Source of the DNA: Runella sp. MFBS21
GTDB lineage: Bacteria > Bacteroidota > Bacteroidia > Cytophagales > Spirosomataceae
Length of the DNA stretch: 64,000 bases
NCBI RefSeq assembly: GCF_029433105.1
Contig: NZ_JARNTW010000006.1
Span: 186,001-250,000 of the forward strand
Reading direction: 5' to 3'
The notes below the pieces were generated by a model. That model saw only the letters and a list, made by a program, of their open reading frames with translations, had not been told where the DNA came from and ran no database searches. The position numbers were made by a program, and so were the translations under genes. Shown one piece after another: positions 1-64,000 of this stretch (its first letter is position 1; every line of letters begins with the position of its first letter).

Positions 1-1431
1 TTCAATGAGCCTGGTTCGTTGATCAATTCGCGTACACGTCTGATGACGCTAGACCACTCCACTCGGGCGGCTGCCGCCATGGAGTTTGGCGGGCTACATC
101 AAGTTCCCAAAAAGGCCATTACAATGGGGGTATCTATCATCATGAATGCTAAGCGTATAGTACTCCTCGCTTGGGGTGAGCGCAAAGCACCCATGATCAA
201 AGCCTCAGTAGAAGGTCCGGTAACAGAGCATGTACCTGCATCCTATCTCCAAGCCCACCCAAATACATCTTTCTTTGTAGACGAGCGGGCTGCCTCAGAA
301 CTAACTCGCGTAAAAACACCGTGGCTAGTAGATACCGTAGAGTGGGACAACTCTATGATAAAAAAAGCCGTGACACATTTGTCTTTGACGCTTAAAAAGC
401 CAATCCTTAAACTCACTACCAAAGATTACAACGACAATGGTATGAGTGATATGCTTGCGGCTCACGGCTCCGCTTACGATATCAACATCAATGTTTTCAA
501 TCAGCTTCAGCATACTATTACAGGATGGCCTGGGGGAAAACCAAACGCCGACGATACTCACCGTCCAGAGAGAGCATTACCTGCCAAAAAGCGGGTGATT
601 ATTTTCAGCCCTCACCCCGACGATGATATCATCTCAATGGGAGGTACTTTCCAACGTCTCGTTGACCAAGGGCATGAGGTGCATGTAGCTTACCAAACCT
701 CTGGTAACATTGCCGTTGCTGACGATGAAGCTTTTCGTTTTATCGACTTTGTGGTAGATTATAACCAGAAGTTTGGCATAGAAAGCCCTGCTGCCATGAA
801 AATTTTTGAGGACGCAAAAGACTTCCTTAAAAAGAAAAAAGACAGCGAAATCGATACACCAGAAGTTCGTTATGTAAAGGGTATCATTCGTAGGGGCGAA
901 GCCAAATCTACTTGTCGTTTTGTGGGCACGGAGCATTTCCACTTCTTAGATATGCCTTTTTATGAAACAGGCACTATCCAAAAGAAACCTATCAGCGATG
1001 ATGATGTCAAAATCATTGTTAATTTGATAGAAGAGGTGAAACCGCACCAAATTTATGCTGCTGGCGATTTTGCTGACCCTCATGGTACTCACAAGGTATG
1101 TTGGGACGCAATCGAAGCAGCCCTCAAACAATTGAAGCACAAAAACTTCATGAAAGACTGCTGGGTATGGCTTTATCGTGGTGCGTGGGCCGAGTGGGAC
1201 ATCCACGAAATCGAAATGGCTGTACCGATGAGTCCTGACCAAGTGGTCAAAAAACGCCTCGGTATCTTCAAACACCAATCTCAAAAAGACGGTGTTGTCT
1301 TCCAAGGAGAAGACTCACGGGAGTTTTGGCAGCGTGCAGAAGAACGCAACAGCGGAACAGCTCGTTTATACGACCAATTGGGCTTAGCAGAGTACGAAGC
1401 CATGGAAGCCTTTGTACGTTGGCATTTTTAA
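1..1431 (+). CDS. nagB: glucosamine-6-phosphate deaminase fused to PIG-L (LmbE) domain, 5' end missing
   Basis: The reading frame is open from base 1, so the gene begins upstream of the window; the TTG at 19 is only an internal codon. The first ~105 residues match the C-terminal half of NagB, which converts glucosamine-6-phosphate to fructose-6-phosphate and ammonia (FNEPGS at the edge, then the TMG(V)-sim region and the PASYLQAH segment). After a linker, a PIG-L/LmbE-type deacetylase domain starts near residue 192 with the zinc motif SPHPDDD (around nt 607-627) and carries a second ligand motif DPHGTH near nt 1075. This two-domain form of about 640 residues is familiar in Bacteroidota. The C-terminal domain may act on N-acetylated amino sugars, which would link amino-sugar catabolism or recycling to deacetylation; that part is inference. 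Confidence 0.9.
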   Translation, partial: FNEPGSLINSRTRLMTLDHSTRAAAAMEFGGLHQVPKKAITMGVSIIMNAKRIVLLAWGERKAPMIKASVEGPVTEHVPASYLQAHPNTSFFVDERAASELTRVKTPWLVDTVEWDNSMIKKAVTHLSLTLKKPILKLTTKDYNDNGMSDMLAAHGSAYDININVFNQLQHTITGWPGGKPNADDTHRPERALPAKKRVIIFSPHPDDDIISMGGTFQRLVDQGHEVHVAYQTSGNIAVADDEAFRFIDFVVDYNQKFGIESPAAMKIFEDAKDFLKKKKDSEIDTPEVRYVKGIIRRGEAKSTCRFVGTEHFHFLDMPFYETGTIQKKPISDDDVKIIVNLIEEVKPHQIYAAGDFADPHGTHKVCWDAIEAALKQLKHKNFMKDCWVWLYRGAWAEWDIHEIEMAVPMSPDQVVKKRLGIFKHQSQKDGVVFQGEDSREFWQRAEERNSGTARLYDQLGLAEYEAMEAFVRWHF

Positions 1432-1470
1432 TGCGGTTTTTATAAAACAATATACAATAAGATAATAATC

Positions 1471-1512
1471 AAGCGTTAGCAGGTGTAAAACTCGCTAACG
1501 CTTTGTTTTTTT
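1471..1512 (+). terminator. rho-independent terminator after nagB fusion
   Basis: A perfect 10-bp stem (AAGCGTTAGC, 1471-1480, pairs with 1494-1503) is followed by TGTTTTTTT. It lies 40 bp after the nagB stop codon and before the DUF486 gene. Confidence 0.8.
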
Positions 1513-1551
1513 ACGCTTATATTTGCTGCCACGTTTTTATTCATCTTTCGT

Positions 1552-1881
1552 ATGCGTACGGTTTTGTTACTGCTACTATCAAATGTTTTTATGACAACCG
1601 CTTGGTATTGGCACCTAAAGTTTAAAGAAACTTCACTTTGGAAAGTTATCTTAGTTAGTTGGCTTATTGCTTTTTTAGAATATTGCATCGCCGTTCCTGC
1701 TAATCGTATCGGTTCCTATGAGTTTAATGCTTTCGAGCTTAAAACGATTCAAGAAGTAGTAAGTCTGACGGTTTTTGTAGGATTTGCAGTTTTTTATCTG
1801 AAAGAAGAAGTTCGTTGGAATTATTTGGTGGGCTTTGGTCTCATGGTTTTGGCGGTATTCTTTGTTTTTAAAAAGTGGTAA
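1552..1881 (+). CDS. DUF486 / DMT-superfamily small membrane protein
   Basis: A 109-residue protein with four predicted hydrophobic helices (about residues 3-19, 28-46, 65-82 and 89-106). The AWYWHLKF segment near the first helix and the helix spacing match the DUF486 family, a half-size member of the drug/metabolite transporter superfamily that probably works as a dimer in the inner membrane. No substrate can be read from the sequence. The gene sits 24 bp upstream of gldG and could be co-transcribed with it. Length is normal for the family. Confidence 0.8.
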   Translation: MRTVLLLLLSNVFMTTAWYWHLKFKETSLWKVILVSWLIAFLEYCIAVPANRIGSYEFNAFELKTIQEVVSLTVFVGFAVFYLKEEVRWNYLVGFGLMVLAVFFVFKKW

Positions 1882-1905
1882 TTTGCCATTTTTATTCTAT
1901 TTTGA

Positions 1906-3537
1906 ATGAAACAACAACTCATAAAAATATCCGTTTTGGTCGCCATCCTCATTGGCATTAATCTTCTAGCATCTTTTGTTTTTGTTAGATGGGACTTAAC
2001 CCAAGAAAAACGCTATACTATTTCTGATGCAACCAAAAACCTACTCCAAAACCTAGACGAACAAATCGTCATCAATGTTTATTTAGCAGGAGATTTTCCG
2101 CCTGGTTTTGAGCGACTTGAAAGAGCAATCAAAGAAACTTTAGAGTCATTTGCTGACTACGGAGGAAGCAACATTGCCTATAGATTTATCGAACCCAATG
2201 ATCCAAAACTCCAAGAAGAACTGGCTCAAAAGGGTCTTATTCCCACCAATCTTTTTGCTAATGAAGACGGCAAACGCACAGAGAGGCTTATTTTCCCCGG
2301 TGCTCTTATTTTCTATGGAGGCAAAGAATACCCTGTTCAGTTATTAAAAGGAAATCAAGCTTCTGGTTCTGAAGAACGCCTCAATCAATCTTATGAAGGA
2401 GTAGAATTTGAGCTGGCATCAGCCATTAGGCGTCTTACGCTAAAAGACCGCAAAAAGATTGGTTTTTTGGTGGGTCATACCAAAGTACCTCCACCACGTT
2501 TCTCTGATTTATTAGCAACCCTCCAGCAAAACTATGATTTATATTTCGATGTCCAGAATCCTGATTCTTGGGATAAAGGAGATCTCTTAATCATTCCTAA
2601 ACCTGACGCACCTTTTAGCGAAGAAGAAAAATACAAGTTAGACCAGTTTGTGATGCGAGGTGGTAAATTACTGATTTTTGCTGATGGCGCTCAGGTCGAC
2701 AGCGTAAGTTTACAGGGAACTTTTGCCCAGCCACTTTTACTCAACTTAGATGATTTACTTTTTAAGTATGGTTGCCGTATCAATCCAAATCTAGTAAAAG
2801 ACATGAGCTGTGCGATGATTCCGCTCAATGTAGGAAACATGGGAGATAAGCCACAAATCCAACCTATGCCTTGGCGATTCTTCCCATTGATCAACAACTT
2901 TGGAGCAAATCCTATCGTACGAAACTTAGACGCAGTGTATAGTCGTTTTCCAAGTACTATTGATACTGTTATGGCTCCCAATGTGGTCAAAACTCCTCTT
3001 TTACTTACATCACAATATACCAAAACTTTGAAAGTGCCCGCTTTAGTTGCCTACAACGAAGCCCGTCAGCAACCTGACCCCAGAGAATATAACAATGGAG
3101 TAAAAACCATCGGCTTATTGTTAGAAGGAACTTTTTCTTCTCTTTACAACAATCGTCTACTTCCTACCGACCCTCGTATGAGTTCGTTTGTTGGTCAAAG
3201 CAAACCTAGTAAAATTATTGTTGTATCAGACGGCGACATGATTGTCAATGACATTGACTACACTCGCAACGCCCCCCTATCTATGGGTTATGATCGCCTA
3301 ACTAGGTATACTTATGCCAACAAAGATTTTGTAATGTATGCCATAGACTATCTGGTAGATCCTAAAGGGCTCATTACGGCTCGTAACAAACAAGTAATGC
3401 TAAGACCCCTAGATAAAATTAGACTGAAAGAAGAACGAACCCAGTGGCAATTAATCAATTTAATAGCACCCCTGGCCTTGGTTGGTTTACTAGGATTAGG
3501 ATTTCAGTGGTGGCGCAAAAATCAATTTGCGAAATAA
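1906..3537 (+). CDS. gldG: GldG-like ABC-transporter auxiliary protein
   Basis: A 543-residue protein with an N-terminal membrane anchor (about residues 8-28), a long periplasmic region of the ABC-transporter auxiliary type (the RWDLTQEKRYTIS start is characteristic of GldG), and a C-terminal transmembrane helix (about 518-536) followed by basic residues. In Flavobacterium johnsoniae, GldG works with the ATPase GldA and the permease GldF, and the complex is needed for gliding in that species. Here no gldF or gldA is adjacent: upstream is the DUF486 gene and downstream is convergent parE. The partners must lie elsewhere, or the protein serves another exporter. Family assignment is firm; a motility role is not shown by this window. 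Confidence 0.85.
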   Translation: MKQQLIKISVLVAILIGINLLASFVFVRWDLTQEKRYTISDATKNLLQNLDEQIVINVYLAGDFPPGFERLERAIKETLESFADYGGSNIAYRFIEPNDPKLQEELAQKGLIPTNLFANEDGKRTERLIFPGALIFYGGKEYPVQLLKGNQASGSEERLNQSYEGVEFELASAIRRLTLKDRKKIGFLVGHTKVPPPRFSDLLATLQQNYDLYFDVQNPDSWDKGDLLIIPKPDAPFSEEEKYKLDQFVMRGGKLLIFADGAQVDSVSLQGTFAQPLLLNLDDLLFKYGCRINPNLVKDMSCAMIPLNVGNMGDKPQIQPMPWRFFPLINNFGANPIVRNLDAVYSRFPSTIDTVMAPNVVKTPLLLTSQYTKTLKVPALVAYNEARQQPDPREYNNGVKTIGLLLEGTFSSLYNNRLLPTDPRMSSFVGQSKPSKIIVVSDGDMIVNDIDYTRNAPLSMGYDRLTRYTYANKDFVMYAIDYLVDPKGLITARNKQVMLRPLDKIRLKEERTQWQLINLIAPLALVGLLGLGFQWWRKNQFAK

Positions 3538-3541
3538 ACCC

Positions 3542-3568
3542 AAAAAAAAGGGGAGGTAAGCCCCCTTT
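3542..3568 (-). terminator. terminator for parE
   Basis: Read on the minus strand, the stem AAAGGGG/CCCCTTT is followed by a run of T immediately after the parE stop codon. The plus strand has only the A tract, so it mainly ends minus-strand transcription. It lies in the 34-bp convergent gap with gldG. Confidence 0.75.
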
Positions 3569-3571
3569 GAG

Positions 3572-5458
3572 TTAAGATGCTACAGCTTCTTCTTCCAACA
3601 CATCTCTTTCTACCCGCAGATTTTCGATGATAAATCGTTGACGTTCGGGGGTATTTTTTCCCATATAGTAAGTTAATAACTTTTGAATTGTGACCTCTTT
3701 CTTCAAAATCACTGGCTCCAAACGCATATTTTCACCGATAAATTTACCAAACTCATCAGGAGAGATTTCACCTAGTCCTTTAAAACGCGTAATTTCCACT
3801 TTTTTGTTACCACCCAGTTTTTTAATTGCTTTTACTCTTTCTTCTTCACTATAGCAGTAAATAGTCTCTTTGTGATTACGTGGATTCCGAACCCTAAAAA
3901 GAGGCGTTTGGAGAATATAAACGTGGCCATTTCGAACCAAATCTGGAAAAAACTGCAAGAAAAACGTGAGCATTAACAAACGGATGTGCATCCCATCTAC
4001 GTCAGCATCGGTCGCAATCACGATGCGATTGAATCGCAAATTTTCTAATCCTTCCTCAATATCAAGGGCATGCTGCAAAAGATTAAATTCTTCGTTTTCA
4101 TATACCACTTTTTTGGTAAGTCCAAAGCAGTTTAGAGGCTTACCTCGCAAGCTAAATACGGCCTGAGTTTGCACATTACGCGCTTTTGTAATCGACCCAC
4201 TTGCCGAATCTCCTTCTGTGATAAACAAAGTAGTTTCATAACGATCTTCAGATTTTACATCTGGTAAATGATTCCGACAATCTCTTAATTTTTTGTTATG
4301 CAAACTAGCTTTTTTAGCTCTTTCGTTAGCCAGTTTTTTTATACCTGCCAATTCTTTCCTTTCCCTTTCCGACTGCTCAATCCGTTTCTTTAGTGCTTCT
4401 TTTACCGCCGGATTCATATGGAGGTAATTGTCAAGTTTGGCTTTCAAAAAATCATTAATAAAAGTCCTTACAGTGGGACTATTGGGATCGGGAGAAATAT
4501 TGTTAGAGCCTAATTTTGTCTTAGTTTGGGATTCAAAAACAGGTTCTTGTACCCGAATGCTAACCGCTGCAATGATAGAAGCACGCACATCTTCAAAGGC
4601 ATAATCTTTACCATAATGTTCTCTCACGGTATCTACCAAAGATTGCCGAAATGCCATTAAGTGTGTTCCACCCTGCGTAGTATATTGTCCATTGACAAAA
4701 GAGTAATATTCTTCGCCGTATTGGTTGCCATGGGTAAGCGCAATCTCAATATCCTGTCCTTTGAGGTGTATAATAGGATACCGAATAGCATCTTCGTCTG
4801 TTTTATTCCTCAACAAATCTAGAAGACCATTTTGGGAAACAAACTTTTGCCCATTGAAATTAATACTAAGCCCTGCATTGAGGTAGCAGTAATTCCAAAT
4901 CATATTGGTCAAAAACTGCGGGATATAATGGTAATTTTTAAAAATAGTATTATCTGGCTCAAAAATCATCATCGTACCATTGCGCTGATTTGTATCTTCT
5001 TCCCCAGATTCTGCTATGACTTCCCCTTTTTTGAATTCGACCCATTTTGTCTTTCCTTCCCTAAACGATTGAACTTTAAAGTAAGTCGAAAGAGCATTAA
5101 CAGCCTTAGTACCGACCCCATTCAATCCTACTGATTTTTGGAACGCCCCTGAATCATATTTTCCTCCTGTATTGATTTTAGAGACACAATCTACGACTTT
5201 TCCAAGCGGAATCCCCCTCCCATAATCTCTTACCTCTACCCTATGTTCCGTAACTTTGATATCTACTGCTTTCCCATATCCCATGGTATGTTCGTCGATG
5301 GAGTTGTCAATGATTTCCTTAACCAACACGTAAATACCATCATCAGCGGCGGAGCCGTCTCCCAATTTACCAATGTACATTCCAGGGCGTAATCGAATAT
5401 GCTCTTTCCAATCTAACGAACGAATGCTGCTTTCGTCATACTTTACTTCTTCTGCCAT
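3572..5458 (-). CDS. parE: DNA topoisomerase IV subunit B
   Basis: A 628-residue type IIA topoisomerase ATPase subunit. The GHKL ATPase domain shows the catalytic Glu in KEIIDNSID (E48), the RDYGRGIP loop (about 78-85) and the GLNGVGTK lid motif (111-118). The TOPRIM domain carries TEGDSASG near residue 410 and DADVDGMH near 485. With ParC it decatenates daughter chromosomes. Assignment to ParE rather than GyrB rests on length and on the direct RLRPGMYIG start without a GyrB-style insertion; this distinction is likely but not absolute. It is transcribed away from the polysaccharide locus; parC is not in the window. Confidence 0.88.
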
Positions 5459-5870
5459 TTTTATCTTAATAAGGGTTACCTTTTTACAAATTTCGTTTTA
5501 ATCTACGCTAAATACAACGTTTTAAAAGCCAAAAAGAGTTTTAAAAAAATTTTATCAACAAAAGTTTGGTTAGTTGATAGAATTTAAAGTTACTTTGTAA
5601 AACAAAGTTCTTTTTGTCATATTTGTATTTGCTTAATTATTTAACGGTATGCGATTTGTTTCACAAATGCGTTTTTTTATAATATATGGGAATATCGGAA
5701 AAATTATACAATAAGCCCCGAAAATGGCCGTAAAAAAGAAAAAAGTTTAAAAAAATGAAAAAGTTGCGTTACTTTGTCGGCCAATTTGATTCTATAAATA
5801 GATTGGCTTTGTTGATGTGTTAATTTATTGTTAATCAGAAACTAAGAATTTTGCTTTTGAACATTATTTC
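5459..5870. other. 412-bp divergent intergenic region, parE / polysaccharide export gene
   Basis: No open reading frame of note. The region is very AT-rich. It holds the palindrome ACTTTG-N5-CAAAGT at 5592-5608 and, at about 5769-5776, TTACTTTG, which resembles the Bacteroidota -7 element (TAnnTTTG) with one mismatch and would give a leader of about 90 nt for the gene at 5871. A weak minus-strand candidate for parE (TTG, about 20 nt, GAAATTTG) lies near 5485-5520. The position suggests that transcription of the large polysaccharide locus starts here. Confidence 0.55.
5592..5608. promoter_or_regulatory. 17-bp palindrome ACTTTG-N5-CAAAGT, copy 1
   Basis: Perfect 6-bp arms separated by TAAAA. 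The same arms with five-base spacers occur twice more, at 25249-25265 and 25276-25292, also between genes. The symmetry suggests a dimeric regulator site; the half-site also resembles the core of the -7 promoter element. No regulator gene in the window can be linked to it. Confidence 0.5.
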
Positions 5871-8354
5871 ATGAAGAAGTTTTTTGGAAGTTTTTCTGCC
5901 ATGCACGCCACACGTGCTTTTTTACATGTTTTTTCTGTCAGTCTATTTACTCTTACAGCTGTATATGCTCAAACGCCTACTGGTGGAGCGCCAAGCGGCA
6001 GCTCTGGAACAGCCACTCAAGGACAACCTTCTGCTCCTGGTACTACAGGGCAGCCAAGCACTACGGCGACATCTACCACTACCACTCCTTCTACCACAAC
6101 AGCTACTGAAAAAGGCAGTGATCCTAAAGCCGACCCTAAAACGGCAATAGACCAAGTTGAAAAAGCTACTGATAAAAAAGATCAAGCAACAACTACCGAT
6201 GCAGATGAAGCTTTACAAGAAGCGGAATTGACAAAACTGCGCCGCAAAATCTTTGGATATCAACTATTCAGCAATTCAAAAGTCAGTTTTGCACCCTCTG
6301 AAAACATGGCTACCCCTCGTGATTATACCATCGGCCCAGGTGATGAATTAAGTGCGTATATTTATGGTTACTCACAGTCATTGATGGAATTGCCTGTCAA
6401 TTCAGATGGCTTTGCCTTTGTAAAACCCATCGGGGCTGTACAATTAAGCGGACGCACGATTGAGCAAGCTCAAAAGGAATTAATCACTCGCTTATCCCCT
6501 TATTACAATAACCTTGGGGCACCCGGTAGCAATGCTAGTACTTTTCTTTTGTTGAGGTTAGGCAGAATACGCACCATTCGGGTTACGGTGCTTGGAGAAG
6601 TAATTACGCCAGGCACCTATAGTGTTTCGTCTCTTTCTACGGCTCTTAATGCTCTACAACTTACTGGAGGTCCTAACGAATTAGGCTCGTTTCGCCAAAT
6701 AAAAGTAGTAAGAAGAAATAAAACCGTAGCCACCCTTGATTTGTATGAACTTCTTATGAGCGGTGCTCTCAATACCGATATTCGTTTGCAAGACAATGAC
6801 GTAATCCAAGTAGGTGTTTATAACAAAAGAGTAGAAATAAAAGGAAACGTAAAGCGCCCTGGCCTTTATGAATTGCTGCCTAATGAAACTATTGCAAAGG
6901 TATTAGAGTATGCGGGTGGTTTTACAGAAAATGCTTATACTGACCGCCTCAAAATATTAGGTCTTACTACCAAAGAGCGTAAAATCGTGGATGTCCGTTC
7001 TTCTGAGTATGACAAGTACATTCCTAAAAACGGTGATGAAGTCTCCGCAGATATGCTACTTGACCGTTTCGAAAACATGGTAACGATTTCGGGTCCGGTA
7101 TTCAGACCTGGCCAATATTCTTTAGACCAAAACAAAACCCTACTCGAGCTCATCAAAAATGCCGAAGGTCTTACGGGAGAGGCATTTACAGGACGTATCA
7201 ACGTCATTCGTACCCGCGACGATCTATCAGTCGAAAACATTTCTATCAACCTAGCTGATATGATGAATGGCAAAGTTGATGACTTACTTCTAAGACGAGA
7301 AGACCAAATCATCATTCCTTCAAAATTCCAACTCAGAGAAGGGGCTTATATACGAATTACGGGCGAAGTAAACCTTGGCCCAGAAGTGAATCTTAACTAT
7401 ACTTCTAATCTCACGCTAGAAGATGCGATTATTCAATCAGGAGGTTTCAAAGAATCAGCCGCAACTTCTCAAATAGAAGTCGTACGCCGCAAACGTGACG
7501 TCAATGTTCAATCCATTTCGGCACAAGTGGCAGATATCTTCCTTTTTGATATCAATCGCGACCTCACCATGGACGCCAACGATAGCCGATTTGTATTGGA
7601 GCCTTATGATGAAGTATTGGTGCGGCCTTCCACCAACTACCAACCCCAAACTTTCGTTACAATGAAAGGGGAAATTGTAAGTCCTGGGCTATACGGTATC
7701 AAAGCTAAAGACGAAAAACTTTCAGATATGCTTAAAAGAGCCGGCGGACTCACAGCACAAGCCTATATTAACGGGGCTACGTTGTTGAGAAAGATAGCAT
7801 TGACCGACGAAGAAATCGAGCAAAGAAACAAAGCCGTAGCAGTGATTTCGGATGATGCTAAGAAAGGGCAATTTGTGGGCGAAAATGTGTCAAAAGACAA
7901 ACAAGAAGCGATTGGGATTGATTTGGCACGTATCTTACGCAATCCAGGAGGTCGTGAAGATATTATCCTCCAAGACGACGATGTAATTGATATTCCTAAA
8001 CGCCTCGAAACAGTACGTGTTCAGGGAGAGTTGTTGTTTCCAACAACGGTCAAGTATCGCAGTGGCAGTTCTTTTATGGATTTTATATCACAAGCAGGTG
8101 GCTTCACCAGAATGTCATTGAAACGTAAGTCGTATGTTATTTATCCTAATGGCTCTATCGACCGTACCCGCAAGTTTCTATTCTTTAACATATATCCTAA
8201 AGTAGAACCCGGTTCCGAAATCCGTGTACCTCAGCGTACTCAATCAGACTTGGCCGAAGCTCAACGCGCCCTCCAATCTGTTATTGGAATTTCATCAACA
8301 GTAATGACTTTGATTACAACAGTACTTGCATTTAGAGTATTGGGAAGTCAATAG
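5871..8354 (+). CDS. SLBB-domain polysaccharide export outer-membrane protein (Wza/OPX-like)
   Basis: An 827-residue protein. A signal peptide (about 1-34, ending VYAQ) precedes a Ser/Thr/Pro/Gln-rich linker to about residue 80. A Poly_export domain begins near residue 147 (YTIGPGDELSAYIYG) and several SLBB domains follow, each marked by a V.G.V..PG.Y pattern (for example around 240, 325, 410, 498, 605 and 725). A final hydrophobic stretch (about 805-823) may span the outer membrane as the C-terminal helix does in Wza. It should form the outer-membrane channel for capsule or exopolysaccharide. It is much longer than E. coli Wza (about 380 residues), as is common in Cytophagales. It leads the locus and is followed 58 bp later by the Wzz-like gene. 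Confidence 0.88.
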   Translation: MKKFFGSFSAMHATRAFLHVFSVSLFTLTAVYAQTPTGGAPSGSSGTATQGQPSAPGTTGQPSTTATSTTTTPSTTTATEKGSDPKADPKTAIDQVEKATDKKDQATTTDADEALQEAELTKLRRKIFGYQLFSNSKVSFAPSENMATPRDYTIGPGDELSAYIYGYSQSLMELPVNSDGFAFVKPIGAVQLSGRTIEQAQKELITRLSPYYNNLGAPGSNASTFLLLRLGRIRTIRVTVLGEVITPGTYSVSSLSTALNALQLTGGPNELGSFRQIKVVRRNKTVATLDLYELLMSGALNTDIRLQDNDVIQVGVYNKRVEIKGNVKRPGLYELLPNETIAKVLEYAGGFTENAYTDRLKILGLTTKERKIVDVRSSEYDKYIPKNGDEVSADMLLDRFENMVTISGPVFRPGQYSLDQNKTLLELIKNAEGLTGEAFTGRINVIRTRDDLSVENISINLADMMNGKVDDLLLRREDQIIIPSKFQLREGAYIRITGEVNLGPEVNLNYTSNLTLEDAIIQSGGFKESAATSQIEVVRRKRDVNVQSISAQVADIFLFDINRDLTMDANDSRFVLEPYDEVLVRPSTNYQPQTFVTMKGEIVSPGLYGIKAKDEKLSDMLKRAGGLTAQAYINGATLLRKIALTDEEIEQRNKAVAVISDDAKKGQFVGENVSKDKQEAIGIDLARILRNPGGREDIILQDDDVIDIPKRLETVRVQGELLFPTTVKYRSGSSFMDFISQAGGFTRMSLKRKSYVIYPNGSIDRTRKFLFFNIYPKVEPGSEIRVPQRTQSDLAEAQRALQSVIGISSTVMTLITTVLAFRVLGSQ

Positions 8355-8412
8355 CCAAATTTCGATTAGTAGACAACATTTTCAAAGACTTCAGGTTAGT
8401 GATCATTATATC

Positions 8413-9498
8413 ATGGAACAACAAGAACAAGCAACACTTACTCCCAAGCTGATATTCCAAAAAATAATTGAAACCAAAGATTTGGTTCTCAAAAATTGGT
8501 GGATTCTTCTAATCATGGTCGGAATCGGAACAGCCATAGGGTATTATGTTGACTCCGAAAACAACAAACGAATACAGTACATTTCTAGGATTGTTTTCAG
8601 CATTAGTGGGTCTAAATCAGGGAGTGACATGGGCAACTTTGGTAGTCTCCTAGGCATGGGAGGGGCACAAGGAGATGCTGGATTATTTACAGGTGAAAAT
8701 CTCTTTTATGTTATTAAGACCCGGCCTGTACTCGAACGCGCCCTGCTAACACCAATCAAATTGGCCAATGGTAAGACGGAGTTGTTTGCCAATTACTATC
8801 TTGATTCTACTTACTTACGAGAGGATGAATGGGCAAGTTTCCTTCCAGAATGGACTAAAGTGAGAATTAATCATACTAGTCGCGATAGCATGTCGAAACT
8901 TGAACGCCAAGTTTTTGATGGGGTCTTATATAAAGTTCGTGATAGAGAAATTAGCATTTCACAACCTAATATGAAAACAGCTTTTAATGAATTGGCTGTT
9001 TCGATGGAAAATGAAATGGTAGCGCGCACATTTTCTTATTTATTATTGGAAACAATAGAGCGCGTTTATCAAGAAAACCAAACAAGGAAATCGCGTGAAA
9101 TGATGGTAATCATGAAAAAGAGGGTTGATTCGTTAGGAAGTGTCCTTAATAGGACTGAGAGCCGTCTGGCACAGACTACTGTAATCAATACTGAAGCAGT
9201 AGTACCTACAGCCAAAGTAGAAGAGGGACGACTTACGCGAAGTACCACTTTTGTTTCTTCCCTTTACTTAGAAGCCTCACGCAGCCTCGAAAGTCTAAAG
9301 ATGTCAATTGTCAAAGAAGCTCCTCTATTTACTATCATAGAGCCTCCTGTACTGCCTCTTGAGACCAAACTTTTTACTCGTCAAAACATGAAATTTGGGG
9401 CGATTATTGGCTTTTTTGTAGCCATCATTTTTATACTTGCAAAGCAGACCTATGTAGAAGCGCTTAAAGATTTAAAGAAAAAAACTGTAAAAAGTTAA
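8413..9498 (+). CDS. Wzz-like polysaccharide co-polymerase / chain-length protein
   Basis: A 361-residue inner-membrane protein. I chose the ATG at 8413 because an upstream in-frame ATG at 8326 lies inside the preceding gene. Transmembrane helix 1 is near residues 29-46 and helix 2 near 325-345, enclosing a periplasmic domain with helical segments, the usual Wzz topology. There is no fused tyrosine kinase, since the chain ends about 15 residues after helix 2 with Lys-rich residues. It should control chain length and connect the inner-membrane machinery to the SLBB channel encoded just upstream. A strong terminator follows, so the first two genes may form a separate transcript. Confidence 0.82.
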   Translation: MEQQEQATLTPKLIFQKIIETKDLVLKNWWILLIMVGIGTAIGYYVDSENNKRIQYISRIVFSISGSKSGSDMGNFGSLLGMGGAQGDAGLFTGENLFYVIKTRPVLERALLTPIKLANGKTELFANYYLDSTYLREDEWASFLPEWTKVRINHTSRDSMSKLERQVFDGVLYKVRDREISISQPNMKTAFNELAVSMENEMVARTFSYLLLETIERVYQENQTRKSREMMVIMKKRVDSLGSVLNRTESRLAQTTVINTEAVVPTAKVEEGRLTRSTTFVSSLYLEASRSLESLKMSIVKEAPLFTIIEPPVLPLETKLFTRQNMKFGAIIGFFVAIIFILAKQTYVEALKDLKKKTVKS

Positions 9499-9511
9499 AC
9501 GATATATTCAT

Positions 9512-9544
9512 AAAAGACGTCTAACTTTAGATTGACGTCTTTTT
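9512..9544 (+). terminator. terminator between wzz-like gene and wzm
   Basis: A 10-bp perfect stem (AAAAGACGTC, 9512-9521, with 9534-9543) has a T run that forms its right side and base. It splits the export genes into a two-gene unit and the ABC exporter unit, or attenuates downstream expression. Confidence 0.75.
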
Positions 9545-9568
9545 GTTTTCTAATCTACTTGAACATTA

Positions 9569-10411
9569 ATGAAATTTTCGGACGAAGTAGTTATTGAAGC
9601 CGGACACGGAGCCAAGAATTATTGGAAAGATTTATGGAAAAACAGGGAACTACTCTGGATTCTTTCTAAGCGCGATTTATCGGTTCGTTATAAACAAACT
9701 GCCATCGGAGCAGCTTGGGCCGTTTTACGGCCTTTTGCCACAACGGTGGTGATGGTATTTGTATTTAGTAAAATCGCTAGGCTCAAAGGAGATGAGGGCA
9801 TCCCATACCCTTTGATGGTGTTGGCAGGTATTACTATCTGGAATTTATTTGCTAATACCTTCACTCAGATTAGTCATAGTATTCTTATTAATTCTAACTT
9901 AGTAACGAAGACGTATTTTCCACGGCTTATCATGCCTTTGAGCTCAGTCATAGTTGGTTTTATCGACTTCCTGATTTCGCTGTTTCTTTATGCAGTAATT
10001 GCGATTTGGTATCAACATCCTCCCAATTGGCAAATTATACTCTTACCTGTATTTGTTTTGTTGAGTTTGTTTGCGGCTCTTTCCTTCGGCTTGATTTTTG
10101 CTGTAATGAATGTACGTTTTCGGGATATAGGGCAACTTATCCCTTTTTTAGTACAAATAGGCTTTTACGTTTGTCCTATTGCCTATAGTGGCAAGTTGGT
10201 AGAAGCCAATCACGATGTTTGGTGGTACGATATTTATTATCTTAACCCTCTGGTGAGTATTATTGATGGCTTTAAGTGGTGTCTTTTGGGAGATGGAGCT
10301 TTCTTTAAGATTGAGCATTTATACAGTGCAATGGGCATCATCGCACTTACTTTAGGAATTTCCATTTACTATTTTCGTAAAGAGGAAAATTCATTTGTTG
10401 ATTACATTTGA
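9569..10411 (+). CDS. wzm: ABC-2 type polysaccharide export permease (Wzm/KpsM-like)
   Basis: A 280-residue permease with six predicted helices and the family-typical N-terminal segment in which RDLSVRYKQTAIGAAW leads into helix 1. The C-terminal end (YFRKEENSFVDYI) is characteristic of Wzm-type permeases. With the ATPase encoded 35 bp downstream it should move a finished polysaccharide on its lipid carrier across the inner membrane. Its location after an OPX and a Wzz-like gene implies a trans-envelope route to the cell surface. Confidence 0.9.
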   Translation: MKFSDEVVIEAGHGAKNYWKDLWKNRELLWILSKRDLSVRYKQTAIGAAWAVLRPFATTVVMVFVFSKIARLKGDEGIPYPLMVLAGITIWNLFANTFTQISHSILINSNLVTKTYFPRLIMPLSSVIVGFIDFLISLFLYAVIAIWYQHPPNWQIILLPVFVLLSLFAALSFGLIFAVMNVRFRDIGQLIPFLVQIGFYVCPIAYSGKLVEANHDVWWYDIYYLNPLVSIIDGFKWCLLGDGAFFKIEHLYSAMGIIALTLGISIYYFRKEENSFVDYI

Positions 10412-10446
10412 TTACTTTTGGATTTAGATAAACTTTTAAGCGCTCG

Positions 10447-11697
10447 ATGCAGGTTATTGTAGCAGAAGATATAAGCAAAAAATATATCATCGATCACCAA
10501 AAGGCGATGCGCAAAAGCTCTACTTTCCGCGACACTTTTTCCGAAAAATTTAAGCATTTTTTTGGAAAAGGTGCACAAGATGAAATTGAGAAAGAAGAGT
10601 TTTGGGCACTGCGTGATGTAAACTTTACAGTAGAACAAGGTGATAGAGTGGGAATTGTGGGGCATAATGGCGCTGGCAAATCCACCTTATTGAAAATCTT
10701 GAGCAAAATCACTGAGCCTTCTGCTGGCAAAGTAACTATTAAAGGTAGGGTAGCTAGTTTGCTTGAAGTAGGAACAGGGTTTCATCCTGAACTTACTGGC
10801 CGGGAAAATATCTACCTCAATGGAGCTATTTTGGGCATGAAGAAGCATGAAATCAAAGCTGCTTTTGACAGCATTATTGATTTTGCAGGTGTAGAAAAAT
10901 TTCTAGATACTCCCGTCAAACGCTATTCTTCGGGAATGTATGTAAGGTTAGGATTCGCGATTTCGGCTCACTTAAGTCCAGAAATTCTAATCATTGACGA
11001 AGTTTTGGCCGTAGGAGATGCCGATTTTCAGAAAAAATGCCTTGGCAAAATGAGAGACGTCTCCGAAAGTGGACGTACTATTTTGTTTGTAAGTCATAAT
11101 CTGGCAGCAGTTCAGTCTCTTTGCAATCGTGCTTTTTACTTCGAACATGGCCAACTCAAAATGCAAGGAGATACGACTCATGTAGTCAATAATTACTTGA
11201 GCCATGTAGCTAAAACCAATTTGGAGCACTATTGGGAAACCCCCGAACAAGGTCCAGGCAACGACCAAGTGCGCTTCCGTACGCTACGTATCGACCCCGA
11301 TTTTCAGGAAGGTAAAAACTATATTGATGTTCGTACTTCTGTAAAAGTACATATCGAGTTTTGGAACATGTTGGAGCGTGCTGATCTAAACCTCAGTCTT
11401 CATCTATATGCCTTTACGGGAGAATGTATTTTCAATGTAGGTACTACTTCCCAATCTTTCGAAAAAGGATTGGTGACCGCTACTCTAGAAATCCCGGGGA
11501 ATTTTCTTAATGATGGCTCCTATGTGATCTCTATCATGGTAGTAAAAGACACTTCAACTGTTTTGTTCCAACTACCGGAAGCCCTTTCTTTTGAAGTAGA
11601 AGACCACCGTGAAGGAGTAACTTGGTATGGCAAATGGCCTGGCTATGTCCGCCCCCAATTAAATTTTCAAATCAACCAATCAGAAGTACTGGTCTAA
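10447..11697 (+). CDS. wzt: polysaccharide ABC exporter ATPase with C-terminal carbohydrate-binding domain (Wzt-like)
   Basis: A 416-residue protein. The ATPase domain (about 1-250) has Walker A GHNGAGKST (72-80), signature YSSGMYVRL (160-168), Walker B ILIIDE (180-185) and the switch His in FVSHN (about 214-218). Residues about 265-416 form a beta-rich domain of the Wzt C-terminal type; in E. coli O9a this domain binds the capped end of the O antigen before export. Its presence suggests that the polymer carries a recognisable terminal modification. The end of the gene is directly followed, 5 bp later, by the aminotransferase gene, so translation is probably coupled. Confidence 0.9.
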   Translation: MQVIVAEDISKKYIIDHQKAMRKSSTFRDTFSEKFKHFFGKGAQDEIEKEEFWALRDVNFTVEQGDRVGIVGHNGAGKSTLLKILSKITEPSAGKVTIKGRVASLLEVGTGFHPELTGRENIYLNGAILGMKKHEIKAAFDSIIDFAGVEKFLDTPVKRYSSGMYVRLGFAISAHLSPEILIIDEVLAVGDADFQKKCLGKMRDVSESGRTILFVSHNLAAVQSLCNRAFYFEHGQLKMQGDTTHVVNNYLSHVAKTNLEHYWETPEQGPGNDQVRFRTLRIDPDFQEGKNYIDVRTSVKVHIEFWNMLERADLNLSLHLYAFTGECIFNVGTTSQSFEKGLVTATLEIPGNFLNDGSYVISIMVVKDTSTVLFQLPEALSFEVEDHREGVTWYGKWPGYVRPQLNFQINQSEVLV

Positions 11698-11702
11698 AGG
11701 GA

Positions 11703-12776
11703 ATGATTAACGTTACCAAAACCTACCTTCCCGATTTTGACCAATATGTCGACTATTTAAGAAAAATCTGGGAAAGTGCATATCTTACCAACAATGGGCC
11801 TCTTGCCCAACAACTTGAAGAGGACCTCAAAAAATATTTGGGTGTATCTTACCTGAATTTTTGTGGAAATGGTACGATCGTATTACAGATGGCGCTCAAG
11901 TTATTGAGCGAGCCAGGGGAAATTATCACAACTCCTTTCTCTTACGTAGCTACTACCAATGTCATTTTATGGGAAAACTATCAGCCCGTTTTTGTTGATA
12001 TTGATCCTAAAACATACTGCATCAATCCCGCCCTCATTGAGGCTGCAATTACCGAAAATACGCGGGCTATCATGGCAACACACGTCTATGGCAACGCCTG
12101 TGACGTAGAAGCAATTGAAAAAATTGCGAAAAAATACAATTTGGTAGTGATTTATGATGGTGCCCATGCTTTTGGGGCCAATTATCTTGGTAAATCATTA
12201 CTCTCCTATGGCGATTTTGCCACTTGTAGTTTTCATGCTACCAAGTTATTTCACACCATTGAAGGAGGTGCTATCATTACAAACAAAAAGGAATGGCACG
12301 AAAAACTTCACCTCATGCGTGCTTTTGGACACCGTGGCGATGATTACTTTTTCATGGGTATCAATGGTAAGAACTCCGAGATTCATGCAGCTATGGGGCT
12401 GTGTAATCTACCACTCGTATCAAAATTGATAGCTGCTCGTAAAGCAGTCTGTGATGTGTACACAGAGCTTCTTGACTGGACTCATCTTTCGGCTCCCGAA
12501 TGGGCGATGGGACTAGAGCGCAATTATGCCTACTATCCAGTAGTATTCGAATCCGAAGCAAAAATGTTGGCTATCAAAAAAGTACTAGGTCAACATGACA
12601 TCGTCCCACGGAGATATTTTTACCCTTCTCTCAATAAACTGCCATTTCTCTCCAATCCTGAGCCATGCCCTGTCTCAGAAGATATATCATTGAAGGTACT
12701 TTGTTTACCTCTTCATGCTGAACTTGCTCACGAAGATGTAGAGCGTATAGCTACCCTGATTAATCAACATTTATAG
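11703..12776 (+). CDS. DegT/DnrJ/EryC1/StrS sugar aminotransferase
   Basis: A 357-residue PLP-dependent enzyme. The ATG at 11703 was chosen; a longer frame from 11622 would run inside wzt. The fold-type I pattern is visible: a Gly-rich turn (FCGNGT, about 53-58), the PLP-pyridine Asp in VIYDGAHAFG (D152), and the Schiff-base Lys in SFHATKLFHTIEGG (K181). Family members transfer an amino group to a nucleotide-linked 3- or 4-keto sugar. No ketosugar-forming dehydratase is adjacent, so the substrate comes from elsewhere. It implies that the exported polymer contains an amino (possibly acylamino) sugar, consistent with the NeuD-like acyltransferase downstream. Confidence 0.88.
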   Translation: MINVTKTYLPDFDQYVDYLRKIWESAYLTNNGPLAQQLEEDLKKYLGVSYLNFCGNGTIVLQMALKLLSEPGEIITTPFSYVATTNVILWENYQPVFVDIDPKTYCINPALIEAAITENTRAIMATHVYGNACDVEAIEKIAKKYNLVVIYDGAHAFGANYLGKSLLSYGDFATCSFHATKLFHTIEGGAIITNKKEWHEKLHLMRAFGHRGDDYFFMGINGKNSEIHAAMGLCNLPLVSKLIAARKAVCDVYTELLDWTHLSAPEWAMGLERNYAYYPVVFESEAKMLAIKKVLGQHDIVPRRYFYPSLNKLPFLSNPEPCPVSEDISLKVLCLPLHAELAHEDVERIATLINQHL

Positions 12777-12805
12777 GTTATTGGGTAGTTAATCTGCCGT
12801 ATTTG

Positions 12806-12820
12806 GGCGCTTTAAGCGCC
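12806..12820. repeat. 15-bp palindrome in the 12777-12927 gap
   Basis: GGCGCTT-T-AAGCGCC is a perfect inverted repeat. It is nested inside a second pair, AATCTGC (12791-12797) with GCAGATT (12851-12857). No T tract follows directly, so it is not a standard terminator. Confidence 0.5.
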
Positions 12821-12927
12821 ATACTCTTATTTGCTGCTTTTCTCTAAAGAGCAGATTATTGGATAATTTATTCGTATTTTCGCCCCTCCAATCAGTCATT
12901 TGTAGGTGACGTAGCTTTTTAGCATTC

Positions 12928-15006
12928 ATGATATTCATACAAAATTTTATTACACTGATTAGTTTTGCCCTGTTTATATACTATGTTGGACGTACAGCTG
13001 CAAAAATCTGCCGTCCATCATTGATTGAATGGCTCATTACCTCTTTTATCCTATTTGCTAGTAGTATTATTGTGACAGGTTATTGTCTATCGCCTCTGCA
13101 TCTTAGTGCGAATGTGTGGGCATGGGCACTCTCTGTTTTTATACCGCCTACTATTATCCAGTTGATATTTGGTCTACTTTCTCCGCAAACCACTCCATTT
13201 TCACCTTTACAGATGGCCATTAAGCGATGGCATGCTGCCCAACGATGGTATGCAAGTGCGGGAGTTTACTTGCAATTTTTGTTTGGGGTAATGATTGTAT
13301 CAGTAGCAGTTATAGGACTTATCAATTTAGTGTTAGTGCTTTTTACAGTACCCAATGAATGGGATAGCATGACTGGGCACCTCAATCGTGTCATCCAATA
13401 TATACAACGGGGTAGCATGGCTCATTTTGGTGGTACCAACTGGAATATAGACACTTACCCAAAAAGCGTATGTACGATTCAAATTTATTCGTATTTAATA
13501 ACTGGTAAATTTGAAAATGCTTTCAAGCTCATTCATCACGCTTCCTACTGGATTACCTTGGTATGTATTTTTGGTATTACACAACGCATTACCAAAAATC
13601 GGCTCAATGCTAGTTTTTTTTGTGCCCTAGCCTTTGCCATGTTTCTAGATTTTTTGATGCAAGCCATCACTACCGAAACCGACATTGTACTTGCAGCATA
13701 TCTAAGTTGCTTACTTTATTTTTTATTTACTTACCAAGTAACCAAAGAAAACCGCTATTTGTACCTAGCCGCTTTGAGTTTTGGAGTAGTATATGGTCAT
13801 AAAGTCACATTTACTTTACTTTTGCCTTCTGTTTTTATCGTAATGCTTTATACAGTATTTCTTAAAAGCAAAACTCAAGACAGGGCTTCAGTAAGTCTTA
13901 GCCTCAACTGGCCCGCCATCTTCAAACTCGGAACAGCCATAGTGATTTGCTTTTGTATTTGGACTTTACCCACTGGATATGTCAAAAATATCCAAGTATT
14001 TGGGCATCCTATTGGTCCTCCTACTTCCCTCAAGCACCAATCAATCGAAAGAGCTACTTCAAACGGAGGCTTCCGCAATTTGTTTGAGCAAGGCTCTCGC
14101 AATGCGGTAAGGTATGGGTATGATTTTGTCAATCTCGATGGCTTGCGAAATATCAAAATAGGTCAAGACATCAACCGCGGTATGCGCAAACCTTTGGTAT
14201 GGCTAGAAGATAAGCTCAAAATGCGTTTAGACGAAACTACGGAGTTTTCGATTGTACCTTTTTCTTTTGAACGCCGTTTTGAATTTTTCAACGGAAATCC
14301 TTATTGGGGAATTTTTGGATTTGCATTGGTATTTCCTCTCGTGTTTTTGGTATTGTTCGGAATCGTGCGTTCGCCGGCTCACTGGTTTTTAGCGATAGCT
14401 TTATTGTTGCATTTTGCAGCGTTATCATATTCAGCTCCCTATGACCCTTGGAAGGGACGTTATTTTCAGGAAACGGGAGTGTTTGGGGTACTATTCTTAT
14501 CTCTTCTTTTTACGCATAAATATAGCCTCGCCAAATCTGGCTATTCGGTAGCGCTCAAAACATACGTCGGTATTGTGACAGTGGTAGCTTGTATTTCAGC
14601 ATTACTTTCGGTTTTCCTCAATGTTCGTTGTCTTCCATTTCCAGCATTGGGCAAGCCTTCTGCCTTCAAAACTGAACGAATTGCAATGATGACTTTTGCT
14701 CGTCCTGATATTACGAAAGCTTATCAAAAATTCGATCAAATAGTTCCTGACTCCGCAACCGTAGCCTTGGGAACAATCAACGACGATTTTGAATATCCAC
14801 TCTATGGAAAGCATCTTTCTAGGAAATTAATCACCATCAATCCTTTTGAGAAAGGAGTACAGCCTATTCCTAAAGAAGCAGATTACCTTTTCTTTTCAAA
14901 GAATGTAATCCCACCTTTGCCAACAGACTTACGCTTAGGGACAGATACTACCATGAAAGGACTCATTGTACCAGGAGAAGATTATTACCTTCGCAAACTG
15001 AAATAA
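12928..15006 (+). CDS. GT-C-like polytopic membrane protein, probable lipid-linked sugar transferase
   Basis: A 692-residue membrane protein with about twelve hydrophobic segments. After the second or third helix an acidic first luminal loop reads NEWDSMTGHLNRV (about residues 142-154) followed by aromatic and Gly residues. This arrangement is typical of GT-C glycosyltransferases (GT39/ArnT-like), in which an acidic residue in the first loop is catalytic and the donor is a polyprenyl-phosphate sugar. The soluble C-terminal tail (about 560-692) is family-specific. Substrate unknown; assignment to GT-C rests on the loop pattern and topology, not a full domain match. Confidence 0.6.
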   Translation: MIFIQNFITLISFALFIYYVGRTAAKICRPSLIEWLITSFILFASSIIVTGYCLSPLHLSANVWAWALSVFIPPTIIQLIFGLLSPQTTPFSPLQMAIKRWHAAQRWYASAGVYLQFLFGVMIVSVAVIGLINLVLVLFTVPNEWDSMTGHLNRVIQYIQRGSMAHFGGTNWNIDTYPKSVCTIQIYSYLITGKFENAFKLIHHASYWITLVCIFGITQRITKNRLNASFFCALAFAMFLDFLMQAITTETDIVLAAYLSCLLYFLFTYQVTKENRYLYLAALSFGVVYGHKVTFTLLLPSVFIVMLYTVFLKSKTQDRASVSLSLNWPAIFKLGTAIVICFCIWTLPTGYVKNIQVFGHPIGPPTSLKHQSIERATSNGGFRNLFEQGSRNAVRYGYDFVNLDGLRNIKIGQDINRGMRKPLVWLEDKLKMRLDETTEFSIVPFSFERRFEFFNGNPYWGIFGFALVFPLVFLVLFGIVRSPAHWFLAIALLLHFAALSYSAPYDPWKGRYFQETGVFGVLFLSLLFTHKYSLAKSGYSVALKTYVGIVTVVACISALLSVFLNVRCLPFPALGKPSAFKTERIAMMTFARPDITKAYQKFDQIVPDSATVALGTINDDFEYPLYGKHLSRKLITINPFEKGVQPIPKEADYLFFSKNVIPPLPTDLRLGTDTTMKGLIVPGEDYYLRKLK

Positions 15007-15062
15007 TTCTTTCGTGGGGTTCTTTATAAAATAAATCAGTCTAAACCAAAATCTTTGTTTTC

Positions 15063-15761
15063 ATGCATCTAGGAATCATGCAGCCTTATTTTATGCCTTA
15101 CATTGGGTATTTACAACTCATGAATGCCGTGGATAAGTTTGTGGTATATGATGACGTTAACTATATTAATAAAGGGTGGATTAATCGTAACAGGATTTTA
15201 GTAAATGGACAAGAGCATTTATTTACCATTCCACTACAAGACGCTAGCCAAAACAAACTTATCAATGAAATTTCATTGAGTAAAGACCCAAAATGGCGAG
15301 GGAAATTTCTGAAAACACTCGAACAAGCATACAAAAAAGCCCCCTTTTATTTTTCGGCTTTTGCAGTCACCGAAAAAATTATCAATTTAGACGCCGAAAA
15401 AGTAAGTGACTGGATATGTAGTAGTTTGTTGGTTTTAAGAGACTATTTGGACATGCAAGTAGAAATCATACCAAGTTCAAGTATTTATCAAAATACTCAC
15501 TTAAAAGCCCAAGAAAGAATCCTTGATATTTGTAAACAAGAAAACGCCAGTCACTATACTAACCCCATCGGAGGAACGGAGCTATATGACAAAAATATTT
15601 TTGAGCAAACCGATATCCAATTGAGTTTTATAAAATCTAAATCTATTGAATACCCACAGTTCAAAAATGAATTTGTTCCTTGGCTTTCTATCATAGACAT
15701 CATGATGTTTAATGATCTAGCCACCATCCAAGGTTTTTTAAACGAATACGAATTAGTTTAA
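15063..15761 (+). CDS. WbqC family protein
   Basis: A 232-residue protein that starts with the family signature (IMQPYFMPYIGYLQL, residues 5-19, then YDDVNYINKGWINRN). WbqC-like proteins occur in O-antigen and capsule loci next to sugar aminotransferases and acyltransferases; a role in modifying amino sugars has been suggested, but a reaction is not established here. The position between a GT-C protein and the NeuD-like acyltransferase fits that pattern. Length is normal. Confidence 0.88.
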   Translation: MHLGIMQPYFMPYIGYLQLMNAVDKFVVYDDVNYINKGWINRNRILVNGQEHLFTIPLQDASQNKLINEISLSKDPKWRGKFLKTLEQAYKKAPFYFSAFAVTEKIINLDAEKVSDWICSSLLVLRDYLDMQVEIIPSSSIYQNTHLKAQERILDICKQENASHYTNPIGGTELYDKNIFEQTDIQLSFIKSKSIEYPQFKNEFVPWLSIIDIMMFNDLATIQGFLNEYELV

Positions 15762-15818
15762 CCATTTTGAGTATAGAGTATCGAATTGGATACTTCACAC
15801 TTTTTACACTTAACATAC

Positions 15819-16472
15819 ATGGCGAAGGTTGTAATTTTTGGAGTACTAGATACCGCAGAATTAGCGCACTTTTACTTAACTCACGATTCCGAACACGATG
15901 TAGTGGCCTTTACGGTCAATCAAGAATATTTAAAAGAAACTACTTTTTGGGGACTCCCGGTAGTAGCATTTGAAGACGTAGAAAAGTTTTTCCCTCCTGA
16001 TGAATTTAAGTTTTTTGCTCCTATGACAGGCCGCAAAATGAACAAAAATCGGGAAAAAGTTTACCTAGAAGCAAAAGCAAAAGGGTATGAATTTATTTCT
16101 TATATCAGCTCAAAAGCAACTTGGTTTGGCAATGAAATCGGTGAAAATTGCTTTATCTTAGAAGATAACACGATTCAGCCTTTTACAAAAATTGGCAATA
16201 ATTGTGTACTCTGGAGTGGCAACCACATCGGTCATCACGGTCTTATCAAAGACCATGTTTTTTTTACTTCTCATGTGGTATTATCGGGGCATTGCTTAGT
16301 AGAATCCTATTGTTTTTTTGGGGTAAACTCTACCATTCGCGACTATACTACTATTGCTGAAGGTACACTCGTTGCGATGGGAGCCTCTATCACCAAAAAC
16401 ACTGAAGCTTGGGGCGTATATATGGGTAACCCAGCCGAAAAAAGACCCACCCCAAGTTATAAGGTTTATTAA
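15819..16472 (+). CDS. NeuD/PglD-like sugar O/N-acyltransferase
   Basis: A 217-residue protein; the ATG at 15819 (MAKVVIFG) is preferred to the longer frame from 15786 because the Rossmann-like N-terminal strand begins there. The C-terminal half is a left-handed beta-helix of imperfect hexapeptide repeats, with the active-site-like His pair in NHIGHHG (about residues 136-142). This two-domain architecture is that of NeuD/PglD acetyltransferases. With the aminotransferase at 11703 and WbqC it could make an N-acylated amino sugar, or it could O-acetylate a repeat-unit sugar. The substrate cannot be decided from sequence. Confidence 0.8.
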   Translation: MAKVVIFGVLDTAELAHFYLTHDSEHDVVAFTVNQEYLKETTFWGLPVVAFEDVEKFFPPDEFKFFAPMTGRKMNKNREKVYLEAKAKGYEFISYISSKATWFGNEIGENCFILEDNTIQPFTKIGNNCVLWSGNHIGHHGLIKDHVFFTSHVVLSGHCLVESYCFFGVNSTIRDYTTIAEGTLVAMGASITKNTEAWGVYMGNPAEKRPTPSYKVY

Positions 16473-16557
16473 TTCATTATCATTCAACACTCATCCTTTG
16501 GCACTGGCTCTACCAATCGTCTGTGTTTAGGGAGTGTTTTTTCGATATAACTTTTGA

Positions 16558-17550
16558 ATGGACGTTTCAATTATTATCATTCATTATAAAACGCTTAAAC
16601 TGACGACCGATTGTATTCGCTCTATCTATGCTTATACAAAAGGGGTAAGTTTTGAGATAATTGTGGTCGACAACGATTCGCAAGACGGAGCCAAAGAGAT
16701 TATTCAACGGGAGTTTAGCGACATCCAGTGGCTTGATATGGGCTACAATGCTGGCTTTTCGAGAGCCAACAACAAAGGCATGCAAGCTTCAAAAGGGCGC
16801 TACTATTTACTGCTCAACTCCGACACCGAACTGCTCGACGATATCATCAGCCGCTGTGTCCAGCGATTAGATACTCAAGCTGATACTGCTGCTTGCGGAG
16901 GTATTCAATTGTTTTCGGACAAAACTCCCCGTCCTTTTTTTAGAAGTTTAGCCGTTTTTAAACGCTCCCTATATGTACATCCTCCAGGGCGTATTTTTGA
17001 GAAGTTGCTAGAAAAATTCATCCCCGAAACCCACTATAACGACCCTGACCAAGTCGATTGGATTCCGGCAGCCTTTTTACTAGTCAAACGTGAAGTAGTC
17101 GCAAAGGCAGGATACATGGACGAAGACTTCTTTTTGTATGGAGAAGATGTAGAGTGGAACTGCCGTTTGGGACGCGTAGGCAAACTCAAAGTTTTTGAAG
17201 ATTGTCGCTACATTCATCACGAATGGGGAAGCAATCCCAAACGGAAAGATGTACTCATTACGATTGTCAATAAATTTTATCCTCAAATCCAACTTTCTAA
17301 TCTTGTTTGGGTACGTAAAGAATTTGGAATTGGCCGATACTTAGGTTTAATGCTCAATTATTATGTGATGATACCGGTATATTTTGGCTGGAAAATAGCA
17401 CTCAATATCTCTAAATTCCGCAACCCTTTTGGCCAACTTGAGCAACAAAAAGACTTTACACGTAAAGTTTGGTTGTTTTCTACCTATTTTTGGAAAATCA
17501 TTCGCAACAAGCCTTACTTTTATAAGCTCGACCCGAAGAGCCATGTCTAA
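16558..17550 (+). CDS. GT2 family glycosyltransferase (rhamnosyltransferase-like)
   Basis: A 330-residue GT-A enzyme. The start DVSIIIIHYKTLKLT and VDNDSQDG (about 37-44) are the nucleotide-binding part, LLLNSDTELL (about 83-92) holds the metal-binding NSDT motif of rhamnosyltransferase-like GT2 enzymes, and FFLYGEDVEWNCRL (about 194-207) is the catalytic ED loop. It is cytoplasmic and membrane-associated and should add one sugar to the lipid-linked repeat. The next gene starts 3 bp after its stop codon. Confidence 0.85.
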   Translation: MDVSIIIIHYKTLKLTTDCIRSIYAYTKGVSFEIIVVDNDSQDGAKEIIQREFSDIQWLDMGYNAGFSRANNKGMQASKGRYYLLLNSDTELLDDIISRCVQRLDTQADTAACGGIQLFSDKTPRPFFRSLAVFKRSLYVHPPGRIFEKLLEKFIPETHYNDPDQVDWIPAAFLLVKREVVAKAGYMDEDFFLYGEDVEWNCRLGRVGKLKVFEDCRYIHHEWGSNPKRKDVLITIVNKFYPQIQLSNLVWVRKEFGIGRYLGLMLNYYVMIPVYFGWKIALNISKFRNPFGQLEQQKDFTRKVWLFSTYFWKIIRNKPYFYKLDPKSHV

Positions 17551-17553
17551 CGC

Positions 17554-18657
17554 ATGAAAATTTTGTTTTTTACCCCTACCGGAGCGCGGACAGGCTCAGA
17601 AATGGTACTTTGGTATTTGATAAAACACTTGGCTGGTAGTGAGATAAAGACTGCCGTTTATTCGCGCCAAGCAGGAGAATTATTTGCAAAAAACTCCCCT
17701 GCCGATGCCACTTACATCCATAAGTTTCATCGTGGGCTACCCTACTATGCCGTCGAAGCTGTTTATCATCGCAGCTTCGGCCTTACTCCTGAAGAGAGCT
17801 ACATCAAAAAAATTCATCAAGAATTTAAGCCCGATTTGTGGTATTTCAACACGATTACGATGCCGCAGTTTGCCCGACTAGCACGTAAACTCAATATCCC
17901 TTATGTAGTACACGTTCATGAGCTGCTGGAGACTTTCGAAACATTACGTGCTGATTCTTTTGCCGAAATGTTGACGCATGCCCAAACCACCATTGGATGT
18001 TCACAAATAGTAGTACAACAACTCCAAAGAATGGGAGCTCCCAATGTAAAGCTCTTACATTCTTTTATTGATACAGGCAAAATATCCCTCCAACAAAACC
18101 CCGCTGCTCTTAAAGAACAAATTGGTATTCCAAAAGATGCTTTTGTTTGGCTCATGTCAGGTACTATGGGTATGAGGAAAGGATATGATATGATACCCGA
18201 CTTGCTATCTCACCTTCCCAAAAACGCCTATATTGTATGGCTAGGAAGCTATAGCGAATACGGGGTTTCGTATTATTTACAAGAAAGAGTAAAACGTGAA
18301 AACCTGAATTTCATAGCATTAGGTCCTAAAGGTGGACAAGATTATTATGATTATCTCAATATTTGTGATGGGTTTGTACTCACTTCACGCGAAGACCCTT
18401 TTCCTCTTGTGATGATTGAATCCGCCTATCTCCAAAAACCTATCGTCGGTTTCAACTCCGGCGGAATTAGTGAGTTTGTATTACCAGGTATGGGAGCGGT
18501 TGCTCCGGCTTTCGATATTCCCAAACTCGCCCAAATCATGCAGGATGTAATGAACGGAACCATCAAAATTGACAAAAATACACTGAAAAACAGAGGCTTG
18601 GAGTTTGATATACATCAGCAGCTAGGAAACTGGCAGAATTTATTAGCGAATTTTTAA
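17554..18657 (+). CDS. GT4 family glycosyltransferase
   Basis: A 367-residue GT-B enzyme. The N-terminal PTGARTGSEMVLW segment is the acceptor-side Gly loop, and the C-terminal donor site carries SREDPFPLVMIESA (about 285-298), the E-x7-E motif of GT4. Its stop codon overlaps the start of the next gene by one base (TAATG), indicating coupled translation. It is clearly related to the next gene by the same SREDP-x-PLV motif, so the two may be an old duplication with different acceptors. Confidence 0.87.
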   Translation: MKILFFTPTGARTGSEMVLWYLIKHLAGSEIKTAVYSRQAGELFAKNSPADATYIHKFHRGLPYYAVEAVYHRSFGLTPEESYIKKIHQEFKPDLWYFNTITMPQFARLARKLNIPYVVHVHELLETFETLRADSFAEMLTHAQTTIGCSQIVVQQLQRMGAPNVKLLHSFIDTGKISLQQNPAALKEQIGIPKDAFVWLMSGTMGMRKGYDMIPDLLSHLPKNAYIVWLGSYSEYGVSYYLQERVKRENLNFIALGPKGGQDYYDYLNICDGFVLTSREDPFPLVMIESAYLQKPIVGFNSGGISEFVLPGMGAVAPAFDIPKLAQIMQDVMNGTIKIDKNTLKNRGLEFDIHQQLGNWQNLLANF

Positions 18658-19841
18658 TGAAGAAAATCCTTTTCATAAGCCATGACGCTAACCGCGCTGG
18701 AGGTCAAATCGTATTGTTGCAATTGCTACAGCATCTAAAACAACGCGGGGTCTCCATGCATTTATTGTTGTGCAGTGATGGCCCCCTTGAAGATGATTTC
18801 AGGGCGCTACTTCCTACTACTCGTTTACCTCGCTTGGGCGATGTTTATCTCAATGGTATTTTATCTCAGTTACTAAGAATATTAGGTTTCGAAAATTCTT
18901 TGAAACAGTGGATATTGGAAAGACGGTGGCGAAAATTTCGAGATTATATGATAGCTCAAGATTTTGGGCTTATTTTCGTAAATACCATCGGTTCGGCAGC
19001 AGCTTACCATCAGCTCAATTTCCTAGCTGCGCCTACGGTGCTATTTGCTCACGAGTTAGAGATGTCCATTAAAAAATTCAGTGCTCCTTCTGACATGGAC
19101 TACCTCATGAGCCGAACCAATCACCTGATTGTAGTCTCCAAAGCTGTGGCAAACTATTTCTATAAAAACTACCAATACCCACATCACCAAACTAGCACCT
19201 TTCAAATCATAGACGCTCCCCAAATTCTTAAAAATATCGAAGAAGGTAAAAAAGTAGATATTAGAAAAAAAATGGGGCTTCCTAACGACGCTATTTTGGT
19301 AGGTGGATGCGGGCATGCCGAATGGCGCAAGGGCAATGATGTATTTATGATGGTAGCCCAGCAAGTCATCAAAAGATGCAAAACTAAGCCTATTTATTTT
19401 GTATGGGTAGGTATGAACCCCCATTCAGAGCTTTATGATGTACAACGGTTTGATGCCGAAAAAATGGGAATCGCTGACCGTATCATTCACGTGGGACTTA
19501 CTTCCGAAGTTTTTCAATATTTGAGTCAATTCGATGTTTTTGCTCTTACCTCTCGCGAAGATCCCTATCCCTTAGTAGTATTAGAAAGCGCTTTGGCAGC
19601 CAAGCCAATTGTATGCTTTAATAAAGCAGGAGGGACGCCTGAGCTAGTCGAAACCGATGCAGGTTTTGTGGTGGACTATCTGGATGAAACCCAAATGAGT
19701 GATCGAATCATTGAACTCATTGAAAATCCTTCTTTAAGAGATGAATTAGGCCAAAATGCTAAGCGCAAAGTGCTCAAACGACACCCCACAATTGAGAGCG
19801 TAGACAATGTAATGAAAATTGTACATGAACTATGCCATTAA
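18657..19841 (+). CDS. GT4 family glycosyltransferase
   Basis: A 394-residue GT-B enzyme. HDANRAGGQIVLLQLL (about 9-24) is the acceptor loop, GHAEWRKGNDVF (about 219-230) the donor-domain loop with Arg/Lys, and SREDPYPLVVLESA (about 301-314) the E-x7-E motif. It overlaps the previous gene by one base and shares its family. The enzyme should extend the lipid-linked oligosaccharide in the cytoplasm. Confidence 0.87.
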   Translation: MKKILFISHDANRAGGQIVLLQLLQHLKQRGVSMHLLLCSDGPLEDDFRALLPTTRLPRLGDVYLNGILSQLLRILGFENSLKQWILERRWRKFRDYMIAQDFGLIFVNTIGSAAAYHQLNFLAAPTVLFAHELEMSIKKFSAPSDMDYLMSRTNHLIVVSKAVANYFYKNYQYPHHQTSTFQIIDAPQILKNIEEGKKVDIRKKMGLPNDAILVGGCGHAEWRKGNDVFMMVAQQVIKRCKTKPIYFVWVGMNPHSELYDVQRFDAEKMGIADRIIHVGLTSEVFQYLSQFDVFALTSREDPYPLVVLESALAAKPIVCFNKAGGTPELVETDAGFVVDYLDETQMSDRIIELIENPSLRDELGQNAKRKVLKRHPTIESVDNVMKIVHELCH

Positions 19842-19885
19842 AGGGCTGTCTTTTTTGTTGAATAAAAATCTTCCCAACTCTGACA

Positions 19886-20857
19886 ATGACATTAGCTTTT
19901 ACGCTTTGCTCTATCAACTATCTGGCTCAAGCCCGCACCCTAGGCGACTCATTGAGGCGAACCAACCCTCACATTCGCTTTATCATTGGGCTTGTAGATA
20001 GGCTAGATGTAGCCCAAGTGCCTACTGATATGCTTCCAGATTTCGAATTGTTGGAGTTACATAATATAGGTATCAGTGGCCTCCAAGAAATGTGTGAGCA
20101 TTACAACATTACTGAGCTTAATACAGCTGTAAAACCTTATTTTTTCAGGTATTTTTTTGAGCAGATTTCACAAGTCAGCAATGTTATTTATTTTGACCCA
20201 GACATCATTGTTTATCAGCCTCTTACTGAATTAGAAAATCTACTTCAAAAACACGACTTTGTACTCACGCCTCATCTAGCTACGCCTATCGATGACCAGC
20301 TCACTCCCAATGAGCTTCATCATTTAAATACGGGTGTTTACAATCTAGGTTTTATTGCTTTAAGAAAAAGCCCCGAGGCAATTGATTTCGTAAAATGGTG
20401 GGCAGAAAAACTTTTTAATGAATGTAAGATAGACTTATGTAATGGACTTTTTGTAGATCAAAATTGGGTGAATTTTGCCCCAATTTTTTGGAACAACGTC
20501 CACGTCGAAAAACATCCCGGCTGGAATGCTGCCTATTGGAATTTGCACGAACGCAGCTTTTCATCCAAAGAAGGCACCCACTCCGTCAACAATCTACCTG
20601 TAATGTTTTTTCATTATAGTGGTTATGACCCCGCCAAACCTAACATCATTTCGAAATACCAAAATAGATTTACTTTTGAGCAAAGACCCGATTTAATAGC
20701 TCTCTTTGAGTTTTATCGCGCTGAGCTTTTGAGAAATCATAATGCTTACTATCGACAATTTTCGTGCTTTTACATCAAATCTGAGCCCGTATACAAATAT
20801 CAGCGTGTAAGAGAATTCCTAAAAAAACCATTTGAAAAATGGCTAGCCAAACTTTGA
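19886..20857 (+). CDS. GT8-like nucleotide-sugar transferase with intact DxD
   Basis: A 323-residue protein of the GT-A nucleotide-diphospho-sugar transferase type. It starts with TLAFTLCSINYLAQARTLGDSL, has IYFDPDIIVY with the metal-binding DPD (D104, D106), a substrate loop LNTGVYNLGFIAL (about 149-161) and a C-terminal HxxG-like segment FHYSGYDP (about 252-259). It is paralogous to the next gene, which overlaps it by 19 bp. The longer frame from 19819 is in another phase and was ignored. Sugar specificity unknown. Confidence 0.72.
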   Translation: MTLAFTLCSINYLAQARTLGDSLRRTNPHIRFIIGLVDRLDVAQVPTDMLPDFELLELHNIGISGLQEMCEHYNITELNTAVKPYFFRYFFEQISQVSNVIYFDPDIIVYQPLTELENLLQKHDFVLTPHLATPIDDQLTPNELHHLNTGVYNLGFIALRKSPEAIDFVKWWAEKLFNECKIDLCNGLFVDQNWVNFAPIFWNNVHVEKHPGWNAAYWNLHERSFSSKEGTHSVNNLPVMFFHYSGYDPAKPNIISKYQNRFTFEQRPDLIALFEFYRAELLRNHNAYYRQFSCFYIKSEPVYKYQRVREFLKKPFEKWLAKL

Positions 20858-21792
20858 TATTTACCGTTTGTACCGTCGCACAGCTTCCTTTTACTAAGGT
20901 ATTAGGCGATAGTCTGCCCCCCAATATTTCTTTTAAAATAGGAATAGTAGATGCTAATCGTACAGTTTTCGATAGCCGCACTATCTCTCTCAACGAACTG
21001 CCAATGAGCGAGATACAGTCTTTACAACAACGCTACGATGAAGCTTCGCTCATCGCGGCGTCTAAACCTTTTTTTGCCGATTTTTTTTTACAAACAAAGC
21101 AATACCAAACGCTCATTTATGTTGACCCTACCGTTTTTTTTATAGGTGATATAGGAGCAATAGTACAAGTCATCAAAAATTATGATATTGTCTTAACACC
21201 TCGTATCACCCACAAGTTTGGTAAAACACCTTATGGAGACGAGAAGATGTTTTTGAACACTGGGATGTATGACAGTGGCTTTTGGGCCATTCGCCAGTCG
21301 GACAATACCCTACAATTTTTGAAATGGTGGAAAGAGCGACTCTTTGACCGGGCTCATTTCAATCTTTGCGAAGGCATGAACCACGAGCAGCTTTGGCTCA
21401 ATTACGTTCCTATCTTTTTTAAAAATGTTTTGGTCAACAAAAATATTGGTTGGAACCTTGCTCTTCATAACCTTCACGAACGCGCTGTCACTTTTAGCGA
21501 AAATGAGTGGAAAGTGAACCAAACCGAAAAATTGATTTTTGTAAATTTTAGAGAATGCTTATCTTTTCCTAAAGCCCTAAACACCACTATCCAAGCATCT
21601 GGTTTTGATTCAATTAGAAAAATATACTTAGCTAACCTCACACAATATATTTCTCGGCCACCCAGCATCTTTTCTGTGAGATCGGCCCTTTTTCCTCAAA
21701 TATCCCCTTGGAAACGCTTCCTCAAACAACAACTCCAAAGTATCATTGATAGCATTTCTCATTTTCCACTTTACCATAAAATAACTAAATAA
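20839..21792 (+). CDS. GT8-like transferase paralogue with degenerate DxD
   Basis: A 317-residue paralogue of the preceding protein. The same landmarks appear in the same order: TLIFTVCT at the start, SKPFFADFF, then IYVDPTVFFI where the partner has DPD, LNTGMYDSGFWAIR, and the NIGWNLALHNLHER segment matching PGWNAAYWNLHER. The second Asp of the metal site is Thr (T98), and the C-terminal HYSG segment of the partner is VNFREC here. It could be an inactive partner subunit or use a different metal arrangement. Its start lies inside the upstream gene, so translation is probably coupled. Confidence 0.68.
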   Translation: MASQTLIFTVCTVAQLPFTKVLGDSLPPNISFKIGIVDANRTVFDSRTISLNELPMSEIQSLQQRYDEASLIAASKPFFADFFLQTKQYQTLIYVDPTVFFIGDIGAIVQVIKNYDIVLTPRITHKFGKTPYGDEKMFLNTGMYDSGFWAIRQSDNTLQFLKWWKERLFDRAHFNLCEGMNHEQLWLNYVPIFFKNVLVNKNIGWNLALHNLHERAVTFSENEWKVNQTEKLIFVNFRECLSFPKALNTTIQASGFDSIRKIYLANLTQYISRPPSIFSVRSALFPQISPWKRFLKQQLQSIIDSISHFPLYHKITK

Positions 21793-21814
21793 CCTATAGC
21801 TGTTAGTTTTTTTG

Positions 21815-21823
21815 TACTTTTGC
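21815..21823 (+). promoter_or_regulatory. candidate Bacteroidota -7 promoter element
   Basis: TACTTTTGC fits TAnnTTTG exactly, 52 bp before the ATG at 21875. A good -33 TTTG at the usual distance is not seen. If real, the locus has an internal promoter here; it also argues against a start at 21812. Confidence 0.4.
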
Positions 21824-21874
21824 GGGAAATATCTGCCAAAAGCGGTCGATTTATTATCAATACGTAGTTGTTGC

Positions 21875-22999
21875 ATGAAAGTCCTTTATGATCACCAGAC
21901 CTTTACTGGCACCCAATACGGCGGTATTTCTCGGTACTTTTATGAGTTGATGAACGCTTTTAGTGGACGAAACGACATTGAATTTGAACTAGCGATTAAG
22001 TTTTCAAACAGCGAATATTTGAAAGAAGTAAGCTATTCACATCCTGTAGGCTATCAAAAACTCGCTAAAAACCGCCGAGCCAATCAAGTATTTTCACGTC
22101 TCAACAGGCTCTATAGCTCTACCAAGCTATCTCTGGGGAATTTTGATATTTTTCATCCTACCTACTATCATTCTTATTTTTTGAATAAGATAGGTACCAA
22201 GCCTCTAGTGTTGACTTTTCATGACGTTATTAGCGAAAAATACGGGGAAACATATCCTGTATTTGGGAAAGGGCTTTCGGGTTTAAAACAAAAGCTACTT
22301 CAACGTGCCGATGTAGTAATTTCGGTATCTCAAGCTACTAAAAGAGGCATCTTGGAATACTTTGAAATAGATGAATCAAAAATCAGGGTTGTTCCTTTAG
22401 GCAATTATTTAGCTAAGCAGGCACTTAAGACCAAAGGTCTAAACAACAACCTAAATCTTCCCGAACGCTACGTATTGTTTGTAGGCAATCGAGATTATTA
22501 TAAAAATTTTGTAGGTTTTGTTGAGGCAATTAGCCCTACATTGGCCAAAGACAAAGATTTGAAATTGGTATGTGCTGGTGGAGGCGGTTTTAAGGTAGAA
22601 GAAAAAGCATTGTTCCAACGAAATCATCTACAAGACCAAATTGTCTATCATCCTATTTTTAATGATAGTACTCTGATAGAATTATACGAAAAAGCACAGG
22701 TCTTTGTGTTCCCTTCGTTGATGGAAGGTTTTGGACTACCTGTCTTAGAAGCTATGAGTTGCGGATGTCCCGTTGCTCTTACTGATGGTACCTCTTTTAA
22801 CGAAATCGCGGAAGGCGCAGGTGTATATTTTGAAGCTCAAAACCCCGAATCTATTCAAGCTGCGGTCGAGAAGGTAATTTATGATACCGAGCTTCAGCGG
22901 CTCATGCGTATGCGTGGCTATCAGCGACTTCCTGATTTTAAAGCCGAAAATACGGCTCAGCAGACTTTGGCCGTTTATAAAGAATTAGTAAACAAATAA
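21875..22999 (+). CDS. GT4 family glycosyltransferase
   Basis: A 374-residue GT-B enzyme. The ATG at 21875 (MKVLYDHQTF) is preferred to the TTG at 21812, which overlaps a promoter-like element. Features: GTQYGGISRYFYELM (acceptor Gly loop), GNRDYYKNFVGFVEA (donor loop) and PSLMEGFGLPVLEAM (E-x7-E motif), as in WbaZ/MtfB-type mannosyltransferases. The stop codon overlaps the next start by one base (TAATG). Confidence 0.87.
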   Translation: MKVLYDHQTFTGTQYGGISRYFYELMNAFSGRNDIEFELAIKFSNSEYLKEVSYSHPVGYQKLAKNRRANQVFSRLNRLYSSTKLSLGNFDIFHPTYYHSYFLNKIGTKPLVLTFHDVISEKYGETYPVFGKGLSGLKQKLLQRADVVISVSQATKRGILEYFEIDESKIRVVPLGNYLAKQALKTKGLNNNLNLPERYVLFVGNRDYYKNFVGFVEAISPTLAKDKDLKLVCAGGGGFKVEEKALFQRNHLQDQIVYHPIFNDSTLIELYEKAQVFVFPSLMEGFGLPVLEAMSCGCPVALTDGTSFNEIAEGAGVYFEAQNPESIQAAVEKVIYDTELQRLMRMRGYQRLPDFKAENTAQQTLAVYKELVNK

Positions 23000-24195
23000 T
23001 GCAACTACCCGAACGTACCCTCATCTACGACCGCGACATTAGCGGCCACCATTTGGATTATTTACAGTTTTTGGTAGAGTATCTCAAACAATCTCCCCCA
23101 ACTACTAGAGAAAAGTTCGTATTTGTGTTGCATGAAGGTGCAAAGGTTCGGTTTCAAAAAGACGAATCAAGTATTAATTTTTGCTATATCAAGCCCGAAG
23201 ATTTGGATTTTATTTTGAGCCACACAGGTGTGATAGCAAGAGCCGCCGCTGAAATGGACTATCTAAAGCCTTTAGTGGAGCAATACCATATCCAACGGTT
23301 GGTTTTTATGCACATAGATGCTTTCCAGTATGAGTTAGGCAAGGCTTTTATTCCCAAATTAGGTATCAAAATCTCGGGTTTACTTTTTTTGCCTTTTAGG
23401 AAGTATTATGAAGATGGTTCTACTCTCAAAGCCAAATTAAAGCGCGAATGGAGAGGATGGCGCAAAGGCTTACAAATGAAGTGGATGCTACGTCATTCTG
23501 AAATCGACCAAATTTTTATTCTGAATGACAAACAAGGTGTGCAAGAATACAACAGAAAATTTGGCTCAAGGTTTGAGTATTTACCAGACCCCATTGATGT
23601 AGGCTTGCCTATTACTACTGCTACCCAAGTCCTTAAAGATAAATACGGAGTTCCTTCTGAAAAGAAGATTTTTTTGATTTATGGGCATCTTTCCGAAAGA
23701 AAGAATGTACCCAATATTTTGGAGGCACTGGCCACCCTCTCGACCACCCAACATCAGCAAATGTGCATCTTGATATGTGGTGAGCCCGAAATAGGTTATG
23801 AAACTACCTTGTATTCGTCTATCGAAAAAGCTGAAAAAAAATATCCTGGTATAAGTTTTGTGAAGCATATTCGCTTTTTTAATCCTAACGATACCAATGA
23901 GGCCATTAAACTTGCCGATGTTGTACTCGTACCTTATATCAATTTTTTTAGTTCAAGTAATATTCTGGGTCTCGCGGCCAAATACAACAAGCCAATGATA
24001 GCCTCTCAGCTTGGAGTTATGGGGGCGCTAGTACATCAATATAAACTTGGCCTCACAGTAGCGCCACAAAAACCCACCGCTATTGCGGAGGCTATTGAGT
24101 ATTATTTAAATCATCCGTCGGCTACTATCGATGGCCAAAAATACCTAGAAGACCACACAGCAGAGGTATTCTGCAAAAAAATATTGTTGCCATGA
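22999..24195 (+). CDS. glycosyltransferase, GT-B fold (GT4-like, divergent)
   Basis: A 398-residue protein. The N-terminal domain begins DRDISGHHLDYLQFLVEYL, reminiscent of an acceptor loop. The C-terminal domain has IYGHLSERKNVPNILEAL (donor loop with Arg/Lys) and a helix with ADVVLVPYINFFSSSNILGLAAKYNKPMI, where the classic E-x7-E is not obvious. I assign a GT-B glycosyltransferase with moderate certainty. It overlaps the preceding gene by one base and the next by four, so it belongs to the same operon. Confidence 0.65.
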   Translation: MQLPERTLIYDRDISGHHLDYLQFLVEYLKQSPPTTREKFVFVLHEGAKVRFQKDESSINFCYIKPEDLDFILSHTGVIARAAAEMDYLKPLVEQYHIQRLVFMHIDAFQYELGKAFIPKLGIKISGLLFLPFRKYYEDGSTLKAKLKREWRGWRKGLQMKWMLRHSEIDQIFILNDKQGVQEYNRKFGSRFEYLPDPIDVGLPITTATQVLKDKYGVPSEKKIFLIYGHLSERKNVPNILEALATLSTTQHQQMCILICGEPEIGYETTLYSSIEKAEKKYPGISFVKHIRFFNPNDTNEAIKLADVVLVPYINFFSSSNILGLAAKYNKPMIASQLGVMGALVHQYKLGLTVAPQKPTAIAEAIEYYLNHPSATIDGQKYLEDHTAEVFCKKILLP

Positions 24196-25223
24196 AGTCA
24201 TCAAAACGCTCTTATATATTTGGGGCCATCTCAATTTTGTTACTTTTTCTTTTTTTAGAATTGATCGGAAGACTTGCTCTTTTTATCATGAAGTATCCTT
24301 TTTGGCAACCTAGTAACAAATTTTATCCTGAACTTCAGACTATTCTTCAAGCTGATATTGCAGAAAACAATGACACTTATGACATCCTAATTTTGGGTGG
24401 CTCAGCTATGAGTTTAGAATTTGGCGGGCAAATCAACAAAACCTTGGATTCACTTCTACATCTTAGTAATCCAAAAGTAAAAATATATAACGCCGCCACA
24501 CCGGCGCATACTTCTCTCGACAACCTTTACAAATACAAAATGCTCGCCGATAAGCATTTCGATTTGGTTATCTTTTATGAGGCTATCAACGAAAATCGCT
24601 TTAACAACATCCCTCCCAAAGATTTTTCGGACGACTATCAGCATATTTTGTGGTACTACGATATGGCTCTCATGAATCGTCATCCTGAAGTGAACTGGAC
24701 GGTACTGCCCTTTATTGCTCACAAAAGTATCAACTTACTTATCGACAAACTGAAGGGTAAGAAATTTTTGAATTTTCAAGAAATCAATCCAGACTATATC
24801 CAATACGGAAGCGACATCAAAACCGCCAAAGCATACCGTCAAAACGTAGAAGGAATTATCAAAGAAGCTCAAGCAAAAAAAGAAAAGATTCTTCTAATGA
24901 CCTACGCATTATATGTACCCCAGAGTGTAATTGGCAATGGAGGCTATACTGATTATCGGGATTTTGCCACTTGCAAATACCCTTCTCCTCTGTGGCTTTG
25001 GGGCGACCCCATCAATGTACGACAAGGAGTCCAAGTCCACAATGATGTCATTCGTCAATTAGCCGCTCAATATCATACTTTCTTGTTTGACATGGATCAA
25101 CAAATGCCCCGACAAAAAGATTATTATTGTGATTTGTGCCATTTGAGTGACAACGGTAGCCGTATATTTGCACAAAACCTTTATAAATACCTCAATGATA
25201 GCAATCTAACAAGAAAGAATTGA
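24192..25223 (+). CDS. membrane-anchored SGNH-like protein
   Basis: A 343-residue protein with one N-terminal membrane helix (about 10-31); the rest is predicted outside the cytoplasm. ILILGGSAMSLEFG (about 65-78) resembles the nucleophile Ser block of SGNH hydrolases, and CDLCHLSDNGSR (about 315-326) resembles the D-x-x-H catalytic block (here with Cys residues around it). Such anchored SGNH proteins can transfer or remove acyl groups on periplasmic glycans. No MBOAT acyl donor protein is in the window. It overlaps the upstream gene by four bases (ATGA). Confidence 0.6.
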   Translation: MKSSKRSYIFGAISILLLFLFLELIGRLALFIMKYPFWQPSNKFYPELQTILQADIAENNDTYDILILGGSAMSLEFGGQINKTLDSLLHLSNPKVKIYNAATPAHTSLDNLYKYKMLADKHFDLVIFYEAINENRFNNIPPKDFSDDYQHILWYYDMALMNRHPEVNWTVLPFIAHKSINLLIDKLKGKKFLNFQEINPDYIQYGSDIKTAKAYRQNVEGIIKEAQAKKEKILLMTYALYVPQSVIGNGGYTDYRDFATCKYPSPLWLWGDPINVRQGVQVHNDVIRQLAAQYHTFLFDMDQQMPRQKDYYCDLCHLSDNGSRIFAQNLYKYLNDSNLTRKN

Positions 25224-25248
25224 GAAGATTAAATAAAAGCCAAATTTC

Positions 25249-25265
25249 ACTTTGAAATACAAAGT
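25249..25265. promoter_or_regulatory. 17-bp palindrome ACTTTG-N5-CAAAGT, copy 2
   Basis: Perfect arms with spacer AAATA, in the 128-bp gap upstream of the GT2 gene at 25352. It is 27 bp upstream of copy 3 (start to start). Confidence 0.5.
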
Positions 25266-25275
25266 AAAAAAATCA

Positions 25276-25292
25276 ACTTTGTAACGCAAAGT
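25276..25292. promoter_or_regulatory. 17-bp palindrome ACTTTG-N5-CAAAGT, copy 3
   Basis: Perfect arms with spacer TAACG, 60 bp upstream of the GTG start at 25352. The sequence CAACTTTG in its left arm also resembles the -7 promoter element with one mismatch, so the site could overlap a promoter for the downstream genes. Confidence 0.5.
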
Positions 25293-25351
25293 AAAATCAA
25301 GGACTATCTTTAACAAACGAATTCACCAAAGACTATAAATAAAAATCTATT

Positions 25352-26068
25352 GTGAGCCCAATACTTAGTGTAATTATTCCTGCATATAACGAAGAAAAAA
25401 CCATTCAAGTGGTCTTAAAAGCCGTTGCAGCGGTAAAGTTGATAGGGGGATTTGAAAAAGAAATTATTGTTGTAAACGACTGTTCAAAAGACAATACTGA
25501 AGCTAGGGTTTTAGAATTTAAAAATCAAAATCCTGCCGTATCTATCAGTTATTACAAACATGAGGTGAACCAAGGAAAAGGGGCCGCTTTGCATACAGGA
25601 ATACGCCAAGCAAAGGGGGATTATATTATCGTACAAGATGCTGATTTAGAATATGATCCTCAAGAATTTAACATCCTGCTTCAGCCCATTGTCGATGGCT
25701 ATGCTGATGTGGTTTTTGGATCTCGTTTTATGGGGGGCAAAGCACACCGCATTTTGTTTTTTTGGCACTCTATCGGAAACAAAATCTTGACATTCTTAAG
25801 CAATATGTTTAGCAATCTTAACCTTACCGACATGGAGACTTGCTATAAGTTGTTTAGGGCTGATATGATTAAAGGTCTAGAGTTGCAAGAAAAGCGCTTT
25901 GGGTTTGAACCCGAGGTCACTACCAAAATTGCCCGTATCCCCAATATCAGAATATACGAAGTAGGCGTTTCTTATTACGGACGTACCTATGCCGAAGGCA
26001 AAAAAATTAATTGGAAAGATGGCTTTCGAGCTATCTATTGTATTTTACGGTATGGGTTGTTTAGTTAA
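25352..26068 (+). CDS. GT2 family glycosyltransferase (DPM1/GtrB-like, no membrane anchor)
   Basis: A 238-residue GT-A enzyme with a GTG start; the frame is closed by a stop just upstream at 25340. It shows SVIIPAYNEEKTI at the start, VNDCSKDNTE (about 43-52), and VQDADLEYDPQEF (about 94-106) with the metal-binding DAD. This pattern belongs to polyprenyl-phosphate sugar synthases and related GT2 enzymes. It could make the polyprenyl-phosphate donor used by the GT-C proteins at 12928, 27402 and 28983. It follows the two palindromes and may begin a separately regulated unit. Confidence 0.82.
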   Translation: MSPILSVIIPAYNEEKTIQVVLKAVAAVKLIGGFEKEIIVVNDCSKDNTEARVLEFKNQNPAVSISYYKHEVNQGKGAALHTGIRQAKGDYIIVQDADLEYDPQEFNILLQPIVDGYADVVFGSRFMGGKAHRILFFWHSIGNKILTFLSNMFSNLNLTDMETCYKLFRADMIKGLELQEKRFGFEPEVTTKIARIPNIRIYEVGVSYYGRTYAEGKKINWKDGFRAIYCILRYGLFS

Positions 26069-26082
26069 TCAATTAGTATAGC

Positions 26083-27381
26083 ATGTGGAATGATTTAAAA
26101 TACTATCGCCAAGCTCTGGGAATTCATATGTTGTGGAATTCCTACCCAATTATATTCTTTTTTAGGGATGGGCTTCGGATTGGTCCTAGCGGTAGTGTAT
26201 TTACAATGATATTTTGGGTAATTGGCTTCTTGCTTATTTTTCCTAAAAATATTTTCTCAACCATTTATTTTCCCAACCGGGTTTTATCTTTTTTCTGGCT
26301 AGGCTTTATTGCGGTTGCTTGGGTGTATTGGCAATATTACCCTGGCATCAATGGTTCGCCTACAGGAAGTAAGGAGATGCTTACTTATGTACTTCCTATC
26401 GCTTTTTTCTTATTGATGTGTTATTATCCCAATGATAAGACAGACATTCTTTTAAAATCCCTTATTTTGTATACCTTGTTTGCTAGTATTGGGCTTCTGT
26501 ACGTTATCTTGAATGACCCTACTTGGCATATTGGAGAGCGTGCAGGTATCCGCTATGCTGCCAATACTGCCCAAAGCAACCCACACACTTACGCCAATAA
26601 TGCCCTAATGACCATTGTGGCTTCTATGATTATGGTACAGCGTACCAATAGCTTTTTGTATAAACTTGTATATCTTTTTTTGGTATTTTTTTCGGTAGTA
26701 GTGATGATTCTTTGCCGTACCAATACGAGTATCATTACATTGGTAGTCATCACATTCGTAGCTTTTATGTTCAACTCTATCAAAGTAGTGAAAGCCTTAT
26801 TTTCCAAAAATACCTTGAAAATAGTGGGCGGCATTGCTATCATAATAAGCTTATCTCTCTCTCAGCTGACTTTTGTTACGACCGCCGTCACGTCAAACTA
26901 TCAAGCGTTTTCAAGCCGGTTTGGGAGAGTAATCTACACTATTACTGGGGTGCAAACCAGTGAGCCTACAGCAGGTGAAGGTGGAATTGACCACTCTTCC
27001 TTATATCGAGTACTTAGTTGGAAATATGCCACTGATTTCTTTTTCAACCAAGCTTCAATAGGAACTATTATATTTGGAGAAGGGTACAAATCCCAGTTTT
27101 TTGATGTGCCTTCGCTTGAAGCCTGGGTCAATCTGGGTATCTTAGGATTTATATTTTATAATGGTTTTTGGTTTTTGTTGGGAATGACCAACCTCCTTCA
27201 ATACAGCTATCCTACAAACCCTGCATCCACTTTTATTGCTTATTTTTCATTGTTATTGTTTGTAGCTTTAGCTTCTGGAGGCCAAACGATAGATATTAGT
27301 GCATGGCTTACTCAGGCATTCTTTATCCGTTTTTCTGGCTTAAAATCTTCCAAACCTGTTTTGGCTCTTTCTCAGACCTGA
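26083..27381 (+). CDS. polytopic membrane protein, Wzy/WaaL-like O-antigen polymerase or ligase candidate
   Basis: A 432-residue protein with about eleven transmembrane helices and one large extracytoplasmic loop (about residues 270-340, containing EPTAGEGGIDHSSLYRV). The segment MILCRTNTSIITL before this loop resembles the conserved pattern of the Wzy/WaaL family. A polymerase in a locus that also has an ABC exporter is unusual; a ligase or a capping role is possible. Family members diverge so strongly that no activity can be fixed from sequence. Confidence 0.6.
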   Translation: MWNDLKYYRQALGIHMLWNSYPIIFFFRDGLRIGPSGSVFTMIFWVIGFLLIFPKNIFSTIYFPNRVLSFFWLGFIAVAWVYWQYYPGINGSPTGSKEMLTYVLPIAFFLLMCYYPNDKTDILLKSLILYTLFASIGLLYVILNDPTWHIGERAGIRYAANTAQSNPHTYANNALMTIVASMIMVQRTNSFLYKLVYLFLVFFSVVVMILCRTNTSIITLVVITFVAFMFNSIKVVKALFSKNTLKIVGGIAIIISLSLSQLTFVTTAVTSNYQAFSSRFGRVIYTITGVQTSEPTAGEGGIDHSSLYRVLSWKYATDFFFNQASIGTIIFGEGYKSQFFDVPSLEAWVNLGILGFIFYNGFWFLLGMTNLLQYSYPTNPASTFIAYFSLLLFVALASGGQTIDISAWLTQAFFIRFSGLKSSKPVLALSQT

Positions 27382-27401
27382 ACCCTACTTCACAATCTTA
27401 A

Positions 27402-28967
27402 ATGAAGACGCAGTTTATTGGGTGGCATGCCTACATTTTATTGGTATTTATTATTCTCATTGTATCTAGTGTTTTTATTCCACAGGTAATTGGCGAAGAT
27501 CCTGGAACTTCTTTTGCTGTATGGATGGAAATGATAATGGGAGGGGACTTCAATAAAATGACTTTACCCCATCCTTCTAATATCCAAAAAGACCTTTCTC
27601 TATTTTTGACTTGGTGGACTCCGGGTCAATACTTATTTCCAGGAGCTATAAGCCAATTAACAAATACATCGCTTGGAGTTGCGAGCCTAATCACTACCGT
27701 TTTTTTTTCCATCATTGGGTTAATCGGATGGAAAAAAGTCTACGAACAGTTTTCTGTAGAGCCCTCTATCATTGCTATCTGCTTAATGATGCTCGTTAGT
27801 TCTCGTTTGTTTACTACCAACTTCATCAATTATACAGGCGGTGAATTGTTGATTTTTGGCGGACAGCCTTGGAGCATTTATTTCTTCCTAAAATATCGTC
27901 ATCGTTATGGTTTGCTTTTTGTAAGCTTACTCCTTATTTCGCTTGTTTGTTTTATACTCAAATCTTCCTACACCATTGGCTTGGGAGCAATCGCTACTTG
28001 TGCAGGATTTTTTTTTATAGAAGATTGGTATCGTACAAAAAAAATAAATTCTTCTTTTTATACAGTTTTAGTGGTAGGAGTTTGTGCGATAGTTTACTTT
28101 TTACTTACTCAAGTATTTTTTCTACGTCTAGGTACCAATCCTACTACAGGAAGCGCAATTAAATTTGTTCCATTGCCTAGTTCATTTGAGATTTTAGGCT
28201 ATCCTCTTACTCAATGGCTCAATTTATCAGAGCTTTATCTTAAACTTAACACATTCAATTACAGCCCTATAGGCCCTTTATATGGTATTGTTTCAGTTCT
28301 AAGCTTTGGCGTAGTACTGCTGATTAGTATAAAAATGTCAAATAGTATTTTTAAAACTGTATTCCTAGGTTTTTATATTTTTTATTGTGCACTTTTCCTT
28401 TTTTTCTACAATACAGGTGCCGAAATATCCATTGAATATCGCCATCTCAAGATAATGGCGTATCTCTTTTTACCACTCTTATTGCAGTTTTTAAGCCAAA
28501 AACAACGATGGGGGCAAATAACTCTTATCCTTCTTTTTATTATAAACTTTGCCAATGGTATTTTTATTTATGGTGCAAAAAAATGGGAAATTTATCAAAA
28601 TAACATTGTTGGAAAGTCGGGATATACCCTCAAACACCTCACCCAAGAAGATTTAGATTTTATTCACACACATGATGATGTAAATGCGATTGGTCGAATT
28701 TGGTTTTTTGTACCTACCTCCCTCAATGTAGAGGTTAAACATGGGCGTAAGCTTCTGAGTGGGTTTAACTTTAAGGCATCAGAAGCAGGCGGATTTGTAC
28801 ATCAACAGTATTTGGGAAAAGCAGAAAAAATATATTGTGTATTACATAAGTATTACTTAGATTCTCATGCAGGCCCTTCTCTAAAGGAAATGTTCCCTGA
28901 GTATAGTTTTAGCTTAAAAAAGGAAAGCCCCGAAATTTTAATTTATGAGGGTATTGCCAACCATTAG
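27402..28967 (+). CDS. polytopic membrane protein of unknown function, possible GT-C transferase
   Basis: A 521-residue protein with about eleven hydrophobic segments and a soluble C-terminal domain (about 400-521). The first extracytoplasmic loop is acidic (IGEDPGTSFAVWMEMI, about 30-45) and is followed by a Trp-rich TWWTPGQYLFPG segment, a layout seen in GT-C enzymes. I do not recognise a named family. Its immediate neighbours (Wzy/WaaL-like upstream, a second GT-C-like protein 15 bp downstream) place it in the glycan assembly pathway at the membrane. Confidence 0.5.
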   Translation: MKTQFIGWHAYILLVFIILIVSSVFIPQVIGEDPGTSFAVWMEMIMGGDFNKMTLPHPSNIQKDLSLFLTWWTPGQYLFPGAISQLTNTSLGVASLITTVFFSIIGLIGWKKVYEQFSVEPSIIAICLMMLVSSRLFTTNFINYTGGELLIFGGQPWSIYFFLKYRHRYGLLFVSLLLISLVCFILKSSYTIGLGAIATCAGFFFIEDWYRTKKINSSFYTVLVVGVCAIVYFLLTQVFFLRLGTNPTTGSAIKFVPLPSSFEILGYPLTQWLNLSELYLKLNTFNYSPIGPLYGIVSVLSFGVVLLISIKMSNSIFKTVFLGFYIFYCALFLFFYNTGAEISIEYRHLKIMAYLFLPLLLQFLSQKQRWGQITLILLFIINFANGIFIYGAKKWEIYQNNIVGKSGYTLKHLTQEDLDFIHTHDDVNAIGRIWFFVPTSLNVEVKHGRKLLSGFNFKASEAGGFVHQQYLGKAEKIYCVLHKYYLDSHAGPSLKEMFPEYSFSLKKESPEILIYEGIANH

Positions 28968-28982
28968 AATTTTGTTTAAACT

Positions 28983-30512
28983 ATGGATTTATCCACAAAT
29001 CAGCCTTCTCTTGACCCCACTGATTCTCTATTAGGCTTTTCGCTCCCTAAAAGATTATTGATTGACAAAATTGCCTTGGTTTTGTTTCTATCAGTTTGTT
29101 TCGGTGGTTTTTGTGTAAATGTTTACTCCCTTCTAAAGTCGGCCAAGCTACTCTTAGATTGGTATGTATTCTTTACAGCAGTGGCTTTTTACTTGGTTGC
29201 GCTAGTTCTTTACTATGTAGCCCGTCTATACGACAGACTATCGTTAGTAGGTTTATTTTTTATATTGTCTATATCGCTTAGAGTACTGATTATTTTAGGA
29301 TCTCCTTTTACCAACCGATTTGTGGATCTTTCAATGGATCAAGACATGGGTCAATTGCTGGTCAATGGGATTAATCCTTATGATTTTAATGACAATGTAG
29401 CTATGCGGGAGCAGTTTCGTACCGATCAAAGAGCTTATACCCCCTTTACCGCTTCTGAGCAGCAAATGTGGAACTACCACGCCGGAAGTCAGCTACCACT
29501 TGTCGAACTCATGATGGGCTGGGCCGAATCTCTTTCTGCAGGACCATATTCCTATCGACTGATTTTTGCATGGTTTGATAGCCTTCTTTGCGTTTATGTG
29601 TTATTAACACTACTTTATCTTTGGCAACCTACTCCTAAGAAGCTGGGAATAAGTAGATATGTTTCTCCTCCTATTTTACTGTATGCTTTGGGTATTTCTG
29701 TGATAGCTCCTATCTTTTTACGCTCTGGAACCTTGGTGGGTTCGTTTAAAGGCTCTATGACCTTGTTTACACTGGCGGCTATTTTCTTTTCATATTCTAA
29801 GGATAGGTCCAAGCAAATCTATTTGTCGGCATTCTTTTTAGGTTTTGCTACTTCATTTATGGCTATAAGTATATTGGCTGTACCTCTTATTTTATGGAAC
29901 ATTTACCAATCCCAACGCTCACTAATTGCTAATGTACCAATTCTAATTTCTTATGCCGCTGTAGCTTTATTTAGCTGCCTTTTTTGGTTTTTGCCATTTT
30001 ATGATACGCTTCTACCCATGATTCAAAACCGCGTACAAGCAGGAGTGACGGTACCTATACATGGCTCCATGTGGCGTTTTTTGTTTACACTCACACCAGA
30101 ATATTGGAAAACCATACAAATTATTTTTTCGACTGCATTTGTGATCATCAACATTATCGGGTTTATACGAAAAAAACTTTCAATAGAAGCTATTACAGCA
30201 AGTACTTTTATATTTTTTCTCCATGTGGTCACCACAGATGGTAGTATGGACCGCATTAATATTTCACTAATGTTATCAATTCTATTATGGGGAATTTTTC
30301 ATCAAAATGTTTATCATACGCTTACTCCGCTCTATATTTTTGGAGGAGGTGTGATAGTCGCTCTTAGTTTGGGAGTAGGTTTGTTAGAAAAATCTTTGAA
30401 GACTGAACTAATTGAATATAGCTTCTTCGATAGTATTTTTAATACTACCTTTTTTTTGGTATATACCTTTCTTATCACTCGTCTTAGTTTTAGTCAACAG
30501 ACAATAAGTTAA
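28983..30512 (+). CDS. GT-C-like membrane glycosyltransferase
   Basis: A 509-residue polytopic protein. After the third helix an acidic loop reads DLSMDQDMGQLLVNGINPYDF (about residues 114-134); an Asp-rich loop followed by NGINPY is common in polyprenyl-phosphate-dependent mannosyl- or glucosyltransferases of the GT-C class. About eleven helices follow. It should act on the periplasmic face, adding a side-branch sugar to the lipid-linked glycan. The SGNH-like gene starts 3 bp after its stop codon. Confidence 0.6.
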   Translation: MDLSTNQPSLDPTDSLLGFSLPKRLLIDKIALVLFLSVCFGGFCVNVYSLLKSAKLLLDWYVFFTAVAFYLVALVLYYVARLYDRLSLVGLFFILSISLRVLIILGSPFTNRFVDLSMDQDMGQLLVNGINPYDFNDNVAMREQFRTDQRAYTPFTASEQQMWNYHAGSQLPLVELMMGWAESLSAGPYSYRLIFAWFDSLLCVYVLLTLLYLWQPTPKKLGISRYVSPPILLYALGISVIAPIFLRSGTLVGSFKGSMTLFTLAAIFFSYSKDRSKQIYLSAFFLGFATSFMAISILAVPLILWNIYQSQRSLIANVPILISYAAVALFSCLFWFLPFYDTLLPMIQNRVQAGVTVPIHGSMWRFLFTLTPEYWKTIQIIFSTAFVIINIIGFIRKKLSIEAITASTFIFFLHVVTTDGSMDRINISLMLSILLWGIFHQNVYHTLTPLYIFGGGVIVALSLGVGLLEKSLKTELIEYSFFDSIFNTTFFLVYTFLITRLSFSQQTIS

Positions 30513-30515
30513 ACT

Positions 30516-31520
30516 ATGCGTTTTAGAAAAAAATTTTTATTTATTTTATTAGCTCTACTAGGAGTCTTCGAGCTTTTACTACGCTTTGGGTTTGGCTTTT
30601 GCAACGCCCCTTTGTACATCGAAGACCCTGACTTTGAGTATATTTTTGCCCCTAATCAATACCGTTTTCGTTTTCGAAACGTAGTCAAAACCAATGAATT
30701 TTCGCTTAGAAGCGAGCCTATCAATCCTGCCGATACTACTGTAGTACTACTGGTAGGTGATTCGGTCATCAATGGTGGCAATCCTACTGACCATGATGAT
30801 TTGGCAAGTACCATTCTTGAAAAACAACTAACCCAACACTATAAGCAAACCATCAGAGTCCTAAACGTTTCGGCGGGATCGTGGGGACCAGACAATGCCT
30901 TCGCCTTTTTAAAGAAAAAAGGATTTTTTGGGGCTGATGTGATGTGCTTAGTGACAAGTAGTCATGACGCCTACGACAACATGAGTCATCATAAAATCGT
31001 GGGAGTAAATCCCAATTACCCCGAAAAACAATATAAAGTGGCTCTTTACGAATTTTGGCATCGCTATATTTATAATCTATTTATCTATCATTATGTAGAA
31101 GTCCCACTCAAGGAATGGCTATCGCCAGCTACCCAACAGGCTCCCAACGATGTGATTCATAAATTTGGCACTACTTTCAACGCGGGCTATCAACAGTTAG
31201 CAGATACAACCAAAGCATTGGGCATTCCTTTTTTTATGTACTTACACCCTGAACTGCCCGAAATTGACCAAAACCAATATGATTCCCAAGGAAAAGAGAT
31301 TCTGGATTTTGCGCGCAAAAATCACATATTTGTGATTGATGAATTAAAAATCAACCAGAAAGAACACTCTCTGACTAGAGATTTGTTTCGGAGTCCAGAG
31401 TTTGATAGTATTCATTACAATGCCAAAGGTCAAGCTTATATGGCCAAACACTTATATCCGGTTTTAAAACAATACCTCGACGCCTACTTCTCAAAACATG
31501 CGCGTACTCATCGTCCATAA
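30516..31520 (+). CDS. membrane-anchored SGNH/GDSL-like hydrolase
   Basis: A 334-residue protein with an N-terminal signal anchor (about 5-24). VVLLVGDSVINGG (about 75-87) is a clear GDS nucleophile block, NVSAGSWGPDNA (about 117-128) fits the Gly block, and DSIHYNAKGQAYMA (about 300-313) contains the D-x-x-H catalytic pair. It should act on an acylated extracytoplasmic glycan as an esterase or acyltransferase. It is a second SGNH-type protein in the locus besides the one at 24192. The next gene begins inside it. Confidence 0.72.
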   Translation: MRFRKKFLFILLALLGVFELLLRFGFGFCNAPLYIEDPDFEYIFAPNQYRFRFRNVVKTNEFSLRSEPINPADTTVVLLVGDSVINGGNPTDHDDLASTILEKQLTQHYKQTIRVLNVSAGSWGPDNAFAFLKKKGFFGADVMCLVTSSHDAYDNMSHHKIVGVNPNYPEKQYKVALYEFWHRYIYNLFIYHYVEVPLKEWLSPATQQAPNDVIHKFGTTFNAGYQQLADTTKALGIPFFMYLHPELPEIDQNQYDSQGKEILDFARKNHIFVIDELKINQKEHSLTRDLFRSPEFDSIHYNAKGQAYMAKHLYPVLKQYLDAYFSKHARTHRP

Positions 31521-32634
31521 TCAACTTTGGGCTCACTATAAATCTAAATTATTTAGTGAACTTCATAAGATAGCTCCCCAATATGGCATCCAAATTCATG
31601 TGGCTCAAATTGCCCTTTCTGAAAGTAGTCGTGCCAACATGGGAGAAGCAGAAGCATTCAGGTATGATTATGACTACGAAGTATTATTCCAAAAATCACT
31701 AGACGAAATTAGTGTTTGGGATCGTACAAAAGCGCTATTGATTAAAATCCGAGCCTATCGTCCCGATGTTTTGAACCTTACAGGTTGGTACGACCCTGCC
31801 CAGTTAGTTTTGTTGTTTTATGCCAAATTAACGGGTATAAAGGTGATTATTTCTAATGAATCCAACGTCAGAGACCATGCTCGCCAAGGTTTGAAAGAAC
31901 AAGTAAAAAAGAGGTTATTGAAAATGGCTCATGGATTTTTCTGCTTTGGGAGTTCGTCTGCGCAGTATCTACAATTGTTGGGTGTAAAACCTTCCCAGAT
32001 TTTCACCCAAAAAGCCGCGATAGTTGACAATGACACCATTCTTAAACAATACGAAGCTACTATACCCACACGTGAAGAGCGCAAAAAAGAAAAAAACTGG
32101 GCACGCTATAATTTCATTTTTGTAGGCCGGCTCATTCCTCCCAAAAACCTGCCTTTTCTCTTAGAAGCTTTTGCCAAAATCAGCGCCGAGACTCCCGATT
32201 GGGGATTAGTGTTTTTAGGCGAAGGACAGCAAAAAGCTCACTTACAGCAAATATCTCAGTCTATCAAAAACATTTACTTCGAAAAGGGAGTCGCATGGTA
32301 TGAAGTATCGCAACACCTCGCTTTGGCCGACGTACTGGTATTGCCCAGCCACTCCGAACCTTGGGGGCTAGTGGTCAATGAGGCTATGATATGTGGCTTG
32401 CCGGTGTTGGTGTCGGAGCCTTCGGGTTGTGTGGATGATTTAGTAAAAAATGGAGTCAATGGCTTTGCTTTTGATCCTAACGATACAGAGGATTTATTAG
32501 AGAAAATGCGCTTTTTTATCAACAATCCTCAGCGCTTACCTCAAATGGGAGAAGCCTCTCAAGAGTTGGTTGCTTCTTTTGAGCCTCAAAAAGTAGCCCA
32601 CGAAATGCTGACAGGCATAGCTCATTTACGTTGA
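31498..32634 (+). CDS. GT4 family glycosyltransferase
   Basis: A 378-residue GT-B enzyme. FVGRLIPPKNLPFLLEAF (about 204-221) is the donor loop with Arg and Lys, and PSHSEPWGLVVNEAM (about 283-297) is the E-x7-E motif. Its start codon lies 23 bp inside the SGNH-like gene, and its end overlaps the convergent FG-GAP gene by 13 bp. It is the last plus-strand gene of the first polysaccharide locus. Confidence 0.86.
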   Translation: MRVLIVHNQLWAHYKSKLFSELHKIAPQYGIQIHVAQIALSESSRANMGEAEAFRYDYDYEVLFQKSLDEISVWDRTKALLIKIRAYRPDVLNLTGWYDPAQLVLLFYAKLTGIKVIISNESNVRDHARQGLKEQVKKRLLKMAHGFFCFGSSSAQYLQLLGVKPSQIFTQKAAIVDNDTILKQYEATIPTREERKKEKNWARYNFIFVGRLIPPKNLPFLLEAFAKISAETPDWGLVFLGEGQQKAHLQQISQSIKNIYFEKGVAWYEVSQHLALADVLVLPSHSEPWGLVVNEAMICGLPVLVSEPSGCVDDLVKNGVNGFAFDPNDTEDLLEKMRFFINNPQRLPQMGEASQELVASFEPQKVAHEMLTGIAHLR

Positions 32635-33797
32635 TTCCAATAAATGAGCACGTTGAGCGTAGCTCTGCCTGCGGCTACGATGTCCAAATCCCCATCACCG
32701 TCCAAATCTACCGCTTGAAGGTCCTCGCAAGCCATCCTTACACTTTCGTCCAATACAAATTCTTCCCAGCTTTCCCCTGTTTTGTCCTTTGGTACAAACA
32801 ATCTGACTCCTACTTTTTTTTCTGCATTAGGGTTTCGCCAGCCTACAGCTATTTGAGAATATCCTAAACCCAAAAAATCACCACAGGCCAATGCATGCCC
32901 CTGACTTAGTTGGTCGGTTAGTATCTTTTTTGTATTTGTTTGGGCATTAAAGACAACGAGTTGGTTCCCGTGCCACGGAGCAATACCTGCTACAAAGGTG
33001 CCTTTATTGGGCAAATCGCCTCTTCTCACCTCACCTACTCCTACTCCCTCGCCAATCCATTTGCCAGTAGATTTCCACTCATTTTTTTGATAGGCTACCA
33101 CTTTACCTCCTTCTTTGCTACCAATGAGGATTTTAGTAGCGTCTTTATCTTCCCAAATTTCAAAGTTGTGAGTGATATGGAGTGTCGAATCTACCAAATG
33201 ATAGGGCCAAGTTTGTTTTGGGTTTTTGGGCACATCATATGCCAGTACTTTCACGCCATTGCCTTCTCCATTGACGTTTCCGAGCCCATGCAAAGGCACC
33301 ACAATAAGCTGAAATTTATCTTTATTGACTTTGGCCCACCTCATTCGGTGAGTGGTGATTTCGTGGTGCAATCGTACTGGCTCCCAAAGCTGCGTAGGGT
33401 CAGCAGGGCGAATCAAATAAAATACCGCTCCCGACTGCGTGATGTCTTTGGTTTCGGCAGGGTTCCACATGGCTCCTACCGCTACCTCTACTTTGCCGTC
33501 ACCGTCAATATCCCGTGCGGCAATACAGACATTATCTTTGGGAGTAAGATTGGAAGCCATCACATGGCGTTTCCAGGAGTTGGTATCTTTGGTACCATCA
33601 TTACGGTACCATACAATTTCTTTTTGGTCTGCCAACAATATATCTATTCGCTTATCACCATCCACATCGCCCAATGCCAATCCATACCCAACATCAATCT
33701 GATTATCAATCACTTGTATTTTAAAATCAGGAGTCACTCCCTGAGCAAGCCCCGTATATGATAGCAATATAGTAAGTCCAATAAATAGCTTTTTCAT
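32622..33797 (-). CDS. secreted FG-GAP/VCBS repeat protein
   Basis: A 391-residue protein with a signal peptide (about 1-18, ending GLAQ) and a beta-propeller made of FG-GAP-type repeats. The calcium-binding-like motifs LGDVDGDKRIDIL (about 42-54), ARDIDGDGKVEVAVG (about 94-108) and VDLDGDGDLDIVAAG (about 367-381) are visible. It resembles the N-terminal propeller of aldos-2-ulose dehydratase-like proteins common in Cytophagales and Planctomycetes, but without a second domain. Activity unknown; probably periplasmic or secreted. It overlaps the convergent GT4 gene by 13 bp. Confidence 0.75.
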   Translation of the reverse strand: MKKLFIGLTILLSYTGLAQGVTPDFKIQVIDNQIDVGYGLALGDVDGDKRIDILLADQKEIVWYRNDGTKDTNSWKRHVMASNLTPKDNVCIAARDIDGDGKVEVAVGAMWNPAETKDITQSGAVFYLIRPADPTQLWEPVRLHHEITTHRMRWAKVNKDKFQLIVVPLHGLGNVNGEGNGVKVLAYDVPKNPKQTWPYHLVDSTLHITHNFEIWEDKDATKILIGSKEGGKVVAYQKNEWKSTGKWIGEGVGVGEVRRGDLPNKGTFVAGIAPWHGNQLVVFNAQTNTKKILTDQLSQGHALACGDFLGLGYSQIAVGWRNPNAEKKVGVRLFVPKDKTGESWEEFVLDESVRMACEDLQAVDLDGDGDLDIVAAGRATLNVLIYWNQRK

Positions 33798-33903
33798 AGG
33801 TGTAAAAAGATTGATATGGTGACAGTTGTGTACCTTCTTCGTCTAATGCTTTAAAAAGCAATTAAAAAGCACAATCTTTTCTTTATATTCTGAAAATTTG
33901 CAA

Positions 33904-33911
33904 TACTTTTG
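33904..33911 (+). promoter_or_regulatory. -7 promoter element for the Lys/Glu-repeat gene
   Basis: TACTTTTG matches TAnnTTTG exactly, 39 bp before the ATG at 33950. The -33 element is weak. Confidence 0.4.
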
Positions 33912-33949
33912 AAATATCTCATTCACCAATAACCAAATTGATTACTCCC

Positions 33950-34540
33950 ATGAAAAAGTTGTTTGCCCTATTAGTAGTGTTTTGCTGCTTGGGCGTAGCG
34001 GTAGATACTATCGCACAAGATGACAAAAAGCCTGCAAAGGAAAAGAAAGCGAAGGCACCAAAAGAAGAAAAAGCTGAAAAAAAAGAAAAAGCTCCTAAGC
34101 AAGAAAAAGTAGCGAAAGCCCCAAAAGAGGAAAAAGCTCCAAAGGAGGAAAAAACAGCGAAAACTGAAAAAAAGGAAAAAGCCCCAAAGGAAGAAAAAGT
34201 AGCGAAAGCCCCGAAAGAAGAAAAAGCCCCAAAGGAGGAAAAAACAGCGAAAACTGAAAAAAAGGAAAAAGCCCCAAAAGAGGAAAAAGCTTCAAAGGAG
34301 GAAAAAACAGCGAAAGCTGAAAAACCCAAGAAAGAAGAAACAACCAAACCCAAGCTTGTAGCCAAAAATGACGATGGTAAAGAAGCTGATATGGGCACTC
34401 GTAAAAAGGTAGCTGGTGCTGACAAAACTATCGGAAAAGACGACAAAGGCCGCACCATTTATCAAGGACCTAAGGGAGGTCAATATTACATCAACTCCAA
34501 CGGTAACAAAACGTACCTGAAAGCTGACAATAAATTATAA
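33950..34540 (+). CDS. secreted Lys/Glu-rich repeat protein with C-terminal PBCV basic-adaptor-like domain
   Basis: A 196-residue protein; the ATG at 33950 gives a clean signal peptide (MKKLFALLVVFCCLG, ending TIAQ) and is preferred to the TTG at 33938. Residues about 27-130 are a low-complexity KEEKAPKEEK-type tract built of a 30-residue repeat. The C-terminal 25 residues (YQGPKGGQYYINSNGNKTYL) match the short PBCV-specific basic adaptor domain, also seen at the end of bacterial secreted proteins. The charged tract could be extended or coiled. It is likely exported and may bind a polymer; function unknown. A strong terminator follows. Confidence 0.75.
   Translation: MKKLFALLVVFCCLGVAVDTIAQDDKKPAKEKKAKAPKEEKAEKKEKAPKQEKVAKAPKEEKAPKEEKTAKTEKKEKAPKEEKVAKAPKEEKAPKEEKTAKTEKKEKAPKEEKASKEEKTAKAEKPKKEETTKPKLVAKNDDGKEADMGTRKKVAGADKTIGKDDKGRTIYQGPKGGQYYINSNGNKTYLKADNKL
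34109..34288 (+). repeat. two tandem 90-bp repeats within the Lys/Glu-rich gene
   Basis: Unit 1 is 34109-34198 and unit 2 is 34199-34288. They are almost identical, and a partial third copy follows (to about 34330). The 90-bp period encodes a 30-residue unit. Copy number is likely to vary between strains. Confidence 0.75.
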
Positions 34541-34542
34541 AC

Positions 34543-34575
34543 AAAACCCCCGCCGAAGTCTCAGCGGGGGTTTTT
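34543..34575. terminator. bidirectional terminator between Lys/Glu-repeat gene and clpB
   Basis: The stem AAAACCCCCGC (34543-34553) pairs with GCGGGGG plus TTTT (34564-34574). The right side supplies T for plus transcripts and the left A run supplies T for minus transcripts. It sits 2 bp after the plus-strand stop codon and 8 bp from the clpB stop. Confidence 0.85.
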
Positions 34576-34583
34576 AGTTTATT

Positions 34584-37217
34584 TTATACCTCTACTTTAA
34601 GTTCTGTCACATTCTCAAAGACTACTTCTTCATTTTCTCCGAGTTCCATCATTATTACCGAATCTTTGGTAATCTTTCCACTCAAAATCTGCTTCGAAAG
34701 CTCATTCAAGATACGTTTTTGAAGTACTCTTTTCAAAGGTCTTGCGCCAAAAGCAGGGTCATATCCCTCTTCTGCGAGCTTAACGAGGGCTTCGTCAGAG
34801 GCATCAAGGGTTACGCCTTGTTCGGCCAATAAGGCTTTGATATGATTGAACTGAATTCTGACAATTTGTTTGAGATTATCACGACCTAGCGGGTCAAAGA
34901 GAACGATTTCATCAATACGGTTTAGAAACTCTGGTCGCACCGTTTGTTTCAAAAGCCCCAACACATCGTTTTTGGCTTCTTCTTTGAAATAAAGTTTCCA
35001 GCCTTTCTCAAGCTTATTGCCTGCTTCTTTAAACTTCTCCATGATGATATCACTACCAATATTGGAGGTCATGATAATGATAGTATTTTTAAAGTTGGCC
35101 AAACGTCCCTTGTTGTCTGTCAAACGGCCATCATCTAGCACCTGCAACATAATATTCCAGACATCAGGGTGCGCTTTTTCTATTTCATCTAGTAAAATAA
35201 CGCTATACGGTTTCCGACGCACGGCCTCAGTCAATTGCCCTCCTTCATCATAACCTACGTAGCCCGGAGGCGCCCCCACCAATCGGCTCACGGTATGGCG
35301 CTCTTGGTATTCGCTCATATCGATACGCACCATGGCATTGTCGTCATTGAATAGATAATTGGCTAAAGTTTTGGCCAGTTCTGTTTTACCAACACCGGTT
35401 GGTCCCAAAAACAAGAAACTTCCAATGGGGCGTTTGGGGTCTTGTAGACCTGCCCGCGAACGACGCACGGCATCGGCCACGGCCTGAATCGCCTCCTCTT
35501 GTCCGGCTACTCTTTTTTGAAGCTCGGCTTCGAGTCCTAGTAATTTTTCTCTTTCACTTTGGAGCATTTTACTTACCGGAATTCCAGTCCATTTAGCCAC
35601 TACTTCTGCTATATGCTCCGCTGTGATTTCTTCTTGGATAAGCGTATGATTCTCGTTGCGCTTTTGGGGGCTATTTTCCCCCAACTTTTTCTCAATTTCC
35701 GGAATCTTACCGTAGCGTAGCTCAGCTACTTTACCATAATCTCCACTACGCTCAGCTTGGTCGGCTTCGAGACGAAACTGCTCCAACTGCTCCTTCAATG
35801 TTCGTACTTCCGTGATTTTTCCTTTCTCAAGTTCCCATTGGGCTTTCAAAGCTGTACGGTCTTCGTTCAAATCAGCGATTTCTTTGTTCAAGCGCGCTTC
35901 TTTCTCTTTGTCATTTTCGCGTCTGATAGCAGCTCGTTCAATTTCTAGCTGCATGATACGGCGGTTGAGATCGTCGAGTTCTTCAGGGACGGAGTCCATC
36001 TCTAGACGTAATTTTGCCGCTGCTTCGTCCATAAGGTCGATGGCTTTATCGGGCAAAAATCGGTCTGAAATATAGCGACTCGACAACTCCACGGCTGCAA
36101 TAACAGCATCGTCTTTGATACGGACTCCGTGGTGAAGTTCATATTTATCTTTGATACCTCTCAAGATACTAATTGCATCTGATTCAGAAGGCTCATCTAC
36201 CGTTACTACTTGAAAACGCCGCTCCAGTGCTTTGTCTTTTTCGATGTACTTTTGATACTCCTTGGTAGTGGTAGCCCCAATTGTATGAAGTTCGCCCCGC
36301 GCAAGGGCTGGTTTGAGTAAGTTGGCGGCATCCATAGCGCCCTCACCTCCAGCCCCTGCCCCGATGAGCGTGTGGATTTCGTCAATAAACAAAATAACTT
36401 GGCCATCCGAATCTGTCACTTCTTTGATAACGGCCTTCAAGCGTTCTTCAAATTCGCCTTTGTATTTGGCACCTGCAATGAGCAGCCCCATATCAAGCGA
36501 CACTATTTCCTTATCTTTCAATTGCTCAGGTACGTCTCCTTGTACTATACGCTGAGCGAGTCCTTCTACAATAGCTGTTTTACCTACCCCCGGTTCGCCT
36601 AAAAGCATGGGGTTGTTTTTGGTACGACGCGCCAAAATCTGTAGTACGCGGCGAATTTCGTCGTCTCGCCCGATGACGGGGTCAATCTTGCCCGCCCGAG
36701 CCAATTCATTCAAATTTTTGCTGTATCGCTCTAATGAACGATACTTAGCTTCGGCATTCTGGTCTTTCACTGGATTATTTTTTCCTCTTAATTCTTTGAT
36801 CGCGGCCAATAAGTCTTTTTCTTTCAATCCTACTTCTTGCATCAGTTTGGCAGTGGCGTCTTTGCCAGCGGCAAGCCCTAAGTAGAGTAGTTCGACACTT
36901 ACAAATTCATCCCCAAATTCTTTAAGATAGCTTTGAGCCTTCTGAAAAGCTACATTGAGGTCATTGCTTAGATATTCGGTATTGGCACTACCTGCCACTC
37001 TCGGATAGGCGCCCACAATACTTTCTAGTTTTGTATTGAGAGTAGTTAAAGGCACATTCAACTTTTTAGCCAAAAACTGCGATGTATTGGGGTCTTCTTC
37101 CAGCATGGCTTTCAAGATATGTCCCGTCTCCACCACTTGTTGTTGGTTGCTTTGCGCCATTTGTACTGCTCTCTGTACAACCTCCTGCGCTTTGATGGTA
37201 TATTGATTAAAATTCAT
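34584..37217 (-). CDS. clpB: ATP-dependent disaggregase ClpB
   Basis: A full-length 877-residue AAA+ chaperone. Order: N-terminal Clp repeat domain (about 1-150), first ATPase with GEPGVGKTA near residue 205 and [11 protein letters not shown] near 273, the coiled-coil middle domain (about 400-535), second ATPase with GPTGVGKTE near 610 and [10 protein letters not shown] near 680, and a C-terminal domain. With DnaK it rescues aggregated proteins after heat or other stress. The middle domain and lack of a ClpP-binding loop separate it from ClpA/ClpC. It is divergent from the RNase D gene. Confidence 0.97.
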
Positions 37218-37287
37218 GGCTAATTTTTATGTTTGTTTTCAAGAGAATGTTTAGCGGTTTATTAATGCTTATTTATCAATAGTTGTG

Positions 37288-37304
37288 CCGCTCCATAAAA
37301 GCGG
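37288..37304. repeat. inverted repeat in the clpB upstream region
   Basis: CCGCT and AGCGG are separated by 7 bases, about 70-85 bp upstream of the clpB start. It is not a CIRCE element, whose TTAGCACTC half-site is absent. It could be a stem in the clpB leader or an operator. Confidence 0.3.
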
Positions 37305-37366
37305 AAATTTTGACACGTTTTTGTAGTTTTATTTAAAAATAATAGACAAAATGGCGCTGTTTTTGC

Positions 37367-37374
37367 TATTTTTG
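37367..37374 (+). promoter_or_regulatory. -7 promoter element abutting the RNase D start codon
   Basis: TATTTTTG matches TAnnTTTG exactly and ends 5 bases before the ATG at 37380. If used, the transcript would start at or next to the start codon and be leaderless. A -33 element is not clear. The 7-base TGGCGCT is repeated on both sides (about 37352 and 37373). Confidence 0.35.
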
Positions 37375-37379
37375 GCGCT

Positions 37380-38534
37380 ATGTCAATCCCTATTTTTATT
37401 CAAAATCAAAAAGAGTTTGAAAGCCTCTCTCATCACCTGAGTGGCCTAACTACCATAGCACTTGATACTGAATTTGATAACAATCATTTTGCCTATGGTT
37501 TTACCCTTTGTCTCATTCAGATTGCTACCCCTTCGGGCGACTGTTTTTTGATTGACCCTTTTGCAGTCTCAGATTTAAACTCGCTTTGGAAGATACTAGA
37601 GAATCCTAACATTGAGAAAGTGCTCCATGATAGTGGAGAAGATATGCGGCTCTTTTATTTACATGGCTGCCGCCCCAAAAATATTTTTGATACGAGTGTG
37701 GCCTGTAAACTGCTTAACTTCGAGAAAATCGGCTTAGGGAGTGTATTGAATGAGGTATTTGGGATTGAATCAAACAAGAAAAAACAACAGAGTAATTGGC
37801 TCAAGCGACCTTTAATTGACCTTCAGCTTGAATACGCCGCCAATGATGTCATTCACTTATTAACACTAAGAGATACGCTCGCTCAACAGCTCAAAAACCA
37901 ACAACGCTGGCAGTGGTTTGGAGAAAGTATGAAGTTTTTAGAAACAAAAACCTATGCCTCTAAACCCAAGAATACATTTTTAAGCCCTAAAGAACTAAAA
38001 GAACTAAGTCCTTTTCATCAGCATATTTTAAATGAGCTTTATCGTTTCAGAGACGAGCAAGCCCAAATTGTCAAAAAGCCAGTATATCAAGTTATTTCCG
38101 AAAAAATCCTTTATGATATACTACATCAGCCCGATACATTGCTAGAGTGGATGGCCTTAAAAGGAATTCATTACCGAATCCAAAACCCTTCTATCGCTCA
38201 TAAAATAACTCAGGTTTATCAACAGGCATTCAATGCTGCTCAGCAAGCAAATTTGCCTGCCACAAAATTGACCCTAACGGGGTCGCAAGTCATGGTGATT
38301 CAACAGCGAACTAGTCGCCACAATTTACTGAAAGAAAACATTTTTTTGCCTATCAAAAGGTGGATTGAACAGCAGCACGGCAGCTTAATAACACCTTACA
38401 TTTTAAGCAATGAAATGATAAACATGCTCATCAGTGGAGAATCAAAACTATCGGAGATTGGGCCACTCTATCAACAAACCATTATCAAACAAGCAGCAAA
38501 TGCATTAGCGATTGACCTTTCTGACTTCGAATAA
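37380..38534 (+). CDS. rnd: ribonuclease D-like 3'-5' exonuclease with HRDC domain
   Basis: A 384-residue protein of the DEDD exonuclease family. Exo I is ALDTEFD (D29, E31), Exo II is LHDSGEDM (around residues 82-89), and Exo III is the YAANDVIHLL region (about 156-165). An HRDC helical domain follows (about 210-290, LYRFRDEQAQ). RNase D trims 3' ends of tRNA and other small RNAs. Length is typical. The start ATG is only 5 bases after a promoter-like element. Confidence 0.9.
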   Translation: MSIPIFIQNQKEFESLSHHLSGLTTIALDTEFDNNHFAYGFTLCLIQIATPSGDCFLIDPFAVSDLNSLWKILENPNIEKVLHDSGEDMRLFYLHGCRPKNIFDTSVACKLLNFEKIGLGSVLNEVFGIESNKKKQQSNWLKRPLIDLQLEYAANDVIHLLTLRDTLAQQLKNQQRWQWFGESMKFLETKTYASKPKNTFLSPKELKELSPFHQHILNELYRFRDEQAQIVKKPVYQVISEKILYDILHQPDTLLEWMALKGIHYRIQNPSIAHKITQVYQQAFNAAQQANLPATKLTLTGSQVMVIQQRTSRHNLLKENIFLPIKRWIEQQHGSLITPYILSNEMINMLISGESKLSEIGPLYQQTIIKQAANALAIDLSDFE

Positions 38535-38562
38535 ACCATTTGGTGTGTAAAATTACGATTCA

Positions 38563-39363
38563 ATGAATCGATTTCCTCGTCATCTTATCTTTTACTCAAT
38601 AGGAGGGCTAATGGCAGTTGTCATTAGCTATTTTGTATTGTTTCCGCATGTATGGCGATGCCAATGGATTGAATTTTCAGATTTCAAAAAGATTACTTCC
38701 ACCTTCTATATCAGTCCTGATACTCCCCCCAAAAACCTTCAAAAAGCCCAATTAGCAATGGCTGACGCCCATAAACGTATCAACCGTTTGTGGGGTGCTC
38801 CACAACAGAAAGCTACTTTTATCCTTTGTGAAAATACCGAACAATACCGCCACTATTGCAATAGCACCGAAGGGGCAGGCTGTAGCCTTGGAACTCCCTG
38901 GGGTCAATCTTTCATCGTGTTGAATGTCGAAGGGCTCAACACGGATGTCATTGCGCATGAAATGTGCCACGCCGAGCTTTTTACGCGATTAGGGTGGTGG
39001 AAAACTACCCGCCAAATACCCCAATGGTTTAATGAAGGGCTAGCATTGATGGTAGACTACCGCTTTGTACCTCAAACCGACAGTATCCAACGGCACCTTA
39101 GCTACAAAGAAGAATGTCTTTATCTCTCACGTGGAGGACAAATAACACTCGATTTAAAAGATATTTCATCGATGCGGGGCTTTTTTAATGGCAATGACAG
39201 CCATGTGATGCTTGCTTACATGACAGGAGCTACCGAAGTTTCAAGATGGCTAGCCGCCGTAGGAGAAGCCAACGTACAAGTACTTGTCCAACAAGTAGCA
39301 GCCGGAAAACCATTTGAAGAAGTATATAAGGATTTAGAACAGACTTCCAGAATCCGCCCGTAA
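38563..39363 (+). CDS. membrane-anchored peptidase MA-like (gluzincin) metalloprotease
   Basis: A 266-residue protein with one N-terminal membrane helix (about 10-28). IAHEMCHAELF (H132, E133, H136) is the HExxH zinc site, and WFNEGLALMVD (E158) supplies the third ligand, as in gluzincin peptidases. Four Cys residues lie between 89 and 135, so disulphides are possible outside the cytoplasm. Substrate unknown. It lies 28 bp after the RNase D gene and may be co-transcribed. Confidence 0.75.
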   Translation: MNRFPRHLIFYSIGGLMAVVISYFVLFPHVWRCQWIEFSDFKKITSTFYISPDTPPKNLQKAQLAMADAHKRINRLWGAPQQKATFILCENTEQYRHYCNSTEGAGCSLGTPWGQSFIVLNVEGLNTDVIAHEMCHAELFTRLGWWKTTRQIPQWFNEGLALMVDYRFVPQTDSIQRHLSYKEECLYLSRGGQITLDLKDISSMRGFFNGNDSHVMLAYMTGATEVSRWLAAVGEANVQVLVQQVAAGKPFEEVYKDLEQTSRIRP

Positions 39364-39406
39364 TTTGCCTCTTTTACCTTCTCCCCAAATTATGCACGTT
39401 TGAGCT

Positions 39407-39438
39407 TTTGTTTAAGAGAAGTTTTCTCTGTAATATTG
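39407..39438 (+). promoter_or_regulatory. candidate promoter for the carbonic anhydrase gene
   Basis: TTTG (39407-39410), a 20-base spacer and TAATATTG (39431-39438) fit the Bacteroidota consensus with one mismatch. The start codon is 47 bases downstream. Confidence 0.45.
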
Positions 39439-39484
39439 GTACAAATACTCTACAACATTCCATTCACTCAACTGTTATTTTTTT

Positions 39485-40138
39485 ATGAAAGAATTTTTTC
39501 AACACATCTTTGACAACAACGAAGAATGGGTCGCTCAAAAACTTCACAACGACCCTGAGTATTTTCAAAAACTTTCCAAAGGCCAACACCCCGAATACCT
39601 CTATATCGGTTGCGCTGATAGCCGTGTTACAGCCGAAGATCTCATGGGACTTCAGCCGGGGGAAGTATTTATCCATCGCAATATTGCCAACCTCGTAGTA
39701 GCTACCGACAACAATGTCAACGCGGTGGTACAGTATGCAGTAGAGTATCTCAAAGTAAAACACATCATCGTATGTGGGCATTATGAGTGTGGAGGTGTAA
39801 AAGCCGCTCTCAATCCTAGCGACATGGGGCAGCTCAATAGCTGGCTTCAAACGCTAAGAGATGTGTATCGTTTTCATCAAAAAGAGTTGGATTCTATCAC
39901 CGACCAACAAAAACGATTTGATAGACTGGTAGAATTAAATGTAAAAGAGCAATGCATCAACATCGTTAAGATAGACCACGTGCAAAGGGCTTGGTACAAA
40001 ACAGGTTATCCTTATATTCACGGTTGGGTTTTTGATGTACGCACAGGGGAGCTACGCGATTTAGAAATCAACATTATTGAAGAATTTGCAAGTATTCGTT
40101 CGATTTATGATTTGAAACCGCTAGATGCTACCTCTTAA
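39485..40138 (+). CDS. can: beta-class carbonic anhydrase
   Basis: A 217-residue enzyme that interconverts CO2 and bicarbonate. The zinc ligands are visible as C43 in YIGCADSRV, H99 and C102 in VCGHYECGG, and the catalytic Asp-Arg dyad as D45 and R47. It is cytoplasmic and probably dimeric or tetrameric. Bicarbonate supply for carboxylases is the usual role. No transporter gene is adjacent. Confidence 0.95.
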   Translation: MKEFFQHIFDNNEEWVAQKLHNDPEYFQKLSKGQHPEYLYIGCADSRVTAEDLMGLQPGEVFIHRNIANLVVATDNNVNAVVQYAVEYLKVKHIIVCGHYECGGVKAALNPSDMGQLNSWLQTLRDVYRFHQKELDSITDQQKRFDRLVELNVKEQCINIVKIDHVQRAWYKTGYPYIHGWVFDVRTGELRDLEINIIEEFASIRSIYDLKPLDATS

Positions 40139-40149
40139 AATCTAAAAAG

Positions 40150-40187
40150 ATAGGGCAAATCAAGCTTAAAGTCTTGATTTGCCCTAT
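40150..40187. terminator. long hairpin after the carbonic anhydrase gene
   Basis: A 15-bp perfect stem (40150-40164 with 40173-40187) has an 8-base loop. No T tract follows on the plus strand, whereas the minus strand reads TCTTTTT after it. It probably ends the plus transcript as a rho-independent-like structure of modest quality. Confidence 0.55.
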
Positions 40188-40198
40188 TCAACCTATAT

Positions 40199-40315
40199 TT
40201 AGGAGTACAGCAAACCAACTACCAAGCCATCCGCTTCTATGAAAAATGGGGATTCAAAAAAATAGGAGAATTTGAAAGAAACGGCTTCAACGATGACATG
40301 ATTTTGGTTCTTTAG
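40199..40315 (+). pseudogene. C-terminal remnant of a GNAT acetyltransferase
   Basis: The frame ending at the TAG at 40313-40315 encodes a GNAT C-terminal motif: LGVQQTNYQAIRFYEKWGF, then KKIGEFERNGFNDDMILVL. That is the last ~40 residues of motif A/B in a typical acetyltransferase of about 150-180 residues. No start codon or upstream acetyl-CoA-binding part (Q/RxxGxG/A) is present, since the region before it is the hairpin and the carbonic anhydrase gene. The remaining gene must have been deleted. It is unlikely to be expressed as a functional protein. Confidence 0.7.
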
Positions 40316-40414
40316 GTATTTATCAATAATATTTTTTCTTGTTTTTAAGTACATTTACAAAAACACCAACTTTTCATAATGAGTGGTTATGCCACCCTTA
40401 CTTGTGTCATCAAA

Positions 40415-43400
40415 ATGAAGAAGCGTGTTTTAATCAATTGGAGCTTAGTAGCCCTCTCTATTGTCTTTTTAGGAGCCTGTGGTGATAGCTTAGATTTACC
40501 ACAAGACGTGGTACAAGCAAGCGAAACCTTACCCGAAAAATTAGACTACAACCTCCACGTCAAACCTATTTTATCGGATCGCTGCTTTGCTTGTCATGGT
40601 CCCGATAAAAACAAACAAAAAGCCGATTTGAGGCTAGACGTCGCCGAAGCCGCTTATGATAAAAAATGTGAAAGCGGAATGAATGCCATCGTAGCCGGCA
40701 ATCCAGCCAAAAGTGATGTGGTGCATCGAATTTTGTCGGAAGACCCCGATTACGTAATGCCCGAGCCCTCCACGCACCTTACGCTCTCAGCCCAAGAAAA
40801 AGCGACGATTGTCAAGTGGATAGAACAAGGAGCTGAATACAAACCGCATTGGTCGTTTGTGAAGCCCACTAAACCCGAACTTCCAAAAGTTAAAAATAAC
40901 GCTTGGATCAAAAACGACATTGATCGATTTGTACTTGCCAAACTAGAGTCACAGCAACCGTCTCCTCTTCAGCCCCAACCTGAGGCTTCCAAGACTACTT
41001 TGCTAAGAAGGGTGTATCTTGACTTGATTGGCCTTCCTCCCACTCCCGAACAAGTCGAAGCATTTTTGAAAGACAATAGCCCTAATGCCTACGAAAAAGT
41101 AGTAAACCAACTCCTGCGTAACCCTCATTTTGGTGAGCACCAAGCGGCAGACTGGCTTGATGTAGCCCGCTACGCTGATACCCACGGCTACCAAGACGAC
41201 GGCCTCCGTACGATGTGGCCTTATCGGGATTGGGTCATTAAGTCTTTCAATCGAAACCTATCATTTGACCGATTTGTGACTTGGCAACTTGCGGGCGATA
41301 TGCTCCCCAATCCCCAAAAAGAACACCTCATTGCGACGGCTTTTAACCGCAATCATCAGCAAAGCCAAGAAGGGGGGATTGTACCACAAGAATATTTTGT
41401 AGAATATGTAGCCGACCGTACCAATACTTTTGGGAAAGCTTTCTTAGGACTCACAGTCGAGTGTGCTCGCTGCCATGACCATAAATATGACCCCATAAGT
41501 CAAAAAGACTATTATTCGTTGTTCGCTTTTTTCAATAACAACAACGAATATGGTCAAATCCCGTATAACGGTGAGCCTAGCCCTTCTATCACCTTACCCA
41601 AACCCGAAGCCCAACGGCAACTGAAATTTATCAAAGAAAAGCTTTCTCAGATTGAAACCAACAAACTAAAAGACGCAGCAGCTGTGCGACAAAGGTTTGA
41701 ACAATGGCTTGCCAAAGCTGACAAAGCGCCGCGTATTTCCCCTCGTTCTGAGTTGATCATTGATGTTCCGTTTGACTCCATTAACATCAGAATGGCGGGA
41801 GAGAAGAAAGATAAAAAGCGCCCTATCTTCAAAAACTTTGCTAATGATACTTTACACTTTGAGACCAACGGCGACTTAGACTTCCTACCCGTACGCATCA
41901 AAAGCCCCAAAGGTAAAGGGATACGGTTGATTGGCGAAAGTTACCTACAGATGCGAGGTATCAACGGCTGGGGAAAGTACAAAGATGTCCCTTCTGTTTC
42001 TGGATTTTTTGAACGTAATCAGCCTTTTTCGGTGAGCTTATGGGTGGGTGTAATCGATCCCAAATTCAAAGGCCCATTATTTAACCGCAATCTAGGCCCC
42101 TTCAACGGTTTTAGAGGCTATGAATGCGAAAGACTCGAAGACGGGCGACTGGCTTTTAGAATAAGTAATGTTTGGCCTGACAATGCCATTGATTTCGAAA
42201 CAGATTATGTACTCAAAGCCAACCGTTGGGCACATATCACCATGACTTACGATGGCTCTAGCCAAGCAAATGGCCTCAAAGTATATATCAATGGTCAACG
42301 AGCATCTGGCAAAGTGATGTCAGACGGTCTTAGAGAGAGTATACTTTGGGGTAAAAATCACACCAATTGGGGGGCAGGTGCTCCCAACTTCTCCATTGGT
42401 CAGCGCCACGATTATAACTTTAAAGGATATGCAGTAGACGAACTAAAAGTATTTCGTAGAGAGCTTACCCCCCTCGAAGTACATAGCGTGATTGGAGAAA
42501 AAGATTTTGTCAAAACAGCGCTCAATACCCCTTCTGACAAACGTACCTCTTTTCAAATAGAAAGTTTGTTTGATTATTATATCACCCATATCGACCCGCC
42601 AACTCAAAAACTATTCACTGAACGCAAACAATTAATAAGCGACGAAACCGATATTTTGAACAAAGAAATCGATTTGATGGTAATGCGAGAGCGAAAATAT
42701 CCTCGCAAAGCTCACATTCTCAAACGGGGTGCCTACGACGCCCCCGACGAAGAAGTATCGGCTGATACTCCTGAGCAGTTTTTCAAGATTCCGAAAGAAT
42801 TTCCCAAAAATCGTTTGGGGCTTGCTCAATGGCTTATTCATGAAGACAATCCGCTTTTTGCCAGAGTGATGGTCAATCGAATGTGGCAAAGGTATTTTGG
42901 CAAAGGACTGGTAGTGTCGGCAGAAGACTTTGGAAATCAAGGAGATTTGCCCACGCACCTCGAACTCCTCGATCATTTAGCCGTGAAGTTTAGAGAATCG
43001 GGCTGGAATTATAAACTTTTACAACAATACATCGTTCTTTCGGCCACTTACCGTCAGTCGTCCTCGGCCAATTCACGTTTATTAGAAGCCGACCCCAACA
43101 ATCTACTCTATGCCCGTGGGCCAAGCTATCGGATTTCGGCCGAACAAGTACGCGATGCCGCATTAGCATCAAGTGGTCTTTTGAGCAATCACATCGGCGG
43201 GCCAAGTGTTCACCCTTACCAGCCTGAGGGTATTTGGGAAGCACTCGCCACCCGCAATGCGGTTCAATACGTACAAAATCATGGCGATTCGCTCTATCGT
43301 CGAAGTATGTACACTATCTGGAAGCGTAGTTCTCCGCCGCCTATGATGCTGAACTTTGATGCGTCCGAACGGCATTTTTGCAGCGTAAGACGCCAAAAAA

Positions 43401-43771
43401 CCAGCACGCCACTGCAAGCTTTGGTAACTCTCAATGACCCACAATTTGTGGAAGCGGCTCGGGTTTTGGCCCAAAAGTCAATTTCCAAACAAAAAACAAC
43501 TGGAAACACTCCTCTTTCTGTGCCTGTTGCCATTAACTATATTTTTACCGCTCTTACTTCCCGCCCTCCCAAAGTCGCAGAAACACAGCTAATGACTCAG
43601 TTGTACCAAGAAGAAATGAAAGATTTTATAAAAAACCCTTCCCGTTGTGATGAACTTTTGAAAGTAGGCGAATATCCCCTAGATGCCACCGCTAACAAAG
43701 CCGAATTAGCGGCACTCACTATCGTGGCAAGTACCATTATGAATTTTGACGAGTTTGTGATAAAGAGATGA
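40415..43771 (+). CDS. DUF1549/DUF1553 lipoprotein with cytochrome c-like and LamG domains
   Basis: A 1118-residue protein. The ATG at 40415 is preferred to 40379 because it opens a lipoprotein signal whose LGAC lipobox places the lipidated Cys at C22. A Planctomycete-type cytochrome domain follows with the heme motif CFACH (58-62). DUF1549 spans about 160-390, a LamG/concanavalin-like domain about 536-680, and DUF1553 about 795-1060. Such proteins usually sit next to a DUF1501 gene, as here (4-bp overlap ATGA). The pair is thought to process surface-bound substrates, possibly sulfated glycans, but no reaction is established. Length is typical. Confidence 0.85.
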   Translation: MKKRVLINWSLVALSIVFLGACGDSLDLPQDVVQASETLPEKLDYNLHVKPILSDRCFACHGPDKNKQKADLRLDVAEAAYDKKCESGMNAIVAGNPAKSDVVHRILSEDPDYVMPEPSTHLTLSAQEKATIVKWIEQGAEYKPHWSFVKPTKPELPKVKNNAWIKNDIDRFVLAKLESQQPSPLQPQPEASKTTLLRRVYLDLIGLPPTPEQVEAFLKDNSPNAYEKVVNQLLRNPHFGEHQAADWLDVARYADTHGYQDDGLRTMWPYRDWVIKSFNRNLSFDRFVTWQLAGDMLPNPQKEHLIATAFNRNHQQSQEGGIVPQEYFVEYVADRTNTFGKAFLGLTVECARCHDHKYDPISQKDYYSLFAFFNNNNEYGQIPYNGEPSPSITLPKPEAQRQLKFIKEKLSQIETNKLKDAAAVRQRFEQWLAKADKAPRISPRSELIIDVPFDSINIRMAGEKKDKKRPIFKNFANDTLHFETNGDLDFLPVRIKSPKGKGIRLIGESYLQMRGINGWGKYKDVPSVSGFFERNQPFSVSLWVGVIDPKFKGPLFNRNLGPFNGFRGYECERLEDGRLAFRISNVWPDNAIDFETDYVLKANRWAHITMTYDGSSQANGLKVYINGQRASGKVMSDGLRESILWGKNHTNWGAGAPNFSIGQRHDYNFKGYAVDELKVFRRELTPLEVHSVIGEKDFVKTALNTPSDKRTSFQIESLFDYYITHIDPPTQKLFTERKQLISDETDILNKEIDLMVMRERKYPRKAHILKRGAYDAPDEEVSADTPEQFFKIPKEFPKNRLGLAQWLIHEDNPLFARVMVNRMWQRYFGKGLVVSAEDFGNQGDLPTHLELLDHLAVKFRESGWNYKLLQQYIVLSATYRQSSSANSRLLEADPNNLLYARGPSYRISAEQVRDAALASSGLLSNHIGGPSVHPYQPEGIWEALATRNAVQYVQNHGDSLYRRSMYTIWKRSSPPPMMLNFDASERHFCSVRRQKTSTPLQALVTLNDPQFVEAARVLAQKSISKQKTTGNTPLSVPVAINYIFTALTSRPPKVAETQLMTQLYQEEMKDFIKNPSRCDELLKVGEYPLDATANKAELAALTIVASTIMNFDEFVIKR

Positions 43772-45228
43772 AAAACGCATTTGAAGAAATCGAGCAACAT
43801 ACCCACGACCAGCTCAGTCGTCGGAGTTTTTTGTCGCGTACTAGTCTAGGATTAGGAGCGGCGGCTTTATCGTCTTTGTTGGGCAATTCGGCCACCCATG
43901 CCGCTAATACGACCGAAGGGGCTTTGGGCAAGCCTCACTTTGCGCCTAAAGTAAAAAGAGTCATTTATTTGTTACAAAGTGGTGCACCTTCCCAACTTGA
44001 GCTTTTTGACTATAAGCCAAAATTAGAGCAAATGTGGGGACAAAATCTGCCCGAATCGGTTCGAAAAGGGCAGCGTTTGACGGGAATGACGGCCGGACAG
44101 AGTAGTTTTCCTTTGGCAGCCTCGGTTTACAAATTTGCCCAATATGGCCAAAGTCGGATGTGGATAAGTGAGCTATTGCCTCATATCTCCAAAATCACCG
44201 ATGAAGCTACTTTCATTAGGTCGATGCATACTGAAGCCATCAACCACGACCCTGCCGTTACTTTTTTTCAAACAGGTAGTCAGCAAGGGGGGCGGCCTTC
44301 ATTTGGCTCTTGGGTCAGCTATGGGCTAGGTTCCGACAACCAAAACCTACCTTCTTTTGTAGTACTGCTGTCCAAAGGTCGTGGAGGAGACCAACCACTA
44401 TATGCCAAACTTTGGTCAAATGGATTTTTACCTTCGGTACACCAAGGCGTGGTTTTTCGCTCGGGTCCCGATCCCGTCTTTTATCTCAACAACCCACCGG
44501 GAATCGACCGTACTAGCCGACGTCGTATGCTCGACTACCTCGCCAAAATGCACCAAGACCAGTACAAACAGGTACTTGACCCCGAAATTAATAGCCGGAT
44601 GGCACAGTATGAAATGGCCTACCGAATGCAAACCGCCGTACCCGAAACCTTAGATATTTCAAAAGAGCCCGATTATATTTTTGATATGTATGGGCCAGAA
44701 GCGCGTAAGGCGGGCACTTTTGCGGCCAATTGCCTTTTGGCCAGAAAACTAGCCGAGAAAGGAGTTAAATTTATCCAATTATATCATCAGGGCTGGGACC
44801 AGCACGGAAACCTTCCTAACGACATCAAAATCATGACCAAATCCGTGGATCAAGCATCGGCTGCTTTGGTATTGGATTTGAAACAAAGAGGATTACTAGA
44901 CGATACACTCATTATTTGGGGTGGCGAATTTGGCCGAGGTTCTTATTCACAAGGGAAGCTCACCAAAGAAAGCTACGGGCGCGATCATCACCCTCGTGCA
45001 TTTACGATATGGATGGCAGGAGCAGGCGTAAAAAAAGGATACATTCATGGCGAAACCGACGATTTTAGTTACAATATCGTTCGTGACCCTGTACACGTAC
45101 ATGATTTTCAGGCTACTGTTATGCACTTATTGGGTATTGACCATGAGCAACTTACCTTCAAGTTTCAAGGAAGAAGATACCGACTTACGGATGTTCATGG
45201 AAAAGTGGTAAAACCTATCTTGACATAA
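43768..45228 (+). CDS. DUF1501 family Tat-exported protein
   Basis: A 486-residue protein with a twin-arginine signal (SRRSFLSRTSLGLG, R18-R19, then a hydrophobic stretch to about 45). The mature domain is DUF1501, an alkaline phosphatase/sulfatase-like fold: YLLQSGAPSQLELFDYKP near the start, YHQGWDQHGNLP (about 337-348), WGGEFGRG (about 387-394) and GRDHHPRAFTIWMAGAG (about 406-422) are family landmarks with His/Asp metal-ligand candidates. Tat export implies folding, perhaps with metal, before translocation. It overlaps the upstream DUF1549/1553 gene by four bases. Confidence 0.88.
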   Translation: MKNAFEEIEQHTHDQLSRRSFLSRTSLGLGAAALSSLLGNSATHAANTTEGALGKPHFAPKVKRVIYLLQSGAPSQLELFDYKPKLEQMWGQNLPESVRKGQRLTGMTAGQSSFPLAASVYKFAQYGQSRMWISELLPHISKITDEATFIRSMHTEAINHDPAVTFFQTGSQQGGRPSFGSWVSYGLGSDNQNLPSFVVLLSKGRGGDQPLYAKLWSNGFLPSVHQGVVFRSGPDPVFYLNNPPGIDRTSRRRMLDYLAKMHQDQYKQVLDPEINSRMAQYEMAYRMQTAVPETLDISKEPDYIFDMYGPEARKAGTFAANCLLARKLAEKGVKFIQLYHQGWDQHGNLPNDIKIMTKSVDQASAALVLDLKQRGLLDDTLIIWGGEFGRGSYSQGKLTKESYGRDHHPRAFTIWMAGAGVKKGYIHGETDDFSYNIVRDPVHVHDFQATVMHLLGIDHEQLTFKFQGRRYRLTDVHGKVVKPILT

Positions 45229-45249
45229 CTAATTCATTAGTAACCATTT

Positions 45250-45280
45250 AAAAAGCAAAGCTTAACGCTTTGCTTTTTTT
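45250..45280 (+). terminator. terminator after the DUF1501 gene
   Basis: The stem AAAAAGCAAAGC pairs with GCTTTGCTTTTT and is followed by further T. It lies 21 bp after the stop codon. Confidence 0.85.
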
Positions 45281-45356
45281 ATTTTCTGAAGTCAATTTTT
45301 GGATGGCCACAGCGTTATTGAAATACATTTTTCCATTCCAAAATTCACTTCTACCA

Positions 45357-46526
45357 ATGAAACACACCTTTACGTTCCTCGCTTTTGTGCTTACCTTTCA
45401 TGCTTTCGCCCAGACCGAAAAAGGTAACTCATTTATCTCTGGAAATCTATCTACCAATTTTAGTGTGGTCGATTACCCCAAGGACATTTCTACAAAGTCA
45501 AACACATTCTCATTTTCGTATGGGGTTGTGTATGGGAAATTTGTCAAAGACAATATCCTATGGCGCAGTAGTATATCTCAATCTTTTGGTCGTTCAAAAT
45601 ATGACATTGATCAAAGTAATTTTCTAGGCAAGTTTCGCAACCCTTCTACCTATGTTTCTATCAGTTCAGGAGGATTTTATTATTTTGGGCAAGAACGTTG
45701 GAGAGGCTTTGTGGGAGGCGGACTTAGTCTTTCCAGTTCCTTTTCTCGCACCACTCAAACCGACAATAATGGCATGGTATCAGAAAAGAAAGACAATAGT
45801 ATTTCAATAAACCCATTTTTTGAAGCAGGAGCTACTTATTTTTTCAGTAAACGGCTTGCTGTTCAGTTGTCGGCCACATCAAACTCTTTTCCATTAACTA
45901 TCGGAGGATTTTCAACAGGTCTGCTCTATTGGATAAAACCCACTTCTTATGGGATTGAAACAAAAGACCTTTCTACCCTTCAAAAAGGCAGATGGCTGCT
46001 AGGTACAACCTTTGGATTTAGGAATCAAACTACCGATCCAGCACCTCTTCCGACCAATGCCAGAGCTAACGAAAGTAATACCAATATCTCTTTTAAAATT
46101 TCGAAGTTTGTACAAGACAAAACCCTTATGGGTATCCGTGTAGGCTATGGCCGAGATTTCAATAAGACTTCCTCCCAACAAGATGTAAAAAATACCTTGA
46201 ACACTTACAATGCAGGCATTTTCGTGAGGAAATATTTTTTACCTAGCCGTCTTACTCCTTATGGCGAAATCGCCGCCAATTACATCAGGGTAAATTCCAA
46301 ACAAGAAAGAAACTCAAATATCATATCTGAATCCCACGGCAACACCTACGAACTATACCCGAGTGTGGGCTTGGCTTATTTGATTAGTAATCGCTTTTTG
46401 ATTGAGACAGAACTGGCCTCTTTTCGGGTAAATTACGACACCACTGCCCATTCTGATTATAAGATATGGCGCACCAACCTCAATGCAGGACTTAGTCCTA
46501 ACTTTAGCGTGTCGTACGTATTTTAA
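45357..46526 (+). CDS. outer-membrane beta-barrel protein
   Basis: A 389-residue protein. The ATG at 45357 opens a signal peptide (MKHTFTFLAFVLTFHAFAQ) and is preferred to 45270. The mature part alternates polar and hydrophobic residues with many aromatic strand ends, and it ends in Phe (FSVSYVF), typical of outer-membrane barrels. Two halves of similar pattern are seen (around 20-200 and 205-389), so it could be a duplicated or a single large barrel. Function unknown. Confidence 0.65.
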   Translation: MKHTFTFLAFVLTFHAFAQTEKGNSFISGNLSTNFSVVDYPKDISTKSNTFSFSYGVVYGKFVKDNILWRSSISQSFGRSKYDIDQSNFLGKFRNPSTYVSISSGGFYYFGQERWRGFVGGGLSLSSSFSRTTQTDNNGMVSEKKDNSISINPFFEAGATYFFSKRLAVQLSATSNSFPLTIGGFSTGLLYWIKPTSYGIETKDLSTLQKGRWLLGTTFGFRNQTTDPAPLPTNARANESNTNISFKISKFVQDKTLMGIRVGYGRDFNKTSSQQDVKNTLNTYNAGIFVRKYFLPSRLTPYGEIAANYIRVNSKQERNSNIISESHGNTYELYPSVGLAYLISNRFLIETELASFRVNYDTTAHSDYKIWRTNLNAGLSPNFSVSYVF

Positions 46527-46529
46527 AAA

Positions 46530-46568
46530 AAGCGAAGCCGTGGGTATATTGTACCTACGGCTTCGCTT
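46530..46568. terminator. terminator shared by beta-barrel gene and ftsY
   Basis: A 17-bp stem with one G-T pair (46530-46546 with 46552-46568). The A run on its left gives a T tract for ftsY transcripts on the minus strand. It sits 3 bp after the plus-strand gene. Confidence 0.8.
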
Positions 46569-46587
46569 CTATAAGGAAGAAAATCAG

Positions 46588-47544
46588 CTATTTTTTAAAG
46601 AGGGAATCAACAAACTCTGCCCTATCAAATACCTGCAAATCGTCCATTTTTTCTCCTACTCCAATGTATTTGACCGGAATCTTAAATTCATCCGAAATTC
46701 CAATCACTACGCCTCCTTTTGCTGTTCCGTCGAGCTTTGTGATAGCCAAGGCACTCACTTCCGTAGCTTTTGTAAATTCGCGGGCTTGAATCACCGCATT
46801 TTGACCCGTACTACCATCCAGTACCAACAATACCTCATGAGGAGCTTCGGGCAAAACTTTCTGCATTACCCGTTTGATTTTCGAAAGCTCGTTCATCAAG
46901 TTTACTTTGGTATGTAAGCGACCCGCGGTATCCACAATTACCACATCAGCGTTCATTTCAAGGCCTTTCTTTACGGCATCATGCGCTACTGCGGCAGGGT
47001 CGGTATTCATGCCATGCTCAATCACAGGTACCCCTGCTCGTTGTCCCCAAGTTTTGAGTTGATCTACAGCTGCCGCCCTAAAAGTATCCCCTGCACCCAA
47101 AACCACTTTTTTACCTCGTTTATTGAATTGATGCGCCAATTTGCCGATAGTTGTTGTTTTGCCCGCTCCATTTACCCCTACCACCATGATGACATAAGGT
47201 TTGGGTAAATTTTCGGTTTCAAAACTATCTTTTATATCGAGGGATTTATTTTCCGTAAGTAAGGCAGCAATTTCCTCGCGCAAAATACGATCCAACTCAG
47301 AAGTGGTAGTGTATTTATCTTTGGCAACTCGCTCTTCGATGCGCTTTATAATCTTGACAGTAGTCCCTACACCAACATCTGAACTAATAAGGATTTCTTC
47401 CAGTTCGTCAAGTACTTCCTCATCGACTTCTGATTTCCCTACAATAGCCCGGGTAAGTTTTCCAAAAAAACTCTCTTTCGTTTTTTCAAGCCCTTTGTCA
47501 AGTGATTCTTTTTTTTCTTTAGAGAAAAAATCAAATAAACCCAT
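46588..47544 (-). CDS. ftsY: signal recognition particle receptor FtsY
   Basis: A 318-residue SRP GTPase receptor. The N domain is followed by the G domain with P-loop GVNGAGKT (123-130), DTAGRLH (205-211) and TKLDGTAKGG near residue 269. It binds Ffh to target nascent membrane proteins to the translocon. The acidic A domain of E. coli FtsY is absent and only a short Lys/Glu-rich N-terminus remains, as usual in Bacteroidota. The gene is downstream of rpmG and DUF4295 in the conserved order. Confidence 0.96.
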   Translation of the reverse strand: MGLFDFFSKEKKESLDKGLEKTKESFFGKLTRAIVGKSEVDEEVLDELEEILISSDVGVGTTVKIIKRIEERVAKDKYTTTSELDRILREEIAALLTENKSLDIKDSFETENLPKPYVIMVVGVNGAGKTTTIGKLAHQFNKRGKKVVLGAGDTFRAAAVDQLKTWGQRAGVPVIEHGMNTDPAAVAHDAVKKGLEMNADVVIVDTAGRLHTKVNLMNELSKIKRVMQKVLPEAPHEVLLVLDGSTGQNAVIQAREFTKATEVSALAITKLDGTAKGGVVIGISDEFKIPVKYIGVGEKMDDLQVFDRAEFVDSLFKK

Positions 47545-47627
47545 AGTTAGAAGGTAGTTTTTACGGTTTACAGTAGTCCCAAAAACAAGCGTTTTATAAT
47601 TCTTTGTTTTTTGCTACTAGTTACGAA

Positions 47628-47635
47628 CAAAAGTA
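47628..47635 (-). promoter_or_regulatory. candidate -7 element for ftsY
   Basis: On the minus strand this reads TACTTTTG, an exact TAnnTTTG match, about 84 nt before the ftsY start. Its -33 region would fall on the preceding terminator. Confidence 0.4.
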
Positions 47636-47637
47636 CA

Positions 47638-47665
47638 ACAAAAAAAGTCCCTTGAGAGGGACTTT
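47638..47665 (-). terminator. terminator after the DUF4295 gene
   Basis: On the minus strand a 9-bp stem (AAAGTCCCT with AGGGACTTT; 47657-47665 and 47644-47652) is followed by TTTTTTTG. It partially separates rpmG/DUF4295 from ftsY. Confidence 0.75.
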
Positions 47666-47699
47666 CTTAAATATCGTTACGGTAACAGAATCGTGCGGA

Positions 47700-47852
47700 T
47701 TAGTTTTTCAACGCAGCCTGTACCTCATCAGTAGGAACGATGACCTCCTTGAAAGTGTAAGCGCCAGTCTTAGGAGACTTCACAGCTTGAATCACCTTAG
47801 CATAAGTTTTACCACCTTCTTTTTTTAGGGTTGCAACTACTTTCTTTGCCAT
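47700..47852 (-). CDS. DUF4295 small basic protein
   Basis: A 50-residue protein (MAKKVVATLKKEGGKTYAK at the start, PTDEVQAALKN at the end). It is the small Bacteroidota-specific DUF4295 family found between rpmG and ftsY. The basic N-terminus and location suggest a ribosome association, but this is not proven. It is below common gene-length cut-offs and easily missed. Confidence 0.88.
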   Translation of the reverse strand: MAKKVVATLKKEGGKTYAKVIQAVKSPKTGAYTFKEVIVPTDEVQAALKN

Positions 47853-47936
47853 GTTAGTATCAGTTAAAAATGTTAAGAGTTAATGGTTAATCGTTTAACA
47901 GTACCAATTAACTATTAACGACCAACAAATAACAAA

Positions 47937-48119
47937 TTATTTGATTTCTTTATGAACCGTTACTTTTTTCAAATACGGGTTGTATTTTTTCATTTCCATA
48001 CGCCCTGGCGTATTTTTACGGTTCTTAGTCGTGATATAGCGCGACATTCCTGGAACGCCTGACTCTTTCTGTACAGTACACTCCAAAATTACCTGAATTC
48101 TGTTACCTTTCTTTGCCAT
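47937..48119 (-). CDS. rpmG: 50S ribosomal protein L33
   Basis: A 60-residue protein with the L33 core (RIQVILECT, then [25 protein letters not shown]). The zinc-binding Cys pairs of C+ forms are absent (single C15), so it is the C- type that does not bind zinc. The usual upstream partner rpmB (L28) is not present here; the gene has its own promoter at 48148-48179. It binds the 50S subunit near the E site. Confidence 0.95.
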
Positions 48120-48147
48120 TGCTTTACTTCAATTTTCAAAACGGAGT

Positions 48148-48179
48148 GCAAAGTTACAGATAATCAACTATAAGACAAA
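48148..48179 (-). promoter_or_regulatory. consensus Bacteroidota promoter for rpmG
   Basis: On the minus strand: TTTG (48179-48176), a 19-base spacer, and TAACTTTGC (48156-48148). Both elements and the spacing match the housekeeping consensus exactly. The start codon is 29 bases downstream. Confidence 0.75.
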
Positions 48180-48214
48180 ACATTTTCTTAAAATTTAAGC
48201 AAAAATTATTTAAT

Positions 48215-48223
48215 TACATTTGC
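48215..48223 (+). promoter_or_regulatory. -7 element for the histidine kinase gene
   Basis: TACATTTGC matches TAnnTTTG exactly, 80 bases before the ATG at 48303. It is divergent from the rpmG promoter with about 36 bp between the two sites; the -33 element is weak. Confidence 0.5.
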
Positions 48224-48302
48224 AGCATCATTCAAGATTGGCCTTCCTTATAGCTTGTGGAGGTTCTTTTACGGCACAACACACTACTAATAAAGGACTT
48301 TT

Positions 48303-49340
48303 ATGCGACTTACTCCGCGTATTATTGCTTTTTTGCTCGCATTATTTATATCGACTATTACAGTCGCTTTCTTATCTTTTGTCAATGCTACGACTACAAG
48401 TATGCTTTTTGTAGCGGGTCTTGCCAGTTTTGCAGGTTCTTTTTTCCTCATTATGTACGCTATCGAAATCTTGGTTTATCGAGAAGTCACCAAAATGCAC
48501 AAAACCATTCAGCGTCTCAAACTTAAAGACTTTAATTTTCCACGCAAAACGATCGTCAGCAACCCCAATCCCCTTAAGAAGTTAAATCAAGAGATTTTTG
48601 TTTACGTAGCCAAAAAGCAGCAGGAAATTGATGAGCTAAAAAAACTCGAAGTATTTAGAAGGGAGTTTTTGGCCGATGTATCGCATGAGCTCAAAACCCC
48701 GATTTTTGCGGCCCAAGGCTTTATACATACACTTTTGGACGGCGCTATGGACGACGAAAAAGTGCGTGATAAATTTCTGCAAAAAGCCGCAAAAAGTCTG
48801 GATGGGCTAGATGCCCTTGTAAAAGATTTGGTAGCACTTTCCCAAATGGAAACTGGTGATATTAGAATGCATAAAGAACGGGTGGATTTGCGGCTTATTA
48901 CCCTTGATGTATGTGAACAACTCGAAAACAAAGCCAATCAACGCAATACCATTCTCAAAATTAAGCCCGACCAAATGCAACATGTATGGGTCAAAGCTGA
49001 TCCACAACGTATCAATCAAGTGATGACAAATTTGATTGAAAATGCTATCAAGTACGGCAATGATAATGGCAAAGTGATTGTGCATTTTGAAGAAGAGAAA
49101 AAACATTATGTAGTGTCGGTACGTGACAATGGCCCTGGAATCCCGTCAGAACATTTGTCACGTATTTTTGAAAGGTTTTATAGAGTCGACAAAAGTCGTT
49201 CACGTGAAAAAGGAGGTACTGGGCTTGGATTGGCGATTGTCAAACATATTATCAACGCCCACGGCTCCAAAATTACGGTCACTAGCAAGATAGACAAAGG
49301 CACTACTTTTGCCTTCAAATTGGACAAAGCAGAGATGTAA
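48303..49340 (+). CDS. PhoR-like sensor histidine kinase
   Basis: A 345-residue membrane kinase. Two transmembrane helices (about 7-27 and 34-57) are separated by a very short outside segment, so it has little or no periplasmic sensor domain. The HisKA helix carries DVSHELKTPIFA with the phosphorylated H128, and the ATPase domain has NLIENAIKYG (N box), VRDNGPGIP (G1) and GTGLGLAIV (G2). No response-regulator gene lies next to it, so the partner is elsewhere. Absence of a sensor domain suggests sensing through another membrane protein, such as a phosphate transporter. Confidence 0.88.
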   Translation: MRLTPRIIAFLLALFISTITVAFLSFVNATTTSMLFVAGLASFAGSFFLIMYAIEILVYREVTKMHKTIQRLKLKDFNFPRKTIVSNPNPLKKLNQEIFVYVAKKQQEIDELKKLEVFRREFLADVSHELKTPIFAAQGFIHTLLDGAMDDEKVRDKFLQKAAKSLDGLDALVKDLVALSQMETGDIRMHKERVDLRLITLDVCEQLENKANQRNTILKIKPDQMQHVWVKADPQRINQVMTNLIENAIKYGNDNGKVIVHFEEEKKHYVVSVRDNGPGIPSEHLSRIFERFYRVDKSRSREKGGTGLGLAIVKHIINAHGSKITVTSKIDKGTTFAFKLDKAEM

Positions 49341-49428
49341 GTAAAGCGAACTTTTGCGTTTTATTTGTTCTAACATTATTAAAATCAATCATCCTCAAAC
49401 TAGCTGTAGGCTTAATTAACTTATTTTA

Positions 49429-49466
49429 CGGATTAGGCTGATTGAACTTTTTTGACTTATTTTACG
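49429..49466 (+). repeat. 12-bp direct repeat upstream of the epimerase gene
   Basis: ACTTATTTTACG occurs at 49429-49440 and again at 49455-49466, 26 bp apart (start to start). The spacing is about 2.5 helix turns. It could be a pair of protein sites in the 190-bp leader of the second sugar locus. Confidence 0.4.
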
Positions 49467-49530
49467 CCCTAAAACTGAGAAAAATAGAAATTTTCCAATA
49501 TTAACAACACTTCAAAAAGACGCTTTTTGT

Positions 49531-50604
49531 ATGAACATTGCACTTGTCACTGGTTCGGCTGGGTTGATTGGAAGCGAGTCGGTCGCTTTTTTTGCTGATA
49601 AATTTGACCTCGTCATTGGGGTAGATAATAACTTACGCCAATATTTCTTTGGCCAAGATGGAAATACCGAATGGAATCGAAATCGTATCCAAGAGTCTTA
49701 TTCCAACTATAAACATTATAGTGCTGATATTCGAGAAGTAAGCCAATTAGAGCCTATTTTCAAAGAATATGGTGCTGATATTAAGCTTATTGTACATACT
49801 GCGGCACAGCCTAGCCACGATTGGGCAGCACGCGAGCCTTTCACTGATTTTGGGGTAAACGCAGTAGGTACGCTCAATATGCTCGAAATGACCCGCCTAA
49901 ACTGCCCTGAAGCGGTCTTTATTTTTACTTCTACCAACAAAGTATATGGCGATAATCCCAATTACTTACCCCTTGTTGAGTTAGAAACTCGCTGGGAAAT
50001 TTCGGAAGACCATGCTTACTTCAAAAACGGAATCGATGAGCATCATAGCCTTGATCATACCAAGCACTCTATCTTTGGTGCCTCTAAGGTAGCCGCCGAT
50101 ATTATGTGTCAAGAATATGGCCGCTATTTTGGGATGAAAGTGGGTGTATTCCGCGGTGGTTGTTTGACGGGTCCTAATCACTCAGGTGCACAGCTTCATG
50201 GTTTCTTAGCTTATCTCATGAAATGTACAATCACGGGTAATCCCTATATCATTTTTGGTTATAAAGGAAAACAAGTACGTGACAATATCCACAGCTATGA
50301 CCTTGTAAATATGTTTTGGCATTACTACCAAAACCCACGCCCAGGAGAAGCTTATAATGCTGGTGGTGGCCGTTTTGCCAACTGCTCGATGTTGGAAGCG
50401 ATTGCAATTTGCGAAAAAATAGCCGGTAAAAAACTAACCTACCACTATTCGGATACCAACCGTATCGGTGACCATATTTGGTATGTAAGTGATTTAACTA
50501 AATTTAAGAGCCACTACCCTGATTGGAATTGGACTTACAACCTTGAACAGACCTTGGTTCAGATTCATGATGGTATTGCCGCTCGTTTGGCATCGCATGT
50601 TTAA
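49531..50604 (+). CDS. NAD-dependent sugar epimerase, CDP-tyvelose 2-epimerase-like
   Basis: A 357-residue extended SDR enzyme. The GxxGxxG nucleotide site is [10 protein letters not shown] (G8, G11, G14), a Ser/Thr triad position is FTSTNKVYG (about 132-140), and [18 protein letters not shown] plus [13 protein letters not shown] match the tyvelose/paratose 2-epimerase group. The catalytic YxxxK is FGASK here (F182, K186), so the usual Tyr is Phe. It probably epimerises a nucleotide-linked sugar for the locus that follows. Substrate unproven. Confidence 0.75.
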
Positions 50605-50607
50605 GGA

Positions 50608-50622
50608 TTGTCGTCCCGACAA
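50608..50622. repeat. hairpin just after the epimerase stop codon
   Basis: TTGTCG-TCC-CGACAA is a perfect 6-bp inverted repeat 3 bp after the stop codon. No T tract follows. A second stem (ATTATCC at 50644-50650 with GGATAAT at 50669-50675) lies further downstream. Confidence 0.4.
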
Positions 50623-50706
50623 GCCATATCCATACATATTGAGATTATCCGCTGTTATAAGTTTTTGAGGGATAATTCTTTGATTTGATAGCCGACAACG
50701 AAACAC

Positions 50707-51648
50707 ATGACCTCAAAGTACGTCATACTTATACCACAATACAATGATTGGGATGCGCTGAGTTTGCTCATTCAACGTATCAACGAAGACGTAGCGGCCG
50801 ATATACTGGCTGCTACGTCTTTGGTTATTGTAGACGACTGTTCTAACAAGGATTTTGAGACTTTAACCACCTTCAAAGGGCTTAAGACTCAAATCGTCCG
50901 TCTTTATCGAAACCTTGGCCACCAGCGTGCCATTGCTATCGGCCTTTCTTATATTTCTCAAGAAGTAACTTGCGAAAAGGTAATCGTGATGGATGCCGAC
51001 GGAGAGGACGCCCCTAAAGATATCAATGCCTTGGTAGAAGCCTCTCAAAAATTTCCTGACCGTATCATTTTTGCCCAACGTACCAAACGCCAAGAAAGCC
51101 TTACTTTTAGGGTTTTTTATGCTATTTATAAGTTTGTATTTAAACAACTTACGGGAAAAATCATCACATTCGGCAACTTTTCACTTGTTCCTCAAAGACG
51201 TTTACAAAACCTAGTACGCGTTTCGGAAATCTGGAACAACTTTCCTGGGGGAATTATTCGTTCTAAAATCCCTTATGAAGCAGTACCTACTGAACGAGGC
51301 AAACGTTTAGCAGGAGAAAGCAAGATGAATTTTGTTTCTCTGGTTTTACATGGACTCAGTACCGTATCTGTTTTGATTGATATTACAGCCGTTCGAATCC
51401 TTATTTTTTCGATTGGAATGTCAGTAACAGCCTTGGTAGTAATATGTATAGTACTTTTTTTGAAATGGATTAACGATGCCTCACCAGGGTGGGCTTCTAC
51501 GCTAAGTTCTGCTTTACTGATTGTGGTATTACAGTCCTTCCTAATTTCGCTGTTTTTGGTATTTATGGTTCTACAATACCGTACCCAACAGCAGTTCATT
51601 CCGGTACTTCAATACCGCGACTTTATTGAGCAAGTTGAAGAAATATAA
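50707..51648 (+). CDS. GT2 polyprenyl-phosphate glycosyltransferase (GtrB/DPM1-like) with two membrane helices
   Basis: A 313-residue enzyme. The GT-A domain starts YVILIPQYNDWDAL, has VDDCSNKDFE (about 40-49) and VMDADGEDAPKD (about 96-107) with the metal-binding DAD. Two C-terminal transmembrane helices (about 236-256 and 268-292) anchor it, as in GtrB. It should load a sugar on polyprenyl phosphate for the GT-C enzyme encoded 47 bp downstream. The NLGHQRAIAIGL acceptor segment is present. Confidence 0.82.
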   Translation: MTSKYVILIPQYNDWDALSLLIQRINEDVAADILAATSLVIVDDCSNKDFETLTTFKGLKTQIVRLYRNLGHQRAIAIGLSYISQEVTCEKVIVMDADGEDAPKDINALVEASQKFPDRIIFAQRTKRQESLTFRVFYAIYKFVFKQLTGKIITFGNFSLVPQRRLQNLVRVSEIWNNFPGGIIRSKIPYEAVPTERGKRLAGESKMNFVSLVLHGLSTVSVLIDITAVRILIFSIGMSVTALVVICIVLFLKWINDASPGWASTLSSALLIVVLQSFLISLFLVFMVLQYRTQQQFIPVLQYRDFIEQVEEI

Positions 51649-51695
51649 AGTTCGGGAGAAGAAGAGATTTCTACAGATAAAGATTAACGTGCAAG

Positions 51696-53315
51696 GTGAT
51701 AAGTTTTGATGATTTTCCGATAGTATACTTCGCTTTAGGCTATGTGTTAGCTATCGGGATTGTTTTGATTTTACTTTTACAGACCAATCTTCCTTCTTTT
51801 TCTCGCATTTTTATCGGGTTATCGCTTTTTCTTGTGGCTTTTATGCGATTGCCTATCTTGGTTTTCAATCAAGAAATCAATCCCGACGAAAGTCAGATGA
51901 TTGCCCACGCGATTACGCTCAAACAATTTCCTCTTTATTGGCAGTCTGTGGATGGTACTACGATTGGTCCTTTAGATAATTATGCCCTTATTTTACCTTC
52001 CCTTTTTGGCCTTCCCTTTGATTATACTTCGGCACGGCTCATGGGTCTTCTGTGTGTCTTAGGCAGTCTCTGGTTTTTCTATCAAAGCCTCATTCATTTT
52101 TTTGATAAGACTACCGCCCAGCTTTCACTATTGCCTGTTGTATTTTTTGTAGCCTTTACTCAAGAAGTCGATTTTGTACATTATTCTAGCGAGCAGTTGC
52201 CTGTTTTATTACTCAACATCGGACTATGGCTGTTGAGCAAAATAACTTCTGCCTCCCGTCTCAAACAACCTTCTCTAAATACCATTTTCTTTTTAGGAGT
52301 AGTACTTAGTATGAGTCCTTTTGCCAAAATTCAAGTAGTGCCCCAAGCAGTGGTGATTGGTGCTTTTGCGCTTGTAAGCTTATGGAACAATCGGTTATTC
52401 TGGCAATATTTTTTATACTTAATTGCTGGAAGTTTATCATTTCTTGGAATTGTACTTTTAACTATAGCCTCTTTCGGCGTACTCGACGACTTTTGGGATT
52501 ATTATATTCTAGGCAATCTTATTTATGCCAGTGGGAGTTCTCTCATTGACGCCATTGCACGGTTACCTTTTTTCATTGCAAAAAGTAATTCATTTTTACT
52601 TTTTCTCGCCAGTATTTCACTTTGTGTTATTCTGGTAGGACTACAACATAAGAAAAAGTCTTTCAAAATGACTTGGCTCGAGGCATTCGTATTTGCTTGG
52701 TTACTAGCTGCTCTTTTTGCGGCCACAAAATCTGGCAACGATTTTCTCCATTATCTCAACTTTTGCATTTATCCTTTTGCCCTTTTAGGAGCTATTTTAA
52801 TAGCACACTATACCCTCAAGACGCCTTTCAAATTGGTGATGGCGGCGGCCTTATCCCTTTTACCTTTTTTAGGAGCGTTTGCATATCCAGTCGTTAGGCA
52901 TTTACCACTCAATGCTTATGTATCAGGAGCTAGCCACCAAGTTCCGAGAAGCGAGGTATCGAAATTGATTTTAAAATATGCTCATCCAGGAGAAAGGCTA
53001 GTGATATGGGGATGGATGTGTCGCTATCATGTAGAAACTCAAATGCCCCAAGGCACTGCCGAAAATCACTCCGAAAGGTGTATTTATCCTCATCCTCTGC
53101 GCCAAAAATATTATGAGCGCTTTTTGAGTGATTTGCAAAAAAATCAACCCAAGGTATTTGTAGATGCAGTAGGGCCGAATAGCCTCTGGCTCAACGACCC
53201 AGCTACGCAAGCCCACGAAAAGTTTCCTAAACTGAAAGCTTTCATTTCAGAGCATTATCATTTTATAGGTGAAGTAGAACATACCCGAGTGTATATCCGA
53301 AATACCAAAAAATAA
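51696..53315 (+). CDS. GT-C/GT39-like membrane glycosyltransferase
   Basis: A 539-residue polytopic protein starting at a GTG with CAAGG just upstream; no nearby in-frame ATG is better. After the second helix the first extracytoplasmic loop has NQEINPDESQMIAHA (about 58-72), the acidic D/E pattern of GT39-like enzymes. About ten helices follow and a soluble C-terminal domain (about 430-539) contains a WGWMCRYHVET segment. It should use the polyprenyl-phosphate sugar made by the GT2 enzyme upstream. Acceptor unknown. Confidence 0.65.
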   Translation: MISFDDFPIVYFALGYVLAIGIVLILLLQTNLPSFSRIFIGLSLFLVAFMRLPILVFNQEINPDESQMIAHAITLKQFPLYWQSVDGTTIGPLDNYALILPSLFGLPFDYTSARLMGLLCVLGSLWFFYQSLIHFFDKTTAQLSLLPVVFFVAFTQEVDFVHYSSEQLPVLLLNIGLWLLSKITSASRLKQPSLNTIFFLGVVLSMSPFAKIQVVPQAVVIGAFALVSLWNNRLFWQYFLYLIAGSLSFLGIVLLTIASFGVLDDFWDYYILGNLIYASGSSLIDAIARLPFFIAKSNSFLLFLASISLCVILVGLQHKKKSFKMTWLEAFVFAWLLAALFAATKSGNDFLHYLNFCIYPFALLGAILIAHYTLKTPFKLVMAAALSLLPFLGAFAYPVVRHLPLNAYVSGASHQVPRSEVSKLILKYAHPGERLVIWGWMCRYHVETQMPQGTAENHSERCIYPHPLRQKYYERFLSDLQKNQPKVFVDAVGPNSLWLNDPATQAHEKFPKLKAFISEHYHFIGEVEHTRVYIRNTKK

Positions 53316-53367
53316 GTTTTAGGTGAGGAAACACCTCTCAAAACTGTCAACTTTAATGAAGTTAATT

Positions 53368-53375
53368 TATTTTTG
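53368..53375 (+). promoter_or_regulatory. -7 element before the methyltransferase operon
   Basis: TATTTTTG matches TAnnTTTG exactly, 22 bases before the ATG at 53398. A -33 element at the right distance is not clear. Confidence 0.35.
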
Positions 53376-53397
53376 AATCTTTAGAATATCATCATAA

Positions 53398-54275
53398 TGA
53401 CACGTCAGCAATTCCTTGACTCTTTGGTATGCCCCAAAACGGGACAAAATTTAGAAGTTGCCGAAAATGGCCTTTCTCTTACTGCTCCTGACGGCACTGT
53501 ATATCCGGTATTGGATTCGGGTATCGTAGACATGGTATATCCACGCGAATTGTTTGAAGACGATGCTCGTGAGCAATATCTATATGATCAAGCATATCAG
53601 CGTTATGACCGAGGAGTATCGTGGGTATTTGAGACCTTAAATCACTCGGACGAAGCAGCCACTCGTCAGTTTATGATTGGTTTAATGGACCTCAAACCTG
53701 GCCAAACGGTATTGGAAGTAGGCGCTGGTACAGGTAAAGATTCGGCATTGATTATTGACCAAATTAGCCCTGGTGGCACCGCTGTTTTGTCGGATTTATC
53801 TCACAACATGCTAAAACTAGCCACCCAAAAGCTACAGCCTAAGGAAGTGAATACTCATTTCTTTTTAGGAAATGGCTCTTATCTTCCTTTTGCAGATGGT
53901 ACCTTCGATGCAGTGTTTCACTTTGGCGGTATCAATACTTTCTCAGAGCGTAAAAAAGCTTTTGCGGAGCTTACCCGCGTTGTGAAAGTAGGCGGCAAAG
54001 TAGTGATTGGCGATGAAAGTATGGCGCCTTGGCTACGCAACAATCCCACCTATGAGATTTTATGGAAGGCCAATCCGCTATTTAGAGCCGAGGTACCTTT
54101 CGAAGACTTGCCCAACACGGTCGAGAATTTTAAACTTCACTATATTTTCGGAAACTGCTTTTATGTAATGGAATATACCGTGGCCGCCAAAGCTCCCGAA
54201 ATCGACATAGAGTTACCTATTCCAGGAAAAGATTTTGTGGATAATTGGCGCATTCGTGCCGAAAAAAGTAACTAA
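53398..54275 (+). CDS. class I SAM-dependent methyltransferase with N-terminal Trm112-like segment
   Basis: A 292-residue protein whose ATG is at about 53397-53399. The N-terminal ~45 residues (FLDSLVCPKTGQNLE) look like a Trm112/zinc-ribbon segment but with only one Cys of the usual set, so zinc binding is doubtful. The methyltransferase domain shows VLEVGAGTGKDSALI (about 102-116) as the SAM Gly loop, LSDLSHNML (about 131-139) and FDAVFHFGGINTF (about 172-184). It resembles UbiE-like small-molecule methyltransferases. In this locus it may methylate a sugar or lipid carrier group. The start of the ORF is at 53397 or 53398 within counting error. Confidence 0.8.
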
Positions 54276-54326
54276 ACAGCTTCCGTAAATCAAGCAGCAA
54301 AAGCTTATCTGAAATTTTGATTTTAT

Positions 54327-55262
54327 ATGTGGCAAAAAAAAGGAGTAATATATAAACCTGACGGTACAATGGCTCATAGCCGTACTCACGCTCAGGTACC
54401 GTTTGCGTACAAACACGAAAACTTTTTACGGATTTACTTTTCTTCGCGCGATGACAATGGCCAATCTCGCCCTACCTTTATTGACGTAGATTACGAGGAT
54501 CCTACCAAAATCATTTATATTCACGACCGCCCTATTTTGGAACTAGGTGGCCCAGGTGAATATGACGAAACAGGCGCGATGCCTGCGTGGTTTGTGGATA
54601 TGCCCAATGGCGATATTTGGCTCTACTACACAGGCTGGAATCGTACTCATAATTCATATCGCTTATCGATGGGCCTATCGGTAAGTCATGATGGAGGAAT
54701 TACTTTCAAAAAAATGTTTACGGGTCCAATTATGGATCGCAGTATTCAGAATCCTATTTGGGCAGCACAGCCCTCAGTGATACGCGAAGATGATGGCACT
54801 TGGCGCATGTGGTATATCTCCGGACATAAATGCGAGTATATTCATGGCTATCCTGAGCCTTATTACCGTGCGCAATCTGCCACTTCACAAGACGGTATAC
54901 ATTGGAATATCAGCGACATCCCGACTTTAGATTTTGATGATTTTTTGCACGCTGTGGGGCGTCCTAGCGTTTTTAAAGAAGACGGTATTTATAAAATGTA
55001 TTATTCATATCGCCACACGCGAGACTATCGCACTGACCGCAATCAAAGCTACCGATTGGGATATGCTGAATCATTAGATGGCGAAACTTGGGAACGGAAA
55101 GATCATTTAGTAGGTATTGAGAAGTCAGAAAACCCAGAAGACTTTGATTATCAAATGATTGATTACGCCAATTATTATACCCACAACGGCAAAAAGTACT
55201 TACTTTACAACGGCAATGGTTTTGGAGCGGCAGGATTTGGGTATGCGATTTGGGAAGATTAA
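54327..55262 (+). CDS. five-bladed beta-propeller protein, glycosidase-like (GH43/GH32/GH130 fold)
   Basis: A 311-residue protein without a signal peptide, so probably cytoplasmic. Repeated blade signatures are visible: FLRIYFSSRDDNGQSR, DIWLYYTGWNRTHNSYRLSMGLSVSHDGG, WRMWYISGHKCEY, and IYKMYYSYRHTRDYRTDRNQSYRLGYAESLDG. These Tyr/Trp-rich strands ending in SxDG are typical of the GH43/32/68/130 clan. Acidic candidates lie in DETGAMPAW (about 71-79). Cytoplasmic location in a glycan operon fits a phosphorylase or a sugar-binding factor better than a secreted hydrolase. No activity can be fixed. Confidence 0.65.
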   Translation: MWQKKGVIYKPDGTMAHSRTHAQVPFAYKHENFLRIYFSSRDDNGQSRPTFIDVDYEDPTKIIYIHDRPILELGGPGEYDETGAMPAWFVDMPNGDIWLYYTGWNRTHNSYRLSMGLSVSHDGGITFKKMFTGPIMDRSIQNPIWAAQPSVIREDDGTWRMWYISGHKCEYIHGYPEPYYRAQSATSQDGIHWNISDIPTLDFDDFLHAVGRPSVFKEDGIYKMYYSYRHTRDYRTDRNQSYRLGYAESLDGETWERKDHLVGIEKSENPEDFDYQMIDYANYYTHNGKKYLLYNGNGFGAAGFGYAIWED

Positions 55263-55374
55263 AGATTTGGAACATTTATTGCAGATTTGATTATTGAATT
55301 TTGACTAATGTCATTCTTTCAAAGGAATTTGTGAGATAAAATTGGGGGTTGTTAAACCAAAAAATCCAAGTAAG

Positions 55375-56211
55375 ATGTCAACATTAAAAGAACAATTCCG
55401 CAGAGAGGGATTTCTCCTCCTTCGTAATTTTTTAGATAAAAGTGTGGTAGAAAATATCTACCGTGAGGCACGTGAAATATTTGCCATCCAGATCAAAAGG
55501 GTCACAGGGCGAACGGTAGATATCAACAACCGCGATGAGTTTGAAAATGCAATGTTCGAGTTTTTTGAAAAAGACTTCATAGCATTTCGTAATACCGGCA
55601 TTACCGTACAGCATAGCCTTTCGCTTCACCGCTTTGCTACCGATGAGAAAATCGTCAATTTACTGAAAGAAATAGGAATCGAACTCCCCGTCATTGGGGC
55701 GCGTCCTGCCATGCAATTCAACAGCCGTTTTCTTTCAAAAGATGGTAGTAAACACTGGAAATTGGATGCGCATCAAGATTGGCGTACAGGGCAAGGCTCT
55801 CTAGATAGTACTGTTATTTGGTTCCCAATGGTAAATGCAGGCGCTGATTTAGGTGCCTTACAGGTCATTCCCCAAAGCCATAAGTCAGGACTTTTGGCAG
55901 CAAGTACTTCAGGCTATCAAGGGGGTATCACTGCTTCTTTAAAAGACGAAGATTTTGTTCAAACTGAGTTTGAAGTAGGTGATTTACTTATTTTTTCTGC
56001 CTTTTTAGTACATCAGTCTGGCAACAACATCACCCCTAATATCCGCTGGTCGGTACAGCTTAGATACAACAACCTCTCTGAGCCTACTTTTATTGAAAGA
56101 GGGTATCCGATGGCCTATATCTATAAGCCAGAGGCAGAGCTTGTTACTCCTAATTTCCCCACTGTAGAGCAATTAGAAACCGTTTTTGCGGCTCCAACGC
56201 CAGTAGTATAA
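55375..56211 (+). CDS. phytanoyl-CoA dioxygenase (PhyH)-like Fe(II)/2-oxoglutarate oxygenase
   Basis: A 278-residue protein; the ATG at 55375 (MSTLKEQFRREGF) is preferred to the TTG at 55342. The iron facial triad is H133 and D135 in DAHQDW with H213 in LVHQSG, and R224 (RWSVQLR) can bind 2-oxoglutarate. The domain covers about 10-240. Some PhyH-like proteins hydroxylate or oxidise sugars or lipids, so it may modify a nucleotide-linked or lipid-linked sugar here. The stop codon overlaps the start of the next GT2 gene by one base. Confidence 0.82.
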   Translation: MSTLKEQFRREGFLLLRNFLDKSVVENIYREAREIFAIQIKRVTGRTVDINNRDEFENAMFEFFEKDFIAFRNTGITVQHSLSLHRFATDEKIVNLLKEIGIELPVIGARPAMQFNSRFLSKDGSKHWKLDAHQDWRTGQGSLDSTVIWFPMVNAGADLGALQVIPQSHKSGLLAASTSGYQGGITASLKDEDFVQTEFEVGDLLIFSAFLVHQSGNNITPNIRWSVQLRYNNLSEPTFIERGYPMAYIYKPEAELVTPNFPTVEQLETVFAAPTPVV

Positions 56212-57182
56212 TGAAAGTAAGCGTCGTCATTCTCACCTACAATCAAAAAAACTTCATAGGCAAGGCTATTGAAAGCGCCCTTGCCCAAGAAACCAATTTC
56301 GATTTCGAAATATTAGTGGGTGATGATTGCTCCACAGATGGCGCGCAAGAAGTGATTCAAGGCTATCAAAATCAGTATCCTGATAAAGTAAAGGCTATTT
56401 TGCATTCCAAAAATCTGGGGCAAAATGGCCTTTTCAATACCATCGAAACCCTTAAATTGGCGACCGGAGACTACATTGCGCCAATGGACGGAGACGACTA
56501 TTGGACTTCACCCCACAAATTACAAATCCAAGTAGACTTCATGGAAGCTAATCCGAGCTTTTCGGCCTGCTTTCACAATGCACTCATTACTTATGAAGAT
56601 GGTACGCCCTCTCATGAGCTCAACAGCCCAGATCAAAAAACAATTATTACTGTTGAAGATTTGGTAGGCGAAGACGAAATTTGGTTCATGGCTACCTCGG
56701 CCGTTATGTTCAAAAACGGCCTCATGTATTACCCCGAATGGTTTTTACAATCTACTAGCGGTGACATACCTAGATACGTCATCCTAGCCAAACAAGGTCC
56801 TATTGGGTATGTTTCGGGAGTAATGTCGGTATATCGGAAAAATCGCGGTGGAGCTAGCTTTAGAGATCATTATAAAGATGCTCGTTTTCTTTACAATCGT
56901 ATCAAAATGTACGAGGGTATCAATAAAGAACTCGGTCAACAATATGATGATTTATTAAAAAGAAACATTGCTCGATATTATAAAATGCTACTCGAAGCTC
57001 GTCAATATCAAAAAAGTTATTTTAGACGGGCTAACTTAGCCATAAAATACCTTGAATTGGGAAAACCTGACCGCGAGACCACTAGAGAAGTAGTGAGAGA
57101 TTATATCATACCCAAATGGATGATGCAAGTTTATAGCTTCTTTGCCCTTCTTCCTCACCGTCTGAAAGAATCATCCCGATGA
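56211..57182 (+). CDS. GT2 family glycosyltransferase, tandem copy 1
   Basis: A 323-residue GT-A enzyme. It starts VSVVILTYNQKNFIGKAIES, has GDDCSTDGAQEVI (about 38-50) and PMDGDDYWTSPHKL (about 92-105) with the GDDYW signature of capsule and O-antigen GT2 enzymes. The C-terminal ~90 residues (from about 230) form an extension. The neighbouring 57179 gene is paralogous; both share the SPDQK/QPDQK and VEDL/IEDL segments. It overlaps the dioxygenase gene by one base and the next gene by four. Confidence 0.87.
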   Translation: MKVSVVILTYNQKNFIGKAIESALAQETNFDFEILVGDDCSTDGAQEVIQGYQNQYPDKVKAILHSKNLGQNGLFNTIETLKLATGDYIAPMDGDDYWTSPHKLQIQVDFMEANPSFSACFHNALITYEDGTPSHELNSPDQKTIITVEDLVGEDEIWFMATSAVMFKNGLMYYPEWFLQSTSGDIPRYVILAKQGPIGYVSGVMSVYRKNRGGASFRDHYKDARFLYNRIKMYEGINKELGQQYDDLLKRNIARYYKMLLEARQYQKSYFRRANLAIKYLELGKPDRETTREVVRDYIIPKWMMQVYSFFALLPHRLKESSR

Positions 57183-57994
57183 AAGTAAGCGTCTGTGTCC
57201 CGACTTTCAATCATGAGAAATACATTCGGGAAATGATTGAAGGAACCCTGAATCAAAAAACTGACTTTCCGTTTGAAATTGTAATAGGCGACGATGGTTC
57301 TACGGATATGGCTCCCGCTATCATCCAAGAGTATGCACAACGGTTTCCTGACATCATCAGAGCGTATTTACATCCTCAAAACTTAGGGCCATCTTTTCCT
57401 AAAGAGTTTGCAGGGCGTAACAATGTCCTCTTTTTGTTAAAAGCTTGCCAAGGAGATTATGTAGCTCTGTGTGAAGGAGATGACTACTGGACTGACCCTT
57501 ATAAACTCCAAAAACAAGTTGATTTTTTAGAATCAAATCCTGATTTTGCGATTTGCCACCACAACTTGAGCGTTATTTATGAAGATGGCTCACCAAGTCA
57601 TTTCTTCAATCAGCCAGACCAAAAAGCAACATCGACTATTGAAGATTTGTTAGAAGACCGTTGGTTTGTAGGGACGGCCAGTTTAATGTATCGCAATTTT
57701 TTCAAAACAGAAGATTTTGCACTCTGGCATCATCGAGCTGCTGCGGGTGATTGGGCTTTAGTAATCCAACTCGCCGCCCAAGGTAAAATCGGATATCTCA
57801 ACGAAACGATGGGTATTTATCGAAAACATCGTGCGGGGTTGAGCAATATTCATGCGACCTCCAATTTGGATTTTCTTCGTAATCGACGCCAAATGTTTGC
57901 AGATGTGAATGAGTGGCTACATTTTAAATACAACGACATTGCTCAAAAAACTATTGAGAAATACGACCATTTGATTCAAGAAATTGGAAATTAG
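57179..57994 (+). CDS. GT2 family glycosyltransferase, tandem copy 2
   Basis: A 271-residue GT-A enzyme, paralogue of the upstream gene. It has VSVCVPTFNHEKYIREMIEG, GDDGSTDMAPAII and CEGDDYWTDPYKLQKQVDF. It carries an insertion before the GDDYW motif (KEFAGRNNVLF) and lacks most of the C-terminal extension of copy 1. The duplication probably gave two transferases with different acceptors. It overlaps the upstream gene by four bases (ATGA). Confidence 0.87.
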   Translation: MKVSVCVPTFNHEKYIREMIEGTLNQKTDFPFEIVIGDDGSTDMAPAIIQEYAQRFPDIIRAYLHPQNLGPSFPKEFAGRNNVLFLLKACQGDYVALCEGDDYWTDPYKLQKQVDFLESNPDFAICHHNLSVIYEDGSPSHFFNQPDQKATSTIEDLLEDRWFVGTASLMYRNFFKTEDFALWHHRAAAGDWALVIQLAAQGKIGYLNETMGIYRKHRAGLSNIHATSNLDFLRNRRQMFADVNEWLHFKYNDIAQKTIEKYDHLIQEIGN

Positions 57995-58080
57995 GGCAAA
58001 ATAAAAGAGTTTTGCACCCACAAGAGTCGTCAAAATACGAAGGCTCCAAATTGCCTCTCACTCATTCATGATGTAGATAA

Positions 58081-58818
58081 ATGAAATTAAGTGTTGTTAT
58101 TCCTGCCTATAACGAACAAGATTCTCTGCCCCAAACCTTGCAGACGCTCTATGCTTCTTTATCCAAACATAATATTCCCCACGAAATTTGGGTTACAAAC
58201 GACAACTCCAAAGACAATACCCTCGAAGTTTTAAATAATCTATCAAAAGAAATACCCACCTTGGTGTATGAAACCAATCTTGGCCCTAACGGGTTTGGAT
58301 ATGCGGTGCGTTATGGATTGGAGCGTTTTTCGGGTGATTGCGTAGCGGTCTTTATGGCCGACCTTTCCGATGATCCCGAAGACTTGGTAAAGTTTTATAA
58401 AAAAATGTTGGAAGGAAACTACGATGCTGTATTTGGAAGTCGCTGGGGTAAAGGAGGGAAAGTATATGACTATCCTACGGTAAAAAAGGTAGTGAACCGT
58501 CTCGCCAACTTTATCATTCGGATGGTAATGGGAATCAAATACAACGACACCACCAACGCCTTCAAGCTCTATAAACGTGAGACAATGGAAGGGCTCAAAC
58601 CTTTTCTTTCACCCCATTTCAACCTTACTGTAGAGCTTCCCCTCAAAACAATCGTGAGAGGATACTCATACGCTGTGGTTCCAAACAGCTGGACCAATCG
58701 TAAATTCGGAGAATCTAAATTAAAAATCAAAGAAATGGGTAGTCGCTATTTCTTTATTTTGATGTATTGCTTTATTGAAAAGTTCTTCTCTCGCGGTGAT
58801 TACCGCAAAAAAAGCTAG
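58081..58818 (+). CDS. GT2 dolichol/polyprenyl-phosphate mannosyltransferase-like enzyme
   Basis: A 245-residue GT-A enzyme without a membrane helix. LSVVIPAYNEQDSLPQTL starts the nucleotide-binding fold, TNDNSKDNT is the next loop and VAVFMADLSDDPEDL (about 89-103) the metal-binding DLSDDP motif. Similar enzymes make polyprenyl-phosphate sugars for GT-C transferases. It lies 86 bp after the GT2 pair and its end overlaps the convergent gene by four bases. Confidence 0.85.
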   Translation: MKLSVVIPAYNEQDSLPQTLQTLYASLSKHNIPHEIWVTNDNSKDNTLEVLNNLSKEIPTLVYETNLGPNGFGYAVRYGLERFSGDCVAVFMADLSDDPEDLVKFYKKMLEGNYDAVFGSRWGKGGKVYDYPTVKKVVNRLANFIIRMVMGIKYNDTTNAFKLYKRETMEGLKPFLSPHFNLTVELPLKTIVRGYSYAVVPNSWTNRKFGESKLKIKEMGSRYFFILMYCFIEKFFSRGDYRKKS

Positions 58819-60722
58819 TTGGTCTCAACTTTTATGGTTGCACCTCCATTTTCTGACACTATACCCGTACCACAAGTATTGTTTACGGAAGTCACTTTGT
58901 ACTCAGTAGTTGTACGGGGATTGACAGTAAGCTGATAAGGATTAATAAAAGTACCCGTCACTGCTGAGCCATCAGACAACGTAAAAGACCAAGGTGGAAG
59001 GCCATTTTTAAAAGAAACTTTTATACGCGCAGCCCCTCCCGGACGAATCACAGCCCCTCCCGTCACGATTGCTTGCGCTGCATTTGGCATCATTACATTG
59101 ATAGTAGTAGGTGTGCCTTCTACGAAGGGGTCAGTAGATATTACACGTATTTGTTGGCTAGTAAGGGTATCTTTCAAAAAAGGAGGAAGAATTTTTGCTC
59201 TCAATGAACTTGTGCCACCTATGGTTTGCATATTAATCCACTTACCACTTGTATCGGTCATTTGGACAATAAATTTATTGGCGTTGTTGAAACGCCCTGT
59301 GGTCGTAAAAGGTACCGAAATCTCCGTTCCTGAGCAGATTGTCTTATCTGCAAGGCTGCCAGTTGTAATCGTAGACGGGGGAATCTTCACTTTTACAAGC
59401 GCACTTCCTGAAAAATTACCTACTCCACAAAAACCACCCGCTGATGAAATCGTATAGGTAGTAGGATTGTAAGGAGACACCCTAATCGGATAAGGAGTAG
59501 AACGAATGTCATTTTGGTAAGTACCATCCGAAAGCAATACAAACCACGGCCCTCCCCCTTCAAAATCAAGGGTAAGTTCGGTAGATTCGCCTTCTCCTAC
59601 CTGCAGCGTATCCCTGCGTAGTCGCGCTGTAGCAGGTGCCGAAATAGCCACATCCACGGTATCGCTCGAAATAGTAGGAAACGTAGAAACTACCCTAAGT
59701 TTATAAAGACCAGGCGTCAAGGTAGAGGGTACTTGCGTCATAATCGGGCTTTGGGAAGCCAAGGCCGATAAATTTGAGAAGTTTTCGCCGGTCGAATCAC
59801 TCAACTGTACCACAAACCCATTACCAGCATTGAACTTACCTGTAGCGTTGAAATTGATCTGAAAAGGAGTACTCGTACACACCCGAAATCCCGCCCGAGG
59901 TACGGCTTTAAGCGCAATCACCGGAAGCGTATCCTGACTTACTTGTACCACTACTTCTCCAGAAGTACTACCACTCCCACAAGCATTGGAGACAGATGTT
60001 ACTTTGAAGGTACTGGTTTGACTAGGAGCTAGGTGAGAGATATAAGGATTGATAAAGGAATTGGCAACCGTTGTTCCATCTGAAAGCGTAAAAGACCAAG
60101 GAGCGGCTCCTGTAAGCATTACACGATAAGCCGCTAGCTGCCCCGGCCCAATCTTAGCAATCGAACTTCCATCGTTGAGTTCCATACGAGCATGAGCAAA
60201 AGGCAGTACCATCAATCGCGTAGTCCGACTAATCGTATTGGGATGAGTGGATACAAGCCGAATACCAACAGAACCTGTGCGGTCGGAAGGTAAAGTAAAT
60301 CGAATCGGGCTTTCGTGAATAGAGTCTAAGACATTTACAAACTTTCCCGCTACATTGGTCATTTGTAAAATAAACTCATTTTTATCTTCAAATTTCCCTT
60401 TAGTCTCAAAAGGAATCAAGATAGTACTTCCAGGGCATACATACATATGAGACAAATCCCCAATTACGACTTCCGAACTATTTTCTTCTGCCATAGCCCG
60501 AAAGGTGGTATCTTTCTGAAGTGCAGCGGGCTTGATGGTATCTTTGCGAGATGAAAAATTAAAGTCTGTAATAATCCGTCCCGAATCTTTCGGGTTTTTA
60601 CGAAGAGTATCTTGGGATAAAATGTTTTTGCTATACTTGGCGAGAACGTCCCTTTCTCCCAGCCACCACAACCCTACACTTGTCCAAGTGAAAACAAGAC
60701 AACTAATAATGAATTTGTGCAT
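58815..60722 (-). CDS. large secreted protein with three Ig-like tandem modules
   Basis: A 635-residue protein with a signal peptide (about 1-20) followed by a Ser/Lys/Asp-rich linker (to about 85). Three modules of about 180 residues (about 90-270, 275-455 and 460-632) repeat the same landmarks: VCPGSTILIPF / VCTSTPFQINF / ICSGTEISVPF, then WSFTLSDG or WFVLLSDG, and CGSG / CGVG / CGTG with paired Cys. It resembles Ig-like beta-sandwich adhesin modules of Bacteroidota. No type IX secretion C-terminal domain or anchor is visible, so it may be a soluble or otherwise attached surface protein. Function unknown. Confidence 0.7.
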   Translation of the reverse strand: MHKFIISCLVFTWTSVGLWWLGERDVLAKYSKNILSQDTLRKNPKDSGRIITDFNFSSRKDTIKPAALQKDTTFRAMAEENSSEVVIGDLSHMYVCPGSTILIPFETKGKFEDKNEFILQMTNVAGKFVNVLDSIHESPIRFTLPSDRTGSVGIRLVSTHPNTISRTTRLMVLPFAHARMELNDGSSIAKIGPGQLAAYRVMLTGAAPWSFTLSDGTTVANSFINPYISHLAPSQTSTFKVTSVSNACGSGSTSGEVVVQVSQDTLPVIALKAVPRAGFRVCTSTPFQINFNATGKFNAGNGFVVQLSDSTGENFSNLSALASQSPIMTQVPSTLTPGLYKLRVVSTFPTISSDTVDVAISAPATARLRRDTLQVGEGESTELTLDFEGGGPWFVLLSDGTYQNDIRSTPYPIRVSPYNPTTYTISSAGGFCGVGNFSGSALVKVKIPPSTITTGSLADKTICSGTEISVPFTTTGRFNNANKFIVQMTDTSGKWINMQTIGGTSSLRAKILPPFLKDTLTSQQIRVISTDPFVEGTPTTINVMMPNAAQAIVTGGAVIRPGGAARIKVSFKNGLPPWSFTLSDGSAVTGTFINPYQLTVNPRTTTEYKVTSVNNTCGTGIVSENGGATIKVETN

Positions 60723-60743
60723 ACTTTTTTGGAAATATTAGCA

Positions 60744-60773
60744 CAAAATTAAGATTTAAGGCGTTTTTTCAAA
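60744..60773 (-). promoter_or_regulatory. Bacteroidota-type promoter for the Ig-like repeat gene
   Basis: On the minus strand: TTTG (60773-60770), 18 bases, TAATTTTG (60751-60744), both exact. The start codon is 22 bases downstream. Confidence 0.6.
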
Positions 60774-60913
60774 AGGAGGAAGCTCAAAATCAAACAAATA
60801 CTTCTCTACCACATTTGACTAAGTAGTCCAAAAATCACCCCTATTTTGCCCTTATTCTATTAAATTCTCGGTTTGAAAAAATACAAAGCTCTCCCAAACC
60901 AAGAGTTATTTCA

Positions 60914-62380
60914 TCATAAATTTCCTACGGCTTGGTGAATACGAGCCGCTTGTTTAGGCTCAAATACTACACAAGGAAATCCAAAAAGACATTTGTTTTT
61001 AATCATTTCAGCCACTTCTACCGGAACACTTTCTTCCCAACCCGGTTCCCCACGCTTGATAAGTTCCAAGACTCGGTCGGTAGAAATACGGAGATTTTCT
61101 TCGTTGAAATCACGAATATCTTCGATTTTGTCGTTGCAAATCAAATAATTAAACAAAGGCTGAAGGTTGGTAGGAAGTTCAAAATTTTGACAGGTAAACA
61201 TTTTTCCTGCTTTGATAGTGGGATATACAAAAAGCTTCACATTTCGACTAAACAGTGTCGAAAAAGACTCCAAAATACCACCAGGCAAATTTTGATAATA
61301 ACTTTCTTCAAAAATATACTCCAAGTTGGGGACACCTACTACTAATCCAATCTTAACACGGGTAGTTTTTGCCAAAAACGCTACCAATCGATGATACTCT
61401 TGGTAATTGGAAATCATTACCGTTTGGCCAATCGAACTCAAAATATCTACCCTATCCAAGAAGTCTTTTTCGTTGATATCTTGCTCACCTCCCCTTAGAT
61501 TTTGGAGCGTAAGCTCGGCCACCATTACTACTTTCTTTTCATCTACGTCTGGCTCAGCCTTGAATTGTTTGAGGCCATTGCGAAGCATATCTACGTGTAC
61601 ATTGGTAATGGGTCGGAGTCGGCCTCTCAAGAGCAAGATATGTTTTTTGTAAAGTGCTTCTGAAGGCTGTAACACTTGTCCGTCAGGGCCAAACATGGCT
61701 ACCTCTGTGAAACCATGCTTTACCAAATACAAACTTAGCAGGCGATTGTCAACATGCTTAAAGTCGGGTCCTTGAATCCGAATCATGTCTATCTGAACAC
61801 GGTCTAGACTTAAATCATCCATCAACGACAAAAGCAATGTCTCTGGTGATTTGTAATAATAAAAACAGGCATATATCAAATTAACCCCAATCACCCCTAA
61901 GGCTTGCTGCTGCATAATACTATCATTATCAAGCATTTTGATATGAATCACTACATCATTGTAAGGGGCGCGAGGAGTCAATTGAAAACGCAACCCCAGC
62001 CAACCATGTCCTTCGTTGCTTTTTTGATAATTAAGGGCTACTACAGTATTGGCAAAAGCAAAAAACAAACTATCAGCACCTCGTTTTTCAGCCAATCGCT
62101 GTTCTACCAAATCGTATTCATGCTGAATCATTTTCATCAATCGCGACTCCACTACATAGCGCCCGCTTGGTTCAGGGCCGTAGATTTCGTCACTGAATTT
62201 CATATCATAAGCCGACATGGTTTTGGCAATAGTACCCGAAGCACCACCTGCCTTAAAAAAATTGGCAGCGGTATCTTGTCCCGCTCCAATTTCAGCAAAA
62301 GAGCCATAAATACGCCTATCAAGATTGATTTTAAGCGCTTTTTGTTTAGTCCCGAGGTTTTTATCGTGTTTGACGCTCAT
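60914..62380 (-). CDS. conserved Bacteroidota protein of unknown function
   Basis: A 488-residue soluble protein with no signal peptide or membrane helix. The N-terminal block (about 20-60: DRRIYGSFAEIGAGQDTA, then FKAGGASGTIAKTMSAYDMKFSD) is highly ordered and conserved-looking, and the C-terminus (about 455-488) has FGFPCVVFEPKQAARIHQAVG. I recognise it as a family often annotated loosely as a nicotinamide-nucleotide adenylyltransferase, but the HxGH motif expected for such an enzyme is not visible, so I do not assign that function. It is monocistronic between two gaps. Confidence 0.7.
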   Translation of the reverse strand: MSVKHDKNLGTKQKALKINLDRRIYGSFAEIGAGQDTAANFFKAGGASGTIAKTMSAYDMKFSDEIYGPEPSGRYVVESRLMKMIQHEYDLVEQRLAEKRGADSLFFAFANTVVALNYQKSNEGHGWLGLRFQLTPRAPYNDVVIHIKMLDNDSIMQQQALGVIGVNLIYACFYYYKSPETLLLSLMDDLSLDRVQIDMIRIQGPDFKHVDNRLLSLYLVKHGFTEVAMFGPDGQVLQPSEALYKKHILLLRGRLRPITNVHVDMLRNGLKQFKAEPDVDEKKVVMVAELTLQNLRGGEQDINEKDFLDRVDILSSIGQTVMISNYQEYHRLVAFLAKTTRVKIGLVVGVPNLEYIFEESYYQNLPGGILESFSTLFSRNVKLFVYPTIKAGKMFTCQNFELPTNLQPLFNYLICNDKIEDIRDFNEENLRISTDRVLELIKRGEPGWEESVPVEVAEMIKNKCLFGFPCVVFEPKQAARIHQAVGNL

Positions 62381-62520
62381 AGGAAAGTAGTTTGGTGGCG
62401 CATTGAGATTTTAACTTTTTAAGTTTTTTTATAACAATACCCCGAATGCAACCTGTATTTTCTGCCTTCTACAAAAATACAACAAACTCCCCAATACCCA
62501 TGCTACTAATTTGGAAGAAG

Positions 62521-62739
62521 CTACTCTTCTGGCGAGGTAAAATAAGCAATTACAGAGTACATAACCCCTACCAAAGCTACTCTGAAAACCCACTGAATAA
62601 GCACGTCGCTTAGCGAATTAGCATGCTCTTTGGCTTCAATAAAAGCATACACACAATAGCCCAATGTAATCATAAACAACCCCCATCCTGCTAAGGAATA
62701 AGGCTTAAAAAAAATCGTTTTCCTCTCAAACCATTTCAT
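62521..62739 (-). CDS. small two-helix membrane protein
   Basis: A 72-residue protein with hydrophobic helices at about 16-31 and 48-66 joined by an acidic, His-containing loop (FIEAKEHANSLSD). It lies 9 bp downstream of the 169-residue membrane protein and is probably the last gene of the sigma-factor operon. No family recognised. Confidence 0.6.
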   Translation of the reverse strand: MKWFERKTIFFKPYSLAGWGLFMITLGYCVYAFIEAKEHANSLSDVLIQWVFRVALVGVMYSVIAYFTSPEE

Positions 62740-62748
62740 TTGTCTCGG

Positions 62749-63258
62749 TTATTTTAAGTGTTCTATGCGTTTAAGTCTTTCCATATCTTGCATTGACTTT
62801 TCAATCATATTTTCGGTGACTGCATAAAAACCGATAATAAGTGCTACACTCATGCCGATTCCAATCAGAAAAAGATTCCAAAAACGTAATTTTATGGTAA
62901 TAACCAACTCATTGCTATTTTTATCATAAATGATATTGAGCAATGAAAGTAGGTTCATACCAGCGGCTATCAAAGGAAAAAGAAAAAAAAGCAGGGGTGA
63001 AAACCATCCTCCGTGGGCTCTATCAAATACCGTAAGGGTATCAAAAAAAGTATCTACCACGTGATTGTCGGATTTAAAAATTTCCTTCATTCCCAAAAAC
63101 GCCAATAAAAGCAACGGAAATAAAACAAGCCACCATCCAATAGCAGCCGATTTTCGAGTATTAAGTATCGGCACCTTTAGATACGCTTGGTGTTGAGTCG
63201 CTGGAGTGGGCTTTTTTAAGCCTTGCATTTTTTTTTCAAACTCTTCGTGATTTTCCAT
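62749..63258 (-). CDS. membrane protein downstream of ECF sigma factor, possible anti-sigma factor
   Basis: A 169-residue protein. A cytoplasmic N-terminus (about 1-36, with MENHEEFEKKMQGLKK) is followed by three hydrophobic segments (about 38-56, 85-108 and 126-146) and a charged C-terminal tail. The gene is 29 bp downstream of the sigma-factor gene. Location and topology fit an anti-sigma or regulator role, but no zinc-finger anti-sigma motif (HxxxCxxC) is present. Unknown family. Confidence 0.55.
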   Translation of the reverse strand: MENHEEFEKKMQGLKKPTPATQHQAYLKVPILNTRKSAAIGWWLVLFPLLLLAFLGMKEIFKSDNHVVDTFFDTLTVFDRAHGGWFSPLLFFLFPLIAAGMNLLSLLNIIYDKNSNELVITIKLRFWNLFLIGIGMSVALIIGFYAVTENMIEKSMQDMERLKRIEHLK

Positions 63259-63287
63259 TGTCTCTATTTCTTTGGCTAATAAAAACC

Positions 63288-63863
63288 TTAACTCATCTTT
63301 TTTCTTAATATCTCTAATCCTCGCGACAATAGCGATTTGACCGTCCCTTCTGGTTTTTCTAAAATAGCACTGATTTCAAGTATGCTTTTTTCTTCAAAAT
63401 ATTTTAGAGAAATTACTTCTTGGTATTTCACATCAAGCTTTTTCAATTGGTTTTGAACCTCATTAAAGGCTTCAAACTGTTCTGTATCTCGTTCTGCTTC
63501 TTGTCGTTCTTTGTCAAATACAACCAATAACTCTCGATCCGAAATTACTTCATGAGAAAGCTGCCCAAATAGGTCGGGGCGATATTTTTGATTTCTAAAA
63601 AAGAGATTGATTTCATTCGTTGCAATTTTATAAAGCCATGCGGAAACAGAATGCCCTTCAAACCTGTAATGTTTAATATTTAGATAAGCTTTTAGAAAAG
63701 TTTCGGCTGCGATGTCGCGAGCTATATCATAATCACCCACTCTACGAAAAGCGTACCCAAAAATTTTTGAGTAAAATGCGTCGTAGATTTCACCAAAAAC
63801 CTGAGTATCGTTTTTGTCAAATACCTTAAAGTCAACTGTATTGATTTTCAAACTTAAAGCCAT
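63288..63863 (-). CDS. ECF-type RNA polymerase sigma factor
   Basis: A 191-residue protein. Region 2 covers about 27-95 (FGEIYDAFYSKIFGYAFRR, then DIARDIAAETFLKAY), and region 4 covers about 135-188 with a helix-turn-helix (SILEISAILEKPEGTVKSLLSRG). It directs RNA polymerase to a stress or envelope regulon. It lies first in a three-gene minus-strand unit with two membrane proteins and is divergent from the gatC-like gene at the window end. Confidence 0.9.
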   Translation of the reverse strand: MALSLKINTVDFKVFDKNDTQVFGEIYDAFYSKIFGYAFRRVGDYDIARDIAAETFLKAYLNIKHYRFEGHSVSAWLYKIATNEINLFFRNQKYRPDLFGQLSHEVISDRELLVVFDKERQEAERDTEQFEAFNEVQNQLKKLDVKYQEVISLKYFEEKSILEISAILEKPEGTVKSLLSRGLEILRKKMS

Positions 63864-63923
63864 TTGATTGTATAATACACTCTTTATCGAAAAGTTGCAG
63901 TCTGAAGGTTAAATTCTTAGTTG

Positions 63924-63956
63924 TTTGCCCTAATTGAGGAGATTCTCTTAATTTTG
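63924..63956 (+). promoter_or_regulatory. candidate promoter for the gatC-like gene
   Basis: TTTG (63924-63927), a 21-base spacer and TAATTTTG (63949-63956) match the consensus with a slightly long spacer. The start codon is 16 bases downstream. Confidence 0.5.
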
Positions 63957-63971
63957 TAAAAATTTAAGCCG

Positions 63972-64000
63972 ATGCAAATAGACAAAGAGACTCTCCATAA
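63972..64000 (+). CDS. gatC: N-terminus of probable Asp/Glu-tRNA amidotransferase subunit C, cut by window end
   Basis: The ATG at 63972 opens MQIDKETLH and runs off the window. Bacteroidota GatC commonly starts with this kind of sequence (M-x-IDKETL-x-K). Only nine complete codons are visible, so the call depends on that resemblance and on a promoter placed just upstream. Confidence 0.4.

Follow-up and report, generated by a model that had tools for sequence, protein, structure and literature searches.

What does a compact bacterial operon do that joins a methyltransferase, a β-propeller, an Fe(II)/2OG oxygenase, and two glycosyltransferases? The question is raised by Runella sp. MFBS21, in a stretch of 64,000 nucleotides that we refer to as the window. 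The operon appears to be half of a set of genes for chemically decorating a surface sugar chain. ORF calls bore out the earlier note, which had listed the MTase, PROP, PhyH, and both GT2 genes as consecutive, and the ORF coordinates agree that the last three overlap by 1 and 4 bp (Table 1). The MTase start, earlier put at 53398, is the ATG at 53397, and the extent of five genes was too short, because the same-strand run goes on at both sides. EPIM, GT2a, and MEMB (49531-53315) and GT2d flank the operon on the same strand in 7 of the 7 Runella loci that span the region (L031, L032, L050, L053, and L057 to L059). MEMB had no match in Pfam or NCBIfam. A search for promoters and terminators gave no useful signal, and no Bacteroidota-type promoter pattern was found on the plus strand from 49300 to 58818. 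The PhyH start is most likely ATG 55375 rather than TTG 55342, because the majority of relatives begin there; the gap between PROP and PhyH would therefore be 112 bp. By themselves, the five genes fall short of a full pathway: they correspond to the tail of a cluster, and its head is found in the window about 37 kb upstream.

Table 1. Genes of the head cluster, the operon, and its flanks in the window
Feature	Coordinates	Strand	Basis or remark
Wzm, ABC polysaccharide exporter	9569-10411	+	own HMM, 312 bits
Wzt, ABC polysaccharide exporter	10447-11697	+	own HMM, 670 bits
DegT-type sugar aminotransferase	11703-12776	+	own HMM, 544 bits; upstream TTG 11622 in same frame
MEM27, large membrane protein, GT-C-like	12928-15006	+	L124 family member matches PMT_2
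WbqC-like protein	15063-15761	+	PF08889, 6e-72 at G000:C56:201081-201722
NeuD/PglD-like sugar acyltransferase	15786-16472	+	own HMM, 369 bits
EPIM, NAD-dependent epimerase, CDP-tyvelose 2-epimerase type	49531-50604	+	3e-36 to 9rl0
GT2a, polyprenyl-phosphate sugar synthase-like GT2	50707-51648	+	PgfS/ArnC models, below their cut-offs
MEMB, multi-pass membrane protein, GT-C-like by reading	51696-53315	+	
MTase (MT2), class I SAM methyltransferase, 292 aa	53397-54275	+	ORF, Pfam/NCBIfam
PROP, five-bladed β-propeller, 311 aa, GH130/GH137-like fold	54327-55262	+	ORF, model, profile
PhyH-family Fe(II)/2OG oxygenase	55375-56211	+	likely ATG; TTG 55342 opens same frame
GT2b glycosyltransferase, GDDYW	56211-57182	+	1-base overlap with PhyH
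GT2c glycosyltransferase, GDDYW	57179-57994	+	4-base overlap with GT2b
GT2d, DPM1/ArnC-like GT2	58081-58818	+	often the downstream neighbor

The MTase matched Methyltransf_11/25 and UbiE-like models of Pfam and NCBIfam, and its methyltransferase domain (PF08241) scored 65.1 bits against a cut-off of 21.2. GT2b and GT2c are GT2 glycosyltransferases with a GDDYW motif, as had been claimed, and scored 92.4 and 86.4 bits with PF00535 (cut-off 23.3). PhyH belongs to PF05721 (70.6 bits against a cut-off of 22). An HxD...H metal triad plus a 2OG Arg is the motif expected of an Fe(II)/2OG oxygenase, with residue roles assigned by position. H133, D135, H213, and R224, numbered from ATG 55375, are invariant in 24 PhyH homologues, and the metal ligands thus appear to be intact, as the earlier note had read them. 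The score with TIGR04324, the "sporadic carbohydrate cluster" oxygenase, was 36.4 bits, under the curated cut-off of 150; a Paraglaciecola relative reached 43.3 bits, also under that cut-off. The PhyH pocket was uninformative because the predicted structure was poor (pLDDT 61.5).

We found a Wzm/Wzt-dependent polysaccharide cluster in the window, that is, an ABC-2 permease and ATPase with sugar genes. The Wzm and Wzt names come from reading, from context, and from our own HMMs built from locus gene clusters. The DegT member in locus L124 matches PF01041, with DesI as the closest NCBIfam model, below its cut-off; the NeuD member there scored 151.5 bits with TIGR03570, just below the cut-off of 160.8. 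The gene order in Flectobacillus and Arcicella is Wzm-Wzt-DegT-GTC-WbqC-NeuD-MTase-PROP-PhyH-(GT2). L075 and L076 have this order in full from Wzm through NeuD, MTase, and PROP to PhyH, with a GT2 gene next in L075 and one gene later in L076, and L124 has it likewise but without the MTase. The window has the cluster in two pieces, the head at 9.6 to 16.5 kb and the tail from 53.4 kb. The operon makes up the tail of a polysaccharide cluster of the ABC-exporter type. Head and tail need not go together, because 8 of the 12 family genomes without PROP retain a full-length WbqC (E<1e-60, counted by hand). Known Wzm/Wzt O-polysaccharide clusters also hold Wzm, Wzt, an aminotransferase, an acyltransferase, GTs, and a methyltransferase together, as the one-piece clusters of the relatives do. 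Unlike them, the present cluster has PROP and the PhyH oxygenase as recurring extra members. No described cluster with this pair was found in open-access text, in agreement with the earlier remark that no described pathway with the exact set was known.

A search for the neighborhood in other Bacteroidota, which the earlier note had suggested, found it conserved in several genera, at places in the chromosome that vary. PROP is present in 49 of 61 genomes of the family Spirosomataceae. The MTase occurs in 23 of them and a PhyH match (E≤1e-10) in 29, and PROP is present in 23/23 and 29/29 of these. MTase and PhyH therefore behave as accessories found only with PROP in these 61 family genomes. Linkage is not needed: G260 retains MTase, PROP, and PhyH on three contigs, G294 has PhyH on a contig separate from that of PROP and MTase, and G114 retains PROP and PhyH 537 kb apart. 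The MTase tracks the PROP subtype. It is present in 23 of 25 genomes with the close subtype (≥67% identity) and in 0 of 24 with the distant one (<67%), and in genera g126 and g140, which contain both subtypes, the presence of the MTase again goes with the subtype. Close-subtype genomes without the MTase are G300 and G306; those without PhyH are G300, G306, G308, and G317 (4/25). G308 is 66% complete and G306 78%. Orthologue-like PhyH matches (≥41% identity) number 25 of the 29, and only these entered the statistics; the excluded G086, G190, G201, and G220 (31 to 33% identity) are all distant-subtype genomes, and counting them, a PhyH match occurs in 8 of 24 distant-subtype genomes. Co-occurrence gave p = 0.0016 and 0.0007, values that ignore relatedness. 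A 274-aa protein beside the distant-subtype PROP had no Pfam or NCBIfam match at E≤0.01 and no meaningful PDB match. For a quick tree, Dyadobacter rows were thinned (112 to 87); the long branch of L072 in it is a wrong ORF call, to be ignored.

The AlphaFold2 model of PROP (pLDDT 94.3) is a five-bladed β-propeller with a GH130/GH137-like fold. It superimposed on 9fj8 with a Z-score of 29.0 over 268 residues (rmsd 2.3) and on 7fip with a Z-score of ~29, a likeness to GH130/GT108 enzymes, and the profile similarity to 9fj8 was 3.5e-16. The best structural match was 5mt2 (Z 29.6, 289 residues, rmsd 3.4), yet at 16 to 17% identity. 5mt2 is BT_0996, a GH137 propeller that is exported and degrades glycans. 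No N-terminal hydrophobic stretch was seen in PROP by reading, which agrees with the earlier claim that it has no signal peptide. No Pfam family scored above its cut-off, and PF04041 gave no match even at E≤0.1; PF04041 matches three other loci of the same genome at E≤1e-10, and PROP is not among them. The earlier description as a GH43/GH130-like propeller holds for the fold, which is predicted confidently, but PROP lies outside Pfam GH130. In the records seen, PROP is annotated as hypothetical or "glycosylase."

The invariant catalytic Asp of GH130 is Asp142 of BT3780, which adjoins Glu141 (PMC4599007). The Asp of the GH130 E-D-P-R stretch aligned with R212 or P86 of PROP, in two registers, and the register is uncertain because the blades repeat. 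In an alignment of 72 dereplicated PROP sequences, 28 of them viral, the seven commonest letters are non-acidic in both columns and cover 66 sequences at R212 (R 28, K 11, S 10) and 71 at P86 (P 57). An Asp is found at S214, two residues beyond R212, in 9/72. PROP thus apparently lacks the GH130-type catalytic Asp, insofar as that Asp is identified by motif in an uncertain register. D80 is kept in 69/72 sequences and D274 in 67/72, and these two are candidate carboxylates of PROP. We rejected the reading of PROP as a plain GH130 phosphorylase, given the missing PF04041 match and catalytic Asp. PROP differs from GH130 in these features, with a non-acidic catalytic position in at least 66/72, and also in sitting in biosynthesis clusters. 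Profile matches to GH130 came out of order, with PROP 124-257 on chain 2-135 and 28-107 on 204-285. We dropped a circular permutation, however, because the unrotated order in hhalign scored as well as rotated alignments. Local scores, unrotated against rotated, were 38.8 against at most 38.5 with one GH130 set and 87.5 against 87.4 with the other; global scores were 34.1 against at most 29.2, but 68.3 against 70.3, with two GH130 sets. The internal blade repeats blur this register.

In further taxa, and in 70 viral contigs, relatives of PROP again adjoin WbqC, NeuD, DegT, MTases, and oxygenases. The context spans Bacteroidota, Pseudomonadota, and archaeal MAGs as well as the viral contigs. We counted 34 PROP clusters from the 99 of 116 loci with at least 4 kb on both sides. 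They contained WbqC in 21, DegT in 21, NeuD in 21, an MTase in 19, GT2 in 19, and a 2OG-type oxygenase in 8; neither MTase nor oxygenase lay within five ORFs of PROP in 14, and tandem PROP pairs occurred in 5. An MTase, oxygenase, WbqC, or NeuD lay within five ORFs of PROP in 33 of 37 cellular clusters and in 29 of 29 viral ones (103/116 cellular and 63/70 viral loci, at least three ORFs on each side). The oxygenase was the next gene to PROP in 12 of the 29 viral clusters. These neighbor counts are lower bounds, because our caller retains the longest ORF at a place and antisense ORFs mask some genes; PhyH of L079 was masked in this way and seen by tblastn. Neighbor names come from our own cluster HMMs, mostly by reading, and some members were checked in Pfam/NCBIfam. 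Among the 12 matches of one PROP search, G352, G428, and G621 are partial (~1e-22) and may be other propellers. In bacteria, archaea, and viral contigs alike, PROP recurs as an uncharacterized partner of gene sets for surface-sugar tailoring. Its association with GT2 is weak outside the Cytophagales; the GT2b/c HMM matched just 6 of 70 viral loci, and the Emticicia loci have no GT2 downstream of PhyH.

Among the viral contigs, four are prophage-like (L187, L190, L202, and L236) and carry PROP near tail-fiber genes, and in L187 and L190 PROP also adjoins an endolysin. Three of the four have a homologous MTase or an O-antigen acetylase with PROP, the acetylase being that of L202. Terminase PF03354 gave one match in 13 viral records, under its cut-off, and the viral nature therefore rests on PHROG matches of neighbors. 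These were tail, baseplate, and lysis genes in the four prophage-like contigs, a PhoH-like gene in L204, ribosomal protein S21 in L226 and L238, and, with weaker support, peptidase and HNH genes in L211 and L199. The remaining contigs are viral by IMG/VR class. Six PROP proteins had no PHROG match, and four different PROP queries had none in GenBank phage records, at the settings used; the PROP-acetylase DNA of L202 had no match in GenBank phage records. Prophage serotype-conversion genes include O-antigen acetylase and gtr. The PROP genes near tail fibers, once beside an O-antigen acetylase, resemble that arrangement.

The explanation that we favor, and consider moderately likely, is that the operon supplies the tailoring half of a surface polysaccharide pathway that depends on an ABC transporter, with PROP, MTase, and PhyH acting on a cytoplasmic glycan precursor. 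The head half (Wzm, Wzt, DegT, the GT-C-like protein, WbqC, and the NeuD-like protein) would make and export the glycan, which may contain an N-acylated amino sugar or a similar unusual sugar. In the cytoplasm, PROP would have as its substrate a sugar of this glycan, linked to a nucleotide or to a lipid. Next, the MTase would methylate this sugar, and PhyH would hydroxylate or otherwise oxidize the sugar or its acyl group. Both GT2 enzymes with GDDYW would build the unit before export. We infer all of these substrates, the order of the steps, and the PROP reaction (transferase or hydrolase/phosphorylase, with D80 and D274 as carboxylates). A glycan context and intracellular tailoring had been proposed earlier and are well supported by conservation, by the ABC-export, DegT, WbqC, and NeuD partners, and by the viral contexts. 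A precedent for a dioxygenase acting on an LPS sugar, as PhyH may do, is KdoO of Burkholderia and Yersinia, which hydroxylates Kdo (PMC5462993); its gene context differs, and "Kdo hydroxylase" is absent among the 11 PDB sequence matches of the PhyH profile. The lfg O-glycosylation locus of Bacteroidota is stated for Bacteroides to run from metG to the BF4306 orthologue, and passages on it, including ones from PMC8698959, describe no corresponding gene set. No glycan structure of a Spirosomataceae species with the expected product was found in open-access text.

The role of PROP can be read in other ways. It may be a cytoplasmic, inverting glycosyltransferase of propeller fold that adds an unusual sugar to the growing glycan, a sugar which MTase and PhyH decorate; we regard this as possible but doubtful. 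The Leishmania GT108 enzymes, dual glycosyltransferase-phosphorylases, have the same five-bladed GH130 fold (PMC8950772). The tailoring neighbors (33/37 and 29/29 clusters), the tandem pairs (5/34), and the prophage-like contigs, where just an MTase or O-antigen acetylase accompanies PROP as would fit an added and decorated sugar, point the same way. However, most PROP sequences have no counterpart of the GH130-type catalytic Asp in either register, and GT2 enzymes often adjoin PROP already. A role for PROP as hydrolase or phosphorylase, in proofreading or trimming a cytoplasmic precursor or in recycling a sugar, for example by freeing a mis-modified one from its carrier, is rather unlikely. 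Its named fold and profile neighbors in the PDB (GH137, GH130, GH43, and GH117) are hydrolases and phosphorylases, and the conserved D80 and D274 could serve an inverting hydrolase. The "glycosylase" and "exo-alpha-sialidase" names that plasmid records give to some relatives agree with this, but they are automatic annotation, and a degradative role poorly explains the linkage to MTase and oxygenase and the prophage position.

It seems quite unlikely that PROP is an isomerase or lyase or has no catalytic role at all, serving for example as a scaffold that binds sugar and offers the precursor to MTase and PhyH. The restriction of both enzymes to PROP-bearing family genomes would be expected of a scaffold, and the catalytic Asp of the closest known enzymes is not retained; yet the strongly conserved polar residues in the 72 sequences look like an active site, and PROP without MTase or PhyH is common. 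A chance or positional grouping of five genes in a gene-dense glycan region, with no common pathway, is highly improbable. The number of GT2 genes varies and some genomes retain PROP alone, but the grouping is not chance, because every family genome with MTase or PhyH has PROP as well, whether or not the genes are linked. The conservation across genera, at chromosomal positions that differ, argues the same, as do the like genes that surround PROP in viral contigs and in distant taxa.

Many surface sugars of bacteria bear methyl, hydroxyl, and acyl decorations for which the enzymes are still to be found, and gene context ties PROP, so far hypothetical or a "glycosylase," to sugar assembly under the favored tailoring pathway. 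A bolder proposal, which we hold to be rather improbable, makes PROP a new cytoplasmic propeller-fold family of glycan building, with D80 and D274 as its carboxylates, that supplies a missing step of many WbqC, NeuD, and nonulosonate-type clusters and serves phages as a serotype-conversion gene together with a methyltransferase or acetylase. If this is true, the family would be a glycosyltransferase or transglycosylase of bacteria and archaea that was taken up by tailed phages. D80 and D274 are direct mutation targets. In L190, a Pseudomonas-type prophage contig, an MTase homologue (35% identical) adjoins PROP, and such an MTase-PROP pair of a prophage-like contig is a small system for testing function.

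The five genes that the earlier note described as a compact operon were found as given, in a row on the same strand with the stated overlaps. Pfam and NCBIfam identified the first product as a UbiE-like class I methyltransferase (MTase), the third as a member of the PhyH family, and the last two as GT2 glycosyltransferases (GT2b and GT2c). The second is a five-bladed propeller (PROP), for which the BNR_2 and GH32N matches in these databases were weak and below the cutoff. The PhyH ORF as listed opens with TTG; the start in most relatives is an ATG corresponding to position 55375. The source assembly (G000; window at C56:186001-250000) has a size of 7.88 Mb. It contains eight PhyH-family matches, among which the operon's PhyH ranks fifth against the Pfam model. 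A Runella zeae DSM 19591 contig (L031) matches the PROP gene at 100% identity and the adjoining genes at 93 to 100%.

The operon matches the tail half of a polysaccharide cluster that some relatives have in one piece. In Flectobacillus (L075) and Arcicella (L076), genes for Wzm, Wzt, a DegT aminotransferase, a GT-C-like membrane protein, WbqC, and a NeuD-like acyltransferase are followed by MTase, PROP, and PhyH, and a GT2 gene comes directly next in the former and one gene later in the latter. Our own HMMs placed the same six head genes, in that order, at 9569-16472 of the window, with other genes between them and the tail, which starts at 53397. Because the whole head is present and the two halves are joined in relatives, we assign the operon to the tail half. 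In Emticicia (L093), two small ORFs separate the membrane protein, WbqC, and NeuD genes from those for MTase, PROP, and PhyH, and genes reading as amino acid biosynthesis replace Wzm-Wzt-DegT upstream. After the Wzm-to-NeuD genes, L124 continues with PROP, PhyH, and GT2 without MTase, and L113 and L114 with only PROP and GT2. WbqC was found in 61/61 family genomes by the family search, and the G000 copy lies inside the window. A hand count of full-length WbqC (E < 1e-60) gave 47/49 genomes with PROP and 8/12 without it; the two PROP genomes lacking it are 82% and 66% complete. Fourteen more ORFs follow the head half (16558-32634), several of which read like glycosyltransferases or membrane proteins.

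A scan of genome contigs yielded 79 loci with PROP relatives, and the MTase and PhyH clusters were each found in 57 of them. MTase-PROP-PhyH is followed by GT2 in Runella, Dyadobacter, Arundinibacter, Larkinella, Flectobacillus, and, after the intervening gene, Arcicella; the Emticicia loci have the three genes and no GT2 match downstream. The Dyadobacter set (L040) occupies another chromosomal site, flanked by genes reading as amidohydrolase and dxr/mreB, and Dyadobacter proteins are 86 to 89% (PROP), 74 to 76% (MTase), and 75 to 80% (PhyH) identical to those of the window.

We then searched one set of 61 genomes of the window's family with the PROP, MTase, and PhyH proteins. PROP was present in 49, including every genome with MTase (23/23) and every genome with PhyH (29/29 at E ≤ 1e-10; 25 at ≥41% identity). 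With these 25 PhyH genomes, the 49 divide into 21 with both genes, 2 with MTase only, 4 with PhyH only, and 22 with neither (Fisher p 7e-8, uncorrected for relatedness). The three genes are on three contigs in G260 (C39, C23, and C64), each at least several kilobases from the contig ends, and the MTase there keeps an epimerase neighbor. PROP and PhyH are 537 kb apart in G114, and in G294 the PhyH contig differs from that of PROP and MTase. Genomes with the close PROP subtype (≥67% identity to the window's protein) have MTase in 23/25 cases and PhyH in 21/25; those with the distant subtype, below that threshold, have them in 0/24 and 4/24 (8/24 if four matches of 31 to 33% identity are counted). 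Both subtypes occur within genus g126 and within genus g140, and MTase tracks subtype, not genus. The close subtype forms a single clade (SH-aLRT 100) in a quick tree of 87 PROP proteins, and members lacking MTase lie at its base.

PROP gave a confident AlphaFold2 model (pLDDT 94.3, pTM 0.93). Its best structural match was BT_0996 (5mt2; Z 29.6, rmsd 3.4 over 289), and the GH130 enzyme 9fj8 scored Z 29.0 (rmsd 2.3 over 268); rows ≤1 Z apart were counted as ties. The closest PDB entries by sequence profile are GH130 phosphorylases (3.5e-16), and the GH130 model PF04041 does not find PROP. The GH130 catalytic Asp (PMC4599007) aligns to R212 or P86 of PROP, depending on register. Among 72 dereplicated PROP sequences, the seven commonest letters, none acidic, cover 66 at R212 and 71 at P86. 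The best conserved acids in this set are D80 (69/72) and D274 (67/72), which lie in similar blade motifs; W2, R41, Y163, Y242, and N297 are likewise conserved. On sequence grounds, we propose D80 and D274 as candidate catalytic carboxylates.

PROP is found in 61/291 genomes of the order and is uncommon across the phylum, where a threshold of E ≤ 1e-20 gave 12/296 genomes, including three with weak, partial matches. Clustering at 75% identity left 34 PROP clusters with enough flank. Nearby genes encode WbqC, DegT, and NeuD (21 each), methyltransferase and GT2 (19 each), NeuB (8), PseG (7), and a 2OG-type oxygenase (8, seven with a methyltransferase); 14 clusters have neither methyltransferase nor oxygenase. 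L098, L101, L103, L106 to L108, and L146 each have genes that read as NeuB and PseG types, like nonulosonate clusters. A Rhizobium leguminosarum plasmid carries, in order, DegT, transposase, WbqC, PROP, a hypothetical protein gene identified by our HMM as a second PROP type, GNAT, methyltransferase, and glycosyltransferase; Tateyamaria is arranged similarly. Such tandem pairs were seen in L136, L139, L140, L180, and L182, which come from genomes of the order and from Rhizobium and Tateyamaria plasmids; in these loci WbqC lies upstream of the pair, and an acetyltransferase-like gene and a methyltransferase come after it.

The PhyH HxD...H motif and Arg are kept in 24 homologues; the predicted structure was of poor quality. 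Three family genomes with the distant subtype (L111, L117, and L121) encode, beside PROP, a 274-aa protein with an HxH...H...RW motif, a relative of which lies beside PhyH in L131. TauD-type proteins occur near the loci in L111, L131, and L079. The 274-aa protein is 21% identical to an HxD...H protein near PROP in L105, which suggests that the two have the same fold. Its family, which had no meaningful match in Pfam, NCBIfam, or PDB searches, is possibly a three-His variant of the double-stranded beta-helix oxygenases, with HxH...H...RW replacing HxD...H...R.

In the most likely mechanism, for which we infer the order of steps and the substrates, DegT and NeuD would produce an N-acylated amino sugar nucleotide, PROP would act on a nucleotide- or lipid-linked sugar, and MTase and PhyH would decorate its product. 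The GT2 enzymes would then build the glycan unit, and Wzm/Wzt would export it. Precedents are KdoO, a dioxygenase acting on an LPS sugar (PMC5462993), for PhyH, and GT108, a glycan-building propeller (PMC8950772), for PROP. We found no description of this gene set in the open-access literature.

An IMG/VR scan yielded 70 viral contigs with PROP relatives; once dereplicated, those with enough flank formed 29 clusters. In every cluster a gene for a methyltransferase, an oxygenase, WbqC, or NeuD lies ≤5 ORFs from PROP. An oxygenase is the adjacent gene in 12 and lies within this distance in 18, as does a methyltransferase in 15; the GT2b/c HMM matched only 6/70 loci. Four PROP queries against 50,697 GenBank phage records and six PROP proteins against PHROGs gave no match. 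PROP lies near lysis or tail genes in four prophage-like contigs (L187, L190, L202, and L236), and L190 has lysis-region DNA in common with Pseudomonas phages. Three of the five prophage-like contigs tabulated carry a homologue of the window's MTase, and one an O-antigen acetylase. The L190 MTase and that of the window share 35% identity across 284 columns, HFGGIN and APWLR included. The vicinity of lysis and tail fiber genes is a usual site of surface-modifying prophage genes, and therefore this position lends support to a function of PROP and MTase in surface glycans. Prophage-borne PROP with a methyltransferase or acetylase is a candidate set of serotype-conversion genes.

Coordinates of oxygenase-like and viral features (HxH...H...RW proteins, 240 to 275 aa, lie near PROP or PhyH)
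Locus	Position	Feature
L111	8731-9555	HxH...H...RW protein
L117	8438-9262	HxH...H...RW protein
L121	10415-11236	HxH...H...RW protein
L131	4989-5789	HxH...H...RW protein
L095	4112-4837	HxH...H...RW protein
L187	2296-4356	PROP flanked by endolysin on one side; MTase homologue, tail fiber, baseplate on the other
L187	3313-4356	Prophage MTase
L190	2043-4157	PROP with endolysin, same MTase as L187, tail fiber, central fiber J
L190	3114-4157	Prophage MTase
L188	3107-5212	Gene content reads like L190
L202	2723-5056	PROP with O-antigen acetylase, tail fiber, baseplate wedge
L236	1-999	PROP with tail fiber, baseplate
L225	1900-9569	Gene group around PROP
L247		Gene group around PROP

The prophage MTases of L187 and L190 have about 50 additional C-terminal residues that read as ribbon-helix-helix- or HicB-like. 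Two contigs assigned to viruses, L225 (459 kb) and L247 (177 kb), have WbqC, NeuD, and TauD-type and PhyH-type oxygenases around PROP, a possible large-phage glycan cassette.
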